Shown piece after piece: positions 1-64,000 of a stretch of 64,000 bases of DNA. Position numbers and translations under genes: made by a program. The stretch comes from Streptomyces spongiicola (GTDB taxonomy: Bacteria > Actinomycetota > Actinomycetes > Streptomycetales > Streptomycetaceae), in assembly GCF_003122365.1 (NCBI RefSeq), contig NZ_CP029254.1, positions 4,799,501 to 4,863,500 of the forward strand. Reading direction: 5' to 3'. Positions within the stretch are counted from its first letter, which is position 1. Each line of letters opens with the position of its first letter. The notes under the pieces are model-generated. The model had not been told where the DNA came from and did not search any database. It was given only the letters and a program-made list of their open reading frames with translations.

Positions 1-401
1 GGGTTCTCCTTCGTGGACACCCTCGGCTTCAGCCGGGGGAGGGGAACGAAGCTGCTGCGGAGCAGGGCGGGGAAAGCCGGTTCGCCGCCAGGGCGGACCG
101 GCGTCCACCTCCGACAGCCTTCACCGCGTCACCAAGTGATGGGCGCATTCTCCCCGGTGATGTGCCGGGTGTGCGCCGCGGGCGGCCGGTCGGCGCATCC
201 CGAGGTGTTGTTGGGACCGGCGCCCGTGTGGCGGGACCGCCGCAGCCGTTCCTGACCCATATCGTCGTACGTCAATTCGATCGTGCGTAAATCACCCTCC
301 CATCGGGTCACCGGTGCGTGCGCGGCACCGCCGGTACGGCACAATTCCTTTGAATTGCAAGGTGGTTGCCGAAGCCGCCTACCGGGGAAGGGTGCGTCGC
401 C
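1..401. other. Left-edge stretch without a confident gene
   Basis: No convincing gene lies here. One plus-strand frame is open from the window edge to about 255 and begins GFSFVDTLGFSRGRGTKL, which could be the tail of a gene entering from the left, but I cannot tie it to a family. The section around 255-300 is less GC-rich and probably carries the promoter for the next gene. The frames on the other strand are very Arg/Ala/Pro-rich and look like shadows. Confidence 0.3.
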
Positions 402-1643
402 GTGGCGGTGCAGGATGCGGGACAGAGCGTGCACGGAGGCGGCTGCACCTGCGGCGACTGCCCGCACGGCCGACGTGAGGGACACCGGAGGGCCGTCGCC
501 CGGTTCCTGGCCAGGCGGGACGAACTCGCCGGGGGGCGGGGGCTGCCCGCCCAGGTCGCCTCCTCCGCGGGAGGGACCCGCCAGTGGATCTCCGACGAGC
601 TGACCGAGTCGGCCCGGGTCGTCGCCGAGCGCAGCCGGGCCGCGGGCGAGTCATGGCTCGCCCGGGTCTGGCGGCGCACCCTGCTGGTGCTGTGGGGCGG
701 GGTCGTGCTGCTGCTCCTGGCGCAGACCGTGACCGCGATCGACTCCGGCTGGTCCGTGGCGCGCACCGCGGGACTCGCCGCCGCGGCCTGCCTCGCCGGG
801 CTGCTGACGGCCGCCGCCCGGCTCCACCGGGCGCACGGCGGGCTGCTCGCACCGCTCGTCGGCGAGGACAACCGGCTGTCGACCTCCCGGGCCGTGGCCG
901 CCGTGTGGGTGCTGTTCGCCGCCTACGCCGTGCTGTTCCTGGCCTTCCGGCTCGCCGCTTCCGCGCCCGCCGGGCTCGGCCTCGCCCAGGGGGCCGGACT
1001 GCTCACCGTCGTGGCCGTCGTCTGCCTGATCGCGGTCGTGGTGCGCCGTGTGGTCGCCGTGCGCATCATCACCCAGCGGCTGCAGAAGGTGGGGGCGGAC
1101 CGGCCCCGCCCCGCGGACCTGGTCTGCGATGACGCCGGTCGCGGCAGCTTCCCGGACGCGCAGTACGTGCTCGTCGGCGCCGTCGCCCTGGTGTGCGCGG
1201 CGGTGCTGCTCGCCCGCCGGCCGGACCGGCTGCCGGAGCTGCCGTGGGGCCTGACCGCGCTGGTCCTGGTCTCCGCGGCGGTCTACCTCGCCGGGAAGTA
1301 CGCGGAGGGCGGCCGCCCGGTCGTCCTGTCCGTCGTGCGGGCCCGGGAGCCCGGCGGTCTCGACGGCCCCGTGCGCATCGGGGACGACATCGAGATCCGG
1401 GGCGCCGGGTTCGTGCCACCCGGTGCCGGGAGCCCCGACCGGCTGGCTCTGATGACCGTCCGGATCGGTGCCGTGCACGTCCATGTGCCGCTGGTCCCGG
1501 TCCCCGGCGGATTCACCAGCCCCAGTGATACGAGCATCACCGTCCCGGTGCCGGCCGAGGTCGAGCCCGGCCGGGTCGAGGTGCAGGTCGTGACGGCGGC
1601 GGGCGCCGAGTCGAACCGGGTGGCCGTCGACGTCGTCGACTGA
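402..1643 (+). CDS. Multi-pass membrane protein of unknown function with C-terminal beta-rich domain
   Basis: I do not recognise a named family. With the GTG at 402 the protein has 413 residues. The first 90 are hydrophilic and include a Cys-rich CTCGDCP patch. About six hydrophobic segments follow, roughly at residues 95-115, 120-140, 165-185, 200-220, 255-272 and 280-300. The last 100 residues are Val/Gly-rich, and the pattern 'IGDDIEIRGAGFVPPG' resembles an IPT/TIG-type beta sandwich; this is inference. I chose 402 over an upstream in-frame TTG at 366 because GGGGAAGG (384-391) lies about 10 nt before it. The gene is alone on its strand before the DoxX gene 112 nt downstream. Confidence 0.75.
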   Translation: MAVQDAGQSVHGGGCTCGDCPHGRREGHRRAVARFLARRDELAGGRGLPAQVASSAGGTRQWISDELTESARVVAERSRAAGESWLARVWRRTLLVLWGGVVLLLLAQTVTAIDSGWSVARTAGLAAAACLAGLLTAAARLHRAHGGLLAPLVGEDNRLSTSRAVAAVWVLFAAYAVLFLAFRLAASAPAGLGLAQGAGLLTVVAVVCLIAVVVRRVVAVRIITQRLQKVGADRPRPADLVCDDAGRGSFPDAQYVLVGAVALVCAAVLLARRPDRLPELPWGLTALVLVSAAVYLAGKYAEGGRPVVLSVVRAREPGGLDGPVRIGDDIEIRGAGFVPPGAGSPDRLALMTVRIGAVHVHVPLVPVPGGFTSPSDTSITVPVPAEVEPGRVEVQVVTAAGAESNRVAVDVVD

Positions 1644-1755
1644 CAGCGCTCGGCCGTACGGCAGACCGGGCTGAGCCGTACGGCCGTCGCCCCCGTATTC
1701 GCGGAGACGGGACGTGGGGACAATCGTCCCAGCCGGGTGAGACACGGAGGCGACG

Positions 1756-2274
1756 ATGACGCATGTGGACCGGACGACGGCGACCTACGCGTCCGACGAC
1801 GTGAGCACCGACCGGAGGGAGCGCACGGCGCAGTACGCGCTTCTGCCGCTGCGGCTGTTCCTCGGAGTGACCTTCGTCTACGCGGGGCTGGACAAGCTCT
1901 TCGACAGCGCGTTCCTCTCGGCGACCGGGACCGGCTCGATCGGCGAGCTGATGAGTAGTGTGCGGAACACCTCCGCCGTCCCCGCACTCGTGGACATGGC
2001 CCTGAAGAGCCCCGAGGGCTTCGGCTATGCGATGGCCTTCGGCGAACTGGCCGTCGGCCTGGGTACCCTGCTGGGCCTGCTCGCCCGGCCGGCCGCCCTC
2101 GGCGGCGCGCTGATCTCGCTGAGCCTGTGGCTGACCGTCAGCTGGCAGACCGAGCCGTACTACTACGGAAACGACCTGGCCTACCTGATCGCCTGGCTGC
2201 CGCTGGTGCTCGCCGGGGCCTCCGTGTTCTCGCTGGACGCGGCCGTCGCGGAACGGCGCCGACGCAGCCGGTAG
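1756..2274 (+). CDS. DoxX family membrane protein
   Basis: A 172-residue integral membrane protein with the DoxX/SURF4 pattern: a first membrane segment reading 'RLFLGVTFVYAGLDKLFD', two central hydrophobic segments (residues about 90-130) and a last one near 145-165. Members sit in the cytoplasmic membrane; some are linked to thiol stress or quinone-related chemistry, but no reaction can be read from this sequence. The ATG has a good site, GGAGG at 1746-1750. The 3' end overlaps, on the other strand, the 3' end of a small membrane-protein gene by about 94 nt, so the two genes are convergent and interlocked. Confidence 0.85.
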   Translation: MTHVDRTTATYASDDVSTDRRERTAQYALLPLRLFLGVTFVYAGLDKLFDSAFLSATGTGSIGELMSSVRNTSAVPALVDMALKSPEGFGYAMAFGELAVGLGTLLGLLARPAALGGALISLSLWLTVSWQTEPYYYGNDLAYLIAWLPLVLAGASVFSLDAAVAERRRRSR

Positions 2275-2444
2275 TGGACGGCGGTGGCGACCGCGGCCAG
2301 GGCCAGACCGCCGGACATCACCGGCAGGGCGGTGAACCACGGAATCCGCCAGGCCCCGGCGGCGCCCCCCAGATAGGCGGCCGCGGTCCCCAGGGCCGCG
2401 GCGCCCGCTATCAGCCTGCCGGGACGGAACTCATGGCGCAGCAC
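2181..2444 (-). CDS. Small two-segment membrane protein coupled to the PspC gene
   Basis: An 87-residue protein starting VLRHEFRPGRLIAG. It has two hydrophobic stretches (about residues 10-30 and 38-55), an Arg-rich segment (HYRLRRRRS) and a polar tail. The GTG start at 2444 overlaps the stop of the upstream PspC-like gene (stop at 2433-2431) and has GGAGG about 6 nt before it, within that gene's last codons; this is classic translational coupling. I know of no named family. Its position suggests an accessory of the PspC protein. The C-terminal third is read opposite the 3' end of the DoxX gene, which lowers certainty about its exact length. Confidence 0.65.
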   Translation of the reverse strand: MLRHEFRPGRLIAGAAALGTAAAYLGGAAGAWRIPWFTALPVMSGGLALAAVATAVHYRLRRRRSATAASSENTEAPASTSGSQAIR

Positions 2445-3756
2445 GGGTGACCTCCACCTCTCCGAGCGCGACCGCCAGATCGAGGTCGAGCGTACCCGCG
2501 GGCCCCGCGCCGGGTGGCGGAGCGAGCGTACGTGTGCGGCTGCCGTCCGGGGCGACGTCCACCTCGTCCACCGGATCCCCCGGCAGCCGGACGTCACCGA
2601 TCCCCGCGTGCGCCCGGATCCGCACCACGGCGTCACCGGGCAGCACCACCCGCAGCCGGCCCGCCCCGACCTCCGCCGCGGTGCTCACCGTGCGTTGCGG
2701 CGGCACGGCCACCCGGCTCAGGTCGAGCGTGGCCATGCCCGAGCCCAGCTCGTACCGCGGGGCGACGGCGGCGGCCGTCGCGGGCCGCCACTCCGCCCGT
2801 ACCCACCGCGTGTCGATCTCCTCGGGCAGCAGCGAGGCGCCCACCAGCAGCCCGGCCGTGACCAGGGACAGCAGGATCGTGCCGAAGCCGATCCGGCCGA
2901 GGAGACTGCCCGTCGCCAGGCCGAGCCCGAACACGGCCAGCGCGCAGGCCAGCCCGATCTGCAGGCTGGTGCCGAGCGGCTGCGACTCCCAGGACAGCCC
3001 GGTGCCGAGTCCGCCCGCGAGCAGAGCCAGCAGGAAGACGATCCCGGCGATCCCGGCGATCCCGGTGACGCCGTGGGGGCCGTGGGGGCCGTGGGCCCGG
3101 GGCGCCGCGGTTGCGGCCCGCCGGTCGCGGGGGAGCGGCGCGGCGCCCGCTGACGCGTCCGGCGGGCCCCACAGATAGCCGGTCGCCACCGGCCCGGTGG
3201 TGCCGTCCTTGACGATGGGATCGCGCCACCAGGAGGGGCTGTCGGGAGTGGGGGGCGCCTTGGCTTCCGGCGGGGCCTCCGCCACGGTGTGCGCGCTCGC
3301 CCCGTCCGGCGTCCCGCCCTCCGGGGCGGCCGCGGTACGCCGCCGCGACCACACGGCGGCGCCCGCGACGGCGAGCGACAGCAGCGCGGAGAACGCCAGC
3401 GTCCCGTCGTTGCCCAGCATCGAGAGGAACAGCCCGCAGCCGAGCAGCGCCAGCAGCACGGCCACCAGGGCTGCCCCGTCGACCCGGCCGGACAGGGCGC
3501 GCCGTGCCTCGTTCTCCTCCTCGCCCTCCAGCGGGATCAGCAGCCAGGCGAAGCCGTAGAAGATCAGGCCGATGCCGCCGGTCGCCGACAGCACTCCCAC
3601 GGCGATACGGAAGATCACCGGGTCCACTTCGCAGTACCGGCCGAGCCCGCCGCAGACGCCGCCGGCGACCTTGTGCCGCGCGGTCCGGCGCAGCAGCGCG
3701 GGCGGCGGCCGGTGCTCCGGCGGCGGCGCGGTCGGCGGGGCGGTCGGCTGAGTCAT
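2431..3756 (-). CDS. PspC domain membrane protein with LiaF/toastrack-like C-terminus
   Basis: A 441-residue protein. After a Pro-rich start (MTQPTAPPTAPPP) comes a PspC domain at about residues 22-80 ('HKVAGGVCGGLGRYCEVDP', then 'FYGFAWLLIPLEGE'). Membrane segments follow at about 95-140, with two or three more at 230-310. The C-terminal 110 residues have repeated short beta-strand motifs ('GMATLDLSRV', 'GRLRVVLPGDAVVRIRA', 'LGEVEV') typical of the LiaF/toastrack domain in PspC stress proteins. The ATG at 3756 has GGAGG immediately upstream, a short spacing. It is divergent from a histidine kinase that also carries a PspC domain, and it is translationally coupled to a small membrane protein. 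Likely role: envelope-stress sensing or modulation of that kinase (inference). Confidence 0.85.
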   Translation of the reverse strand: MTQPTAPPTAPPPEHRPPPALLRRTARHKVAGGVCGGLGRYCEVDPVIFRIAVGVLSATGGIGLIFYGFAWLLIPLEGEEENEARRALSGRVDGAALVAVLLALLGCGLFLSMLGNDGTLAFSALLSLAVAGAAVWSRRRTAAAPEGGTPDGASAHTVAEAPPEAKAPPTPDSPSWWRDPIVKDGTTGPVATGYLWGPPDASAGAAPLPRDRRAATAAPRAHGPHGPHGVTGIAGIAGIVFLLALLAGGLGTGLSWESQPLGTSLQIGLACALAVFGLGLATGSLLGRIGFGTILLSLVTAGLLVGASLLPEEIDTRWVRAEWRPATAAAVAPRYELGSGMATLDLSRVAVPPQRTVSTAAEVGAGRLRVVLPGDAVVRIRAHAGIGDVRLPGDPVDEVDVAPDGSRTRTLAPPPGAGPAGTLDLDLAVALGEVEVTRAAP

Positions 3757-3900
3757 GCCTCCATGGTGACGGGCCGCCGCCGCGTGCGGCAGCGGTCCCG
3801 ACCCTGGCCCGTCCCTGATATCGCACCCCGGTATCGCCCACCGGTACTGCCCACCGGTGGGGCCCGCCGGTGGGGCCCGTCCCACCGCGACGCGGCGCCG

Positions 3901-4040
3901 TGCGCCCGAGGCCGGTGGCGGTGGTGGTGGCGGTGGCCGAGGCCGGTGGCGGTGGCGTGCGCCCGAGACCGGTGGCGGTGGTGGTGGCGGTGGCCGAGGC
4001 CGGTGGCGGTGGCGTGCGCGCGAGGCCGGTGGCGGTGGCC
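3901..4040. repeat. 57-bp tandem repeat, about 2.4 copies
   Basis: The unit begins TGCGCCCGAG at 3901, 3958 and (as TGCGCGCGAG) 4015, with only a few differences between copies. Inside each unit are shorter GGTGGCGGTGGTGG runs. It fills the gap between the divergent PspC protein and PspC histidine kinase genes, where both promoters must lie. I see no sensible protein in it. Confidence 0.85.
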
Positions 4041-4125
4041 GTGGAGGGGGCTGCGGAGTCCTACGGCACCTGGGAGTCAGGGTCTCTCTCAGGGACGGCC
4101 CTGATGACCCCGCGGACGGGCCCGT

Positions 4126-5415
4126 GTGACCATCGGGGGCATGCCCGTCGCCGCCGCCCGCCCGCCCGAGGCCGAAGAGCCCCCCGTCCGCAGGCTGTAC
4201 CGCAGCGCGGAGGGCCGGTGGCTGGGCGGTGTGGCGCGCGGCCTCGCGGGGCATCTGGGCCTGCCGGTGACCTGGGTCCGGCTCGTCTTCCTCGGGCTCT
4301 TCATGGCGGACGGCCTCGGCACGCTGCTTTACGCGGTGTTCTGGATCGCCGTGCCGCTCGGTGTCGGGGGCAGGTCGGCCGAGCCCAGACCGGTCTTCGA
4401 GACCGCCCCGGACGGCAGACGGCGGCTGCGCAAACCCGACAGGGGGCAGCTCTTCGCGCTCGTCGCCCTGCTGGTCGGCGCCGTCGTGTTCGTCGCCAAC
4501 ACCGACCTCGGCGGCCCCGCGAACCGCTATGTCTGGCCGGTGCTGCTGACCGGCGCCGGTGTCGTGCTGGTGTGGCGGCAGGCGGACAACGCCCGTCGGG
4601 CGCGGTGGACCGGCGACGGCAGGCGCCGCAGGCTGCTGCCGCTCGCGCGCGGACTGGCGGGGGTCGCGCTCGTCGGCACGGGACTCACGGTCTTCGTGGT
4701 GGTCCGGGGCTCCGCGGCGCAGCTCGGCAATGTCCTTACCGCCGCCCTGGCCGTTATCGTCGGCGTCGCCCTGCTGGCCGGCCCGTGGCTGGTGCGGATG
4801 ACCCAGGACCTCTCCGAGGAGCGCCTGATGCGGATTCGTGCCCAGGAGCGCGCCGAGGTCGCCGCCCATGTCCACGACTCCGTACTGCACACCCTCACCC
4901 TGATCCAGCGGAACGCGGACGACGCGGGCGAGGTGCGCCGGCTCGCCCGTGCCCAGGAGCGCGAGCTGCGCAACTGGCTGTACCGGCCGGAGGGCACCGG
5001 CAAGGACGAGGCGGAGGAGCCCGCCACGTTTGCGGACGCGGTGAAGCGGGCCGCCGCGGAGGTCGAGGACAAGCACGGTGTCCCGCTGGAGGTGGTGGTC
5101 GTGGGGGACTGCCCGCTCGACGAGCGGCTCACGGCCCAGTTGCAGGCCGCGCGCGAAGCGATGGTCAACGCCGCGAAGTACGGTGGCCGGGGAGGCGCCG
5201 TGCAGGTCTACGCGGAGGTCGAGGTCCGTACGGTGTTCGTCTCGGTGCGCGACCGGGGTCCGGGGTTCGACCCCGGCGCGGTACCGGAGGACCGCATGGG
5301 CGTACGAGAATCGATCGTCGGCCGTATGCAGCGCAACGGGGGGACGGCGCGGCTGCGGTCCGTGCCCGGCGGGGGCACCGAAGTGGAGCTGGAGATGGAG
5401 AGGGCGGACGGATGA
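4126..5415 (+). CDS. PspC-domain sensor histidine kinase
   Basis: A 429-residue kinase. Residues about 20-85 form a PspC domain ('EGRWLGGVARGLAGHLGLPV', then an aromatic membrane segment). About three more hydrophobic segments follow to residue 220. The phosphoacceptor region is of the HisKA_3 type ('AEVAAHVHDSVLHTLTLIQ'), and the ATPase domain has the N box (REAMVNAAKYGG) and G box (DRGPGFDPG). This is the architecture of kinases paired with LuxR-type regulators, and the regulator gene overlaps its stop by 4 nt (ATGA). The start is uncertain: GTG at 4126 or ATG at 4141 (MPVAAARPP); neither has a clear ribosome site. Likely a membrane-stress sensor working with the divergent PspC/toastrack protein. 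Confidence 0.9.
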   Translation: MTIGGMPVAAARPPEAEEPPVRRLYRSAEGRWLGGVARGLAGHLGLPVTWVRLVFLGLFMADGLGTLLYAVFWIAVPLGVGGRSAEPRPVFETAPDGRRRLRKPDRGQLFALVALLVGAVVFVANTDLGGPANRYVWPVLLTGAGVVLVWRQADNARRARWTGDGRRRRLLPLARGLAGVALVGTGLTVFVVVRGSAAQLGNVLTAALAVIVGVALLAGPWLVRMTQDLSEERLMRIRAQERAEVAAHVHDSVLHTLTLIQRNADDAGEVRRLARAQERELRNWLYRPEGTGKDEAEEPATFADAVKRAAAEVEDKHGVPLEVVVVGDCPLDERLTAQLQAAREAMVNAAKYGGRGGAVQVYAEVEVRTVFVSVRDRGPGFDPGAVPEDRMGVRESIVGRMQRNGGTARLRSVPGGGTEVELEMERADG

Positions 5416-6107
5416 CCGAGCAGACCGACGCAACCGGCGGCACGGAGCGCCGGGTGAGGGTCGTCCTCGTCGACGACCACCGGATGTTCCGTGCGGGGGT
5501 GCAGGCCGAGATCGGGAGGACCGAGGAGACGGGCGTGGAGGTCGTCGGCGAGGCCGCCGACGTCGACCAGGCCGTCGCCGTGATCACGGCGACCCGGCCC
5601 GAGGTGGTGCTCCTCGACGTGCATCTGCCCGGTGGCGGGGGAGTGGAGGTGCTGCGCCGGTGCGCCGGGCTGGTGGTGGCCCCCGAGCACCCGGTCCGCT
5701 TCCTGGCGCTGTCCGTGTCGGACGCCGCCGAGGACGTCATCGGGGTGATCCGCGGCGGAGCCCGCGGCTATGTGACGAAGACGATCACCGGTGCCGATCT
5801 GGTCGACTCGGTCTTCCGGGTCCAGGAGGGGGACGCGGTGTTCTCGCCGCGGCTGGCGGGGTTCGTCCTGGACGCCTTCGCCTCCACGGACGCTCCCCCC
5901 GTGGACGAGGACCTCGACCGGCTCACCCAGCGGGAGCGCGAGGTGTTGCGGCTGATCGCCCGCGGATACGCGTACAAGGAGATCGCCAAGCAGCTCTTCA
6001 TCTCGGTGAAGACGGTGGAGTCGCATGTGTCGGCGGTGCTGAGGAAGCTTCAGCTGTCGAACCGTCACGAGCTGACGCGCTGGGCGACGGCACGCCGGCT
6101 GGTCTGA
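5412..6107 (+). CDS. LuxR/NarL-type response regulator
   Basis: A 231-residue regulator. The receiver domain (about residues 15-140) has the acidic pair in 'VVLVDDHRMFRAG', the phosphoacceptor Asp in 'VVLLDVHLPG' and the conserved Lys in 'YVTKTITG'. The C-terminal GerE/LuxR helix-turn-helix is at about 165-220 ('LTQREREVLRLIARGYAYKE', then 'SVKTVESHVSAVLRKL'). Its ATG overlaps the stop of the PspC histidine kinase gene, so the two are translated together and form a two-component pair. Targets cannot be read here; the divergent PspC gene is an obvious candidate. Confidence 0.93.
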   Translation: MTEQTDATGGTERRVRVVLVDDHRMFRAGVQAEIGRTEETGVEVVGEAADVDQAVAVITATRPEVVLLDVHLPGGGGVEVLRRCAGLVVAPEHPVRFLALSVSDAAEDVIGVIRGGARGYVTKTITGADLVDSVFRVQEGDAVFSPRLAGFVLDAFASTDAPPVDEDLDRLTQREREVLRLIARGYAYKEIAKQLFISVKTVESHVSAVLRKLQLSNRHELTRWATARRLV

Positions 6108-6147
6108 GCCCGGCTGCCGGGCGGCCCGGCGGCCGGCCTCTCGGTCC

Positions 6148-6495
6148 GCTTGCCCGGCCGTGACGGCCGGACCCTTGGCGACCAGGGTCGTGACGGCCGG
6201 ACCTGTGGCGCCCCGGGTCGCCCCCGCGAACGGCATCCGGACCGTGGCCGGCGAACTCAGCGGGTGCACCAGGGTTCCGCTTGCCCGGGTCGTGACGGCC
6301 GGACTGGGCGACCCGGGTCGTGACGGCCGGACCCTGGGCGACCCGGGTCGCCCCCGCGAACGGCATCCGGACCGTGGCCGGCGAACTCAGCGGGTGCACC
6401 AGGGTCCCGCTTGCCCGGGTCGTGACGGCCGGACTGGGCGACCCGGGTCGTGACGGCCGGACCCTAGGCGACCCGGGCCGCCCCCGCGAACGGCA
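6148..6495. repeat. 130-bp tandem repeat running into the 3' end of the NlpC/P60 gene
   Basis: The marker CGAACGGCAT starts at 6227, 6357 and 6487, giving an exact 130-bp period. The copies at 6189-6318 and 6319-6448 are nearly identical. A third, partial copy begins at 6449 and is the last coding part of the minus-strand NlpC/P60 gene. Inside each unit a roughly 30-bp subunit (CGTGACGGCCGGAC...) occurs twice. The gene's stop TAG corresponds to CTAGG in the third copy and CTGGG in the second, so the gene copy differs exactly at the stop codon. The stretch 6108-6463 otherwise holds no gene. Confidence 0.9.
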
Positions 6496-7525
6496 TCTGG
6501 TCGATGGGCGCGATCCGCACGGGCGCTCCCGGGCGAGGTGCGTGGATCATCCGGCCCCCGCCGATGTAGAGCCCGACGTGCGAGACCCCGGAGTAGAAGA
6601 AGACCAGGTCTCCCGGCGCGAGCCGTGACCTGGGCACCCGCTGTCCCGCGTTGATCTGGGTGTACGTGGTGCGGGGCAGCGTGACCCCGGCGGAGCGCCA
6701 GGCGGCCTGGGTCAGCCCCGAGCAGTCGAAGGCGGCCGGCCCGGTGGCGCCCCAGACGTAGGGTTTGCCGAGCGCTCCGTAGGCGTAGGCGACCGCCTGC
6801 GCGGCCCGGGGGTTGGGCGCGGGGGCGGCGGGCGCGCGGCGGACGGCGTCGCGGTGCGCGCGGTCCGCGGGGGCGTCGTCCCGGCCGGAATAGGCGGCGC
6901 GCTCCTCGGCGCTCAGCCGTGTCAGCATGGCCTCGGCGGCGGCGAGCTTCTCCCGTACCGCCGCGCGGTGCCTTTCCGCTCGTGCCCGCTGCCTCTCCAA
7001 CTCGGCCAGCCGTCGGCCGGCTTCGGCCCGCACCTGCTCGAGTTCCCTCATCTGCCGGCGCACCGCCGCCACGGCCGAGGCCTGGCGGTCCCCGACCCAC
7101 TCGGTCAGTTCGGCGCCGGCGAGGTAGCGGGAGGGGTCGGAGTCGAGTACGAGCCGGAGGGCGGGGTCGAGGCCGCCCGCCCGGTACTGCGCGGTCGCGA
7201 AGGAACCCAGCGCGTTGCGGGAGGTGTTCAGGCGCTCGGTGCGCCGGGCGGCCTCGTCGCGGAGTTCCCCGGCCTCCCTGCGCGCCCTCTCGGCCCTCTC
7301 CCTCGCCCCGTTGTACTTCTCCGTCGCCGCCTCCGCCTCCCGGTGGAGGCGGTCGGCCCCGGCCCGTACGTCGTCCGGTGCGGGTGCGGGTGCGGGTGCG
7401 GGGGCGGCGTGCCCGGGGCCCTCGAAGGCGGTGGCGGTGGCCGCGCCGGCGAGTGCGAGGGTGGCGGAGAAGCGTGCGGCGGTGCCGGGAAGCGTGCGCT
7501 GCCTGGGCTTGCGGTGCGCTGCCAC
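6464..7525 (-). CDS. Secreted NlpC/P60 peptidoglycan hydrolase
   Basis: A 353-residue protein. A basic start (VAAHRKPRQRT) and a hydrophobic Ala-rich stretch ending near residue 41 (GPGHAAPAPA) form a signal peptide. Residues about 50-230 are charged and coiled-coil-like. The NlpC/P60 domain (about 245-350) has 'PYVWGATGPAAFDCSGLTQ' with nucleophile Cys268, then 'HVGLYIGGG' and 'MIHAPRPG' carrying the His residues. Such enzymes cleave D-Glu-diaminopimelate bonds in cell-wall peptides outside the membrane. The GTG at 7525 is preferred over longer forms because GGAAGG lies about 10 nt before it and the N-terminus then matches its paralogue at 8626-9882. The 3' end is part of a 130-bp tandem repeat. 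Confidence 0.9.
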   Translation of the reverse strand: MAAHRKPRQRTLPGTAARFSATLALAGAATATAFEGPGHAAPAPAPAPAPDDVRAGADRLHREAEAATEKYNGARERAERARREAGELRDEAARRTERLNTSRNALGSFATAQYRAGGLDPALRLVLDSDPSRYLAGAELTEWVGDRQASAVAAVRRQMRELEQVRAEAGRRLAELERQRARAERHRAAVREKLAAAEAMLTRLSAEERAAYSGRDDAPADRAHRDAVRRAPAAPAPNPRAAQAVAYAYGALGKPYVWGATGPAAFDCSGLTQAAWRSAGVTLPRTTYTQINAGQRVPRSRLAPGDLVFFYSGVSHVGLYIGGGRMIHAPRPGAPVRIAPIDQMPFAGAARVA

Positions 7526-7675
7526 GAGGGCCAGTCCTTCCGTCGGGGCCCGCCGGTGCGGCCACCGGTGGCGGACCGTGCAGGGGGAGCGGTCCACCAC
7601 CGGCTCTTCCGGCGGGGGCGGCCGGGAGCAGCCGCCCGGACACGGACGGCGGTGGAACCGGCCACCTGGGGGAGG

Positions 7676-7681
7676 ACGCTA
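7676..7681 (-). promoter_or_regulatory. Candidate -10 element (TAGCGT) of the NlpC/P60 gene
   Basis: Reading the minus strand, GGCTTAGCGTCC lies about 150 nt before the GTG. The same GGC(T)TAGCGT element precedes the paralogous NlpC/P60 gene at 10103-10108. The shared element at a similar distance suggests a related promoter. I do not see a c-di-AMP aptamer in this leader, unlike the paralogue. No transcript data back this. Confidence 0.35.
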
Positions 7682-7777
7682 AGCCTTCGGGTTGCGACAA
7701 AGGGGTGTTATGACCGGAATTGGCCGTAGAAGGACCGCCGCGGATCGCCTGGGACCGTACGGCTAGGCTCCGGTGCC

Positions 7778-8131
7778 ATGGACGTACTCATCAATGTCTT
7801 TGTCGCCCTTCACATCATCGGAATCGCCGCGCTGCTCGGCGGCTTCCTCACGCAGATGAAGGCGATGGGGGAGGGCACGGCGCGCTTCACCCCGGGGATG
7901 CTGCACGGCGCGCTCACCATGCTGGTGACGGGCGTGGCACTGGTGGGACTGAACCAGGCGGACGGCCAGCCCGTGAACAACCTCAAGGTCGGTGTCAAGC
8001 TGGCCGTGCTCGTGGTGGTCCTGGCACTGGTCTACGTCAAGCGGGACGAGGAAGCCGTGGACAAGCGGGCGTTCGGGGCGGTCGGCACTCTGACCTTGGT
8101 GAACATCCTGATCGCGACGCTCTGGACATGA
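7778..8131 (+). CDS. Small four-segment membrane protein of unknown function
   Basis: A 117-residue protein, almost wholly hydrophobic, with segments at about residues 3-25 ('VFVALHIIGIAALLGGF'), 42-60 ('GALTMLVTGVALVGL'), 72-88 ('KLAVLVVVLALVYV') and 100-116. A charged loop (KRDEEAVDKR) precedes the last segment. I know of related Streptomyces integral membrane proteins of this size but no function. The start ATG follows a stretch without a strong Shine-Dalgarno. It stands alone between two minus-strand NlpC/P60 genes and ends at a short terminator. Confidence 0.8.
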   Translation: MDVLINVFVALHIIGIAALLGGFLTQMKAMGEGTARFTPGMLHGALTMLVTGVALVGLNQADGQPVNNLKVGVKLAVLVVVLALVYVKRDEEAVDKRAFGAVGTLTLVNILIATLWT

Positions 8132-8137
8132 TTGACC

Positions 8138-8154
8138 CCCGCACCGGGTGCGGG
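8138..8154 (+). terminator. Hairpin after the small membrane protein gene
   Basis: CCCGCAC (8138-8144), loop CGG, GTGCGGG (8148-8154): a 7-bp GC stem starting 6 nt after the stop codon, without a T run, as is common in Streptomyces. Confidence 0.45.
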
Positions 8155-8178
8155 AGCCCGGTGTACGTGACCGCGTGA

Positions 8179-8327
8179 GGGGCTCCCGCGTACGCGCGGG
8201 GATCCCTACCCGTACGCCTGCTCCGGGTCCTCGTCGATCGGGGCTCCCGCGTACGCGCGGGGATCCCCACATAGCCCGAGTTGGGGCGCAACCGGCACTC
8301 GGGGCTCCCGCGTACGCGCGGGATCCC
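8179..8327 (+). CRISPR. Orphan three-repeat CRISPR-like array, type I-E style
   Basis: A 28-bp repeat starts at 8179 and 8240 with the same sequence; at 8301 it is one G shorter. The period is 61 bp and the two spacers (8207-8239 and 8268-8300) are 33 bp each and unrelated. The repeat starts GGGGCTCCCGCG and ends CGCGGGGATCCC. Its CCCGCG/CGCGGG arms with a TACG loop form the hairpin typical of type I-E repeats, and the GGGGAT end suggests plus-strand orientation. The third, altered repeat would then be the leader-distal one. No cas gene lies in this window, so the array is an orphan or a relic. Confidence 0.65.
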
Positions 8328-8395
8328 GGGGCGCGGGGATCCCGGGGTGTGCTCAGTCACGGCGGTGCGGGGATGCCCTGGGCATGGCCGCACTC

Positions 8396-8470
8396 GCCGA
8401 GCACGGCGCACCCCGCACCCGCCGAGCACGGCGCACCCCGGGCCCGCCGAGCACGGCGCACCCCGGGCCC
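8396..8470. repeat. 25-bp tandem repeat, three copies
   Basis: The unit GCCGAGCACGGCGCACCCC plus a short linker starts at 8396, 8421 and 8446. It lies in the non-coding stretch 8328-8625 between the CRISPR-like array and the 3' end of the second NlpC/P60 gene. Nothing else is recognised in that stretch. Confidence 0.8.
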
Positions 8471-8625
8471 GCGTGCCGCTCCCCCACGGGTCCGGGATTC
8501 GCCGGAGCGCACGGACCCGAGCGGCCCCGGAGCCTCGTTCCGGAGAGGGACCCGGGCCCTTCCCCGGCTGCACCGCAGGACCGCCGCCCCCGCACGTACC
8601 GGTCCTGCGGCCGGACGCGGCGGCG

Positions 8626-9882
8626 CTACGCGGGGCGGACGCTGCCGTGGACCGGCATGTAGTAGATCGACTCCGCGCGGACGTTCGCGCCCGGCTCGGG
8701 GGCGTGGATCATCATGCCGTCGCCCGCGTAGATCCCGACATGGCTGATGTCGTCGTAGAAGAAGACCAGGTCACCGGGGAGCAGATCGGCCGTGGCCACT
8801 CGCTGCCCGGCCCCCATCTGGTCCCAGGTGGTGCGGGGCAGATCGACGCCCGCCGCGCGCCAGGCCGCCTGGGTGAGCCCCGAGGAGTCGTACGAACTCG
8901 GGCCGGTCGCGCCCCGGACGTACGGCTTGCCTATCTGGGCGTGCGCGAAGGACAGCACCTTCTCGGCCTTGGCCGCGTATGTGCCGCCGGCCGTCGCGGA
9001 ACCGCCCTCCCTGCCCGTCGCAGTGCCCGTGCCCGTCGCGGTGCCCGTGCCCGTGCCGCCGTCCGTCCCTTCCCATGCCTGCCGCTCGCGCTCCTGGAAC
9101 CGCCACTCGACCTCGGCCACCGTGCCGGCCGAGGCTTCGGCCTCCGCCCTGGCCTCCGCCTTCCGGCGGGCCTGCTGCTCCTTCGCGCGCTCGACTTCGG
9201 CGAGCCGCGTCCGGTCATCGGCGGTCAGCCGCGACAGCAGCTCCCTCGCCCCCGCGAGCTTCTGCTGGGCGGCCTGCTTCCTGGCGCGCAGCGGCTCCTG
9301 CGAGTCCGTGAGCGGCTCCAGGTTCCCGGCGGCCTGCCGGGCCTGCCCGGGTCGCTCGGCCTGCTCGGCCTGCCCGGGTCGCTCGGCCTGTTCGGCGGCC
9401 TCGGCCGACCGGGTCCGGTGCTCGGTGACGGCGCCGTGCTGCTGCCCGGCCGGCAGGTCCACCGGCTGCGCCTGGTCGGTGTGGACCCGCGGGTCTTCGG
9501 CGAGCAGCAGCGCGGTGGCCGGGGCGACGGCGCCCGTGCGGTCCGGGGTCGCGGCCTGGACGCCCAGGGCGCGCCGGGACTCGCCGAACGCCTCCGTGCG
9601 CGCGGCGGTTTCGTCGAGGGAACGGTCCACCGTGCGGCGCTGCTGCCCGGTGGCCTCCTTCGCCCTGCCGTGCTCCTTCGCCCTGCCGAACTCCTGGTTC
9701 GGCGAACCCGCCTGCCGGTAGAGGTCGTCGACCTTCTTCTGGACCTCCTCGACGGTGGGCTTCGTGCCGGCTGTCGCGTTCTGGGCCGAGAGGAGCGAGA
9801 CTCCCGCTATGGCGGCCGTCGTGAACCCGACGGCGGGTGTGCTGGTACGTGTGCGGCTGCGCGGCTTGCGGTGCGACGCCAA
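8626..9882 (-). CDS. NlpC/P60-like secreted protein with Ser at the nucleophile position
   Basis: With TTG at 9882 the protein has 418 residues. It has a basic start (ASHRKPRSRTRT), a signal peptide ending near AQNATAG, a long charged and partly repetitive coiled-coil region (EQAERPGQA twice, a GTGTATGTGTATG tract) and a C-terminal NlpC/P60 domain (about 305-418). The motif that is DCSG in the paralogue is DSSG here, with Ser333 (codon TCC) in place of the catalytic Cys, and YVWGATG is YVRGATG. The His motifs ('HVGIYAGDG', 'MIHAPEPG') remain. It may bind cell wall without cutting it, or be inactive. TTG is preferred to ATG 9891 because GGAAGGAG touches that ATG but is 9 nt from the TTG. A c-di-AMP riboswitch lies upstream. 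Confidence 0.85.
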   Translation of the reverse strand: MASHRKPRSRTRTSTPAVGFTTAAIAGVSLLSAQNATAGTKPTVEEVQKKVDDLYRQAGSPNQEFGRAKEHGRAKEATGQQRRTVDRSLDETAARTEAFGESRRALGVQAATPDRTGAVAPATALLLAEDPRVHTDQAQPVDLPAGQQHGAVTEHRTRSAEAAEQAERPGQAEQAERPGQARQAAGNLEPLTDSQEPLRARKQAAQQKLAGARELLSRLTADDRTRLAEVERAKEQQARRKAEARAEAEASAGTVAEVEWRFQERERQAWEGTDGGTGTGTATGTGTATGREGGSATAGGTYAAKAEKVLSFAHAQIGKPYVRGATGPSSYDSSGLTQAAWRAAGVDLPRTTWDQMGAGQRVATADLLPGDLVFFYDDISHVGIYAGDGMMIHAPEPGANVRAESIYYMPVHGSVRPA

Positions 9883-9901
9883 GGCCGGCATCTCCTTCCG
9901 T

Positions 9902-10066
9902 GGAACGCCTACCGGGTTAGCTGTCGGGTTCGGACGGAACGGAAGGCTGCCCTACGGGCCGGGTGAAGGCCGGCCCGATTCACCCCGGTTGTGCTTGATG
10001 AGTGGGTCCCCGGTTCCGAACTCCTTTGCAAGAGCAACGGATTCGGCGCGGCTGCCCGGCTGGCGT
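9902..10066 (-). promoter_or_regulatory. c-di-AMP riboswitch (ydaO/yuaA type)
   Basis: The minus strand holds the conserved blocks of this aptamer in order: CGCCGAATCCG (about 10048-10038), a GGAACCGGGGACCCA block near 10010, GGGGTGAATCGGG near 9985, then GTAGGGCAGCC, CCGAACCCGACAGCTAACC and CGGTAGGCG ending near 9903. The outer GCC...GGC pairing closes the structure. In Streptomyces this riboswitch class is known to control cell-wall hydrolase genes and generally lowers expression when c-di-AMP is high. It ends about 20 nt before the NlpC/P60 start. Confidence 0.92.
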
Positions 10067-10102
10067 GGTTCGCCGAAGGGGGTACGGGCCGCCTGGGCGA
10101 GC

Positions 10103-10108
10103 ACGCTA
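10103..10108 (-). promoter_or_regulatory. Candidate -10 element (TAGCGT) upstream of the c-di-AMP riboswitch
   Basis: On the minus strand TTTGGCTAGCGTGC lies about 40 nt before the aptamer's 5' stem, the right distance for a transcript starting just upstream of the riboswitch. The same hexamer precedes the paralogous NlpC/P60 gene. Confidence 0.4.
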
Positions 10109-10146
10109 GCCAAAGTGTGGTGCTGCTGTGAAGGAGGGTGTTCGAT

Positions 10147-10194
10147 ATGCCCGATACATTTCCGTTACCTTGGCGCTGCGTGTCCGTGTCATGA
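10147..10194 (+). CDS. Possible 15-residue leader peptide upstream of pcrA, with a TTA codon
   Basis: ATG at 10147 begins MPDTFPLPWRCVSVS and stops at 10192-10194. It has the strongest ribosome site in this gap (AAGGAGGG at 10131-10138, about 9 nt spacing) and its seventh codon is TTA, the rare Leu codon read by the bldA tRNA in Streptomyces. It lies 74 nt before the pcrA ATG. Whether it is translated, or on the pcrA transcript, cannot be told from sequence. It may be chance. Confidence 0.3.
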   Translation: MPDTFPLPWRCVSVS

Positions 10195-10268
10195 CCAGAG
10201 GTGTCCGGTACTGATTCCCCGGAAGGCGGCGGCGGACCGTCAGTGGGGCCGCCTAGACTCGGAGAGCG

Positions 10269-12740
10269 ATGAGCAGCCTCTTTGACGACAGTTTCCTGGC
10301 GGACCTCCGGCGGACCCCGGTCCCGGAGGAGCCCCCGCCGCCGGAGGACCACGAGCACCTTCCGGCGGAGGAGGTCCCGCACGACCTCTTCGAGGGCGGG
10401 TTCGACGAGCCCGGACCCGGTGACGCCTTCTACCGGGACGGCGCCCCGCGCCCGGTCATCGACCCGGCCGCCCTGCTGAGCGGGCTGAACGAGCAGCAGC
10501 GTGCCGCCGTCGTCCACACCGGCTCCCCGCTGCTCATCGTCGCCGGTGCCGGCTCCGGCAAGACCCGGGTGCTGACCCACCGGATCGCCCATCTGCTGGC
10601 GACCCGCGAGGTGCACCCCGGCCAGATACTGGCGATCACCTTCACCAACAAGGCCGCGGGCGAGATGAAGGAGCGCGTCGAGCAGCTCGTCGGCCCGCGC
10701 GCCCGCGCCATGTGGGTCTCCACCTTCCACAGCGCCTGCGTCCGCATACTGCGCAGGGAGAGCAAGAAGCTCGGCTTCACCTCGTCCTTCTCGATCTACG
10801 ACGCCGCCGACTCCAAGCGGTTGATGGCACTGGTCTGCCGCGATCTGGACCTCGATCCGAAGCGCTACCCGCCGAAGGCGTTCAGCGCCAAGATCTCGAA
10901 CCTGAAGAACGAGCTGGTCGACGAGGAGGCCTTCGCCGCCGAGGCCGGGGGTGCCGGCCGGTCCGACGGCTCCGGGGGAGGCTTCGAGCAGACGCTGGCC
11001 GAGGCGTACCGGATGTACCAGGCCCGGCTGCGCGAGGCCAACGCGCTGGACTTCGACGACATCATCATGACCACGGTCCATCTGCTGCAGGCGTTCCCGG
11101 AGGTCGCCGAGCACTACCGGCGCCGGTTCCGCCACGTCCTGGTCGACGAGTACCAGGACACCAACCACGCCCAGTACACCCTCGTGCGCGAGCTGGTCGG
11201 CACGGGGTACGACGACCTCGGCCCCGCCGAGCTGTGCGTGGTGGGCGACGCCGACCAGTCGATCTACGCCTTCCGCGGTGCCACCATCCGCAACATCCTC
11301 CAGTTCGAGGAGGACTACCCGGACGCGACCACGATCCTGCTCGAGCAGAACTACCGCTCGTCCCAGACGATCCTCTCCGCGGCCAACGCGGTGATCGAGC
11401 GCAACGAGAGCCGCCGTCCCAAGAACCTGTGGACGAACGCGGGCGCGGGCGCGCGGATCACCGGCTACGTCGCGGACACCGAGCACGACGAGGCCCAGTT
11501 CGTCGCCGACGAGATCGACCGGCTGGCGGACGCCGGCGAGGCCAGGGCCGGCGAAGTGGCGGTCTTCTACCGGACCAACGCGCAGTCCCGTGTCTTCGAG
11601 GAGATCTTCATCCGCGTCGGCCTGCCCTACAAGGTCGTCGGCGGTGTGCGCTTCTACGAGCGCAAGGAGGTCCGGGACGTCCTGGCGTACCTGAGGGTCC
11701 TCGCCAACCCCGAGGACAACGTGCCGCTGCGGCGCATCCTGAACGTACCGAAGCGCGGCATCGGCGAGCGCGCCGAGGCGATGATCGACGCCCTCGCGCT
11801 GCGGGAGCGGATCACCTTCCCGCAGGCGCTGCGCCGAGTCGACGAGGCGTACGGCATGGCCGCCCGCTCCGCCAACGCCGTGAAGCGCTTCAACACGCTC
11901 ATGGAGGAGCTGCGCACCGTCGTCGACTCGGGCGCCGGTCCCGCGGTGGTGCTGGAAGCCGTGCTGGAGCGGACCGGCTATCTCGCCGAACTCCAGGCGT
12001 CCACCGACCCCCAGGACGAGACCCGTATCGAGAACCTCCAGGAACTCGCGGCGGTGGCCCTGGAGTTCGAGCAGGAGCGCGGCGCCGAGGAGGGGTCGGG
12101 CACCCTCGCGGAGTTCCTGGAGCAGGTCGCGCTCGTCGCCGACTCCGACCAGATCCCCGACGACGAGGAGGGCGGCGGCGTCATCACGCTGATGACGCTG
12201 CACACCGCGAAGGGCCTGGAGTTCCCCGTCGTGTTCCTCACCGGCATGGAGGACGGCGTCTTCCCGCACATGCGGGCGCTCGGCCAGACCAAGGAACTGG
12301 AGGAGGAGCGCCGGCTGGCGTACGTGGGGATCACCCGTGCCCGGGAGCGCCTCTATCTGACGCGTTCCTCGATGCGCAGCGCCTGGGGCCAGCCCGCCTA
12401 CAACCCGCCCTCGCGCTTCCTGGAGGAGATCCCCGACGCCCACCTGGAGTGGAAGCGGACGGGCCGGACGGCGGCGCCCGCCGGGCCGGCGCCCGGCGTC
12501 GTCTCGGCACTGTCGTCGTCCCGGTCCCGCTCCGGCCCGTCCGGCTTCGCGACCCGGCGGACGACGGACAAGCCGGTGATCGCCCTGGCCGTCGGGGACC
12601 GGGTCACCCACGACCAGTTCGGGCTGGGCACCGTGATGGCGGTGACGGGTTCGGGTGGCGACGCCCAGGCGACGATCGACTTCGGCGACGCCAAGCCGAA
12701 GCGGCTGCTGCTGCGGTACGCGCCGGTGGAGAAGCTCTGA
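10269..12740 (+). CDS. pcrA: ATP-dependent DNA helicase PcrA/UvrD
   Basis: An 823-residue superfamily 1A helicase that unwinds DNA 3'-5' in repair and removes blocks on replication. After an acidic, Pro-rich 75-residue extension come the Q motif ('LSGLNEQQRAAV'), Walker A ('VAGAGSGKTRVL'), motif Ia ('AITFTNKAAGEMKER'), Walker B ('VLVDEYQDTN'), motif III ('VGDADQSIYAFRGA'), motif IV ('LEQNYRS'), motif V ('LMTLHTAKGLEFPVVFL') and motif VI ('LAYVGITRARERL'). The last 60 residues form the Tudor-like tail ('VGDRVTHDQFGLGTV') that in PcrA/UvrD binds RNA polymerase. GGAGAG lies just before the ATG. It is divergent from the riboswitch-controlled NlpC/P60 gene. Confidence 0.97.
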   Translation: MSSLFDDSFLADLRRTPVPEEPPPPEDHEHLPAEEVPHDLFEGGFDEPGPGDAFYRDGAPRPVIDPAALLSGLNEQQRAAVVHTGSPLLIVAGAGSGKTRVLTHRIAHLLATREVHPGQILAITFTNKAAGEMKERVEQLVGPRARAMWVSTFHSACVRILRRESKKLGFTSSFSIYDAADSKRLMALVCRDLDLDPKRYPPKAFSAKISNLKNELVDEEAFAAEAGGAGRSDGSGGGFEQTLAEAYRMYQARLREANALDFDDIIMTTVHLLQAFPEVAEHYRRRFRHVLVDEYQDTNHAQYTLVRELVGTGYDDLGPAELCVVGDADQSIYAFRGATIRNILQFEEDYPDATTILLEQNYRSSQTILSAANAVIERNESRRPKNLWTNAGAGARITGYVADTEHDEAQFVADEIDRLADAGEARAGEVAVFYRTNAQSRVFEEIFIRVGLPYKVVGGVRFYERKEVRDVLAYLRVLANPEDNVPLRRILNVPKRGIGERAEAMIDALALRERITFPQALRRVDEAYGMAARSANAVKRFNTLMEELRTVVDSGAGPAVVLEAVLERTGYLAELQASTDPQDETRIENLQELAAVALEFEQERGAEEGSGTLAEFLEQVALVADSDQIPDDEEGGGVITLMTLHTAKGLEFPVVFLTGMEDGVFPHMRALGQTKELEEERRLAYVGITRARERLYLTRSSMRSAWGQPAYNPPSRFLEEIPDAHLEWKRTGRTAAPAGPAPGVVSALSSSRSRSGPSGFATRRTTDKPVIALAVGDRVTHDQFGLGTVMAVTGSGGDAQATIDFGDAKPKRLLLRYAPVEKL

Positions 12741-12832
12741 CGAGCCGGGAGGCCGCGCGCCCGGGGCCGTTCCGCGGGGAACTTCCGCGGGGCCCGGGCC
12801 GGTGCCGGTACGCCCTCCGGGTGAGCGGGCAC

Positions 12833-12933
12833 GAGTAGGGCGGGCCGGCGCGAGTGGGACGCGTGCGTCGGGCGTGCCGGCGCGAGTAGGGCGGGCGTGC
12901 GTCGGGCATGGGCGGACGCGCGTCGGGCATGGA
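12833..12933. repeat. Imperfect direct repeats after pcrA
   Basis: The elements GCCGGCGCGAGT(A/G)GG and GCGTCGGGC(G/A)TG each occur two to three times between the pcrA stop and the M23 peptidase gene, which is convergent with it. No gene is seen in 12741-12983. Confidence 0.55.
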
Positions 12934-12983
12934 CGGGCCGGGGCGGGCCGGCTGGGAGCCGGACCGCGCCGCTGCCGGGGGGA

Positions 12984-14726
12984 TCAGGCGGGGCTCAGGC
13001 CGTGGCTGCGCAGCCACGCGAGCGGGTCGATCGCCGACCCGCCGCCGGGCCGCACCTCGAAGTGGAGATGCGGGCCGGTGGAGTTGCCCGAGTTGCCGGA
13101 GTACGCGATCACGTCACCGGCCTTGACCTGGCCGGAGCGGATCTTGGTGCTGCTCAGATGGCAGTACCAGGTCTCCGTGCCGTCGGCGGCGGTGACGATG
13201 GCCATGTTGCCGTAGGCGCTGTTCCACTGCGTCCGCACGGTGCCGTCGGTCGCGGCCATCACCGGCGTACCGTACGAGACCGGGAAGTCGATCCCGGTGT
13301 GCATGGACATCCAGTTGACCCCGGCCTGACCGTAGTAGGCGCTGAGGCCGCGCTGGGCGACGGGGAGGGCGAACTTCGGCCGCAGTTTCTCGCGGAGGAC
13401 GGCCTCCTCCTCGCGCTTCTTGCGCTCCGCCTCCTGACGCGCCTTGAGGTCGATGCGCTCCTGGGTCCGGCTCGCGCGGTCACCGAAGTCGCGGGCGTCG
13501 GCGCTGAGCGCGGCGAGCTGGGTGTCGAGCGCGTTGTTGGCGACGACGGGCTTCACGGCCGGCTTGTCGGCGGCCGTGACCGCGGACTTGCCGTCCTGCG
13601 GCTGGTCGCCGTCGGTGAGCCCGCCGACCGAGGCGGCCGCCACACCGGCGACCCCCATCACGCAGACGGACGGTACGGCGACGGTGAGCAGTGCCGAACG
13701 CTTGGCGGGGGTGCGGCGGCGGCCGCGGGCGCCGCCCGCCCTGCGCACGGGGCGGGCCGGGTCGGCGGAGGCGAGGGTGACGGCCGGTGCCGTGACGGTG
13801 GCGGCGGCGGCGATCAGCTCGGCCTCGTGGTCATGACCGGAGGGCACGTCCTCGCCGTACGCGTCCGCCGCCGACCGCTGCGGCTCGTACTCGGCGTACT
13901 CCGCGTGCTCTTCGGTGGTCCCGGTCCCGCCGACGGCTCCGGTCTCGGTCCAGGTCGCTGTCTCGGTCTCGGTCCAGGTCGTGGTCTCCGCGACGGCCCC
14001 GGTCTCGGTCCAGGTCGCGGTCTCGCCGCCGAGGCCGGCTTCGGTCTCCCAGCCGTTCCCGGTGCCGTTCCCGGTGCCGGGCCGCGTCGCCTGCGGTGCG
14101 CCGAACTCGGTGGCGGGAGAGAACTGTTCGGGGATGAACGCCGAGGCTTGATCGTGCGGATCCCCGTGCACCGCGTACCCGGAGTGCTCGGGTTCCGGCG
14201 TCTGCCCGGCGTGGTCGCCGTACGGGGGGTGGACGGCGGTGGTGTCGGCTCCCGCGGAGTTCCACGCGGTGGCGTCGTAGGCACCGGTCTCGTACGACGT
14301 CGCCGCGGCGTGGCCGGTCGCCGTCCAGTGGCCGCCCGTGTCGTAAGGCTGCGACTGCGGCTGCAACTCGAACTGCTCGGCCGTGAACTGCCCCGCCTCG
14401 TTCCAGGCGTTGGCGTCCCACTGGCCGGTCGCGTCGTACTGGCCGTTGGCCTCGTGGTGGCCGGCTGCGTCGTAGTGGCCGGAGGCGTCGTACTGCGCGG
14501 TGCCGAAATGCGTTGCGTCGTACTGCTGCCCGTACGCATGCTGGGGGTTGCCGTAGTCGTCGTAGCCCGTCGGGGGGCCGGCCGGCCACTGCTCCGTGCC
14601 GTACAGCCCGCCGTGGGCGAGGTGAGCGTCCTCGGGACCGCCGGGCAGGGCGCCGAAGAGAGGGTCGGTGCCGAAGCCGCCGGTGGCGTACGCGTCGTAC
14701 CCGGCGTGGGGGTGCTGGTCGTTCAC
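12984..14726 (-). CDS. M23 family metallopeptidase with long repetitive N-terminus
   Basis: A 580-residue protein. Residues 1-320 are low-complexity, rich in Tyr/Asp/Ala/Thr, with repeated 'GQYDATGQWDA' and 'ATWTETGAV' units. An Arg/Lys cluster and one membrane segment (about 350-375, 'LLTVAVPSVCVMGVAGVAAA') follow, then a charged coiled-coil (390-440) and a C-terminal M23 (LytM) domain. The zinc ligands are visible as His476 and Asp480 (HTGID) and His553/His555 (HLH). Such enzymes cut peptidoglycan cross-links; the membrane segment puts the peptidase outside and the repetitive part inside the cell. GTG at 14726 follows GAGAGAAG. Its place beside two NlpC/P60 genes fits a cell-wall role. Confidence 0.9.
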   Translation of the reverse strand: MNDQHPHAGYDAYATGGFGTDPLFGALPGGPEDAHLAHGGLYGTEQWPAGPPTGYDDYGNPQHAYGQQYDATHFGTAQYDASGHYDAAGHHEANGQYDATGQWDANAWNEAGQFTAEQFELQPQSQPYDTGGHWTATGHAAATSYETGAYDATAWNSAGADTTAVHPPYGDHAGQTPEPEHSGYAVHGDPHDQASAFIPEQFSPATEFGAPQATRPGTGNGTGNGWETEAGLGGETATWTETGAVAETTTWTETETATWTETGAVGGTGTTEEHAEYAEYEPQRSAADAYGEDVPSGHDHEAELIAAAATVTAPAVTLASADPARPVRRAGGARGRRRTPAKRSALLTVAVPSVCVMGVAGVAAASVGGLTDGDQPQDGKSAVTAADKPAVKPVVANNALDTQLAALSADARDFGDRASRTQERIDLKARQEAERKKREEEAVLREKLRPKFALPVAQRGLSAYYGQAGVNWMSMHTGIDFPVSYGTPVMAATDGTVRTQWNSAYGNMAIVTAADGTETWYCHLSSTKIRSGQVKAGDVIAYSGNSGNSTGPHLHFEVRPGGGSAIDPLAWLRSHGLSPA

Positions 14727-14934
14727 CAACTTCTCTCTCGCCTCGACAGCAGGACCAGATCCGGGGTCACCCTGCGCGGGTTCGCCCGAGGCAACGCAGT
14801 GGCGCGACTGTACCCGGCGGTTTGCGACGCCGACAATCTTCGGCAGGTTTTGTGAGAGCGGGAAACGGGCATTCGGCGGTGTTTCGGCGGACTGTAGGCC
14901 GAGCTTTGGCCTTACGTTCGACTGTTGTTCGACT

Positions 14935-15810
14935 TCATGCCGCCGGAACGGCACCGGCCGGCGGGATCTCCGCGCCGGAGATGTCGAGAGCCTCGCGGAT
15001 GCCCGCCGCGACCGCCGGGTGGACCGGGAGCGCCAGATGCCCGATCCCGCTCACGCGGACGTTCCGCACCGTCAGATCGGGATGCGCCAGCCGGGCGGTC
15101 TCCAGGGGCACCATGATCTGGTCCAGATCGCTCCAGAAGCTGACGAACCTGGTGCGGCAGCCCGGGGCGGGCAGTGCCAGCTCTTCGATCACGGCGGACC
15201 CCGGGCGCATCTGGCGCACGATGGGGTGCGCGCTGGCGAGCGGGGCGACGCTGGTGCCCGTGTGGGGTGTGCCGAGCGTGACCAGCGTCCGCACACGCCG
15301 GTCACCGCCGAGCCGCTGGACGTAGTACCGCGCGATCAGTCCGCCGAGGCTGTGGCCGACGACGTCGACGCGCCGCCGGCCGGTGCGGGCGCATATCTCC
15401 TCGACATGACGGCCCAGCAGCTCCGCGGCTGCCCGGATGTCGCAGGTCAGCGGCGAGTAGTTGAGCGACTCCACATGGCGGCCGTCCTGGCGGACCAGGG
15501 ACCGGCGCAACAGGACGAAGACGGACCGGTTGTCCGCGAAGCCGTGGAGCAGGACGGCCGGCGGGCGCGACGGCGACGGCGCCGGGAGGGCCGACGGCGC
15601 CGCCGGGGTGCTGTGCCCGGCCGTGAGGCCGTGGGCTGCGGAGGAGTCCTGGGGCGGCGGACCGGTGGGGGCGGGCCCGGAGGCCCGGCGCTCCGGGATC
15701 AGGCCCGACGGGTACACGACCATGTGCGCGGCCAGGACGGCCAGCTCCAGGGCGGTGGCACGCAGCAGGGCGACCGGCATCCCCGTCCGCAGCGGCGGCA
15801 GGAAACCCAT
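14935..15810 (-). CDS. Alpha/beta-hydrolase lipase-like protein
   Basis: A 291-residue protein. The N-terminus has one hydrophobic segment (about 12-35, 'LRATALELAVLAAHMVVY') and a Pro/Ala/Ser linker. The hydrolase core starts at 'PAVLLHGFADN', with the nucleophile elbow GHSLGG near residue 148 and 'LVTLGTPHTGT' as in triacylglycerol lipases. The acid is probably Asp in 'FWSDLDQIM' and the catalytic His is in 'GIGHLAL'. It is likely an anchored or secreted esterase/lipase; the substrate is unknown. GGGAGG lies before the ATG. It is divergent from the icmB-like gene. Confidence 0.9.
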   Translation of the reverse strand: MGFLPPLRTGMPVALLRATALELAVLAAHMVVYPSGLIPERRASGPAPTGPPPQDSSAAHGLTAGHSTPAAPSALPAPSPSRPPAVLLHGFADNRSVFVLLRRSLVRQDGRHVESLNYSPLTCDIRAAAELLGRHVEEICARTGRRRVDVVGHSLGGLIARYYVQRLGGDRRVRTLVTLGTPHTGTSVAPLASAHPIVRQMRPGSAVIEELALPAPGCRTRFVSFWSDLDQIMVPLETARLAHPDLTVRNVRVSGIGHLALPVHPAVAAGIREALDISGAEIPPAGAVPAA

Positions 15811-16220
15811 GGCCGACCTCCCGACCGGCGCACGGGGGGCGGCTCCGTCCCCCGTGCGCCCTCATGGGGCTGCCCACGGTCGGGACCGCAGGGCCGCGCG
15901 GCGGGCGGCACGGTGATCACGGCGACCGAACAGCGGCTCCCTCGCGCGGTCCCGACCGCTGCCCGGGGCACTTCGGCGGGTACGGCGCGTAGCGAATATG
16001 TCCCACATGTGATTTCCCCCTCGCTCTCCACCGCGAAACCGCGGCTTGCGGGATGCTGTAGATCTGTGGATAACGTTCGTTCACCTCCCGGGCGCGTGTC
16101 GGCCCGGGGCGCGGCACGGGATCCGTGCCACGGCGGCGCACCGCGCGCGTCGGTCGGCGCGCCTGGGCGCCAATGAGGGCACAGTGCCAATGGCGGCACC
16201 GTCGGTATGTGGAGGCAGTG
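15811..16220. other. Divergent intergenic region, lipase / icmB-like
   Basis: A 410-nt gap with no gene. The less GC-rich part at about 15990-16080 probably carries the promoters. I see no riboswitch or clear operator. Confidence 0.4.
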
Positions 16221-16628
16221 ATGGGTGTGACCGGTCCGATCCGCGTGGTGGTGGCCAAGCCGGGTCTCGACGGCCACGATCGCGGCGCGAAGGTGATCGC
16301 ACGGGCCCTGCGGGACGCCGGTATGGAGGTCGTCTACACCGGGCTGCACCAGACCCCCGAGCAGATCGTGGACACCGCGATCCAGGAGGACGCCGACGCG
16401 ATCGGCCTCTCCATCCTCTCCGGCGCGCACAACACCCTCTTCGCGAAGGTGATCGAGCTGCTGAAGGAGCGCGACGCGGAGGACATCAAGGTCTTCGGCG
16501 GGGGCATCATCCCCGAGGCGGACATCCCGCCGCTGAAGGAGAAGGGCGTCGCGGAGATCTTCACCCCGGGTGCGACGACGGCGTCGATCGTCGACTGGGT
16601 CAACGCGAACGTCCGCCAGCCGGCGTAG
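16221..16628 (+). CDS. icmB: B12-binding subunit of an acyl-CoA mutase (isobutyryl-CoA mutase small subunit-like)
   Basis: A 135-residue cobalamin-binding domain with the full B12 signature: DGHDRG (the DxHxxG motif whose His ligates cobalt), 'GLSILSGAH' and 'FGGGIIP'. This is the small subunit of heterodimeric mutases such as isobutyryl-CoA mutase, which interconverts isobutyryl-CoA and n-butyryl-CoA. As in other Streptomyces, no large subunit is beside it, so the partner must be encoded elsewhere. I chose ATG 16221 with GGAGG 5 nt before it; longer in-frame forms add an Arg-rich, non-conserved tail. It could instead serve another mutase of the methylmalonyl-CoA family. Confidence 0.88.
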
Positions 16629-16992
16629 GGCCGGAGGCCGCGTCCGCGTTCACCGTCGCCCCTTCCGCCGGGCGGCGCCTCAGGCATCGTGCCGCGGGAG
16701 GCCGCACGCCTGGTGCCCGGTGCTCGTACGCGGCCTGGTGCCTGGTGCCTGGTGCTTGCGTGGCACTCGGGCGCGCGGTGCTCGGGCGCGCGGTGCTCGC
16801 GTGGCGCTTCGGCGCGGGCGGCTTCGGCGGTGCGGCGGAAGCGCCCGGTCCGGGAGTGCGGCGCCGGTCGTTGCGCACGGAGTGCCCGAACGTCCCGGCA
16901 CGGGAGCGCGAGCCCTCTGGTACGGGGCTCGCACACCCTGGGCCGGGAGCCCGAGCGTCCTGGTGGGCGCGGGGTGCGCCGGCGAGCCGCGG
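16629..16992. other. Intergenic, short direct repeats, no gene seen
   Basis: A 364-nt convergent gap. It holds small repeats (CTGGTGCCTGGTGC; CGGGCGCGCGGTGCTC twice) and no credible gene. No clear terminator is seen. Confidence 0.45.
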
Positions 16993-18600
16993 CTACGCCG
17001 ACAGCTCGGCCTGCATCGCCGCACGCAGCCGGAGCGTCGAGACCAGTCGGCGGAAGGCCTCGGACCAGTAGCCGCCCGCTCCCGGTGACGCACCCTCGGG
17101 CTCGTCGGGGGTGGCGGTGAGGAGTTCGAGCCGGCTCGCCTCACCGGGATCGAGGCAGCGCTCCGCCAGCCCCATGACTCCGCTGAAGCTCCACGGATGG
17201 CTTCCCGCGTCCCGGGCGATGTCGAGCGCGTCGACCACCGCACGGCCGAGCGGCTCCGCCCAGGGCACGGGGCAGACGCCCAGCAGCTGGAACGCCTCGG
17301 AGAGGCCGTGCGCGGAGACGAACCCGGCCACCCATTCGGCCCGTTCCCCCGCCGGGAGCGTCCCGAGCAGACTCGCCCGCTCGGCGAGCGAGGACGCGCC
17401 CGGGCCCCTCGCGGTCGGCTGGGAGGACACCCCCAGCAGCGCACGGGCCCAGTGCGGGTCGCGCTGCCGCACCGCCGCACGGCACCAGGCGGCGTGCAGC
17501 TCGTCGCCCCAGCCGTCGGCGGCAGGCAGGGCGACGATCTCCTCCGGCGTCCGGCCGCCCAACCGCTCCGGCCAGACGGCGAGCGGGGCCGCCTCCACCA
17601 GCCGGCCGAGCCACCAGGAACGTTCGCCACGCCCTGAGGGGGGCGCCGGGGCGACTCCGTCACGCTCCATTCCGGCGTCGCACGCGTACGGCGCCTCGAC
17701 GGCGATCGCCGCGACCTTCGCCATGCGGTCCAGGCCGACGCACTCTGCCGCGCGGGCCGCCATCCGCCCGGCGAGCGCGGAACCCGGAAGCGCGGACAGC
17801 AGTTCGGCCGCTGTCGCCCGGACGTTGCGGCTGCGGTCGGACAGGGCCTGCTCCAGGAACGGCTCGTCCGCGTCGGAGAGCCCCGTGCGCAGGGAGTCCA
17901 GGAACATCAACCGGTCCTCGGCCCGTTCGGTCCGCCATGTCTCCGACAGCAGCGCCACCGCCGCACCCGGGTCGTGCGCGCGTACCGATCCCAGCAGGGC
18001 GACCCGCTCCGCGAACAGGCCCTCCTCCCACAGCCGGCGGACGGCGGGCCCGTCCCCGGGCGCCGGCAGAGCCGTGCCCGCCGCGGTGCCGCGGAGGGCG
18101 AACCTCCACTCGGCGTTGTGACCGGCCAGCCAGATCCCGCGCGGTCCGGCGAAGCGCAGCGCCAGGGGCCGCAGATCGGTGCGGGCGCGGGCGGCGTCCA
18201 GCAGCGCGGGCAGTGCCGAGGCCGGTGCGCGGTAGCCGTGCGCCTCGGCGGCGGCGAGCCACTGCGGCAGCAGTTCGGTCAGGTCCGGCGCGGCTCCCCG
18301 CCGCCCGGCGGAGCCCGCGGGCGCGACCCGGTCGGCGAGCAGTGCGGCCAGCCGCCGCCGAGCGGGCCCGGGCAGCTCCCGCCGGTCGTCCCGCGGCGCG
18401 GGATCCGGCCGGGGCCGCGCCGTCGACGGCCGCAGCCCGGCTCGACGCCGCACCGTGTGGACCGCTGCGGCGTCGAGCAGCGCCAGGGGCGCCTGGCTGC
18501 CCGGTGCCGGCGCACCGTCCGGCGGGGTGCGCCGGTCGGTGCCGAGCATCGCCGAGGTGACGAGGTCGTCCCAGGTCGTCGTAGGAGTGGTGCGGGACAT
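16993..18600 (-). CDS. DUF5691 family protein, part of a five-gene MoxR/vWA cluster
   Basis: A 535-residue protein matching what I know as DUF5691: an N-terminal 'TWDDLVTSAMLGTDRRTPP' typical of the family, then an Ala/Leu-rich, probably helical-repeat body ('LFAERVALLGSVRAHDPGAA', 'DEPFLEQALSDRSRNVRATA') like HEAT-type repeats, and a conserved 'HPWSFSGVMGLAERCL' near the end. No catalytic motif is visible. ATG 18600 has GGAGGG about 5 nt upstream. It lies 116 nt downstream of the SWIM gene on the same strand. The family is regularly found with SWIM, MoxR, DUF5682 and vWA proteins; a scaffold or substrate-adaptor role is inference. Confidence 0.85.
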   Translation of the reverse strand: MSRTTPTTTWDDLVTSAMLGTDRRTPPDGAPAPGSQAPLALLDAAAVHTVRRRAGLRPSTARPRPDPAPRDDRRELPGPARRRLAALLADRVAPAGSAGRRGAAPDLTELLPQWLAAAEAHGYRAPASALPALLDAARARTDLRPLALRFAGPRGIWLAGHNAEWRFALRGTAAGTALPAPGDGPAVRRLWEEGLFAERVALLGSVRAHDPGAAVALLSETWRTERAEDRLMFLDSLRTGLSDADEPFLEQALSDRSRNVRATAAELLSALPGSALAGRMAARAAECVGLDRMAKVAAIAVEAPYACDAGMERDGVAPAPPSGRGERSWWLGRLVEAAPLAVWPERLGGRTPEEIVALPAADGWGDELHAAWCRAAVRQRDPHWARALLGVSSQPTARGPGASSLAERASLLGTLPAGERAEWVAGFVSAHGLSEAFQLLGVCPVPWAEPLGRAVVDALDIARDAGSHPWSFSGVMGLAERCLDPGEASRLELLTATPDEPEGASPGAGGYWSEAFRRLVSTLRLRAAMQAELSA

Positions 18601-18716
18601 CGGGCCCTCCGGGTGCGTTCGGCGTGATCCTTCGGGGAACCTCCGGGCCTTCGGGCCCGGGAGCGTCCCGGTCCGAGCCGGCCGGTGCGGAGCGCCGCCG
18701 CATCGCCCGGTGCCGT

Positions 18717-20126
18717 TCAGGACAGCGCGGTCGAGGTGAGGGCGACCGTCTCGGGGCTGTCCCCGGACCAGGCCGCCAATGGAGCGAAGCCCCGGTGGCC
18801 GCATTCGCCGAAGACCGTGACCGGGCCGCCGCCGGAGACGGCGAGGAGTCTCCACAGCCCGGACCGGAACCCTGCGGCGGGCGCGACCGGCAGCGCCGAC
18901 GGCCCTCGGGCGTCGGCCAGTTGCCAGCCGTCGTCGGAGGGCACCGGCACCACGTCCTCCAGCGTGACCGGCCACGCGTCCAGCCAGGGATCGTCGCGCA
19001 GCGCCCTCCCGTACGCCGCGAGCGCCTCCTCCGTGGAACCGCCCGGCGGCGGCGCCTTGACGGGCACCGGGGTGCCGAACCGCTCGCGCAGTTCGGCCCG
19101 CAGCCGCCCCGCGCCCCCGTAGGGCACGATCTCGGCGTCGATCACCAGCCCGGGGGGCAGCGCGAGCCCTGGCGCGCGGCCGGCCGCGCCGTAGGAGAGC
19201 AGCAGCGCCGTACGGCCCGTCTCCCGGCCGCGCAACCAGATCCGGCGGGTGGTCAGCTTGGCGTCCGCCGAGTCGTACTGCGCCAGGACCAGCCAGTCGT
19301 CGCGGACCGCCGGGCCCCCTGCCGTGGCCGTCAGGCCCACTCTGGTGCGCACGACGGCGGCGAGTGGTTCCGGAAGCCGGTCGATCTCCAGCCAGGCGCG
19401 GTCAAGCAGGTGCACCAGCGCGGACTCCTCCAGCAGCCGGGCCGGCCAGCCCTGGCCGGAGCCGGCCAGGGCACCCAACTCCCGGACGCGTGCGGCAAGT
19501 CCGGGGGCCTGTGCGTCCACCATACGCGCGGCCGTCTCCTCCCACGGCCCGTACCCGGACTGCGCGGCGGAAGCCAGTCCGCCGCGGAGCAGATCCGCGA
19601 GCCGCTGCTCGAGCTCCCGCGCTCCGGCGGTGATCCGGGCGGCCCGGCGCTCCGCCCGCCGCCGGGCCGCCCCCGCGTCACCCGCCGTCGTGTCACCCGC
19701 CGTCGTGTCCGCCGCCGTCGTGTCCGCCGCACTCGTGGACGGCCCGCCGTGAGCCGCCCGCTCCTCCCGTCGCCGGGCGGGACTGCTCCGCCCGGCCAGC
19801 CACTCCTCGGCCCAGCCGGGCGCCTCGGCGTCCGGCACCGCCCCCGCGCCGCCGGCCCAGAGCAGCAGCAGCCCGAGCGCGTGCTTGCACGGGGCCCGCC
19901 GGCTCGGGCAACTGCACCGGTAGGCCGGACCGGTTGAGTCGACGACCGTCCGGTACGGCCTGCCGTCGCTGCCCCTGCACAGGCCCCAGACTGCCCCGGT
20001 GCCGCTGCCGCCCGTCTCCGACCACGGGCCGGGCAGGCCCAGTCCGCTTCCCGCTCTGCGCGACGCCGCGTCAGGAGCCAGGGCAAGCACCTGTTCAGCC
20101 GTCCAGCGCACCCCCTGCTGATTCAT
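18717..20126 (-). CDS. SWIM zinc finger protein (YehQ-like)
   Basis: A 469-residue protein with a SWIM zinc finger at Cys71-x-Cys73...Cys80-x-His82 (RCSCPSRRAPCKH). An Ala/Thr-rich linker follows (TTAADTTAGDT repeats, about 140-170), then a long alpha-rich body ending in 'FGECGHRGFAPLAAW'. SWIM domains bind DNA or proteins. In E. coli the comparable gene yehQ lies with yehLMP. The ATG at 20126 has no Shine-Dalgarno, but TAGCGT ends 7 nt upstream, as in leaderless actinobacterial transcripts. It is divergent from the MoxR gene, with a shared 116-nt promoter region. Confidence 0.9.
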   Translation of the reverse strand: MNQQGVRWTAEQVLALAPDAASRRAGSGLGLPGPWSETGGSGTGAVWGLCRGSDGRPYRTVVDSTGPAYRCSCPSRRAPCKHALGLLLLWAGGAGAVPDAEAPGWAEEWLAGRSSPARRREERAAHGGPSTSAADTTAADTTAGDTTAGDAGAARRRAERRAARITAGARELEQRLADLLRGGLASAAQSGYGPWEETAARMVDAQAPGLAARVRELGALAGSGQGWPARLLEESALVHLLDRAWLEIDRLPEPLAAVVRTRVGLTATAGGPAVRDDWLVLAQYDSADAKLTTRRIWLRGRETGRTALLLSYGAAGRAPGLALPPGLVIDAEIVPYGGAGRLRAELRERFGTPVPVKAPPPGGSTEEALAAYGRALRDDPWLDAWPVTLEDVVPVPSDDGWQLADARGPSALPVAPAAGFRSGLWRLLAVSGGGPVTVFGECGHRGFAPLAAWSGDSPETVALTSTALS

Positions 20127-20242
20127 GGCGACGACGCTACGGGCAGGCACTGACAATCGCCTCCCACCTGCGTGAACGGGCTGTTGTCAGTGCCGTGGTG
20201 CACGGTGGGAACGTATTCGGCAGGCGATCCGGAGGGGGATCC
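20127..20242. promoter_or_regulatory. Divergent promoter region with an 11-bp inverted repeat
   Basis: GGCACTGACAA (20146-20156) and its perfect complement TTGTCAGTGCC (20184-20194) flank a 27-bp centre between the SWIM and MoxR genes. On the minus strand TAGCGT (20139-20134) lies 7 nt before the SWIM ATG, a leaderless-type -10. On the plus strand GGAGGGGG precedes the MoxR ATG. The dyad is a candidate operator controlling both arms of the cluster. Confidence 0.55.
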
Positions 20243-21415
20243 ATGACCGTGCCCGGAACCGGAGCGGAAACCGGAGCAGAGGATGCCGGAGCAGACGGAG
20301 CCGGAGCGGTGACCGGAGCCGGCACCGGCACCGGCACCGAAGTCCTGCGCCCGCACGCGGAGGACGCCTTCGCCGGCGAACTCGGGGCGCTGGCCCGGGC
20401 CGACGACCGGCCCCGCCCCGCCCGCTGGCGGTTGTCGCCATGGGCGGTGGCCACCTATCTGCTCGGCGGCGCACTGCCCGACGGCACGGTGATCACCCCG
20501 AAGTACGTGGGACCGCGCCGGATCGTCGAGGTCGCCGTCTCGACGCTCGCCACCGACCGCGCGCTGCTCCTCCTCGGTGTGCCCGGCACGGCCAAGACGT
20601 GGCTTTCGGAGCATCTGGCCGCGGCGGTCAGCGGCGACTCCACCCTGCTGGTGCAGGGCACCGCGGGCACACCGGAGGAGGCGTTCCGGTACGGGTGGAA
20701 CTACGCGCGGCTGCTCGCCCACGGTCCCGGCCGCGACGCCCTCGTGCCCGGCCCGGTGATGCGGGCGATGTCCGAGGGCATGACCGCACGGGTCGAGGAA
20801 CTCACCCGCATCCCCGCGGACGTGCAGGACTCGCTCATCACGGTCCTGTCCGAGAAGACCCTGCCGATCCCGGAGCTGGGGCAGGAGGTCCAGGCGGTCC
20901 GCGGGTTCAACCTCATCGCCACCGCCAACGACCGCGACCGCGGCGTCAACGACCTGTCGAGCGCGCTGCGCCGCCGGTTCGGCACCGTGGTGCTGCCGCT
21001 GCCCGCGACGGCCGAGGCGGAGGTCGACATAGTGTCCCGGCGCGTCGGCCAGATGGGGCGTTCGCTGGACCTGCCCCCCGCGCCGGAGGGCATCGACGAG
21101 ATCCGCCGGGTCGTCACCGTCTTCCGCGAACTGCGGGACGGTGTCACGTCGGACGGGCGCACCAGGCTCAAGTCGCCCTCGGGGACCCTCTCCACCGCGG
21201 AGGCGATCTCCGTCGTCACCAACGGGCTGGCGCTCGCCGCGCACTTCGGCGACGGAGTGCTGCGGTCCGGAGACGTGGCGGCGGGCATCCACGGAGCCGT
21301 CGTCCGGGACCAGGCCGCCGACCGGGTGGTCTGGCAGGAGTACCTGGAGACGGTGGTCCGCGAGCGGGACGGCTGGAAGGACTTCTACCGGGCCTGCCGG
21401 GAGGTGAGCGCATGA
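20243..21415 (+). CDS. MoxR-type AAA+ ATPase (YehL-like)
   Basis: A 390-residue ATPase. After a Gly/Ala/Thr-rich 30-residue start, the AAA+ core has Walker A 'GVPGTAKTW' at about residues 112-120. The Walker B region reads 'ARVEELTRIP' (an Glu-Glu pair where most MoxR proteins have Asp-Glu), followed by 'VQDSLITVLSEKTLPIPEL', sensor 1 in 'FNLIATANDRDRGVND' and an arginine finger in 'LSSALRRRFGTVVLPLP'. MoxR ATPases act as chaperone-like motors with vWA partners; the partner is encoded two genes downstream. ATG 20243 follows GGAGGGGG. Its stop overlaps the DUF5682 start by 4 nt, so the operon is tightly coupled. Confidence 0.92.
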   Translation: MTVPGTGAETGAEDAGADGAGAVTGAGTGTGTEVLRPHAEDAFAGELGALARADDRPRPARWRLSPWAVATYLLGGALPDGTVITPKYVGPRRIVEVAVSTLATDRALLLLGVPGTAKTWLSEHLAAAVSGDSTLLVQGTAGTPEEAFRYGWNYARLLAHGPGRDALVPGPVMRAMSEGMTARVEELTRIPADVQDSLITVLSEKTLPIPELGQEVQAVRGFNLIATANDRDRGVNDLSSALRRRFGTVVLPLPATAEAEVDIVSRRVGQMGRSLDLPPAPEGIDEIRRVVTVFRELRDGVTSDGRTRLKSPSGTLSTAEAISVVTNGLALAAHFGDGVLRSGDVAAGIHGAVVRDQAADRVVWQEYLETVVRERDGWKDFYRACREVSA

Positions 21416-23883
21416 CGGGGCGGACGGAGTCCCCGCCCCGGGCGCCCGGCGGCGCGGGACACCCGGACCGGGTGTGGCCCTGCGACGGGCCCCTGGTGCT
21501 CGGCGTGCGGCACCACGGGCCGGGCTCGGCCAGAGCGGTGCTGGCCGCGCTGGACGCGGCGGAGCCGGGGGCCGTACTGATCGAAGGCCCCCCTGAGGCG
21601 GACGCGCTGCTGCCGCTCGCCGCCGACGCCGGGATGGTGCCGCCCGTGGCCCTGCTGGCCCATGCGGTGGACGACCCGGGGCGCGCGGCCTTCTGGCCGT
21701 TCGCCGGGTTCTCCCCGGAGTGGGTGGCGCTTCGCTGGGCGCTGGCCCACGACGCGGCGGTGCGGTTCATCGACCTGCCCGCCGCCCACACCCTGGCCGC
21801 CGACCCCTCATGGGGCGACGAGGCGGACGCCGCTCCCGGTGCCGAGCCGCTGCCGCGTGCCGACCCGATCGGCGCGCTCGCCGAAGCCGCCGGGTACGAC
21901 GACCCGGAGCGCTGGTGGGAGGACGTGGTCGAGCACCGCACCGGCCCGGGCGGGACGGGAAGCCCGGGCGGGACGGGAAGTGCCGGCGGGACGGGAAGCG
22001 CGGGCGGGACGGGGAGTGCCGGCGGGACGGGAAGCACGGGCGGGACGGGAAGCGCGGGCCCGGCGGGTCGCGTTCTCGCACCGTTCGCCGCCGTCGGGGA
22101 GGCGATGGCCGCCCTCCGCGAGCGGTACGGCCACGGAGGCCGTCCCCGGGACCTCGTCCGCGAGGCCCATATGCGGATCCGGCTGCGGGCGGCACGGCGG
22201 GAGTTCGGGGACGAGGTGGCAGTCGTCTGCGGCGCCTGGCACGTGCCGGCGTTGACGGCCCCGTCCACCGCCGCGGCGGACCGCGCCCTGCTGAAGGGCC
22301 TGCCGAGAGTCAGGACCGAGGTGACCTGGGTGCCCTGGACCCACCGCAGGCTCGCCCGCCGCGGGGCACCCCCGGGGCCGGGCTCCGCGGGAGGATACGG
22401 GGCGGGTGTCGAGGCACCGGGCTGGTACGCCCATCTGTTCGACGCCCCCGACCGGCCCGTGGAGCGCTGGATCACCAGGGCGGCCGGGCTGCTCAGGGAC
22501 GAGGACCGGATGGTGTCCTCGGCCCATGTCATCGAGGCCGTCCGGCTGGCCCGGACCCTCGCGGCCCTGCGCGACCGCCCGCTCGCCGGGCTCGGGGAGA
22601 CGACCGACGCGATCCGGGCCGTGATGTGCGACGGCTCGGACGTCGCCCTCGCGCTGGTGCACGACAGGCTCACCATCGGGGACGTTCTCGGCGAGGTCCC
22701 GGACGCGGCCCCCGCGGTGCCGATGCAGCGCGATCTGGCCCGCCTCCAGCGCAGCCTGCGGCTCCGACCCGAGCCGTCCGAGCGGGAGCTGGAACTCGAC
22801 CTGCGCAAGGACAACGACGCCGCCCGCAGCCGGCTGCTGCACCGGCTGCGGCTCCTCGGTGTCGGCTGGGGGCGCCCGGAGGCGGGCCGCGGCTCGACCG
22901 GCACGTTCCGGGAGACCTGGCGGCTGCGCTGGGAGCCCGAGCTGCACGTCCGGGTCGCCGAGGCGGGTGTCTGGGGGACCACCGTGCTCTCCGCGGCCAC
23001 CGCCAAGGCGGAGTCGGAGGCGGCATCGGCGACCGCCCTGGCCGACGTCACCGCCCTGGCCGAGCGGTGTCTGCTCGCCGGACTCCCCGCGGCCCTCCCG
23101 GTGGTGATGCGGGCGGTCGCCGACCGGGCCGCGCTGGACGCGGATGCGGGCCGTCTCGCCGAGGCCCTGCCCGCGCTCGCCCGCTCGCTCCGGTACGGGG
23201 ACGTACGTGCGACGGACACCGCGGCGCTCGGTGAGGTGGCCACCGGACTCGCGGAGCGCGTCTGCGTCGCCCTGCCGCCCGTGTGCGCCGGGCTCGACGC
23301 CGACGCCGCGGCCCGGATGCGCGACCGGCTCGACGGAGTCCACCGCGCGATCGCACTGCTGCCGCAGGCGGCGGGGTTGGGCGGGCGCTGGGCGGACGCG
23401 CTGCGCGGAATCGTCCGGCGGGACACCGTGCCCGGGCTGATACGGGGCCGTTCGGCCAGGCTGCTGCTGGACGACGGACGTCTCGAGGAGGAGGCGGCGG
23501 CCCGGCTGATGGGCCTGGCCCTCTCGCCCGGTACCCCGCCCTCCGACGCGGCAGCGTGGATCGAGGGCTTCCTCGGCGGCGCGTCGGGAGGTGGGATGCT
23601 CCTCGTCCACGACGAGCGCCTCCGCGGCCTCGTCGACGCCTGGCTGACCTCGGTCCCGGCCGGCGCGTTCACGGCCGTCCTCCCGCTGCTGCGCCGCACG
23701 TTCTCGGCGTACGAGGCCGGTGTGCGCCGCACCCTCGGGGAACTGATACGGACGGGGCGCGCGGCCTCGGGGCCGGTGGGGGAGGGGGCCGGGGCGCCCG
23801 GCTTCGGGGCCGGGCTCGACGAGCGGCGGGCCGACGCGGTGCTGCCCGTGCTGCGGCTCATTCTGGAGGGGGAGCGGGTGTGA
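21412..23883 (+). CDS. DUF5682 family protein (YehM-like)
   Basis: An 823-residue protein. The N-terminal third has 'GVRHHGPGSA' (His34-His35), 'AVLIEGPPEAD' (Glu58, Glu62) and later 'VVCGAWHVPAL' (His277). The spacing of His, Glu and GxxH recalls the TraB/TIKI/EreA group of metal-dependent hydrolase-like folds; that link is my inference. Between them is an in-frame array of six GGTGS(A/P/T) units. The C-terminal half is helical, with 'MQRDLARLQRSLRLRPEPSE' as a conserved block. It overlaps the MoxR stop (ATGA) and the vWA start (GTGA). The E. coli counterpart, YehM, has similar size and no assigned function. Confidence 0.85.
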   Translation: MTGRTESPPRAPGGAGHPDRVWPCDGPLVLGVRHHGPGSARAVLAALDAAEPGAVLIEGPPEADALLPLAADAGMVPPVALLAHAVDDPGRAAFWPFAGFSPEWVALRWALAHDAAVRFIDLPAAHTLAADPSWGDEADAAPGAEPLPRADPIGALAEAAGYDDPERWWEDVVEHRTGPGGTGSPGGTGSAGGTGSAGGTGSAGGTGSTGGTGSAGPAGRVLAPFAAVGEAMAALRERYGHGGRPRDLVREAHMRIRLRAARREFGDEVAVVCGAWHVPALTAPSTAAADRALLKGLPRVRTEVTWVPWTHRRLARRGAPPGPGSAGGYGAGVEAPGWYAHLFDAPDRPVERWITRAAGLLRDEDRMVSSAHVIEAVRLARTLAALRDRPLAGLGETTDAIRAVMCDGSDVALALVHDRLTIGDVLGEVPDAAPAVPMQRDLARLQRSLRLRPEPSERELELDLRKDNDAARSRLLHRLRLLGVGWGRPEAGRGSTGTFRETWRLRWEPELHVRVAEAGVWGTTVLSAATAKAESEAASATALADVTALAERCLLAGLPAALPVVMRAVADRAALDADAGRLAEALPALARSLRYGDVRATDTAALGEVATGLAERVCVALPPVCAGLDADAAARMRDRLDGVHRAIALLPQAAGLGGRWADALRGIVRRDTVPGLIRGRSARLLLDDGRLEEEAAARLMGLALSPGTPPSDAAAWIEGFLGGASGGGMLLVHDERLRGLVDAWLTSVPAGAFTAVLPLLRRTFSAYEAGVRRTLGELIRTGRAASGPVGEGAGAPGFGAGLDERRADAVLPVLRLILEGERV
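21948..22056. repeat. 18-bp in-frame repeat in the DUF5682 gene
   Basis: Six copies of GGCGGGACGGGAAG plus four variable bases encode GGTGS(A/P/T). The array is a flexible insertion between the first His/Glu motifs and the GAWH motif, and its copy number is likely to vary between strains. Confidence 0.85.
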
Positions 23884-25070
23884 GCGGGACGGAGGCGGCG
23901 GCGGGCGCCGCGGGAGCGGGGACGGCGCCCGACGAGAGGCTGCGGCGCTGGCGGCTGGTGCTCGGCGGAGGGCCGGCGGAGGGCACGGGCCGCACACTGA
24001 CGGGACCGGACCGGGCCATGGACGGTGCGCTCGCCTCGCTCTACGGAAGCTGCGACGGCAAGGAGCAGGGCAGCGGCGGACGTTCGGCCGGGCCGGCGGG
24101 CTCCGCGCCCTCCGTCGTCCGCTGGCTGGGCGACATCCGTACGTACTTCCCGAGTTCCGTCGTCCAGGTCATGCAGCGGGACGCCGTCGACCGGCTCGGG
24201 CTGTCCGCGCTGCTGCTGGAACCCGAGATGCTGGAGGCCGTCGAGGCCGACGTCCATCTGGTCGGCACGCTGCTGTCGCTCGGAGAGGCGATACCGGAGA
24301 CCACGAGGGAGACCGCTCGCGCCGTCGTCCGCAAGGTCGTCGGGGAGCTGGGGAAGCGGCTGGCGACACACACCCGCGCCACGCTCACCGGCGCGCTCGA
24401 CCGCGGCGCGCGCGTCGGCCGGCCCCGGCACCGGGACATCGACTGGGACCGCACGATCCGGGCGAACCTCGGCAACTACCTTCCCGAGTACGCCACGGTG
24501 GTGCCCGAGCGGCTCATCGGGCACGGCCGAGCCGCCCGCTCCGTGCGCAAGGACGTCGTACTGTGCGTCGACCAGTCCGGGTCGATGGCGGCGTCCGTCG
24601 TCCACGCCTCGGTGTTCGGCGCGGTCCTCGCCTCCATACGGGCGATCACGACCCGGCTCGTCGTCTTCGACACCGCGGTCGCCGACCTGACGGACCTGCT
24701 TGACGACCCCGTCGACCTCCTGTTCGGCACCCGGCTCGGTGGCGGCACGGACATCGACCGCGCGCTCGCGTACTGCGAGTCGCGGATCACCCGGCCCGCC
24801 GACACCGTCGTCGTGCTGATCAGCGATCTCCACGAGGGCGGTGTACGCGGGGGGATGCTGAAGCGGGTCGCCTCGATGAAGGCGTCCGGTGTGCAGTTCA
24901 TCGCCCTGCTCGCACTCTCGGACGAGGGGACGCCGGCGTACGACCGCGATCACGCGGCGGCGCTGGCGGCCCTGGGCGCACCCGCGTTCGCGTGCACGCC
25001 CGACCTGTTCCCCGACGTCATGGCGGCTGCGATCGAGAGGAGGCCGCTGCCGGTTCCGGCCGGCATATGA
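23880..25070 (+). CDS. von Willebrand factor A domain protein (YehP-like)
   Basis: A 396-residue protein. Residues 1-220 are helical, with the conserved block 'VVRWLGDIRTYFPSSVVQVM'. A vWA domain follows, with a complete metal-ion site: Asp231-x-Ser233-x-Ser235 (DQSGSM), the Thr in 'GGGTDIDRAL' and the Asp in 'LISDLHEGG'. vWA proteins partner MoxR ATPases in metal insertion or complex assembly. The GTG at 23880 overlaps the DUF5682 stop (GTGA). The gene ends the plus-strand arm of the five-gene cluster. Confidence 0.92.
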   Translation: MSGTEAAAGAAGAGTAPDERLRRWRLVLGGGPAEGTGRTLTGPDRAMDGALASLYGSCDGKEQGSGGRSAGPAGSAPSVVRWLGDIRTYFPSSVVQVMQRDAVDRLGLSALLLEPEMLEAVEADVHLVGTLLSLGEAIPETTRETARAVVRKVVGELGKRLATHTRATLTGALDRGARVGRPRHRDIDWDRTIRANLGNYLPEYATVVPERLIGHGRAARSVRKDVVLCVDQSGSMAASVVHASVFGAVLASIRAITTRLVVFDTAVADLTDLLDDPVDLLFGTRLGGGTDIDRALAYCESRITRPADTVVVLISDLHEGGVRGGMLKRVASMKASGVQFIALLALSDEGTPAYDRDHAAALAALGAPAFACTPDLFPDVMAAAIERRPLPVPAGI

Positions 25071-25889
25071 GCGCCCCGGCCCGGCGACCGGCCCGGCGAC
25101 CGGCCGGTCGACCGGCCCGGCGACCGGCCCGCCGGGTGGTTCCTTCGCCGGGTGGTTCCGGGGGCCCACCGGTTGGTGCCAGGGCCCGTCGGGTGGTTCC
25201 GTGGCTCGTCGGGCTGCGCGCGGCCGCCGGGTTCGGGTCAGTGTGAGGACGGTCCGGCGTGCGCACCCGCTTCGGGTCCGAACGCGCTCGCGCCTCGTCG
25301 TCCAGGCGGTGTTCCGACGGCCGGTCCGGTGCCCGGGGGTGACCGTGCTCCGCGCCGTTCCCGGCCTGCCGGGAGGATCGCGTCCCGCCGGGTGGTGTAG
25401 GGGATCAGGACGGCGGAAGCCGCAGGTCGGAGACGGTGACTCGGCCGGATTGGATGTTCAACCCGTTTCAGCGGGACGCTTCGTGGGTTGCCGTCCCCAC
25501 GGAGATCGCCATGGGCCTCGAACCGGAACGTGGAGCACTTGATCACCTACACCACTTCGCGGGGCACGACCGCCGGGAGGGCCGGGCCCGCGCGGACGCC
25601 CGGTCGCCGTGGGTCCTCGGTGCCGGACCGTGCCGGCATGCGGCCGCCCCGTAACCCCGGGTTCCCTGGTGCGCGCGATCTGTGACAGGTATCACCGCCC
25701 GGTTGTGATCCGTGATTTAGGGAGCCACGGCCCACGGGGATAACCTGCAAGGCGGACATGCCGCGTGCCCGGACACCGTGTACGCCTCCCCAGTGACCGC
25801 GCAGTCACGCTGCCCTTCGCGGCACGCCCATGCAGACAACGAACCGCGGATCACTACTGCGACGATGAGAAGCAAAGGGACGGACGCGC
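25071..25889. other. Long intergenic region before sucC
   Basis: An 819-nt gap. At 25078-25250 it carries repeats (GGCCCGGCGACC; GGGTGGTTCC three times). A weak GTG frame at 25436-25654 (starting MTRPDWMFNPFQ) could be a small gene but matches nothing I know. The less GC-rich section 25675-25760 holds the likely sucC promoter, with a Crp-like palindrome and GATAACCT at 25739-25746. About 145 nt of leader remain before the sucC GTG. Confidence 0.4.
25681..25696. promoter_or_regulatory. Crp-like palindrome upstream of sucC
   Basis: TGTGA-CAGGTA-TCACC matches the TGTGA-N6-TCACA pattern at 9 of 10 defined positions. It lies about 45 nt upstream of GATAACCT (25739-25746), a possible -10. Streptomyces Crp binds GTG-N8-CAC-like sites, which this also satisfies. 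Binding is inferred only. Confidence 0.45.
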
Positions 25890-27065
25890 GTGGACCTGTT
25901 CGAGTACCAGGCGAGGGACCTCTTCGCCAAGCACGGTGTACCGGTGCTGGCCGGTGAAGTCATCGACACGCCTGAGGCGGCGCGCGAGGCGACCGAGCGA
26001 CTGGGCGGCCGTTCGGTCGTCAAGGCGCAGGTGAAGGTCGGCGGCCGCGGCAAGGCCGGCGGTGTCAAGCTGGCCGCCACGCCGGACGAGGCCGTCGCCC
26101 GCGCGACGGACATCCTCGGCATGGACATCAAGGGCCACACGGTCCACAAGGTCATGATCGCCGAGACGGCTCCCGAGATCGCCGAGGAGTACTACGTCTC
26201 CTACCTGCTCGACCGCGCCAACCGCACCTTCCTGGCCATGGCCTCGGTCGCGGGCGGCATGGACATCGAGGAGGTCGCCGCGACGACCCCCGAGAAGCTC
26301 GCCAAGATCCCCGTCGACGCCAACGAGGGCGTCACCGCCGCGAAGGCCCGTGAGATCGTCGAGGCCGCGCAGTTCCCGGCCGACGTGGCCGAGCAGGTCG
26401 CCGAGATCCTCGTGACCCTGTGGAAGACCTTCGTCGCCGAGGACGCCCTCCTCGTCGAGGTCAACCCCCTCGCCAAGGTCGCCGACGGCCGCGTCATCGC
26501 GCTGGACGGCAAGGTGTCGCTGGACGCCAACGCCGAGTTCCGCCAGCCGGAGCACGAGGCGCTCGAGGACAAGGCCTCGGCCAACCCGCTCGAGGCCGCG
26601 GCCAAGGCCAAGGGCCTCAACTACGTCAAGCTCGACGGCGAGGTCGGCATCATCGGCAACGGCGCGGGCCTGGTCATGTCGACCCTCGACGTCGTCGCCT
26701 ACGCGGGTGAGAAGCACAGCGGCGTCAAGCCCGCCAACTTCCTCGACATCGGCGGCGGCGCCTCCGCGGAGGTCATGGCCAACGGCCTGGAGATCATCCT
26801 CGGCGACCCGGACGTGAAGTCCGTCTTCGTCAACGTCTTCGGCGGCATCACCGCTTGCGACGCGGTCGCCAACGGCATCGTGCAGGCCCTGGAACTCCTC
26901 GAGGCCAAGGGCGAGGCCGTGACGAAGCCGCTGGTCGTGCGTCTCGACGGCAACAACGCGGAGCTGGGTCGCCAGATCCTCGCGGACCGCAACCACCCGC
27001 TCGTCGAGCGTGTGGACACCATGGACGGCGCGGCCGACAAGGCCGCCGAGCTGGCTGCGAAGTAA
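25890..27065 (+). CDS. sucC: Succinyl-CoA synthetase (ADP-forming) beta subunit
   Basis: A 391-residue subunit of the TCA-cycle enzyme that converts succinyl-CoA, ADP (or GDP) and phosphate to succinate, CoA and NTP. The N-terminal ATP-grasp domain starts '[19 protein letters not shown]', with the nucleotide lysines in '[20 protein letters not shown]'. The Mg-binding 'LVEVNPLA' is at about residues 188-195. The C-terminal half has '[13 protein letters not shown]' and '[11 protein letters not shown]'. The GTG is preceded by AAGGGA about 10 nt upstream. It is followed by sucD after 20 nt, the usual operon. Confidence 0.97.
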
Positions 27066-27085
27066 GGGACGAGGGACACCACACC

Positions 27086-27970
27086 ATGGCTATCTTCCTC
27101 ACCAAGGAATCCAAGGTCATCGTCCAGGGCATGACCGGCTCCGAGGGCCAGAAGCACACCAGGCGCATGCTGGCCTCCGGCACGAACGTCGTCGGTGGCG
27201 TCAACCCGCGCAAGGCGGGCACCACCGTCGACTTCGACGGGTCGGAGATCCCGGTCTTCGGGTCCGTCAAGGAGGCGGTCGAGCAGACCGGCGCCGACGT
27301 CACCGTCATCTTCGTGCCGGAGAAGTTCACCAAGGACGCGGTCATCGAGGCGATCGACGCCGAGATCGGTCTCGCCGTCGTGATCACCGAGGGCGTCGCG
27401 GTCCACGACACCGCGCAGTTCTGGGCACACGCCGGGGCCAAGGGCGGCAAGACCCGCATCATCGGCCCGAACTGCCCGGGCCTGATCACCCCCGGACAGT
27501 CCAACGCCGGCATCATCCCCGCCGACATCACCAAGCCCGGCCGCATCGGTCTCGTGTCCAAGTCCGGCACGCTGACCTACCAGATGATGTACGAGCTCCG
27601 CGACATCGGTTTCAGCTCCTGCGTGGGCATCGGCGGTGACCCGATCATCGGCACCACCCACATCGACGCCCTGGCGGCCTTCGAGGCCGACCCGGACACC
27701 GACCTGATCGTGATGATCGGCGAGATCGGCGGCGACGCCGAGGAGCGTGCCGCCGACTTCATCAAGGCCAACGTCACCAAGCCGGTCGTCGGCTATGTCG
27801 CCGGCTTCACCGCTCCGGAGGGCAAGACCATGGGCCACGCCGGCGCCATCGTCTCCGGCTCCTCCGGCACCGCTCAGGCCAAGAAGGAGGCCCTGGAGGC
27901 CGCGGGCGTGAAGGTCGGCAAGACCCCGACCGAGACCGCCGAGCTGGCACGGGAGATCCTGATCGGCTGA
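27086..27970 (+). CDS. sucD: Succinyl-CoA synthetase alpha subunit
   Basis: A 294-residue partner of SucC. It has the CoA-binding Rossmann start '[20 protein letters not shown]', 'GGVNPRKAG', '[12 protein letters not shown]', and the phosphohistidine loop '[13 protein letters not shown]' near residue 250. The His in that loop carries the phosphate during catalysis. It is co-transcribed with sucC (GAGGGAC before ATG) and ends at a strong terminator 45 nt downstream. Confidence 0.97.
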
Positions 27971-28014
27971 TCCCGTCGGGGAGCGGCCGCGACGGCCGCC
28001 CCTGCGGGAAGGCG

Positions 28015-28062
28015 TGCGACTGGGCCCGCACCCCGGATCTCCGGGGTGCGGGCCCAGTCGCA
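28015..28062. terminator. Strong hairpin terminator after sucCD
   Basis: Two perfectly complementary 23-nt arms (28015-28037 and 28040-28062) with a 2-nt TC centre; the arm starts TGCGACTGGG. It lies 45 nt after the sucD stop. There is no T run, as is usual in high-GC actinobacteria. Confidence 0.9.
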
Positions 28063-28147
28063 TCCCCCGCCGACCCCGGGAGCCCCTGCGCCGACGCCCG
28101 GGCTCACGTGACGTGAACTCGACGTCTGCGTCCCGCCTGCGTGACGT

Positions 28148-28300
28148 CTGCGTCCGGGCTTACGTCCGCGTCCGGGCCCGCGTCCGGGCTTACGTCCACG
28201 TTCGGGCTTACGTCCACGTTCGGGCTTACGTCCACGTTCGGGCTTACGTCCACGTTCGGGCTTACGCCCGCGTTCGGGCTTACGCCCGCGTCCGGGCTCA
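28148..28300. repeat. 18-bp tandem repeat between sucD and the HTH/sigma-like gene
   Basis: Units of CTTACGTCCACGTTCGGG and close variants recur with GGG marks at 28156, 28174, 28186, 28204, 28222, 28240, 28258, 28276 and 28294, all 18 bp apart except one 12-bp step. The array runs directly into the stop codon (28300-28298) of the minus-strand gene. It codes for nothing I recognise. Confidence 0.9.
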
Positions 28301-30301
28301 GCGGGCCAGTGGGACGAGGCGGGCCGGGCCCGCGGCGGGGTGGGAGCGGAGCTGGACGCGAAGGCGGTGGTCCTCCTTGGAGTACGGCTCCGGTCCGTGT
28401 CTCGGCGGCACTCCGCCGACCCGCTCACCGGGTGCCTGCGGCGGTTCGTAGTGATCCTCGGTGACGGCCATGGTGACGGCGGCGGCTCCCAGGATCAGCA
28501 CGGTGAGTCCGATCGCGGCGCGCGTCCACAGCTCGGCACGGCGCTCGCTGCCGCCGCGCACGGAGTGGGCCGGGGAGAGCCGCGGCGTCGCCAGGTTCTC
28601 CACCAGATCGCTCAGCTCGTGCTGGAGCGCCTCCGGTTCGGCCAGTTCGGGGATCTGCTCGGCCATCGCGGCGCGGGCGTTCAGCAGCCGGTTCGCGGCG
28701 GCCGGTGTGCTCGCCTCCGTCTCGGCCGCGGTCTCCGGGAGGTCGAGGCCCAGGCCGTCGTACAGCAGCAGCGTGCGGCGGTACGACGGCGGCAGCCCGA
28801 GCAGGGCTTCGCGGAGCGTCCGCCCACCGGGGTACGCGACCGCGGCCGGACGGGCCGACGCGACCGGGTCCGGGCGGCGGTGGGCGCGGCGCAGACCGTG
28901 CCAGGGCGACAGTGCGTAGTCGTAGGCTGCCGCGCGTGCCCAGCCGCCGGGATCGCGGTCCACGGCGACCTCGGGCCAGCGCTGCCAGGCCAGGTGGAAG
29001 GCGCGTTCCACGGCCTCAAGCGAGAGTGACTCCCGCCCGGTGAGCAGCAGCGTCTGGCGGGCGAGGCCGGGGGCGGTGCGGTCGTACAGCTCGTCGAACG
29101 CCTGTTCCGCGGTGAGCGCGGCCCGGTCCCGGGCGGGGGGCGGGGCGGATTCCGGGGGTCCACCGGGGCGGGACGGCCCGGTGGGGCACGAAGTGCCGGA
29201 GGGCGGCGTGGGGCGGGCGGTTCCGGCCGACTCAGCGGGGCGCACTCGGCCGGCGGCCTTTCCCCGGCTCTGCTCCTGCTCCCGTCCCCGGCTCTGTTCC
29301 TGCTTCTGCCCTCGACTCTGCCCCTGCTCCCGTCCCCGGCTCTGTTCCTGCTTCTGCCCTCGGCTCTGCTCCTGCTCCCGTCCCCGGCTCTGTTCCTGCT
29401 TCTGCCCTCGACTCTGCCCCTGCTCCGGCTCTTGGCCCTGGCCCTGGCTCTGGCCATGGCGCTGTTCCCGGCCCGTGCGCCGGGCGCTTGCCGCCGACTC
29501 CTCACGCTTGCCTTTGCGTCCGCCGCCGGCCTTGCCTCCGCGTTCGCCTTCGCGCTGGGTTCCGCACCGGGCTTGGCGCGGTCCTTCGTACTGCTCGTCG
29601 GCGGCCCGGGCGAGAGCCGTCCCGGGGTACGGACGCGGGGGCTCCAGGGGAGGCGGCGGCACGGGGGCCCCGGACGGGTGGGCACCCGCCTGCCGGTAAC
29701 CGGGCGCGGCGCTTCCGGCGCTGCTCTCGGCCGGTCCTCCGGTGGCGGCGGGGTCCGCGGTGGGGCCTCCGGCGGTGTGCTCCCCGGCCCGGGCGGGGCC
29801 TTTGTCGACGGGAGCCCCGGTGGCGGTGGTGCCGGTGCCCCCGGGCGCCGGGCCGGTCGCCGCGTTCCCGGCGGGTTCCGCTCGTCCGGGACGCCGGACG
29901 GCGCCGGGTCGGCCCTCCGGTGGGAGCGCGGGACGTCCCCACGGCTTCCGGCCCGCGTGCCCGGTCTCGCCCGCGTGCCCGGTCCGGCCCGCCTGCTCGG
30001 CCCCGCCCGCCCGCCCGGGCTGGTACGAGGAATCCGCGCCGTGGTCCTCGTCCGTGCCGGGCTTCCGGGGCGACGACTCGGCCTCGTATGCGGCGAGCAG
30101 CTTCGCGTACGCTTCGCGCTTGCGGCCGCGAGGATCACCGCGGCCCGTCTCCCAGGCCCTGACCGTCGCCTTGGTGACGCCCAGAACCTCCGCCAGCTCG
30201 GCCTCGGACAGCGCCTTGGCCTCGCGCAGTCTGCGGCGTTCCTTGGGCGGTGGCAACGGAGGAACGGCCTCTTCGGTGCTGTCCGCGGTGCTCTTCGTCA
30301 T
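28298..30301 (-). CDS. HTH (XRE) protein fused to sigma-factor-like region and a membrane segment
   Basis: A 667-residue protein. Residues about 20-75 form an XRE helix-turn-helix ('[20 protein letters not shown]'). A long low-complexity linker follows, including 16-residue repeats of the type [16 protein letters not shown] (about 290-345). Residues about 390-560 resemble an ECF sigma factor core ('[19 protein letters not shown]', then '[20 protein letters not shown]', like the region 4 'LP..yR..l.L...gls' pattern). A single membrane segment is near 592-612 ('[19 protein letters not shown]'), with a short outer tail. AGAGG lies 6 nt before the ATG. It is likely a membrane-tethered regulator; the sigma-like part may be degenerate. 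Divergent from the PerM-type gene. Confidence 0.75.
29269..29430. repeat. 48-bp in-frame repeat in the HTH/sigma-like gene
   Basis: The unit starts CCCGTCCCCGGCTCTGTTCC at 29281, 29329 and 29377, exactly 48 bp apart, and is itself built of two 24-bp halves. It encodes 16-residue Gln/Arg/Glu-rich units in the linker between the HTH and the sigma-like domain. Confidence 0.9.
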
Positions 30302-30390
30302 GAAGACCTCTCGGGGAGGGCGTAGCGAGCCGAAAAGTACATAAGAGTATTTTTAGCGACACAGCGAGCAATCTCCTGTTACGCGGATAA

Positions 30391-32766
<2,376 letters not shown>

Positions 32767-32848
32767 CAGGTGCCCACGGGCGACCGCGTCCGCACCTCCC
32801 GCGCGGGCGGCCGTGCCGGCCTGTCCGGACCGGAGCGCCTGGGATCGA

Positions 32849-32892
32849 CCGGGCATCGATGCGGTCGACCTGCCGACCGCATCGATGCCCGG
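32849..32892. terminator. Hairpin terminator between convergent genes
   Basis: Perfect 19-nt arms (CCGGGCATCGATGCGGTCG at 32849-32867, complement at 32874-32892) with a 6-nt loop. It lies 83 nt after the PerM-type stop and can serve both converging genes. Confidence 0.85.
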
Positions 32893-32904
32893 TGGATCTC
32901 CAGT

Positions 32905-32950
32905 GGATCGATCGGATCGATCGGATCGATTGGATCGATTGGATCGATGT
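32905..32950. repeat. 9-bp tandem repeat (GGATCGATC/T)
   Basis: Five to six copies of GGATCGAT(C/T) in a row, right after the convergent terminator; no gene is seen in 32767-33080. Confidence 0.85.
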
Positions 32951-33080
32951 CCGGTGGACCGGCGGAAACCGGACCGGGCCGGGCGGTCGGCCGTGACATC
33001 CGCACAGACCGGGGGTGTCCCCGTCCCACCGGTGTGGTTGCCGCTCCCGCCGGCGCGGTTGCCTTCCCTCCGGCGCCCGG

Positions 33081-33899
33081 CTACTCCTTGACGCCGATGA
33101 CCCCGCGCAGCGGCTCCGGCAGCAGGTTGTTGCAGGACACCTGGCCGGCGTTGGTCAGCGAGTCGGACACACAGGTGTAGAAGTCGCGGTAGACCAGCTG
33201 CATCGTGAACGTCATCGCCACGATCGTGAGCGCGACCACGGCCATCACCAGTCCGCTCACCGCGGCCGTCACCTGCGGCCGGCCGGCCGGCTGTCCCGGG
33301 GCCCCCGGCGACGGAGTGGCCTGGGGCGCCGCCGCTCCCTGTCCAGGGCGGCGGGACTTGGCGCGCAGTGAGCTGCCGCCCCAGTAGATCGCCAGTGCCC
33401 CGAGGAGCAGGGCGATCTCGGGGAAGTCGAAGAGGGCGAAGAAGAAGGCCCACATCCCGCCGAGCAGTGCGTACCGGGCGCGGCGCTGCACCGGGTCCGT
33501 CGGGTCCCAGCGCAGGCCGGTGCCCTGGCCGGGGCCCTTCTCCGGGCCGCCCTGGCCGCCGCCGCTTCCGCCCTCGCCGCCCGACCGGCCGCCGAAGCCG
33601 CCCTGGGAACGGCCGGGCTGGCGGCTGCTCCACTTGCCGCCCCGGGAGCCACGTCCCTCGCCGCGCTCGCCGTCGTCATCCGGACCGCGCCCTTCCCGGC
33701 CCGACGAGGAGTCGTCCTCCGCCCCGTGCCTCGGGTGCCACGGCCGGTCCGGTGACCCCTCCGGCGGAGGTGCGAACGGATTGCTCCCGTCCTTGGGTGA
33801 TTCCGTGGGCTCCGCGGACTGGCGTTCCCGCAGCAGCAGGGAGCCCCGCTCGGCGGAGAGCGGGGGGCGGAGTGCCGTGCGGCGGCGACGGTCCGGCAT
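33081..33899 (-). CDS. Membrane protein of unknown function with Gly/Arg-rich N-terminus
   Basis: A 272-residue protein. The first 125 residues are charged and Gly/Ser/Arg-rich (RSGGEGGSGGGQGGP). Two hydrophobic hairpin segments follow at about 142-172 ('LLGGMWAFFFALFDFPEIAL') and one at 210-232 ('GLVMAVVALTIVAMTFTM'). The last 40 residues include 'YTCVSDSLTNAGQVSCNNLL' with two Cys, probably an outer disulfide. I know of orthologues next to purN in Streptomyces but no function. GGGGAAGAAG precedes the ATG at a long spacing. It is divergent from purN. Confidence 0.8.
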   Translation of the reverse strand: MPDRRRRTALRPPLSAERGSLLLRERQSAEPTESPKDGSNPFAPPPEGSPDRPWHPRHGAEDDSSSGREGRGPDDDGERGEGRGSRGGKWSSRQPGRSQGGFGGRSGGEGGSGGGQGGPEKGPGQGTGLRWDPTDPVQRRARYALLGGMWAFFFALFDFPEIALLLGALAIYWGGSSLRAKSRRPGQGAAAPQATPSPGAPGQPAGRPQVTAAVSGLVMAVVALTIVAMTFTMQLVYRDFYTCVSDSLTNAGQVSCNNLLPEPLRGVIGVKE

Positions 33900-34126
33900 G
33901 GTGGTGAACTTCTTCCCCTCTTGTACCTCGGTACGCGGGTACTCCGTCTGGGGACGGGCCCTGCCCCCAGACGCTACCTCCCGGCCAGGCCCCCGTCCCG
34001 CGGGGGCCGCTCGGTGTGCCGGTATCGTTGCCGACGGTCGACGGCTTCGTAGAGTTCCCCCATCGCCGGACTCATTTCATTCGTACGACCATACAAACAG
34101 GAACCGCAACGCGAAAAGAGTCCCCC

Positions 34127-34744
34127 GTGGCTGCCGCCCGCCTCGTCGTCCTGGTCTCCGGATCCGGCACCAATCTCCAGGCGCTGCTCGACGCCATCGG
34201 CGGCGATCCCGAGGGCTTCGGCGCCCGGATCGTCGCCGTGGGCGCGGACCGGGACGGCATCGCCGGTCTCGAGCGGGCCCGGGCCGCCGGGATTCCCACC
34301 TTCGTGTGCAGGGTCAAGGACCATCCGACCCGCGAGGAGTGGGACCGCGCGCTGGCCGGGGCCGCGGCCGCGTACGAGCCGGACCTCGTCGTCTCGGCCG
34401 GCTTCATGAAGATCGTCGGCAGGGACTTCCTCGCCCGCTTCGGCGGCCGGTTCGTGAACACGCACCCCGCCCTGCTGCCCAGTTTTCCCGGTGCCCACGG
34501 TGTGCGCGACGCGCTCGCGTACGGGGTGAAGGTCACCGGCTGCACCGTCCACTTCGTCGACGACGGCGTCGACACCGGACCGATCATCGCCCAGGGCGTG
34601 GTCGCGGTCCGCGGTGAGGACGACGAATCCGCTCTTCACGAGCGCATCAAGGAAGTCGAGCGCCAGTTGCTCGTCGAGGTCGTGGGGCGTCTGGCCCGCA
34701 ACGGCTACCGCATTGAGGGACGAAAGGTTCATGTCGGTGAATAA
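34127..34744 (+). CDS. purN: Phosphoribosylglycinamide formyltransferase
   Basis: A 205-residue GAR transformylase: transfers a formyl group from 10-formyl-tetrahydrofolate to GAR in purine synthesis. Visible are the GAR-phosphate loop '[16 protein letters not shown]', the folate/catalytic region '[15 protein letters not shown]' (Asn-x-His) and the catalytic Asp in '[14 protein letters not shown]'. GTG 34127 follows AAAAGAG; a longer in-frame start at 34016 adds a non-conserved tail. It overlaps purH by 14 nt. Note the supply of its cofactor by folD nearby. Confidence 0.96.
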
Positions 34745-36311
34745 GCCCATCCGTCGCGCGTTGGTCAGTGTCTACGACAAGACGGGGCTGGAGGAGCTCG
34801 CCCGAGGGCTCCACGAGGCCGGCGTCGAGCTCGTCTCCACCGGTTCCACCGCGGGGAGGATCGCCGCGGCGGGCGTCCCGGTGACCGGTGTGGAGGAGCT
34901 GACCGGCTTCCCCGAGTGCCTCGACGGCCGCGTCAAGACGCTGCACCCGCGCGTGCACGCCGGGATCCTCGCCGACCTCCGCCTCGACGCGCACCGCGAG
35001 CAGCTCGCGGAGCTGGGCGTGGAGCCGTTCGACCTGGTGGTCGTGAACCTGTACCCGTTCCGGGAGACGGTGGCCTCGGGGGCGAGCCCCGACGAGTGTG
35101 TCGAGCAGATCGACATCGGCGGCCCGTCGATGGTCCGCGCGGCCGCCAAGAACCACCCCTCGGTCGCGGTCGTCACCAGCCCGGCACGCTACGCCGACGT
35201 ACTCACCGCGGTCACGGCGGGCGGCTTCGACCTCGCCGCGCGCAGGCGCCTCGCCGCCGAGGCGTTCCAGCACACGGCCGCGTACGACGTGGCCGTCGCG
35301 ACCTGGTTCGCCTCCTCGTACGCCCCGGCCGGCACGGCGTCCGGCAGCGGTTCGGCCGCAGGCGCGCTCCCCGACTTCCTGGGCGCCGTCTACCACCGCT
35401 CGAAGGTCCTGCGCTACGGCGAGAACCCGCACCAGGACGCCGCTCTCTACGCCGCCGAGCAGGGGGGCGGGCTCGCCCAGGCCGAGCAGCTGCACGGCAA
35501 GGAGATGTCGTTCAACAACTACACCGACACGGAGGCGGCCCGCCGTGCCGCGTACGACCACGGTGAGCCGTGCGTGGCCGTCGTCAAGCACGCCAACCCG
35601 TGCGGCATCGCGGTCGGAGCCGATGTCGCCGAGGCGCACCGCAAGGCCCACGCCTGCGATCCGCTGTCGGCGTTCGGCGGGGTGATCGCGGTCAACCGCC
35701 CGGTGTCGGTGGCGATGGCCGAGCAGGTCGCCGAGATCTTCACCGAGGTCATCGTGGCCCCGGACTACGAGGACGGCGCCGTCGAGGTACTGGCCCGCAA
35801 GAAGAACATCCGTGTGCTGCGCTGCCCCGACGCCCCGTCAGAGCGCTGGGAGATCAAGCCGATCGACGGCGGAGCACTGCTCCAGGCCGCCGACCGCCTC
35901 CAGGCCGAGGGCGACGACCCGGCCGGCTGGACCCTCGCCACCGGTGAGCCGCTCCCGGCGGACGAACTCGCCGAACTCGCCTTCGCCTGGCGGGCCTGCC
36001 GGGCCGTCAAGTCCAACGCGATCCTCCTCGCCAAGGGCGGGGCGAGCGTGGGCGTCGGCATGGGCCAGGTCAACCGGGTCGACTCCGCGAGGCTCGCGGT
36101 CGAGCGGGCCGGTGAGGACCGGGCGGCCGGGGCCTACGCGGCGTCCGACGCGTTCTTCCCGTTCCCCGACGGGCTGGAGATCCTGACCGCGGCCGGCGTC
36201 AAGGCCGTGGTCCAGCCCGGTGGTTCGGTCCGAGACGAGCAGGTCGTCGAGGCGGCACGCAAGGCCGGCGTGACGATGTACTTCACGGGTACGCGTCACT
36301 TCTTCCACTGA
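34731..36311 (+). CDS. purH: Bifunctional AICAR transformylase/IMP cyclohydrolase
   Basis: A 526-residue enzyme for the last two steps to IMP. The N-terminal cyclohydrolase (residues 1-200) has '[17 protein letters not shown]', '[16 protein letters not shown]' and 'NLYPFRETV'. The C-terminal transformylase has '[14 protein letters not shown]', the catalytic Lys-His in '[13 protein letters not shown]' and '[20 protein letters not shown]'. The ATG at 34731 lies inside the end of purN, so the two are translationally coupled. It ends 'TGTRHFFH', typical of the family. Confidence 0.97.
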
Positions 36312-36315
36312 CACC

Positions 36316-36412
36316 GGTCCCGGAGTGTCCGGTCCCGGGGTGTCCGGTCTCGGGGGTCCGGTCCCGGGGTGTCCGGTTCCGGGGGTCCGGTCCCGGGGTG
36401 TCCGGTCCCGTC
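36316..36412. repeat. 14-bp-class direct repeats after purH
   Basis: Alternating TCCGGTCCCGGGGTG and TCCGG(T)TTCGGGGG(T) units, about six copies, start just after the purH stop. No terminator-like hairpin is clearer than these self-complementary GC repeats. Confidence 0.75.
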
Positions 36413-36522
36413 CGTGGTGCGGTGCTCGTGTCCCCGCCCCTCCCGGCGGAGGGGGCTGCGGCCGCTGCTTGTGCCGCGCGGGGTGCCGGGCGCCCCGCCG
36501 GGTGCGCGCCCTGCCGAAGGAC

Positions 36523-36594
36523 GCCACCGCGCCACCGTGCCACCGCGCCACCGCGCCACCGCGCCACCGCGCCACCGCGCCACCGTGCCACCGC
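36523..36594. repeat. 8-bp tandem repeat GCCACCG(C/T), nine copies
   Basis: Nine uninterrupted copies; the second and eighth carry T at the last base. It lies in the convergent gap 36312-36715 between purH and a small membrane protein gene. The 8-bp period excludes a coding role. Confidence 0.92.
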
Positions 36595-36715
36595 GCCGCG
36601 GGGCCGGGTGCGCGAAAGGGAAAGGCCGTGGCGCCCGCGGTCGAGCGAGCGTCACGGCCTGGAGTCGGCGGCTGGGCGAACGGGCCTCAGTACCACCTTC
36701 GGGGACGAACGAATC

Positions 36716-37297
36716 TCAGTACCGCGGGCGGTTGAACCACGCTGCTCCGTCGGCCTTGCCGACGAACACGGCGACGAGGACGGCGAGCACCGTGTGGACG
36801 AGGCCGACGAGGACGAAGGGGTAGATCCCGAGGACCGCCGTGATGACGCCGAAGACCAGGGCGGCGATCCGGATGCCGTTGCCGCCGTTGCCGAACTTGG
36901 CGCCGAGAACGATCGCGAACGCACCCCAGCCGAGTATGAGCAGTGTCACGAACCAGAGTCCGCCGGCCGACCAGTCGGCGATCTCCTGGAACTGGATGTC
37001 GTCCCGCAGTGTGGGGTCGCTCTTGGCCGCGCTGATGCCCACGGCGGTGAGCGCGGCGAAACCGGCGCCGAGCACCTGGAGGCCGCCGATGACGAAGAGC
37101 ATCACGCGCGCGGCCTTCACGCCTCCCGGCATCTCCGTCATCAGCGCACCGGGGTAGCCGGCTCCGTAGGGGTGGACGGGCGGGGCCTGGGGATAGCCGT
37201 AACCGGGCTGGGGCGGCTGGTGCTTGCCCTGCGGGTAGCCGTAGTCCGGCCGGCCCTGCTGCTGGCCGTACGGGTTGTTCGGGTCGCCGAAGCTCAT
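36716..37297 (-). CDS. Small tetraspan membrane protein with Pro/Gly/Tyr-rich N-terminus
   Basis: A 193-residue protein. Residues 1-58 are rich in Pro, Gly, Tyr and Gln ([16 protein letters not shown]), as in many actinobacterial membrane proteins. Four hydrophobic segments follow at about 62-85, 105-130, 135-155 and 160-182. No named function. GGAGGAAAC lies 9 nt before the ATG. It stands alone between purH and folD, on the opposite strand. Confidence 0.85.
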
Positions 37298-37752
37298 GGC
37301 GGGTTTCCTCCGTCGGGGTTCTGCGGGGACGACGCGGGCCTGACCGGAGGAACGTCACAGCCAACCAAGCGGTCTGCCCCCCGACACTGCCGCGACACTG
37401 CGGGGTTAATCGTGGTGTTGCCATCGACTTCTTGTCCAGTCGAAATGCGAACGTGTTGTGCGAGTGCAACCTTGTGTACCGCCGGGCGAGCCACGCGGCG
37501 GCATGCCGGGAGGATCCGGGCATGGCCGGTGCGAACTCCGCCGGCCCGTACCGTGGCGGGGCCCCGTACGGCGCCGGTGCCCCGTACCGTGCTGGTGCCC
37601 CGTACGGCGCCGGTGCCACGGACGCCGGTCCGCGCCGTGCGGCTGCCGCCCGCGCCGTGCCGCCGCCGCCCGCGCCGGCACGCGGGCGGCGCCCGGCCGC
37701 CCCGAGCGAACCTGATTGGAACCGGGGCGGGGTCATCCGCGAGGATGGGGGC
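37298..37752. other. Divergent intergenic region before folD, with short repeats
   Basis: A 455-nt gap. The part 37375-37480 is least GC-rich and probably holds promoters in both directions. At 37549-37620 units of GGTGCCCCGTAC(G/C) with GGCGCC recur about four times. A frame through them ([20 protein letters not shown]) is open into folD but lacks a plausible start and is unlikely to be translated. Confidence 0.45.
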
Positions 37753-38610
37753 ATGACCGCCCAGATTCTCGATGGCAAGGCCACCGCGGCCGAGATCAAG
37801 TCCGAACTGGCCGCCCGGGTGGCGGCGCTCAAGGCGAGGGGAATCAGGCCCGGCCTCGGGACCGTCCTGGTCGGCGACGACGTCGGCAGCCGCAAGTACG
37901 TGGCCGGCAAGCACCGGGACTGCGCGGAGGTGGGCATCGGCTCCATCCAGCGCGAACTGCCGGAGACCGCCACTCAGGAGGAGATCGAGGCGGTCGTCCG
38001 CGAACTGAACGAGAACCCGGAGTGCACCGGCTACATCGTGCAGCTGCCGCTGCCGAAGGGCATCGACGAGAACCGGGTGCTGGAGCTGATCGACCCGGTG
38101 AAGGACGCGGACGGCCTGCACCCGACGAACCTGGGCCGCCTCGTGCTCAACGAGCCCGCACCGCTGCCGTGCACACCGAACGGCGTGATCCGGTTGCTGC
38201 GCCGGTACGAGGTGGAGCTGAACGGCGCACATGTGGTCGTGGTGGGCCGGGGCACCACCATCGGTCGCTCGCTGCCGCTGATGCTCACCCGCCGCTCCGA
38301 GAACTCCACGGTCACCCAGTGCCATACGGGGACGCGGGACCTCTCCTCGCATCTTCGCCAGGCCGACATCATCGTGGCCGCGGCGGGCTCGGGGCATCTG
38401 GTCCGTCCCGAGGACGTCAGGCCGGGGGCGGCCGTGCTGGACGTCGGCGTCAGCCGCGACGGCAACGGGAAGATCGTCGGCGACGTCCACCCGGATGTCG
38501 CGCAGGTCGCCGGCTGGCTCTCGCCCAACCCGGGCGGGGTCGGTCCGATGACCCGCGCCATGCTCCTCGTCAACGTCGTCGAGGCGGCCGAGCAGGCGGC
38601 CGCGGACTGA
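37753..38610 (+). CDS. folD: Methylenetetrahydrofolate dehydrogenase/cyclohydrolase
   Basis: A 285-residue bifunctional enzyme that makes 10-formyl-tetrahydrofolate through two steps, feeding purN and purH. Visible are the catalytic Lys in '[15 protein letters not shown]', '[14 protein letters not shown]', '[11 protein letters not shown]', the NADP loop '[17 protein letters not shown]' and '[14 protein letters not shown]'. ATG 37753 follows AGGATGGGGG. It runs into a DUF3017 gene 5 nt downstream. Confidence 0.97.
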
Positions 38611-38615
38611 GATCC

Positions 38616-39629
38616 ATGGACTCCCCCTCTTCCGGCGACCACGCCGACTCCGCTGCCGGCCGCCGACCGGCCCGACCGGCCCGACCGGCCCGTACGGCTA
38701 AGACGGCTAGGACGGCCAAGACGGACGGTACGGCCAGGACGGACGGTACGGCCAGGACGGACGGTACGGCCAGGACGGACGGTACGGCCAGGACGGACGG
38801 TACGGTCCGGGGCCCGCGGGACGTGCCGTCGGGTGCTCCGGGCACAGCCGGTACCGCCCCCTCGGCAAGCGGCGCCGACCGCACGGAGGACCGCACGATG
38901 AAGACGGACGGGGCCCGGCCCGAGGCGCCCGCCGAAACCGCGGCGCGGAACGGCGCGGGGCCCGCCCGGCGTGACGGAGGCGGCCCGGCCCGCTCCGCCC
39001 GTACCGGGGACCGTACGGCGTCGAACCGCTCGGCGGACGGCGAGAACCGTACGGCGTCCAACGGCCCGGCGAGTGCCGGGGGGCGTGCCGGGGCGAACGG
39101 ACCGGCGAGCGGCGGGGAACGGGCGGCCGCATCCGGCGGCGCGGTGGATGCAGCCGGTGAGCCGGAACCGCCGAGCGGTTCCCGCCCGGGGTCCGCAGGA
39201 GACCCGGGAGGCGTGCGGGAGAGGGCCGCCGGCCGGTCGCGGCGCCCGCCCACCGTCACCCGCGACACCGCGCGCCCCGAGGGCGGCGGACGCGCAGCGC
39301 CCGGTGACGCGCCTGCTCCCGCACGTCAGTGGCCGCTGTTGACGGTGCTCGGGCTCGCGACCCTCGGTCTGCTGATCGTCGGTGCGGACCCGTTCGAGCA
39401 GGCCTTCAGGATCGGCACGATGCTCGTGGGCTCCGCCCTGCTCACCGGAGCGGCGCTGCGCCGGATGCTGCCGTCCGTGGGCATGCTGGCGGTGCGCTCG
39501 CGCTTCACCGACATGGTCACCTACGGCGTGCTCGGCACCGTCATCGTGCTGCTCGCCCTGATGGTCCAGCCGAGGCCGTGGCTGGAGGTCCCGTTTCTCG
39601 AGGAGGCGGTGCGCTTCACCGTGCGATAG
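38616..39629 (+). CDS. DUF3017 family membrane protein with long repetitive N-terminus
   Basis: A 337-residue protein. The last 100 residues form the DUF3017 domain, with three hydrophobic segments ('WPLLTVLGLATLGLLIVGAD', 'AFRIGTMLVGSALLTGAAL', 'YGVLGTVIVLLALMV'). The first 230 residues are Ala/Gly/Arg/Asp-rich and disordered, with five TDGTAR repeats. DUF3017 genes usually follow folD in Streptomyces; here only 5 nt separate them. The usual family protein is short, so the N-terminus is an expansion or the true start is downstream; the ATG has no strong ribosome site but is well placed for coupling. Confidence 0.75.
   Translation: MDSPSSGDHADSAAGRRPARPARPARTAKTARTAKTDGTARTDGTARTDGTARTDGTARTDGTVRGPRDVPSGAPGTAGTAPSASGADRTEDRTMKTDGARPEAPAETAARNGAGPARRDGGGPARSARTGDRTASNRSADGENRTASNGPASAGGRAGANGPASGGERAAASGGAVDAAGEPEPPSGSRPGSAGDPGGVRERAAGRSRRPPTVTRDTARPEGGGRAAPGDAPAPARQWPLLTVLGLATLGLLIVGADPFEQAFRIGTMLVGSALLTGAALRRMLPSVGMLAVRSRFTDMVTYGVLGTVIVLLALMVQPRPWLEVPFLEEAVRFTVR
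38721..38810. repeat. 18-bp in-frame repeat (TDGTAR) in the DUF3017 gene
   Basis: Five copies of ACGGACGGTACGGCCAGG, nearly perfect, encode TDGTAR hexapeptides. Confidence 0.9.
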
Positions 39630-40311
39630 GGCACCCGGGCGCACCGGCCCGGTCCGAGTGCGCGGGTCCCGCACCTCCCGGTGGGTGCGGAGACGTCTCC
39701 GCCCTGCCCGCGCGACCGCTGCGCGCAGCCCGCTCCGGCCCATGGCGGCCGGCCCAGGGCCGCCGGTCCGCACCGGCCGCTCGTCCGCGCCCGCCCGGGT
39801 GCCTGGTGCGCGGGTGCCTGGTGCGCGGTGACGCCGACCGCCGCGTATGAGGCGCCGGCCGGCGGGCGCGAGGCGGCGGCCGGTGGGCGCGCGGGTGACG
39901 GGCACCCCGACCTCGATATCACCGAGCACGGGCTCGGCGGCCGGCGGGCGTGCGGGTGACGGCGGCCGTCCCCTCCCCCGAGGAGGACGGACACCGCCGC
40001 CCGATTCAGGGTCATGCACGTGCCAAACAGTCACAAGGGAATTTCGGTGTCTGTGGCACGGAAGTGACCGTTCCGCCATGGTGTGATCGCCGGGCAGCGG
40101 ATGCGAGACTGAGGCCGGCTTTCGGAACGGCGGCGCACAGCGGGTTACGGCATCGTCCCGAATGCCCCCGTGCGCCCCGGAGCCAGGAACTGTCATCCTG
40201 GCTTCGCGCATCCCTCCGGGTAGTCCACAGGACGCGGACCCGTAGGCGTGGCGGGGGGCACCACGGCGCGGGGCACATCAGGCACGTATTTCGGGGGACA
40301 AGGGGGAGGCA
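39630..40311. other. Intergenic region, no gene seen
   Basis: A 682-nt stretch. It holds small repeats (GGGTGCC-TGGTGCGC twice near 39800; GGCCGGCGGGCG units near 39855-39960). The section 39990-40080 is less GC-rich and may carry the promoter of the following HTH gene. No riboswitch or RNA gene is recognised. Confidence 0.4.
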
Positions 40312-41340
40312 ATGCCTCGTTGGAAGGCGCTACCGGAAGAACTCGATCCGCAGGTCAGGGAGTTCGCGGGCCAGTTGCGCAGGCTCGTCGACCGCAGCGG
40401 GCTGAGCATCGCCGCGCTCTCGGACCGCACCGGATACAGCAAGACGTCGTGGGAGCGCTTTCTGAACGGACGGCTCCTCGCGCCCAAGGGCGCGATCGTC
40501 GCCCTGGCCGAGGTCACCGGCACCAACCCGATCCACCTCACCACCATGTGGGAGCTGGCCGAGCGCGCCTGGAGCCGCGCCGAGATGCGCCACGACATGA
40601 CGATGGAGGCCATACGGATATCCCAGGCGCGGGCCGCTCTGGGTGAGTCCGGCCCGAACGGGCCGGCCGCCCCGTCCGGCCGCGGCGCCGGGCTGACCAC
40701 CGCCCTGCCGGGCGGGGATGGCCCGCGCGAGCGGCCTCGGGTGCCCACCCAGCCGAGCAGCGGGTCGGGACGGGCCGCCGGGCGCCGGTCGGACACCCCG
40801 CACGCCGGTGCCCCGTCCGGCGGCCCTGGCCGGGGGCGGGGACGGGGCAGGGCGGCGGTGTTCGTGGCGGGGCTCGTCGGCGCGCTGCTGGTGATCGCGG
40901 CCGCGGTGCTGCTGACCGACCTCGGCGGGGCCGGCGACGAGCCGGGGGCCGACGTCGCCAAGTCGCCCTCCGCGGCGCCCGAGACCAGCGAGCCGGCGCT
41001 GCCCGTGGGGGTGAAGTGCTTCGGCCCCGACTGCACGGGCCAGGACCCGGAGAGCATGGGGTGCGGCGGACAGTTCGCCACGACCGCCTCCAGGACGACC
41101 GTCGGCACCGCCCTCGTCGAGGTGCGCTACAGCAGTACGTGCGGGGCCGCGTGGGCGCGGATCACCCAGGCGACACCGGGTGACAAGGTGCGGATCAGCG
41201 CCGGTGGCGAGAGCGGGGACGGACTCGTCAACGCGGACAAGGACGCCTACACCCCGATGGTCGCCGTGGCCGCCGAGTCCGAGGCGAAGGCGTGCGCCAC
41301 GCTGATGACGGGGGACGAGGGGTGCACGACGGAGCAGTAG
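40312..41340 (+). CDS. HTH (XRE) membrane protein with DUF2690 domain
   Basis: A 342-residue protein. Residues about 15-85 form an XRE-like helix-turn-helix ('LSIAALSDRTGYSKTSWERF', 'LLAPKGAIVALAEVTG'). A Gly/Pro/Arg-rich linker follows, then one membrane segment (about 182-205, 'VFVAGLVGALLVIAAAVLL') and an outer DUF2690 domain with conserved Cys (VKCFGPDCTG, MGCGGQF, SSTCGAAW, KACATL). It is a membrane-tethered protein with a cytoplasmic DNA-binding-like domain and a Cys-rich sensor or structural domain outside. GGGGGAGGC precedes the ATG. Upstream of mdh; ligand and targets unknown. Confidence 0.88.
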   Translation: MPRWKALPEELDPQVREFAGQLRRLVDRSGLSIAALSDRTGYSKTSWERFLNGRLLAPKGAIVALAEVTGTNPIHLTTMWELAERAWSRAEMRHDMTMEAIRISQARAALGESGPNGPAAPSGRGAGLTTALPGGDGPRERPRVPTQPSSGSGRAAGRRSDTPHAGAPSGGPGRGRGRGRAAVFVAGLVGALLVIAAAVLLTDLGGAGDEPGADVAKSPSAAPETSEPALPVGVKCFGPDCTGQDPESMGCGGQFATTASRTTVGTALVEVRYSSTCGAAWARITQATPGDKVRISAGGESGDGLVNADKDAYTPMVAVAAESEAKACATLMTGDEGCTTEQ

Positions 41341-41405
41341 CGCGCTCCAGTGAGCCGCACCACAGGGTTCCGGGGGTTCCGGGGGGCCCGGGTCGGATAG
41401 CCTGA

Positions 41406-42629
<1,224 letters not shown>

Positions 42630-42644
42630 CGGCCGGCACCGGTC

Positions 42645-42690
42645 AACGCCTGTGGGGCGCCGCACGAACGTGCGGCGCCCCACAGGCGTT
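42645..42690. terminator. Hairpin terminator after mdh
   Basis: Perfect 21-nt arms (42645-42665 and 42670-42690), with the left arm starting AACGCCTGTG, and a GAAC loop, followed by TT. Confidence 0.93.
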
Positions 42691-43413
42691 TCACTCCGGC
42701 CTTTCCTCGGGCGCGGCACGGCGCGGCACGGCAAGGGGAAGGGAAGGGACGGCGCGGCAAGGGACGGGACGTGGCCGGGCAGGGGCGCCGCGGTGCGCGG
42801 ATGCCGCGTCCGGTCGGCGGGCTCGGCGGATGCCAAAGGCTCGACGGGCTCGACGGGCTCGAGCGGGAAAGGCTCGACGGGCTGCGGGCTGCGGACCGCG
42901 GGGCTCGGCGGGCTCGGGTTGGAGGGCTCGGCAGGGGATACCGGAACACGACGTGCCGGAGCGCGATATGTGCCGGAACACGACAGTCCCCGGTGATCCG
43001 GGCGGATTCCCACGCGCCGGTCGTCGCCGGTCGCGCTGGTCCTCGCACTTCTCGCCGGGGGCCTGGCCAGAGCCGAGGGGGTCACGCCCTTCGGCAGGAC
43101 GTCTCCTCCGACGGGGCGCGGCTCTCTGCGGTTTTCTGGTGTAATGCCCAGTTTCCTCCCGATTCGGTGGAAGTCAAGAGTGCTCGGCGACGGCCTGCGG
43201 TCCGTCGTGCGCCGTCCCGGCGCGATGCCGTCCGGGGCGCCACCGGCTCACCTTCCGTGACGAGTCGCTACGCGACTCCCTCCTCTCCCCGCGGAGTGAC
43301 ACGCGTTACTTCCGGCCATCCGTCGCGCATGCTTTCCGATCCCCGGGGCAGGCGACCCGCTCGCCAGTCCTTACTGGTGAGAGACATAACGGGAACGGAA
43401 GGCGAAACGCGAC
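42691..43413. other. Intergenic region between mdh and the betaine operon
   Basis: A 723-nt gap with GC-rich microrepeats: GGCACGGC and AAGGGACGG units at 42710-42780, and GGGCTCGACGG units at 42836-42890. The last 170 nt are less repetitive and carry the promoter and an inverted repeat just before the aldehyde dehydrogenase gene. No gene is seen. Confidence 0.4.
43360..43381. promoter_or_regulatory. Inverted repeat before the betaine operon
   Basis: CTCGCCAGT-CCTT-ACTGGTGAG: 9-nt arms with one mismatch and a 4-nt centre, 32 nt upstream of the first gene's GTG. It could be a repressor site for a choline- or osmotic-stress regulator, or a small mRNA hairpin; no regulator gene is adjacent. Confidence 0.45.
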
Positions 43414-44895
43414 GTGTCGGCACAACTGACCATCCACGTGGCCGGAGAATGGCGCAAAGCCGTCTCCGGGGCCACGCGCGAGATCCTCGACCCCGCTGAC
43501 GCCACGCCCTTCGCCGTCGTGGCCGAAGGCGGGGCCGAGGACACCGACGCCGCGATCGCCGCCGCACGCGAGGCGTTCGACCGGGGGGACTGGCCCCGCA
43601 CGCCGGTGGCCGAGCGGGCGGCGCTGCTGCGCCGCGTCGCCGGGCTGCTGGAGCGTGACCGCGAGGAACTCGGGCGCCTGGAGAGCCGCGACGCCGGAAA
43701 GACCGTGGAGGAGGGCCGTGTCGACGTCGACTGCGTCGCCGACGCCTTCCGCTACTTCGCCGACCTCGTCGTCAACGAGAACGGCCGCGTGGTGGACGCC
43801 GGCTCCCCCGACATCCACAGCGTGGTCGTGCACGAACCGGTGGGCGTGTGCGGTCTGATCACCCCGTGGAACTACCCGCTGTTGCAGGCCAGCTGGAAGA
43901 TCGCCCCGGCCCTGGCGGCCGGGAACACCTTCGTCGTCAAGCCGAGCGAGATCACCCCGCTCAGCACCGTCGCGCTGATCCGCCTCCTGTCGGAGGCCGG
44001 ACTCCCGGACGGCGTCGCCAACCTCGTCACCGGCCCCGGTGACCCGGTCGGGGCCCGACTGGCGGACCACCCCGACGTCGACCTCGTCTCCTTCACCGGC
44101 GGGCTCGCCAGCGGCACCAAGGTCATGCGGGCCGCCGCCGACACGGTCAAGAAGGTCGCCCTCGAACTCGGCGGCAAGAACCCCAACGTGGTGTTCGCCG
44201 ACGCCTGCACCGACGACGAGAGCTTCGACACCGCCGTCGACCAGGCACTGAACGCGGCGTTCATCCACAGCGGCCAGGTCTGCTCCGCCGGCTCCCGCCT
44301 CATCGTCGAGGAGTCCCTCCGCGAGCGCTTCGTCGCCGAACTCGCCCGCCGGGCCGAGCTGATCCGGCTCGGCCCCGGATCGGCCGACGGCGTCGAGTGC
44401 GGACCGCTCGTCTCCGCGCGGCAGCTGGCGAAGACCGAGGACTACGTGGCCTCCGCGCTCGCCGAGGGCGCGGTGCTGCGCGCCGGCGGCAAGCGGCCCG
44501 ACGGGCCCGGCTACTTCTACCGGCCGACCGTCCTCGACCGGTGCGACCGCACCATGCGCGTGGTGCGCGAGGAGGTCTTCGGCCCGGTGCTCACCGTCGA
44601 GACCTTCCGTACCGAGGACGAGGCCGTCGCGCTCGCCAACGACACCGAGTACGGGCTCGCGGGCGGCGTCTGGAGCGGCGACCCCGGACGGGCCCGGCGG
44701 GTCGCGGCACGGCTGCGCCACGGCACCGTCTGGATCAACGACTTCCACCCGTACCTGCCTCAGGCGGAGTGGGGCGGCTTCGGCAGGTCCGGCATCGGCC
44801 GGGAACTCGGCCCCGCCGGGCTGGCCGAGTACCGCGAGACCAAGCACATCTATCAGAACCTCGCCCCGCGCCCCGTGCGCTGGTTCGCGGGCTGA
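43414..44895 (+). CDS. betB: Betaine-aldehyde dehydrogenase-like aldehyde dehydrogenase
   Basis: A 493-residue NAD(P)-dependent aldehyde dehydrogenase. Motifs: '[20 protein letters not shown]', the catalytic Glu in '[14 protein letters not shown]', the nucleophile Cys in '[12 protein letters not shown]', and '[13 protein letters not shown]'. It would oxidise betaine aldehyde to glycine betaine. The assignment rests on context: next comes a choline-dehydrogenase-like GMC enzyme, then a betaine transporter. GTG 43414 follows GGAAGG. First gene of the operon. Confidence 0.9.
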
Positions 44896-44922
44896 TCACG
44901 GGGAGCAGGAGCAACCACCACC

Positions 44923-46482
44923 ATGACCGAGCACGAGTACAAGCACGAGCACGAGCACGAGTACGACTACGTCGTCGTCGGGGGCGGCACCGCCGGATCG
45001 GTGATCGCCTCCCGTCTGACGGAGGACCCGGACGTCACCGTGGCCGTCATCGAGGGCGGCCCGAGCGACGTGGACCGCGAGGACGTCCTCACCCTGCGCC
45101 GCTGGATGGGCCTCCTCGGCGGGGAACTCGACTACGACTACCCCACCACCGAACAGCCGCGCGGCAACTCCCACATCCGGCACAGCCGCGCCCGGGTGCT
45201 CGGCGGTTGCTCCTCGCACAACACCCTCATCGCCTTCAGGCCGCTGCCGTCCGACTGGGACGAATGGGCCGAGGCGGGCGCCGACGGCTGGGACGCCGCC
45301 GCGATGGACCCGTACTTCGGCAGGCTGCTGAACAACGTTGTCCCGGTCGACGAGGCCGACCGCAACGCCATCGCGCGGGACTTCGTGGAGGCCGCCCAGG
45401 CGGCGCTCGGCGTGCCGCGGGTCGAGGGCTTCAACAGGAAGCCCTTCCACGAGGGCGCCGGCTTCTTCGACCTCGCGTACCACCCCGAGAACAACAAGCG
45501 CTCGTCGGCGTCGGTGGCCTACCTCCATCCGGTGATGGACGACCGGGCCAACCTCACCCTGCTGCTGGAGACCTGGGCGTACCGGCTGGAGCTGGACGGC
45601 ACCCGGGCCCGCGGGGTCCACGTCCGCACCGAGGACGGCGGGGAGCGGCTGCTCCGGGCCCGCCGCGAGGTGGTCGTCTGCGCCGGGGCCGTGGACACCC
45701 CGCGGCTGCTGATGCACTCCGGCATCGGGCCCAGGGCCGATCTGGAGGCCCTCGGCATCCCCGTGGCCCACGACCTGCCGGGCGTCGGGGAGAACCTGCT
45801 CGACCATCCCGAGTCGGTGATCGTGTGGGAGACCCACGGGCCGATTCCGGAGAACTCGGCGATGGACTCGGACGCCGGTCTGTTCGTGCGCCGCGACGAC
45901 ACCGAGCGCGGCCCCGACCTGATGTTCCACTTCTACCAGATCCCGTTCACCGACAATCCGGAGCGGCTGGGCTACGAACGGCCCCCGCACGGCGTGTCGA
46001 TGACGCCGAACATCCCCAAGCCGCGCAGCCGCGGCCGCCTCTACCTGACCAGCGCGGACCCGGAGACCAAGCCCGCTCTGGACTTCCGCTACTTCACCGA
46101 CGAGGACGACTACGACGGCCGGACCCTCGTCGACGGCATCCGGCTCGCCCGGCAGATCGCGCGGTCCGAACCGCTGGCCGGATGGCTCAAGCGGGAGGTC
46201 TGCCCGGGACCGGACGTCACCGGCGACGAGGAGCTGAGCGAGTACGCGCGCAAGGTCGCCCACACCGTGTACCACCCGGCCGGAACCTGCCGCATGGGCT
46301 CCTCCGCCGACGAACTGGCCGTGGTCGACCCGGAACTGAGGATCAGGGGACTCGACGGGATCCGGATCGCCGACGCGTCCGTCTTCCCGACCATGCCGGC
46401 GGTCAACCCGATGATCGGGGTGCTGATGGTCGGCGAGAAGTGTGCGGATCTGCTCAGGCCGACGGGAGACGAGGCGCGATGA
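44923..46482 (+). CDS. betA: GMC oxidoreductase, choline dehydrogenase-like
   Basis: A 519-residue FAD enzyme. It begins with an odd His/Glu/Tyr run ([14 protein letters not shown]), then the FAD loop '[16 protein letters not shown]', '[13 protein letters not shown]' and the GMC signature '[18 protein letters not shown]'. The C-terminal active-site region has '[13 protein letters not shown]' and '[20 protein letters not shown]'. The likely reaction is choline to betaine aldehyde, inferred from neighbours. It lies 27 nt after the aldehyde dehydrogenase and overlaps the ABC ATPase start by 4 nt. Confidence 0.9.
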
Positions 46483-47651
46483 ACGGCGACACCATGGAGA
46501 CGACCGGCGCCGGGACCAAGTCCGAGGCCAAGGCCGGGGCCAAGGCCGGGACCACGGCCGGGACCAAGGCCGCCGCCCCGGCGGGTGACGACGGCACCGG
46601 GCACCCGGAACCGCCCGTGTTCGCGGTGCGCGACCTGTGGAAGGTGTTCGGCCCCAAGGCCGACCGCGTGCCCGCCTCGGCCGAACTCGCCGCGCTGAGC
46701 CCCACCGAACTGCGCGAGCGCACCGGCTGCACGGCCGCCGTGCGGGATGTCGGCTTCGACGTCCGCAAGGGGGAGGTCTTCGTCGTCATGGGCCTCTCCG
46801 GTTCCGGCAAGTCCACCCTGGTGCGCACGCTGACCCGGCTGATCGAGCCCACCTCGGGCTCCATCGCCATCGACGGCGAGGACGTGCTCTCGATGGACAA
46901 GGCCCGGCTGCGCGAACTGCGCCGGCACCGCGCCGCCATGGTCTTCCAGCACTTCGGTCTGCTGCCGCACCGCACCGTCCTCGACAACGTCGCCTACGGG
47001 CTGGAGATCCAGGGCGTGGGCAGGACCGAGCGGCGCGCCAGGGCCGCCGAGGTCGTCGCCAAGGTCGGCCTCGGCGGTCTGGAGGAGCGCCGCCCCGGCC
47101 AGCTCTCCGGCGGCCAGCAGCAGCGCGTCGGCCTCGCCCGGGCCCTCGCCGTCGACCCCGAGGTGCTGCTCTTCGACGAGCCGTTCAGCGCGCTCGACCC
47201 GCTGATCCGCCGCGACATGCAGGAGGAGGTGATCCGCCTGCACCGCGAGGAGGGCCGCACCATGGTCTTCATCACCCACGACCTGAACGAGGCGCTGCGC
47301 CTCGGCGACCGGATCGCCCTGATGCGGGACGGGCGCATCGTCCAGCTCGGCACCCCCGAGGAGATCGTCGGCTCACCCGCCGACGACTACGTACGGGACT
47401 TCGTCCGCGACGTGCCGCGCGAGCAGGTCATGACCGTCCGCACGGCCATGCGCCCCGCGGACGGCCGGGCCGAGGCCGAGCACGGCCCCGCGGTCGCCCC
47501 CGGCGCGACGGTCTCCGAGGCGATCGAGGCGGTCGCCCGCTCCGGCGCCCCGGTCCGGGTCGTCGAGGGCGGACGCTGCCTGGGCGTCGTCGACCACGCC
47601 GCGCTGCTCGCGGTCGTGGCGGGTGTCACCGCCCAGGAGGTCGCGGCATGA
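46479..47651 (+). CDS. Glycine betaine ABC transporter ATP-binding protein
   Basis: A 390-residue ATPase of the ProV/OpuAA type. After a Lys/Ala/Gly-rich 45-residue start it has the family-specific insertion between strand 1 and Walker A, then Walker A '[14 protein letters not shown]', the Q-loop '[14 protein letters not shown]', the signature '[15 protein letters not shown]', Walker B '[13 protein letters not shown]' and the H-loop '[10 protein letters not shown]'. A C-terminal CBS-like part (about 320-390, '[19 protein letters not shown]') may sense ionic strength as in OpuA. It overlaps the upstream gene and, by ATGA, a 24-codon mini-ORF. Confidence 0.93.
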
Positions 47652-47722
47652 GACAGACCCGCACCACGGGGCGGCGCCCCGCGCGCGAACCGGCCCCCGG
47701 CACCGGCGGGTGGGGCCGATGA
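47648..47722 (+). CDS. 24-residue mini-ORF coupling ATPase and permease genes
   Basis: ATG at 47648 overlaps the ATPase stop (ATGA) and its own TGA (47720-47722) overlaps the permease ATG at 47719 (ATGA). The product, [24 protein letters not shown], would be a basic peptide with no known family. Without it the two transporter genes would be 67 nt apart. The double overlap suggests that ribosomes pass through it to reach the permease start. Confidence 0.5.
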
Positions 47723-49689
47723 GCGCCACCGCCACCACCGTCTCCAAGCCCGGGACCGCCGCGGGCGAGACCCGGGCCCGGCACTCCGGCGGCGGACTGC
47801 GCGACGCCGTACGGCGCCGCCGCGGGCTGCTCACGGGCGGCGGGGCGCTCGCCGCCCTCCTCGTCCTCGGCGCCGTACTGCTCGGCGGCGGCACCTGGCC
47901 CGCCGGGCTGACCGCCGACATATCGGCGCCGCTCGACGCGGCCAACGAATGGGTCGTGGACAACCGCGACTCCCACCCGCTGTTCCTGTACTTCCTGCTC
48001 CACCTCTCCAATACCGCCACGGACGCCGTCGACGCCGTCTACCAGGGCCTTGACGCCCTCGGCTGGCTCGGTGTCGCGGCCGCCGCCGTGCTCGTCGCCT
48101 GGCGGGCCGCCGGCCTGGGCCGGCGCGGGCTGCGCGTCGCGCTCACCGCGCTCGGCGCGTTCGCCGTCTGCGGGCTGCTCGGGATGTGGGACGCCACGCT
48201 CCTCACCATCGCCCTGATGGTGGTGTCCGTCGCGGCCGCGGCAGTGCTCGGCACGCTGATCGGTCTCGCCGCGGGCCTCTCGGACCGGGTGGACCGGGCG
48301 CTGCGCCCGGTGCTCGACACCATGCAGGTGATGCCGGCCTTCGCCTACCTCCTGCCGTTCGTGCTGGTCTTCGGCACCGGGACCCCGGCCGCGCTGTTCT
48401 GCACCGTCATCTACGCCGCCCCGCCGATGGCCCGGCTCACCGCGCTCGGGCTGCGCGGCGCGGACCCGGCGGCGCTGGAGGCCGCGGTGTCGCTCGGCGC
48501 GAACGGCCGGCAGCGCCTGTGGACCGCGCGGCTCCCGCTCGCCCGCAGGCAGATGCTCCTCGGACTCAACCAGACGATCATGTTGGCGCTGTCCATGGTG
48601 GTCATCGCCGCGCTCGTCGGCGCCGGCGGTCTCGGCGAGGAGGTGTACTCCGCGCTGGCGACCACGGACGTCGGCAAGGCGTTCGCCGCCGGCCTGCCGA
48701 TCGTGCTCATCGCGGTCTGGCTGGACCGTACGACGGCGGCCGCGGGCGACGCCATCGGCACGTCCGCCCCCGCCGGGGGCTGGCTGCACGGCGGCCGGGC
48801 CTGGGCGCTGGTGGCGGCCGCGGTCGCCGCGGCGGCAGCCGTGCGCACCGCCGGCTGGCCCGAGGCCTGGACGTACGACATCTCCGCACCGGTCAACCGG
48901 GCGCAGGAGTGGATCACCGCGAACCTGACCTTCACCGAGGTCTGGGCGCGCGAGTTCACCCTGTGGCTCCTCAACCCGCTGCGCGACGCGCTGCTCTGGC
49001 TGCCCTGGTGGTCCGTCCTGCTGCTGGTCGCCGCCGCGGCCCGGCTCGTCGGCAACTGGCTCTCCGCGGTCACCGCGACCGCGGCGATGGCCGCGATCGG
49101 CGTGCTCGGCGTGTGGACCAAGTCCCTGAACACGCTCTCCCAGGTGCTCGCCGCGCTGGTGGTCACCCTGGTGCTCGGCTTCCTCGCGGGTGTGCTGTGC
49201 GCACGCGCCGGGCGCCTCGAACGATGGGTGCGGCCGCTGCTGGACGCCATGCAGACGATGCCGCAGTTCGTGTACCTCATCCCGGTCGTCGCGCTGTTCG
49301 GCGCAACCCGTACCTCGGCGATCGTCGCGGCCGTCGTCTACGCGCTGCCCGCCGTCGTCCGCATCACCACCCAGGGCCTGCGCGAGGTCGACCCGGCGGC
49401 CGTGGAGGCGTCCCGCTCGCTCGGCGCCTCCACGCGCCAGCAGCTCTTCGGCGTCCAGCTGCCGCTGGCCCGTCCCGCACTGCAACTCGCCGTCAACCAG
49501 GGCGTGGTACTGGTCCTCGCCGTGGTCGTGGTCGGCGGGCTCGTCGGCGGCGGCGCGCTCGGCTACGACGTGATCAAGGGGCTGTCCCGGGGCGAGATGG
49601 GCCTCGGCATGACCGCCGGAATCGCGATCGTCTGCCTCGGGCTCGTCCTGGACCGCGTCACCCAGCGGACCTCCCGCACCGCCCGCTGA
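47719..49689 (+). CDS. Glycine betaine ABC transporter permease, tandem double-length
   Basis: A 656-residue permease made of two OpuAB/ProW-like halves. Each half has an outer-leaflet start ('WPAGLTADISAPLDAANEWV' near 60; 'WTYDISAPVNRAQEWI' near 390) and the permease EAA motif region ('ALEAAVSLGANGRQRLWTAR' near 255; 'AVEASRSLGASTRQQLFGVQ' near 570). About 14-16 hydrophobic segments in all. A single polypeptide could thus supply both membrane halves of the transporter. The ATG overlaps a mini-ORF stop. Next to the ATPase and the binding lipoprotein. Confidence 0.92.
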   Translation: MSATATTVSKPGTAAGETRARHSGGGLRDAVRRRRGLLTGGGALAALLVLGAVLLGGGTWPAGLTADISAPLDAANEWVVDNRDSHPLFLYFLLHLSNTATDAVDAVYQGLDALGWLGVAAAAVLVAWRAAGLGRRGLRVALTALGAFAVCGLLGMWDATLLTIALMVVSVAAAAVLGTLIGLAAGLSDRVDRALRPVLDTMQVMPAFAYLLPFVLVFGTGTPAALFCTVIYAAPPMARLTALGLRGADPAALEAAVSLGANGRQRLWTARLPLARRQMLLGLNQTIMLALSMVVIAALVGAGGLGEEVYSALATTDVGKAFAAGLPIVLIAVWLDRTTAAAGDAIGTSAPAGGWLHGGRAWALVAAAVAAAAAVRTAGWPEAWTYDISAPVNRAQEWITANLTFTEVWAREFTLWLLNPLRDALLWLPWWSVLLLVAAAARLVGNWLSAVTATAAMAAIGVLGVWTKSLNTLSQVLAALVVTLVLGFLAGVLCARAGRLERWVRPLLDAMQTMPQFVYLIPVVALFGATRTSAIVAAVVYALPAVVRITTQGLREVDPAAVEASRSLGASTRQQLFGVQLPLARPALQLAVNQGVVLVLAVVVVGGLVGGGALGYDVIKGLSRGEMGLGMTAGIAIVCLGLVLDRVTQRTSRTAR

Positions 49690-49762
49690 ACCCGACCCCT
49701 TCCGCACCGCCCGCCGACCCACCGCTTCCGCACCGCCCGCCGACCCAATCCCTTCCGCCCCA
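49690..49762. repeat. Direct repeats between permease and binding-protein genes
   Basis: CTTCCGCACCGCCCGCCGACC recurs with small changes about three times (near 49699, 49727 and 49754), filling most of the 88-nt gap. Confidence 0.7.
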
Positions 49763-49777
49763 CCCGACAGGAGCACC

Positions 49778-50740
49778 ATGCGCACCGCCAGAACCCTCCG
49801 TACCGCCGTCGCCGTTGCCGGAGCCCTCGGCGTCCTCTCCCTCACCGCCTGCGGAGCCGCCGACACCGGCAAGAGCAGCGCCGCCGGCGGCGACAAGACC
49901 GTCAAGCTGACCGTGCCGTCCTGGGTCGGCGCCCAGGCGAACGTCGCCGTGGCCGAGCGGATCCTCGAGGAGGAGCTCGGCTACCAGGTCAAGACCCAGC
50001 AGATGGGCGAGGTCCTCGCCTGGGACGCGCTGTCCAAGGGCGACATCGACGCGATCCTCGAGGACTGGGGCCACCCCAAGGAGGAGGAGCAGTACGTCGA
50101 GACCAAGAAGACCGTCGTCAAGGGCGGCGACCTCGGCGTCACCGGCCACATCGGCTGGTTCGTCCCGAAGTACTTCGCGGACGAGCACCCCGATGTGACG
50201 GACTGGAAGAACCTCAACAAGTACGCCGAGGAGTTCCGGACCGCGGAGAGCGGCCAGAAGGGCGAACTGCTGGAGGGCTCGCCCGACTACGTCACCCACG
50301 ACGACGCCATCATCAGCAACCTGAAGCTGAACCTGAAGACCAAGTACGCGGGCTCCGAGGCCGCGCAGATCACGGCCATCAAGAAGTACGCGAAGGCGGA
50401 GAAGCCCTTCCTGACGTACTGGTGGACCCCGCAGTGGCTGAACGCCGAGGTCGACATGGTCGAGGTCAAGCTGCCGGAGTACAAGGAGGGCTGCGACGCC
50501 GACCCGGAGAAGGTCGCGTGCGCCTACCCGAACACACCGCTCCAGAAGTTCCTCAACGCCGACTTCGCGAAGGACGGCGGCGAGGCCGCCGAGTTCCTGA
50601 AGAACTTCAACTGGACGACCGAGCAGCAGAACGAGGTCGCGCTGATGATCGCCGGCGAGAAGATGTCGCCGGAGGCCGCGGCGGAGAAGTGGGTGAAGGA
50701 GAACGAGGCGACCTGGAAGGCCTGGCTCCCCAAGAAGTGA
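49778..50740 (+). CDS. Glycine betaine-binding lipoprotein of ABC transporter
   Basis: A 320-residue substrate-binding protein of the OpuAC/ProX type. It has a lipoprotein signal with lipobox LTAC (Cys25). The mature part starts 'KTVKLTVPSWVGAQANVAVA' and contains aromatic residues that in this family form the betaine cage ('ILEDWGHP', 'IGWFVPKYF', 'LTYWWTPQWL'). AGGAGC lies before the ATG. Last gene of the betaine operon; it would deliver betaine to the double permease. Confidence 0.95.
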   Translation: MRTARTLRTAVAVAGALGVLSLTACGAADTGKSSAAGGDKTVKLTVPSWVGAQANVAVAERILEEELGYQVKTQQMGEVLAWDALSKGDIDAILEDWGHPKEEEQYVETKKTVVKGGDLGVTGHIGWFVPKYFADEHPDVTDWKNLNKYAEEFRTAESGQKGELLEGSPDYVTHDDAIISNLKLNLKTKYAGSEAAQITAIKKYAKAEKPFLTYWWTPQWLNAEVDMVEVKLPEYKEGCDADPEKVACAYPNTPLQKFLNADFAKDGGEAAEFLKNFNWTTEQQNEVALMIAGEKMSPEAAAEKWVKENEATWKAWLPKK

Positions 50741-51086
50741 CGCGGTACGGCGGGGCCCCCGCGCCCGGAGGCCGGGCCGGGTGCGGGGGCCGCCCCTGAC
50801 CGTCAGGGCAGGCGCAGCGCACCGGGGCTCGCTCCGGGCCGGGCCGCGGCGTCGCCGGGCCGTGTTCCCCGGCCGGCGGGTCGTGCTCCCCGGCCGGCGG
50901 CCGTGCGGCCGCCGCGCACCCGCGGAGCGCGGCGAACCGCGTGGGAGGACGCCGCTTCCGCGGAAGGCGCTTACCGCCGGGCGCTCGGCGCTCGGCGCTC
51001 GATCCGACCGGTGCTCGGCACTCCGGCCGGCCCGGTGCTGAGCGCCTGGACCGGCCTGGTGCTGAGCGCCCGGACCGGCCCGGTGC
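50741..51086. other. Convergent gap with short repeats
   Basis: A 346-nt stretch without a gene. CCCCGGCCGGCGG occurs twice near 50870-50895 and GGACCGGCC(T/C)GGTGCT(G/C)AGCGC three times at 51020-51092, the last touching the stop of the minus-strand gene. Confidence 0.5.
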
Positions 51087-51587
51087 TCAGCGCTTGAACT
51101 GGCCGGGCGTGTAGTGGCCCGGCACCATCCGCGTCGTCACGGCGAAGCGGTTCCAGGCGTTGATGACGGTGATCGCCGCGATCAGCTGCGCCAGCTCCGC
51201 CTCCTCGAAGTGCTTCGCGGCCCTCTCGTACACCTCGTCCGGGACGAAACCGTCCGTCAGCACCGTGACGGCTTCGGTCAGTTCGACGGCCGCGATCTCC
51301 CTGGCCGTGTAGAAGTGCCGCGACTCCTGCCAGGCGCTCAGCTGGATGATCCTGTCCACCGACTCGCCCGCGGCGAGGGCGTCCTTGGTGTGCATGTCGA
51401 GGCAGTAGGCGCAGTGGTTCAGCTGCGACGCGCGGATCTTCACCAGCTCCAGCAGCGTGGGGTCGATCCCCTTCCGGGCGGCCGCGTCCAGCCTGACCAT
51501 GGCCTTGAACACCTCGGGAGCGTGCTCGGCCCACTGCATGCGCGGGTTGTGCTCGTGGTTGCTGACGTCGTTCCTGGTCTCGGTCAT
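51087..51587 (-). CDS. Carboxymuconolactone decarboxylase/AhpD-like protein
   Basis: A 166-residue protein of the AhpD/CMD family with the redox motif Cys59-x-x-Cys62 and His66 (NHCAYCLDMH), 'LELVKIRASQLN' before it and 'AITVINAWNRFAV' near the end. Such proteins act as alkylhydroperoxidase-like thiol enzymes; the substrate is unknown. The ATG lacks a ribosome site, but TACGAT (51600-51595) lies 7 nt upstream, fitting a leaderless mRNA. It is divergent from a decayed MocR-type regulator that may once have controlled it. Confidence 0.9.
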   Translation of the reverse strand: MTETRNDVSNHEHNPRMQWAEHAPEVFKAMVRLDAAARKGIDPTLLELVKIRASQLNHCAYCLDMHTKDALAAGESVDRIIQLSAWQESRHFYTAREIAAVELTEAVTVLTDGFVPDEVYERAAKHFEEAELAQLIAAITVINAWNRFAVTTRMVPGHYTPGQFKR

Positions 51588-51635
51588 ACCGTCGATCGTA
51601 CGTGGTGCAAGGCACCTCGCTACGGTCCATTTCCA

Positions 51636-52748
51636 TGGCGAAAGAGCGGGCCGCTCTCCCGTCCGGTACCGGCGCCGACCTCCACGTCGACCTCCGCTTC
51701 GACCTCAACGTCGACCTCCGCTTCGAGCCGCGCGGAACCGGACTGCGCAGCGGGCTGACGGACGCGCTGCGGGACGCCGGCGGTACGCAGTCCGGGCAAC
51801 GGGTGCCGCCGCACTGGCACTTGGGCCACCTGAGTGCGTCGCCAGGGGCAAGGTCCGCCCCCTCCGACTCCATCTCGCTCTTCTGCACCACGAGAACGCC
51901 CTGACTGCCGAAAGCACCGGTCAGGAGGGAAGGAAACCGTCGTGCTTCGCCGCGCTTCACGGCCACCGGGGCACCTCCGGAAGATCAACCCCCATGGTGG
52001 CCGGTACGAGGGTCTGACGACGCCGTTGCCGCCGCGCTTCTTCCCGTCGCTCGTGAGCGATCAGATACGGGCGGACGAGCCCCACGTCCTCACCCCTCAG
52101 CGGGGCCACACGGGGCTTTCCGGCGTCCGGGGCGTCCGGGGCGGTCGGGGCCGGCCGTAGGGCTTACGCCGCCCGGTGACGCCCCTCAGCAGGCCGTAAG
52201 TCCCGAAGTGTTGGACCTGTTCCCGTCGGCGCGCTCCAGGGACCGGGCCCGGAGCGGGTGGCGTACCTCGGTACGGCGAGCAAGTCGCCGGCTCCCGGCC
52301 CGCGGCCGGCGTGGATGGCCGTCCCGGAGGCGCTGGTGGGTGAAGTGGTGTCCGCCAAGGGGGAGTCGGACCGGGGCTCGGGCGTGCTGGACCAGCTGAC
52401 CCTGGCCGAGTTCATCTCCTCCGGCGCCTACGACCGGCATGTGCGGGCCATGCGGCTGCGCTACCGGCGCCGGCGCGACCAACTCGTCGAGGCGCCGGCG
52501 GAGCGCGCCCCGGGGTCCGGGTGAGCGGCATCGCGGCCGGGATGCATGCGGTGCTGGAACTCCCGCCGGGCACCGAGCGCGCGGTCGTCCAGGCCGCGGC
52601 CTGGCAGGGCCCGGCCGTCGAGGGCCTCGGCCGTCTCCACCACCCCTCCGCACCCCCGGGCCCCGACGCCCTCGTCGTCGGCTACGGAACCCCCGCGGAC
52701 AGCGCGCGGTCGGGGGCGCTGGACGCCCTGTGCCGGGTGCTTCCCTGA
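51636..52748 (+). pseudogene. Decayed MocR/GntR-aminotransferase family regulator
   Basis: Only the two ends of the gene are readable. At 51636 a frame begins MAKERAALPSG, with 'GLRSGLTDALRDA' matching the start of the GntR winged helix in MocR proteins, then loses homology near 51800. From about 52229 the C-terminus resumes: 'PERVAYLGTASKSPAPG', 'GVLDQLTLAEFISSGAYDRH' and 'RLRYRRRRDQL'. Near 52510 the frame shifts: the stretch 'VSGIAAGMHAVLELP' to 'GALDALCRVLP' is in another frame, consistent with loss of one G in a G run. Most of the aminotransferase core is missing. Intact relatives are about 450-480 residues. Confidence 0.75.
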
Positions 52749-52832
52749 TCCCTGATCCCTGATCCCTGATCCCCGGTCCCTGATCCCCGGTCCCTGATCC
52801 CCGGTCCCTGATCCCCGGTCCCTGATCTCTGC
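52745..52832. repeat. 9- and 14-bp tandem repeats (CCCTGATCC)
   Basis: Four copies of CCCTGATCC are followed by four of the CCCTGATCCCCGGT type, starting at the end of the MocR remnant. No gene is seen from here to 53022. Confidence 0.85.
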
Positions 52833-53022
52833 CCCTGATGTCTGCCCCCTGCTCCCAACCCGCCCACAGGACGACCCCGCGACGACCCGGCACGACCCCG
52901 CCACGACCCCGGACGGGGACGGTTCCCGGCCCGGCTTACGGACGGCCCGCGATGGCATCTAGTCTGTCCGGCGGCCGGTCGACGGCCGGAACTGCTCGAA
53001 CGCCCAGGGGGAGGCCCGGAGG

Positions 53023-53304
53023 ATGGCACGTGGCAGGTTGAGGTCGAGCACCGTGGTGCTCGGCGGTATGGGCGTGCTCGCGGCGACGATCACCTCGTGC
53101 GGTTCGGAACCCGACCGGCGTTGTGTCGATCCGATCAGCCGTGACGTGCTGCCGAGCTACGAATGCGACGACGGCAAGGGCACCGGAAGCGGTACCTACT
53201 ACTACGGCGGCAGCAAGTCGGGCGGCAAGGTCTCCGGTGGCAGCTTCGACAAGGCCGCGGTGGAGCGGGGCGGTTTCGGCTGCTCCGGCTCCGGCGGCGG
53301 CTGA
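53023..53304 (+). CDS. Small secreted lipoprotein (YgiB-like context)
   Basis: A 93-residue protein with a lipoprotein-type signal (VVLGGMGVLAATITSC, Cys about 27). The mature part has three more Cys and is rich in Gly, Ser and Tyr (GTYYYGGSKSGG). GGGGGAGG lies 8 nt before ATG 53023. It is followed after 12 nt by a glutathionylspermidine-synthase-like gene, the same order as ygiB-ygiC in E. coli. No function is known. Confidence 0.8.
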   Translation: MARGRLRSSTVVLGGMGVLAATITSCGSEPDRRCVDPISRDVLPSYECDDGKGTGSGTYYYGGSKSGGKVSGGSFDKAAVERGGFGCSGSGGG

Positions 53305-53316
53305 GCGGCCGGCGGT

Positions 53317-58250
<4,934 letters not shown>

Positions 58251-58305
58251 GACCGGGGGATCCCGCCGGGCACCGGCGCGAAAAGGACCCTGGCGGGACC
58301 ACAGC

Positions 58306-58330
58306 CGCAGGCGCCACACTGGCGCCTGCG
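58306..58330. terminator. Hairpin between trpS and the RNA-ligase-like gene
   Basis: CGCAGGCGCCA (58306-58316), CAC loop, and its complement (58320-58330): an 11-bp perfect stem about 55 nt after the trpS stop. A second, outer pairing (TCCCGCC at 58261 with GGCGGGA near 58291) surrounds an A-rich centre. Either can end the trpS transcript. Confidence 0.7.
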
Positions 58331-58362
58331 CAGACCGCGAGAAGCCGGAGGAGGAGAACGAC

Positions 58363-58947
58363 GTGGGGACCGTAACGCTGGGCGTTTCGATCGCGGTCCC
58401 GGAGCCCTTCGGCGGCCTGCTCCAGGAGCGGCGCGCGGGCTTCGGGGATCCCGCCGCGCACGGCATCCCCACGCATGTGACGCTGCTCCCGCCCACGGAG
58501 GCCGACGCGTCGGTCCTGGCCGAGGTCGAGGCGCATCTGGCGGAGGTCGCGGCCGCGGGCCGGCCGTTCCCCATGAGGCTGTCCGGCACCGGCACGTTCC
58601 GCCCGCTGTCGCCCGTGGTGTTCGTCAGGGTGGTCGAGGGCGTGGAGGCCTGCACCCGGCTCCAGCAGCAGGTACGGGACGAGTCGGGGCCGCTCGTGCG
58701 CGAGCTGCAGTGGCCGTACCACCCGCATGTGACCGTGGCGCACGGTATCGCGGAGGACGCGATGGACCGGGCGTACGAGGAACTGGCCGGCTACGAGGCC
58801 GCCTGGACGTGCTCCTCCTTCGCGCTCTACGAGCAGGGCGCGGACGGAGTGTGGCGCAAGCTGCGCGAGTACGCCTTCGGCGGTGCCGCCGCGGGTGTCC
58901 CACCGCAGAGCGCACCGCTGGACGAGCCGGCCGCCACACACCACTGA
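58363..58947 (+). CDS. 2'-5' RNA ligase/2H phosphoesterase family protein
   Basis: A 194-residue protein with the two HxT motifs of 2H phosphoesterases: His38-Val-Thr40 ('GIPTHVTLLPP') and His122-Val-Thr124 ('YHPHVTVAHG'). Family members act on 2'-5' or cyclic phosphodiesters of RNA or nucleotides. The first gene product of this pattern next to trpS is common in Streptomyces. GTG 58363 follows GGAGGAG. True substrate unknown. Confidence 0.88.
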   Translation: MGTVTLGVSIAVPEPFGGLLQERRAGFGDPAAHGIPTHVTLLPPTEADASVLAEVEAHLAEVAAAGRPFPMRLSGTGTFRPLSPVVFVRVVEGVEACTRLQQQVRDESGPLVRELQWPYHPHVTVAHGIAEDAMDRAYEELAGYEAAWTCSSFALYEQGADGVWRKLREYAFGGAAAGVPPQSAPLDEPAATHH

Positions 58948-59286
58948 CCCCGCGGCGGCCTGTCCGCGTCCGCGGTCTCCGCGCTCGACCGCGTCGGGGG
59001 CCGACGCGCGCCACGGGCCCGGGGTTGGGCGCGCGTGGCTCGTGCGCCCCGGGGCGGCGCGGGCGTGGCTCGCGGGGGCCCGGGGTTGGGCGGGCGTGGT
59101 TCGTACGGCCCCGGTGCGGGGCGCCTCAGGCCCGGGTCGTCCCCGTCGCCGGCACGCTTCGGGAGGCACGGCGGGGGAGAGCCCCGGGGGCGGCCCCCTG
59201 ACACCAGGGAGAGACCGTACGGTCCCGGGCCGCCCGGTCGCGGCGAGACCGCATCGGTCCGCGAGGTCCCGGTGGACGCCGGCCGC
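58948..59286. other. Convergent gap, no gene seen
   Basis: A 339-nt gap with imperfect repeats of GGGCGCGCGTGGCTCGTGCG and CCCGGGGTTGGGCG around 59020-59105. Confidence 0.45.
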
Positions 59287-60042
59287 TCAGACCGGGAGGC
59301 GGCGGAACAGCGGGCGGGGGACGTGCCGCAGCGCCGACATCACCACCCGCAGCACCCCCGGAACCCACACGGTCTCGGAGCGCCGCCGCAGCCCCCTCTC
59401 GATCGCCCGCGCCACCTGGTCGGGCGTCGTCGCCAGCGGTGCCTCCGCCATCCCCGCCGTCATCCTCGACCGCACGAAGCCCGGTCTGACGACCATCACG
59501 TGCACCCCCGTGCCGTGCAGGGCGTCACCGAGTCCCTGGGCGAAGGCGTCGAGCCCGGCCTTGCTCGAACCGTAGATGAAGTTGGCCCGCCGGGCCCGCT
59601 CGCCCGCCACCGACGACAGCACGACGAGTGAGCCGTGCCCCTGTGCCTGCAGCGCACCGGCGCAGATCAGCCCGGAGGACACCGCACCGGTGTAGTTGGT
59701 CTGGGCGACGCGGACCGCGGCGAGCGGCCTGGCCTCGTCGTGCGCCTGGTCGCCCAGCACACCGAAGGCGAGCAGCACCATGTCGATGTCCCCCTCCGCG
59801 AACACCTTGCCGAGGAGTTCCTCGTGCCCGGACGGGTCCAGGGCGTCGAAGGGCACGGTGCGCACGTCGGCACCGAGTTCGCGCAGTCCGTCGGCGGCTG
59901 AGTCCAGCGAGGGGGAGGGGCGGCCGGCGAGCCAGACCGTGCGGGCGCGGCGGGCCACCAGCCTACGGGCCGTGGCCAGGCCGATCTCGGACGTGCCGCC
60001 GAGGACGAGCAGGGTCTGGGGAGTGCCGAATGCGTCCTTCAT
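59287..60042 (-). CDS. dprE2: Decaprenylphospho-ribose 2-oxidation pathway SDR reductase (DprE2-like)
   Basis: A 251-residue short-chain dehydrogenase: cofactor loop 'LVLGGTSEIGLATARRLV', 'FGVLGDQ', catalytic Ser near 'LVVLSSVAGERARRANFIYG' and Tyr-x-x-x-Lys in 'YGSSKAGLD'. With the neighbouring DprE1-like oxidase it would epimerise polyprenyl-phospho-ribose to polyprenyl-phospho-arabinose by reducing the 2-keto intermediate. The ATG at 60042 has GGAGCACGCACC before it, and this 17-nt segment is duplicated upstream, making a 6-codon mini-ORF. It lies 58 nt after dprE1. Confidence 0.92.
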   Translation of the reverse strand: MKDAFGTPQTLLVLGGTSEIGLATARRLVARRARTVWLAGRPSPSLDSAADGLRELGADVRTVPFDALDPSGHEELLGKVFAEGDIDMVLLAFGVLGDQAHDEARPLAAVRVAQTNYTGAVSSGLICAGALQAQGHGSLVVLSSVAGERARRANFIYGSSKAGLDAFAQGLGDALHGTGVHVMVVRPGFVRSRMTAGMAEAPLATTPDQVARAIERGLRRRSETVWVPGVLRVVMSALRHVPRPLFRRLPV

Positions 60043-60059
60043 GGTGCGTGCTCCTTCAT
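60039..60059 (-). CDS. Six-codon mini-ORF overlapping the dprE2 start
   Basis: A tandem duplication of 17 nt (ATGAAGGAGCACGCACC) gives a second ATG at 60059 with its own GGAG. It encodes MKEHAP and its TGA overlaps the dprE2 ATG (ATGA). Ribosomes could start at either copy and reinitiate. Confidence 0.5.
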   Translation of the reverse strand: MKEHAP

Positions 60060-60100
60060 GGTGCGTGCTCCTTCGTCCCGCGGGTGGGGCCGGCGGAGGG

Positions 60101-61543
60101 TCACAGGGACAGCCGGCGGGCCAGGTCGGACACGAACACCCCGCGCGGGTCGATCCGTGCGCGCAGTGCCCGGAACCGGTCGAGGCCGGGGTACATCACG
60201 GTCAGCAACTCCGGCCGCAGCCGGGAGTCCTTGGCCAGGTAGACCCGCCCGCCGGCGTCGGCCACCACCTGGTCGAGCCCGTCCAGGAACGCATCGAGGC
60301 CCGGAAGCCCGGCCGGTACGTCGAGGGCGAGCGTCCAGCCGGGCATCGGGAACGACAGCCAGCCCGGGTCGCCCTCGCCGAACCTCTTCAGCACGGCGAG
60401 GAAGGACGGGCACCCCCGCCCGGCGACGCGCCGCACGACCTCGCGCAGCGCCTCCTCCCGCCCGTGGCCGACCACGAACTGGTACTGGACGAAGCCCCCC
60501 CGGCCGTACACGCGGTTCCAGTGGGGGACGCCGTCGAGCGGGTGGAAGAAGGCCGGGATGCCCTGCATCCGCCCCCGGCGGGCGCGCGGGGCCCGGCGGT
60601 ACCAGAGTTCGTTGAAGACGGACACCGACGTGCGGCCGAGCAGGCCTCCGGGGACGGGCCCGGGCGGTGCGGGGAGCCGGCGGGGGCGGAACTCCAGCGG
60701 CCGGCGCCGTGCGCGCGCAGGGAGCGCGTCGAGCGGGGCGTGGTCCCCGCGGGTGAGCACCGCGCGGCCCGTGGCCGCCCCGCGTGCGAGCAGGTCGATC
60801 CACGCGACCGAGTAGCGGTAGCGGTCGTCGCCGGTGGTCAGACGGGCCATCAGGTCGTCCAGATCGGTGGTGCGTTCGGTGTCCACCGACATCAGCGACG
60901 TCTGGACCGGGTGCAGCCGGAGCGTGGTGGAGAGGACGACGCCGGTCAGTCCCATACCGCCGGCCGTCGCGTCGAACAGCTCGGTGCCGGGGAGTACCGT
61001 GCGCACCTCGCCGTCGGCGGTCAGCAGCTCCAGCGACAGGACGTGGCGGGAGAAGGAGCCCGACACATGGTGGTTCTTGCCGTGGATGTCGGCGCAGACG
61101 GCACCGCCCACCGTGACGTAGCGGGTCCCCGGCGTGACCGGCACGAACCAGCCCAGCGGCAGCAGCACCTCCATCAGCCGGTGAAGGCTGACCCCGGCGT
61201 CGCAGACCACTACGCCGCCCTCGGCGTCGATGGTGCGGATGCGGTCCAGCCCGGTCATGTCGAGGACCGCCCCGCCGGCGTTCTGCGCCGCGTCGCCGTA
61301 GGCCCGGCCCAGTCCGCGGGCGATCGCACCCCGGCTGCCGCAGTGGTGGACGGCCGCCACGGCCTCGTCGTGGGTGCGGGGGCGCATCAGCAGCGCGGCG
61401 GAGGGCGCGGTGCGCCCCCAGCCGGTCACCGGCACCGGCAGGTAGCCGTCCCGGCCGGCGGTCGGAGCGGGCGTCACGGGCGTCACGGGCGCGGGCGGCG
61501 CGGTGTGTTCGGTGGGGGTGGCGGGGGCGCGCTCGGCAGACAT
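60101..61543 (-). CDS. dprE1: Decaprenylphospho-ribose oxidase-like FAD enzyme (DprE1-like)
   Basis: A 480-residue FAD-linked oxidase of the vanillyl-alcohol-oxidase fold. After a Pro/Ala/Thr-rich 35 residues it has 'PVTGWGRTAPSAALLMRP', the FAD loop 'GAIARGLGRAYGDAAQNAGG', 'TPGTRYVTVGGAVCADIHGK' with 'NHHVSGSF', and 'VYLAKDSRL' near the end. It would oxidise the 2'-hydroxyl of polyprenyl-phospho-ribose. At the position of mycobacterial Cys387 (the covalent target of benzothiazinones) the sequence 'PGWTLALDVP' has Ala406. It is transcribed with dprE2, divergent from the PAP2 and UbiA genes. Confidence 0.92.
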   Translation of the reverse strand: MSAERAPATPTEHTAPPAPVTPVTPAPTAGRDGYLPVPVTGWGRTAPSAALLMRPRTHDEAVAAVHHCGSRGAIARGLGRAYGDAAQNAGGAVLDMTGLDRIRTIDAEGGVVVCDAGVSLHRLMEVLLPLGWFVPVTPGTRYVTVGGAVCADIHGKNHHVSGSFSRHVLSLELLTADGEVRTVLPGTELFDATAGGMGLTGVVLSTTLRLHPVQTSLMSVDTERTTDLDDLMARLTTGDDRYRYSVAWIDLLARGAATGRAVLTRGDHAPLDALPARARRRPLEFRPRRLPAPPGPVPGGLLGRTSVSVFNELWYRRAPRARRGRMQGIPAFFHPLDGVPHWNRVYGRGGFVQYQFVVGHGREEALREVVRRVAGRGCPSFLAVLKRFGEGDPGWLSFPMPGWTLALDVPAGLPGLDAFLDGLDQVVADAGGRVYLAKDSRLRPELLTVMYPGLDRFRALRARIDPRGVFVSDLARRLSL

Positions 61544-61694
61544 GCGCGCGACGGTATCGCCCTCTATGGGGGATATTCGATCAATGTCCCTGACTCGCCG
61601 AAACGGGTGATTAAACGAGTGTCACAAAATATGACCGCACATTTCGGCCCCGCGTTGAGAAGAGTCGCTTCCGTCCCATCGAAAGGGGCGGCAG
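61544..61694. promoter_or_regulatory. Divergent promoter region of the DprE1/PAP2 gene sets
   Basis: A 151-nt gap that is clearly less GC-rich at 61560-61640 (for example GGGGGATATTCGATCAATG and GTGATTAAACGAGTGTCAC). It must contain both promoters; CACAAAATATGA near 61623 is a plausible core element. Confidence 0.5.
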
Positions 61695-62570
61695 ATGCGC
61701 GACGCCGACAGGACACCCGGGCCGAACCGGCCGAACCGACGTGATCGGCCGAACCGGCTGAACCGGCCCGACCCGTCGGACCCGTCGGACCCGTCAGAGC
61801 CACTCCACCCGCTCGCTCCGCACGCTCCGCTCGCTCCGCACGGCGGGCACGGCGGGCAGCGCCGGTGGGAGCGGTCCGGCTGGACCGCCGCCGAGCGGCG
61901 GCTGCTGGCCGTGTTGCGCGGCTGCGGTGACGACCCCCGGGTCGCCGCCGCAGCCCGCACGCTCTCGCACGGCGGCGAGCACGCCGCCGTCTGGCTCGCG
62001 GCCGGCCTGGTCTGCTCGGTGGCGGACCGCGAGCGGCGGGTCGGCTGGCTGCGCGGCACCGCGCTGGTGGCGGCCGCCCATCTGACCAGCGTGGGGGTCA
62101 AGCAGCTGGTCCGACGCCCCCGGCCCCTGCTGTCCGTCGGCGAACCGCTCGTCCGCACCGCGGGACGGCACTCCTTCCCCAGCTCGCACGCCGCCTCGGC
62201 CGCTGCCGCGGCCGTGACCTTCGGGGTGCTGCGCCCGGCGGGCCGCGCGGTGGTCCGGCCGCTCGCGGCCGCCATGTGCGTCTCCCGCCTGGTGGCCGGG
62301 GTCCACTACCCCACCGATGTGGCGGCGGGGGCGCTGCTCGGCGGACTGCTGGCCCGCGGCGGAGCGGCGTGGCTGTCCGGCGGCGTGCGTCCGAGCGGCG
62401 CGGGGCGGGCGGGCGCAGATCTGCCCGGTCGCGTACGTACGCCCGGCCGAGTCCGTACGCCCGGTCGCGTACGTACGCCCGGCCGTGTCCGTACGCCGGG
62501 CCGTGTCCGTACGCCGGGCCGTGTCCGTACGCCCGGTGCGGGCCGGTCCGGTCGGGGGCGCCGTGTCTGA
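61695..62570 (+). CDS. PAP2-type phosphatase membrane protein
   Basis: A 291-residue protein with the three-part PAP2 signature: 'KQLVRRPRP' (about 135-143), 'PSSHAAS' (about 160-166) and 'SRLVAGVHYPTDVAAG' (about 197-212). Hydrophobic segments surround these. In mycobacteria a PAP2 protein encoded beside the UbiA transferase is the proposed phosphatase for decaprenyl-phospho-5-phosphoribose, and the same role fits here. The N-terminus is Arg/Pro/Asp-rich and the C-terminus is a six-copy RVRTPG repeat. AAGGGGCGG precedes the ATG. It overlaps the UbiA gene by 8 nt. Confidence 0.9.
   Translation: MRDADRTPGPNRPNRRDRPNRLNRPDPSDPSDPSEPLHPLAPHAPLAPHGGHGGQRRWERSGWTAAERRLLAVLRGCGDDPRVAAAARTLSHGGEHAAVWLAAGLVCSVADRERRVGWLRGTALVAAAHLTSVGVKQLVRRPRPLLSVGEPLVRTAGRHSFPSSHAASAAAAAVTFGVLRPAGRAVVRPLAAAMCVSRLVAGVHYPTDVAAGALLGGLLARGGAAWLSGGVRPSGAGRAGADLPGRVRTPGRVRTPGRVRTPGRVRTPGRVRTPGRVRTPGAGRSGRGRRV
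62428..62535. repeat. 18-bp in-frame repeat (RVRTPG) at the PAP2 C-terminus
   Basis: Six copies of CGTGTCCGTACGCC(C/G)GG(C/T)-type units encode RVRTPG near the end of the PAP2 protein, giving a basic tail. Confidence 0.9.
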
Positions 62571-63534
62571 GCGCAGCACCGCGCTGCTGGAGCAGCCGGG
62601 AGAGCCCGGGCGGCCACCCACGTCCGGCGGGGGCGCCCGGGTACGCCGGCGGCTGAGCCTGCCGATCGGCCTGGCCAGGACCGCAAGACCCCGCCAGTGG
62701 ATCAAGAACGTGCTGGTCGGGGCGGCTCCCGCCGCGGCCGGCGAGCTGGTGTCCCGGCATACCGCCGTCCAACTCGCGCTCGTCTTCGTCCTGTTCACCG
62801 CGGCCGCGTCCGCCGTGTACCTGATCAACGACGCGCTGGACGTGGAAGCCGACCGCGCACACCCCCTGAAGCGCCTGCGCCCGGTAGCCCGCGGGGACGT
62901 GCCGGTGCCCGTCGCGTACACCGCCGGGGCGCTGCTCGCCGCGCTGTCGACCGCCTCCGCCGCCGTCCTGTGCAACGCCATGACGGCCGTGCTGCTGACG
63001 GCGTACGTGGTGATGCAGCTCGCCTACTGCGTCCGGCTCAAGCACGTCCTCGTGGTCGATCTCGCCATCGTCACCACGGGGTTCCTGATGCGCGCCGTGG
63101 TCGGCGGGGTGGCGCTGTCCATTCCGCTCTCCCGCTGGTTCCTGATCACCACCGGCTTCGGAGCGCTGTTCATGGTGGCCGCGAAACGCTACTCCGAGGC
63201 CGTCCAGACGGAGGGCTCCGGCGGTGCGACCCGGGCCCTGCTCAGCTCGTACTCGAGCGGCTACCTCCGCTTCGTGTGGCAGCTCGCGGCCGGTGCCGCG
63301 GTCCTCGGCTACTGCCTCTGGGCGCTGGAAGGCGGCGGGCCCGCCGACGGTTCGCTACTGCCCTGGCGCCAGCTCTCGATGATCGCCTTCACCCTGGCCG
63401 TCCTGCGGTACGCGGTGTTCGCCGACCGGGGCGCCGCGGGCGCCCCCGAGGACGTCGTCCTGCGCGACCGACCGCTCGCCGTCATCGGACTGGCCTGGTT
63501 GGCCATCTACGCGATGGCGGTCGCGGACCTCTGA
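62563..63534 (+). CDS. UbiA-type decaprenyl-phosphate phosphoribosyltransferase-like protein
   Basis: A 323-residue membrane prenyltransferase with 'TARPRQWIKNVLV' before the first segment, the metal motif 'NDALDVEADRAHPLKRLRP' (NDxxDxxxD) and a second Asp region 'VAAKRYSEA'. Eight or so membrane segments. This is the pattern of the phosphoribosyl transferases that join PRPP to polyprenyl phosphate, the first step of the DprE1/E2 pathway. GTG 62563 overlaps the PAP2 stop by 8 nt, with GGGGG 4 nt upstream. Confidence 0.9.
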   Translation: MSERSTALLEQPGEPGRPPTSGGGARVRRRLSLPIGLARTARPRQWIKNVLVGAAPAAAGELVSRHTAVQLALVFVLFTAAASAVYLINDALDVEADRAHPLKRLRPVARGDVPVPVAYTAGALLAALSTASAAVLCNAMTAVLLTAYVVMQLAYCVRLKHVLVVDLAIVTTGFLMRAVVGGVALSIPLSRWFLITTGFGALFMVAAKRYSEAVQTEGSGGATRALLSSYSSGYLRFVWQLAAGAAVLGYCLWALEGGGPADGSLLPWRQLSMIAFTLAVLRYAVFADRGAAGAPEDVVLRDRPLAVIGLAWLAIYAMAVADL

Positions 63535-63540
63535 CCGGGC

Positions 63541-63630
63541 CGCCGTACCGCGCCCTCTGCCCGTCCGGCCTGCCGTATCGCACCCCTGCCCGTCCGGCCA
63601 GCCGTATCGCACCCCCTGCCCGTCCGGCCC
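63541..63630. repeat. About 30-bp tandem repeat after the UbiA gene
   Basis: CTGCCCGTCCGGCC(T/A)GCCGTATCGCACCC recurs nearly three times directly after the stop codon. Confidence 0.8.
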
Positions 63631-63698
63631 GCCCGGCGATCCGGGGACTCGTGCAACCTTCCCCGGATCAAGCGCGCCGACCGGGGAAGGCGTACCCC

Positions 63699-64000
63699 AT
63701 GGACTGGCTGACCCGGCTTCCCGTCATCGGACCGCATGTGCGGCGCCTGATGCGGACGCACGCATGGCGTTCGTACGAAACCCTCGAGGAGGCGCGCTGG
63801 ACCCGGCTGGCCGCGGCGATCACGTTCATCAGCTTCCTCGCGCTGTTCCCGCTGATCACCGTCGCCGCCGCGATCGGCGCGGCGCTGCTCAGCCAGGAGC
63901 AGCTGCGGGCGCTTCAGGACAAGCTCACCGAGCAGGTGCCGGGCATCTCCGACCAGCTCGACCTCGGAGCGCTGGTGGACAACGCCGGCACCGTCGGTCT
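63699..64000 (+). CDS. YihY/BrkB family membrane protein, 5' part only
   Basis: About 100 codons before the window ends. It begins MDWLTRLPVIGPHVRRLMRT, with 'WTRLAAAITFISFLALFPLI' as the first membrane segment, then 'LLSQEQLRALQDKLTEQVPG', typical of YihY/BrkB proteins (about 300 residues, six membrane segments, function unknown). GGGGAAGG lies 8 nt before the ATG. Truncated by the window edge. Confidence 0.85.
   Translation, partial: MDWLTRLPVIGPHVRRLMRTHAWRSYETLEEARWTRLAAAITFISFLALFPLITVAAAIGAALLSQEQLRALQDKLTEQVPGISDQLDLGALVDNAGTVG

Follow-up and report, generated by a model that had tools for sequence, protein, structure and literature searches.

MoxR-type AAA+ ATPases are paired with vWA proteins that have a MIDAS motif in remodellers such as NorQ-NorD and midasin, and MoxR and vWA proteins also form the core pair of vWA-MoxR ternary conflict systems (PMC7159879). 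YehL-type MoxR modules have hitherto had no known substrate or role. In Escherichia coli, the yehLMPQ genes encode YehL, YehM, YehP and the SWIM-domain protein YehQ, with a WGR protein (YehF) and a DUF4132 protein (YehI) encoded upstream; a literature search for DUF5682 and yehL/M/P/Q found no functional study. PafBC, which drives a RecA/LexA-independent DNA-damage response, is reported as an activator acting via RecA-NDp promoters (PMC6789036, PMC8223512), for which the published consensus is tTGTCRgtg-8nt-TAnnnT (PMC5656591), and in S. coelicolor a gene with a RecA-NDp promoter can be induced by UV (PMC5087735). In an initial search, the PafBC motif of M. smegmatis was reported not to be conserved in S. 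venezuelae, and the existence of a PafBC-type response in Streptomyces was left open (PMC9380542). Deinococcus uses a different regulator and a repressor mechanism, DdrO/IrrE, for its radiation-desiccation regulon; in D. radiodurans, mitomycin induces the DdrO-controlled genes drA0166 (DUF4132) and dr2173 (WGR) (PMC8533742).

The locus described here lies in a window of 64,000 nucleotides, the whole stretch of Streptomyces spongiicola DNA that was analysed, where its neighbours are core-like genes such as a UvrD-like helicase gene and sucCD. All five genes of the divergent cluster proposed by the sequence-only reading were confirmed, with slightly corrected spacing (Table 1). Both arms had been described as tightly packed, which holds for the plus arm with its two 4-nt overlaps but not for the minus arm, where no overlap exists and the DUF5691 and SWIM genes are 116 nt apart.

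Table 1. Coordinates of the five genes, promoter elements and protein regions in the window
Feature	Position	Strand	Description
DUF5691 protein	16993-18600	-	535 aa; PF18944, 574 bits; downstream gene of the SWIM arm
SWIM protein	18717-20126	-	469 aa; PF04434
Predicted tandem OB-fold region	18759-19328	-	SWIM protein residues 267-456
SWIM zinc ligands CxC...CxH	19881-19916	-	SWIM protein residues 71-82
RecA-NDp (PafBC-type) element, SWIM-DUF5691 arm	20134-20156	-	TTGTCAGTG-N8-TAGCGT; exact consensus match
11-bp dyad	20146-20194		arms GGCACTGACAA (20146-20156) and TTGTCAGTGCC (20184-20194), the two divergent TTGTCAGTG cores
Second element, MoxR-facing	20184-20206	+	TTGTCAGTG-N8-CACGGT
MoxR-type AAA+ ATPase, YehL-like	20243-21415	+	390 aa; PF07728 AAA_5, 128 bits
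DUF5682 protein, YehM-like	21412-23883	+	823 aa; PF18934, 934 bits
DUF5682 N-terminal alpha/beta domain	21484-22446	+	GVRHHGP, IEGP, SPEW, DLP, REAHM and GAWH motifs
CoxE-like vWA protein, YehP-like	23880-25070	+	396 aa; PF05762, 189 bits

The resemblance to yehLMPQ stands for three of the proteins, since MoxR is homologous to YehL (38%), DUF5682 to YehM (26%) and vWA to YehP (38%). YehQ completes the set by its SWIM domain, but BLASTP gives no link between YehQ and the SWIM protein of the cluster, and E. coli has no DUF5691 match. The five families behave as a conserved unit, which co-occurs in 63 of 64 loci, has a conserved gene order and extends over at least five phyla of bacteria. DUF5691 is confined to genomes that also carry DUF5682 (57/57).

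The 116-nt region between the SWIM and MoxR genes (20127-20242) contains the 11-bp dyad that had been noticed before. A perfect 11-bp inverted repeat appeared in 37 of 20,000 shuffles of this region, which makes a chance origin unlikely; with conservation across genera, a chance dyad was rejected. A better reading of the dyad is a back-to-back pair of RecA-NDp elements, the type of promoter used in the PafBC response, and it agrees in consensus, spacing and orientation with the regulon known from mycobacteria, Streptomyces recA and SCO6735. The SWIM-side -10 hexamer ends 7 nt before the SWIM ATG, in a leaderless geometry, and the MoxR-side hexamer is non-consensus, retaining the A and the last T alone. 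A LexA operator was rejected as the control element, with a LexA-like box in just one of 21 type A promoters. The sequence-only reading had left the role open among remodelling, stress and defence; its stress option appears apt, and the promoter pair, which it had missed, moves the likely role to the DNA-damage response.

The SWIM-side element is conserved well beyond this genome. It precedes the SWIM gene in 21 of 21 Streptomyces loci, and in the alignment of these promoters both cores form near-invariant islands amid variable DNA; the core TTGTCRGTG is found on the MoxR-facing strand in most of 20 Streptomyces loci. In a second set of loci, the element is present in all 19 from Streptomycetaceae and in 33 of 53 from other actinobacteria, almost always 6-8 nt from the start codon, and two control patterns matched none of the 72 loci. 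The remaining 20 of the 53 do not have the strict motif, and many of them show variants by eye.

The exact motif has only eight sites in the 7.18-Mb S. spongiicola genome (none for a reversed control), and these include recA, uvrB, a RecD2-like helicase gene, the five-gene cluster and a second SWIM/vWA/MoxR/DUF5682 operon. The genome encodes pafA, pafB and pafC, with WYL/WCX and HTH_PafC proteins adjoining pafA. All 61 Streptomyces genomes searched have the motif, with 0-2 control matches per genome, a distribution that, with the sites at recA and uvrB here, bears on the question raised in PMC9380542. Regulon membership is strongly supported by sequence and the gene unit is likewise supported, and induction of the cluster by DNA damage is very probable. 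A literature search found no YehL-type module described as a member of the PafBC/RecA-NDp regulon.

In Deinococcus taeanensis, the same five-gene operon has an RDRM-type (DdrO) site, TTACGCCAGAAACATAA, located 20 nt before the SWIM gene. This candidate site occurs once in 20 kb and in none of 100 shuffles, and would bring the operon into the regulon that includes the DUF4132 and WGR genes of D. radiodurans. In the two alphaproteobacterial loci, from Rhizobium and Methylosinus, a search of the upstream DNA for the LexA box of that class found no damage box. In actinobacteria the damage promoters are conserved, and in Deinococcus the same operon carries a damage operator of another type, which together point to a first specific and cheaply testable function for YehL-type modules; a role in genome maintenance is likely.

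The earlier description of MoxR and vWA as a motor pair is upheld. MoxR has a Walker A motif (GVPGTAKT), a Walker B motif (RVEEL), a sensor (ATAND) and RRRF, and its closest solved chains are midasin and NorQ; the vWA protein has a DQSGS MIDAS motif (DxSxS). The cluster differs from NorQ-NorD and midasin in its partner proteins and in the YehL-type Walker B, which has EE in place of DE in 113 of 120 homologues.

The SWIM protein (model pLDDT 90, pTM 0.71) has an N-terminal SWIM zinc finger, a helical middle and C-terminal predicted tandem OB folds. The ligands C71, C73, C80 and H82 are invariant in 38 homologues, and the model matches ZSWIM8 with Z 9.0 and an rmsd of 2.5 over 93 residues. The top 50 rows of the VIA-align search are mostly OB-fold proteins. 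The OB region aligns with the RPA70AB-ssDNA complex 1jmc (Z 6.6 over 170 residues) and with the hSSB1-ssDNA complex 5d8f (Z 7.0); OB-fold scores of Z 5-7 are below the level that excludes chance arrangements and may reflect a common arrangement. Foldseek gave E 0.095 or worse. The predicted tandem OB folds of the C-terminus resemble RPA and SSB with weak scores.

DUF5682 is the putative enzyme of the set, and a sequence search found no solved structure for it. In its model (pLDDT 85, pTM 0.81), an alpha/beta domain at the N-terminus (residues 25-345, approximately) is followed by a helical solenoid, and the motifs of the N-terminal domain are invariant or nearly so in sets of 11 and 46 homologues. 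From the His/Glu set proposed before, H34, H35, E58 and the GAWH histidine (H277) are highly conserved, while E62 is not invariant. The proposed likeness to TraB/TIKI/EreA hydrolases holds for motif order, with H following strand 1, E following strand 2, then R and a late GxxH, which correspond to RHH, EGP, RE..M and GAWH. Profile support is marginal. Because none of the 98 actinobacterial genomes searched has TraB (PF01963), the comparison was made with TraB/GumN proteins from plasmids and E. coli, and hhalign gave E 0.0055 with a probability of 6.6%, against E 0.16-0.72 for unrelated controls and a non-significant E 0.1 for EreA. Foldseek and VIA searches with the whole model gave helical-repeat matches to the solenoid only; TraB, TIKI and EreA chains are not listed there, which excludes nothing, and these searches covered the solenoid alone. 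The hydrolase link is suggestive only.

Taken together, the cluster is best read, with a probability of about 0.6, as a module of the DNA-damage response, in which a MoxR-vWA remodeller probably works with a SWIM-OB subunit that binds ssDNA and with a DUF5682 enzyme. DNA damage (ssDNA) would activate PafBC, which would direct RNA polymerase to the two divergent elements and turn on the two arms alongside recA and uvrB. The five products would then form one machine, within which the following division of labour is tentative. The SWIM protein, by its zinc finger and predicted RPA-like OB folds, may recognise ssDNA or a protein on damaged DNA. In the manner of NorQ-NorD and midasin, the MoxR ring may spend ATP on remodelling or loading a partner, with the MIDAS vWA protein as its adaptor. 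This partner could be DUF5682, whose TraB-like alpha/beta domain is perhaps a metal-dependent hydrolase, and the DUF5682 solenoid and DUF5691 could serve as a scaffold, so that a protein at damaged DNA would be removed or remodelled. A bolder and rather improbable version is that of an AAA+ machine induced by damage and directed to ssDNA. Here RPA-like SWIM-OB would bring MoxR-vWA and a DUF5682 hydrolase of TraB/TIKI type to proteins stuck on damaged DNA, such as DNA-protein crosslinks or stalled complexes, and the module would be a bacterial clearance system, conserved between phyla, that PafBC, DdrO and perhaps LexA had each recruited on their own.

The rival that survives best, though unlikely, is a metallo-cofactor maturase, whose CoxE/NorQ-type MoxR-vWA pair would insert metal into DUF5682, an enzyme whose role would be unrelated to DNA and whose damage regulation would be incidental. 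The match of the vWA protein to VWA_CoxE, the kinship of MoxR with NorQ and the conserved His/Glu/Asp set of DUF5682 agree with it, but it leaves unexplained the SWIM-OB subunit, the Deinococcus operator and the damage-type promoters of several paralogous operons. Somewhat less probable is damage-triggered immunity, in which a conflict system akin to the NTP-dependent ternary systems would kill or arrest infected cells. MoxR and vWA are the core of those systems, bpMoxR weakly matches the cluster MoxR (23.4 bits, below the cut-off of 27), and damage regulators also govern defence functions; damage-regulated genes can be defence or mobile-element functions as well. Against this, no VMAP protein or effector fusion is seen, PMC7159879 does not mention YehL, SWIM or DUF5682, and the neighbours are core-like. 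A mobile defence island was rejected, with no PADLOC match and a content fixed across the genus, in which type A genes are near-universal (DUF5691 in 23 of 24 sampled Streptomyces genomes). The reading that another regulator such as ClgR uses the motif, with general proteotoxic or oxidative stress as the signal, draws on a study cited in a passage of PMC5656591 in which ClgR recognises the recA P1/RecA-NDp region, and is very doubtful given the reported action of PafBC at this promoter and the same motif at recA and uvrB.

In E. coli, a near-SOS box with one mismatch, CTGGATAAAATTACAG, lies 10 nt before yehF and is not significant alone; the yehI-mlrA region has no SOS box, and MolR is described as a LexA regulon member (PMC8533742). 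The WGR/DUF4132 companion (YehF/YehI) is not among the five genes of the cluster and is present in other paralogues, and other YehL-type paralogous operons in Streptomyces likewise begin with a RecA-NDp element.

The cluster most likely has a role in the DNA-damage response. The sequence-only reading had listed five divergent genes encoding DUF5691, SWIM, MoxR, DUF5682 and vWA proteins, which were all found, in a genome of one 7.18-Mb contig (see the table). The SWIM and MoxR genes share an intergenic region of 116 nt, as had been described. Both arms had been called tightly packed, which holds for the plus arm with its two 4-nt overlaps, while the minus arm is close but has no overlap and a DUF5691-SWIM gap of 116 nt. 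Genomes related to this one at genus level were treated as Streptomyces on the basis of their genes and of close relatives that carry names. All five families co-occur in 63 of 64 long loci found via DUF5682, with the order SWIM>DUF5691>MoxR>DUF5682>vWA> in 49 and DUF5691<SWIM<MoxR>DUF5682>vWA> in 14. Because these loci had been picked by DUF5682, a reverse check was run from DUF5691, and all DUF5691-positive genomes (57/57) were also DUF5682-positive. DUF5682 was found in 69 of the 247 genomes sampled from the class and in 24/24 listed genomes of the genus.

Coordinates of the cluster genes and other features (window positions unless marked C1, which are coordinates of the same genome)
Feature	Position	Strand
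DUF5691 gene	16993-18600	-
SWIM protein gene	18717-20126	-
MoxR gene (YehL-type)	20243-21415	+
DUF5682 gene	21412-23883	+
Low-complexity insert in DUF5682	21949-22060	
vWA gene	23880-25070	+
UvrD-like helicase gene, near cluster (assigned from translation alone)	10269-12740	
sucCD, near cluster (assigned from translations alone)	25890-27970	
Sigma-factor-like or regulatory ORF with long repeat region	28298-30301	
Second operon, L011: SWIM-like, 463-aa protein, vWA, MoxR, DUF5682 (941 aa); motif at start	C1:2266000-2285500, 8664-17396	
Predicted damage-promoter target, L013: DUF4365 protein	near C1:5803235	
Predicted damage-promoter target, L014: 124-aa protein without Pfam match	near C1:338024	
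Motif site before 131-aa gene, L017	near C1:888146	

The 11-bp dyad reported between the two arms is present, each arm reading outwards as TTGTCAGTG, and a perfect 11-bp inverted repeat arose in 37 of 20,000 shuffles of the intergenic region. Judged from its bases, however, it is better read as a double damage promoter, formed by two divergent cores of the RecA-NDp type, the promoter type of the PafBC (RecA/LexA-independent) DNA-damage response, whose published consensus is tTGTCRgtg - 8 nt - TAnnnT (PMC5656591). On the SWIM strand, TTGTCAGTG-CCTGCCCG-TAGCGT matches this consensus exactly and ends 7 nt short of the ATG. The MoxR strand has the core too, but the hexamer behind it, CACGGT, retains just the A and the final T of the -10 element.

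The full motif lies just 5' of the SWIM start in the window and in 20/20 fetched Streptomyces loci, most of which also have the opposite-strand core; when the 21 promoters are aligned, the two cores are near-invariant and the DNA between them varies in length and sequence. In a first sample, the motif was found at or near the SWIM start in 12/18 non-Streptomyces loci (expected 0.008 per region). In a second, independent set of named loci, the strict pattern NTGTC-N12-TANNNT occurs upstream of SWIM in 19/19 Streptomycetaceae and 33/53 other actinobacteria, against 0/72 for reversed and complemented control patterns, and 51 of the 52 matches have 6-8 nt between motif and start codon. Several loci lacking a strict match (Nocardia, Amycolatopsis, Kribbella) carry variants recognisable by eye.

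The window genome, which encodes pafA, pafB and pafC, has eight exact motif sites (reversed control 0): at recA, uvrB, a RecD2-like helicase gene, a DUF4365 gene, two small genes, the window cluster and the second DUF5682 operon, which is followed by a DUF2470 gene. Both DUF5682 operons are thus included. One small-gene site adjoins CGAAC-TA-GTTCG. Across the genus, the motif is found in 61/61 genomes, about 10 to 44 per genome (reversed control 0 to 2). Immediately behind the L017 site stands a LexA-like palindrome, CGAACTAGTTCG; the 131-aa gene that comes next, without an assigned family, may be controlled by both damage pathways.

Paralogous operons in a few Streptomyces loci also start with the motif or a one-base variant: 5/5 of type B (SWIM, 463-aa protein, vWA, MoxR, DUF5682), 4/4 of type A' (DUF4132 gene, large unknown gene, MoxR, DUF5682, vWA), two with one mismatch, and 2/2 of type C (WGR-DUF4132, YehL, YehM, YehP, YehQ).

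The window-type gene order also occurs in cyanobacteria (two loci), in Rhizobium, in Methylosinus, where the annotation shows the first four of the genes, and in Deinococcus taeanensis. In D. taeanensis, the SWIM gene is preceded at a distance of 20 nt by TTACGCCAGAAACATAA, the DdrO operator (RDRM) in its palindromic form, which is the sole such match in 20 kb (0 in 100 shuffles). RDRM sites are known, for example ATTACGTGATTAACATAAT at gyrA, and the DdrO regulon includes dr2173 (WGR) and the drA0165-0166 operon (DUF4132), both with mitomycin-induced protein; E. coli MolR was earlier described as a LexA regulon member (PMC8533742). The yeh genes of E. coli are headed by yehF (WGR); an SOS box with one mismatch, not significant alone, lies 10 nt before the yehF start.

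The sequences support the gene unit, the promoter type and its conservation, the motif shared with recA and uvrB and, in Deinococcus, a damage operator of a second kind; we infer damage induction, single-complex formation, ssDNA targeting and hydrolase activity. On the favoured reading, the products would make up a remodelling machine switched on by damage, with MoxR-vWA working together with DUF5682 and a SWIM-OB subunit that does the targeting. As experimental precedent, a RecA-NDp gene of S. coelicolor is UV-inducible (PMC5087735). Separately, the protein table of PMC5656591 lists 1.6-1.7 fold lower levels of MoxR1/MoxR2 and of MSMEG_5511, a 'von Willebrand factor' protein, in the M. smegmatis pafBC mutant. 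In tension with the damage-promoter reading, an initial search of S. venezuelae for the M. smegmatis motif gave no match (PMC9380542). The literature found, in a search confined largely to open-access papers, does not name these modules as damage-regulon members.

In the SWIM protein model (pLDDT 90), residues 6-101 resemble the ZSWIM8 SWIM region (Z 9.0, rmsd 2.5, 93 residues), and the matches to residues 267-456 are mainly OB-fold proteins, including many that bind ssDNA: RPA70AB-ssDNA (Z 6.6 over 170), hSSB1-ssDNA (7.0), SOSS1, archaeal RPA and HIN domains. With scores this weak and no Foldseek E-value better than 0.095, the modelled OB folds are a consistent lead, not proof.

DUF5682 is modelled (pLDDT 85, pTM 0.81) as an alpha/beta domain at the N terminus plus a helical solenoid. 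A hidden hydrolase had been suggested here. The motifs RHH, EGP, SPEW, DLP, RE..M and GAWH of the N-terminal domain are invariant or almost so in homologues, but the RE..M...GAWH segment aligns to the TraB/GumN Rn...VGAlH segment by hhalign with E 0.0055 at a probability of 6.6% (run the same way, unrelated controls give 0.16-0.72 and the known pair TraB-EreA gives 0.1), so the activity is possible but unproven. The insert in this domain, a tandem GGTGSA-type stretch of low model confidence, is missing from the aligned relatives inspected. The vWA protein has an intact MIDAS (DQSGS). For the YehL-type MoxR, the Walker B sequence is R[VILF]EE[LIM]TR in 113/120 relatives, with EE where DE is usual; ATP hydrolysis may be altered by this aspartate-to-glutamate change.
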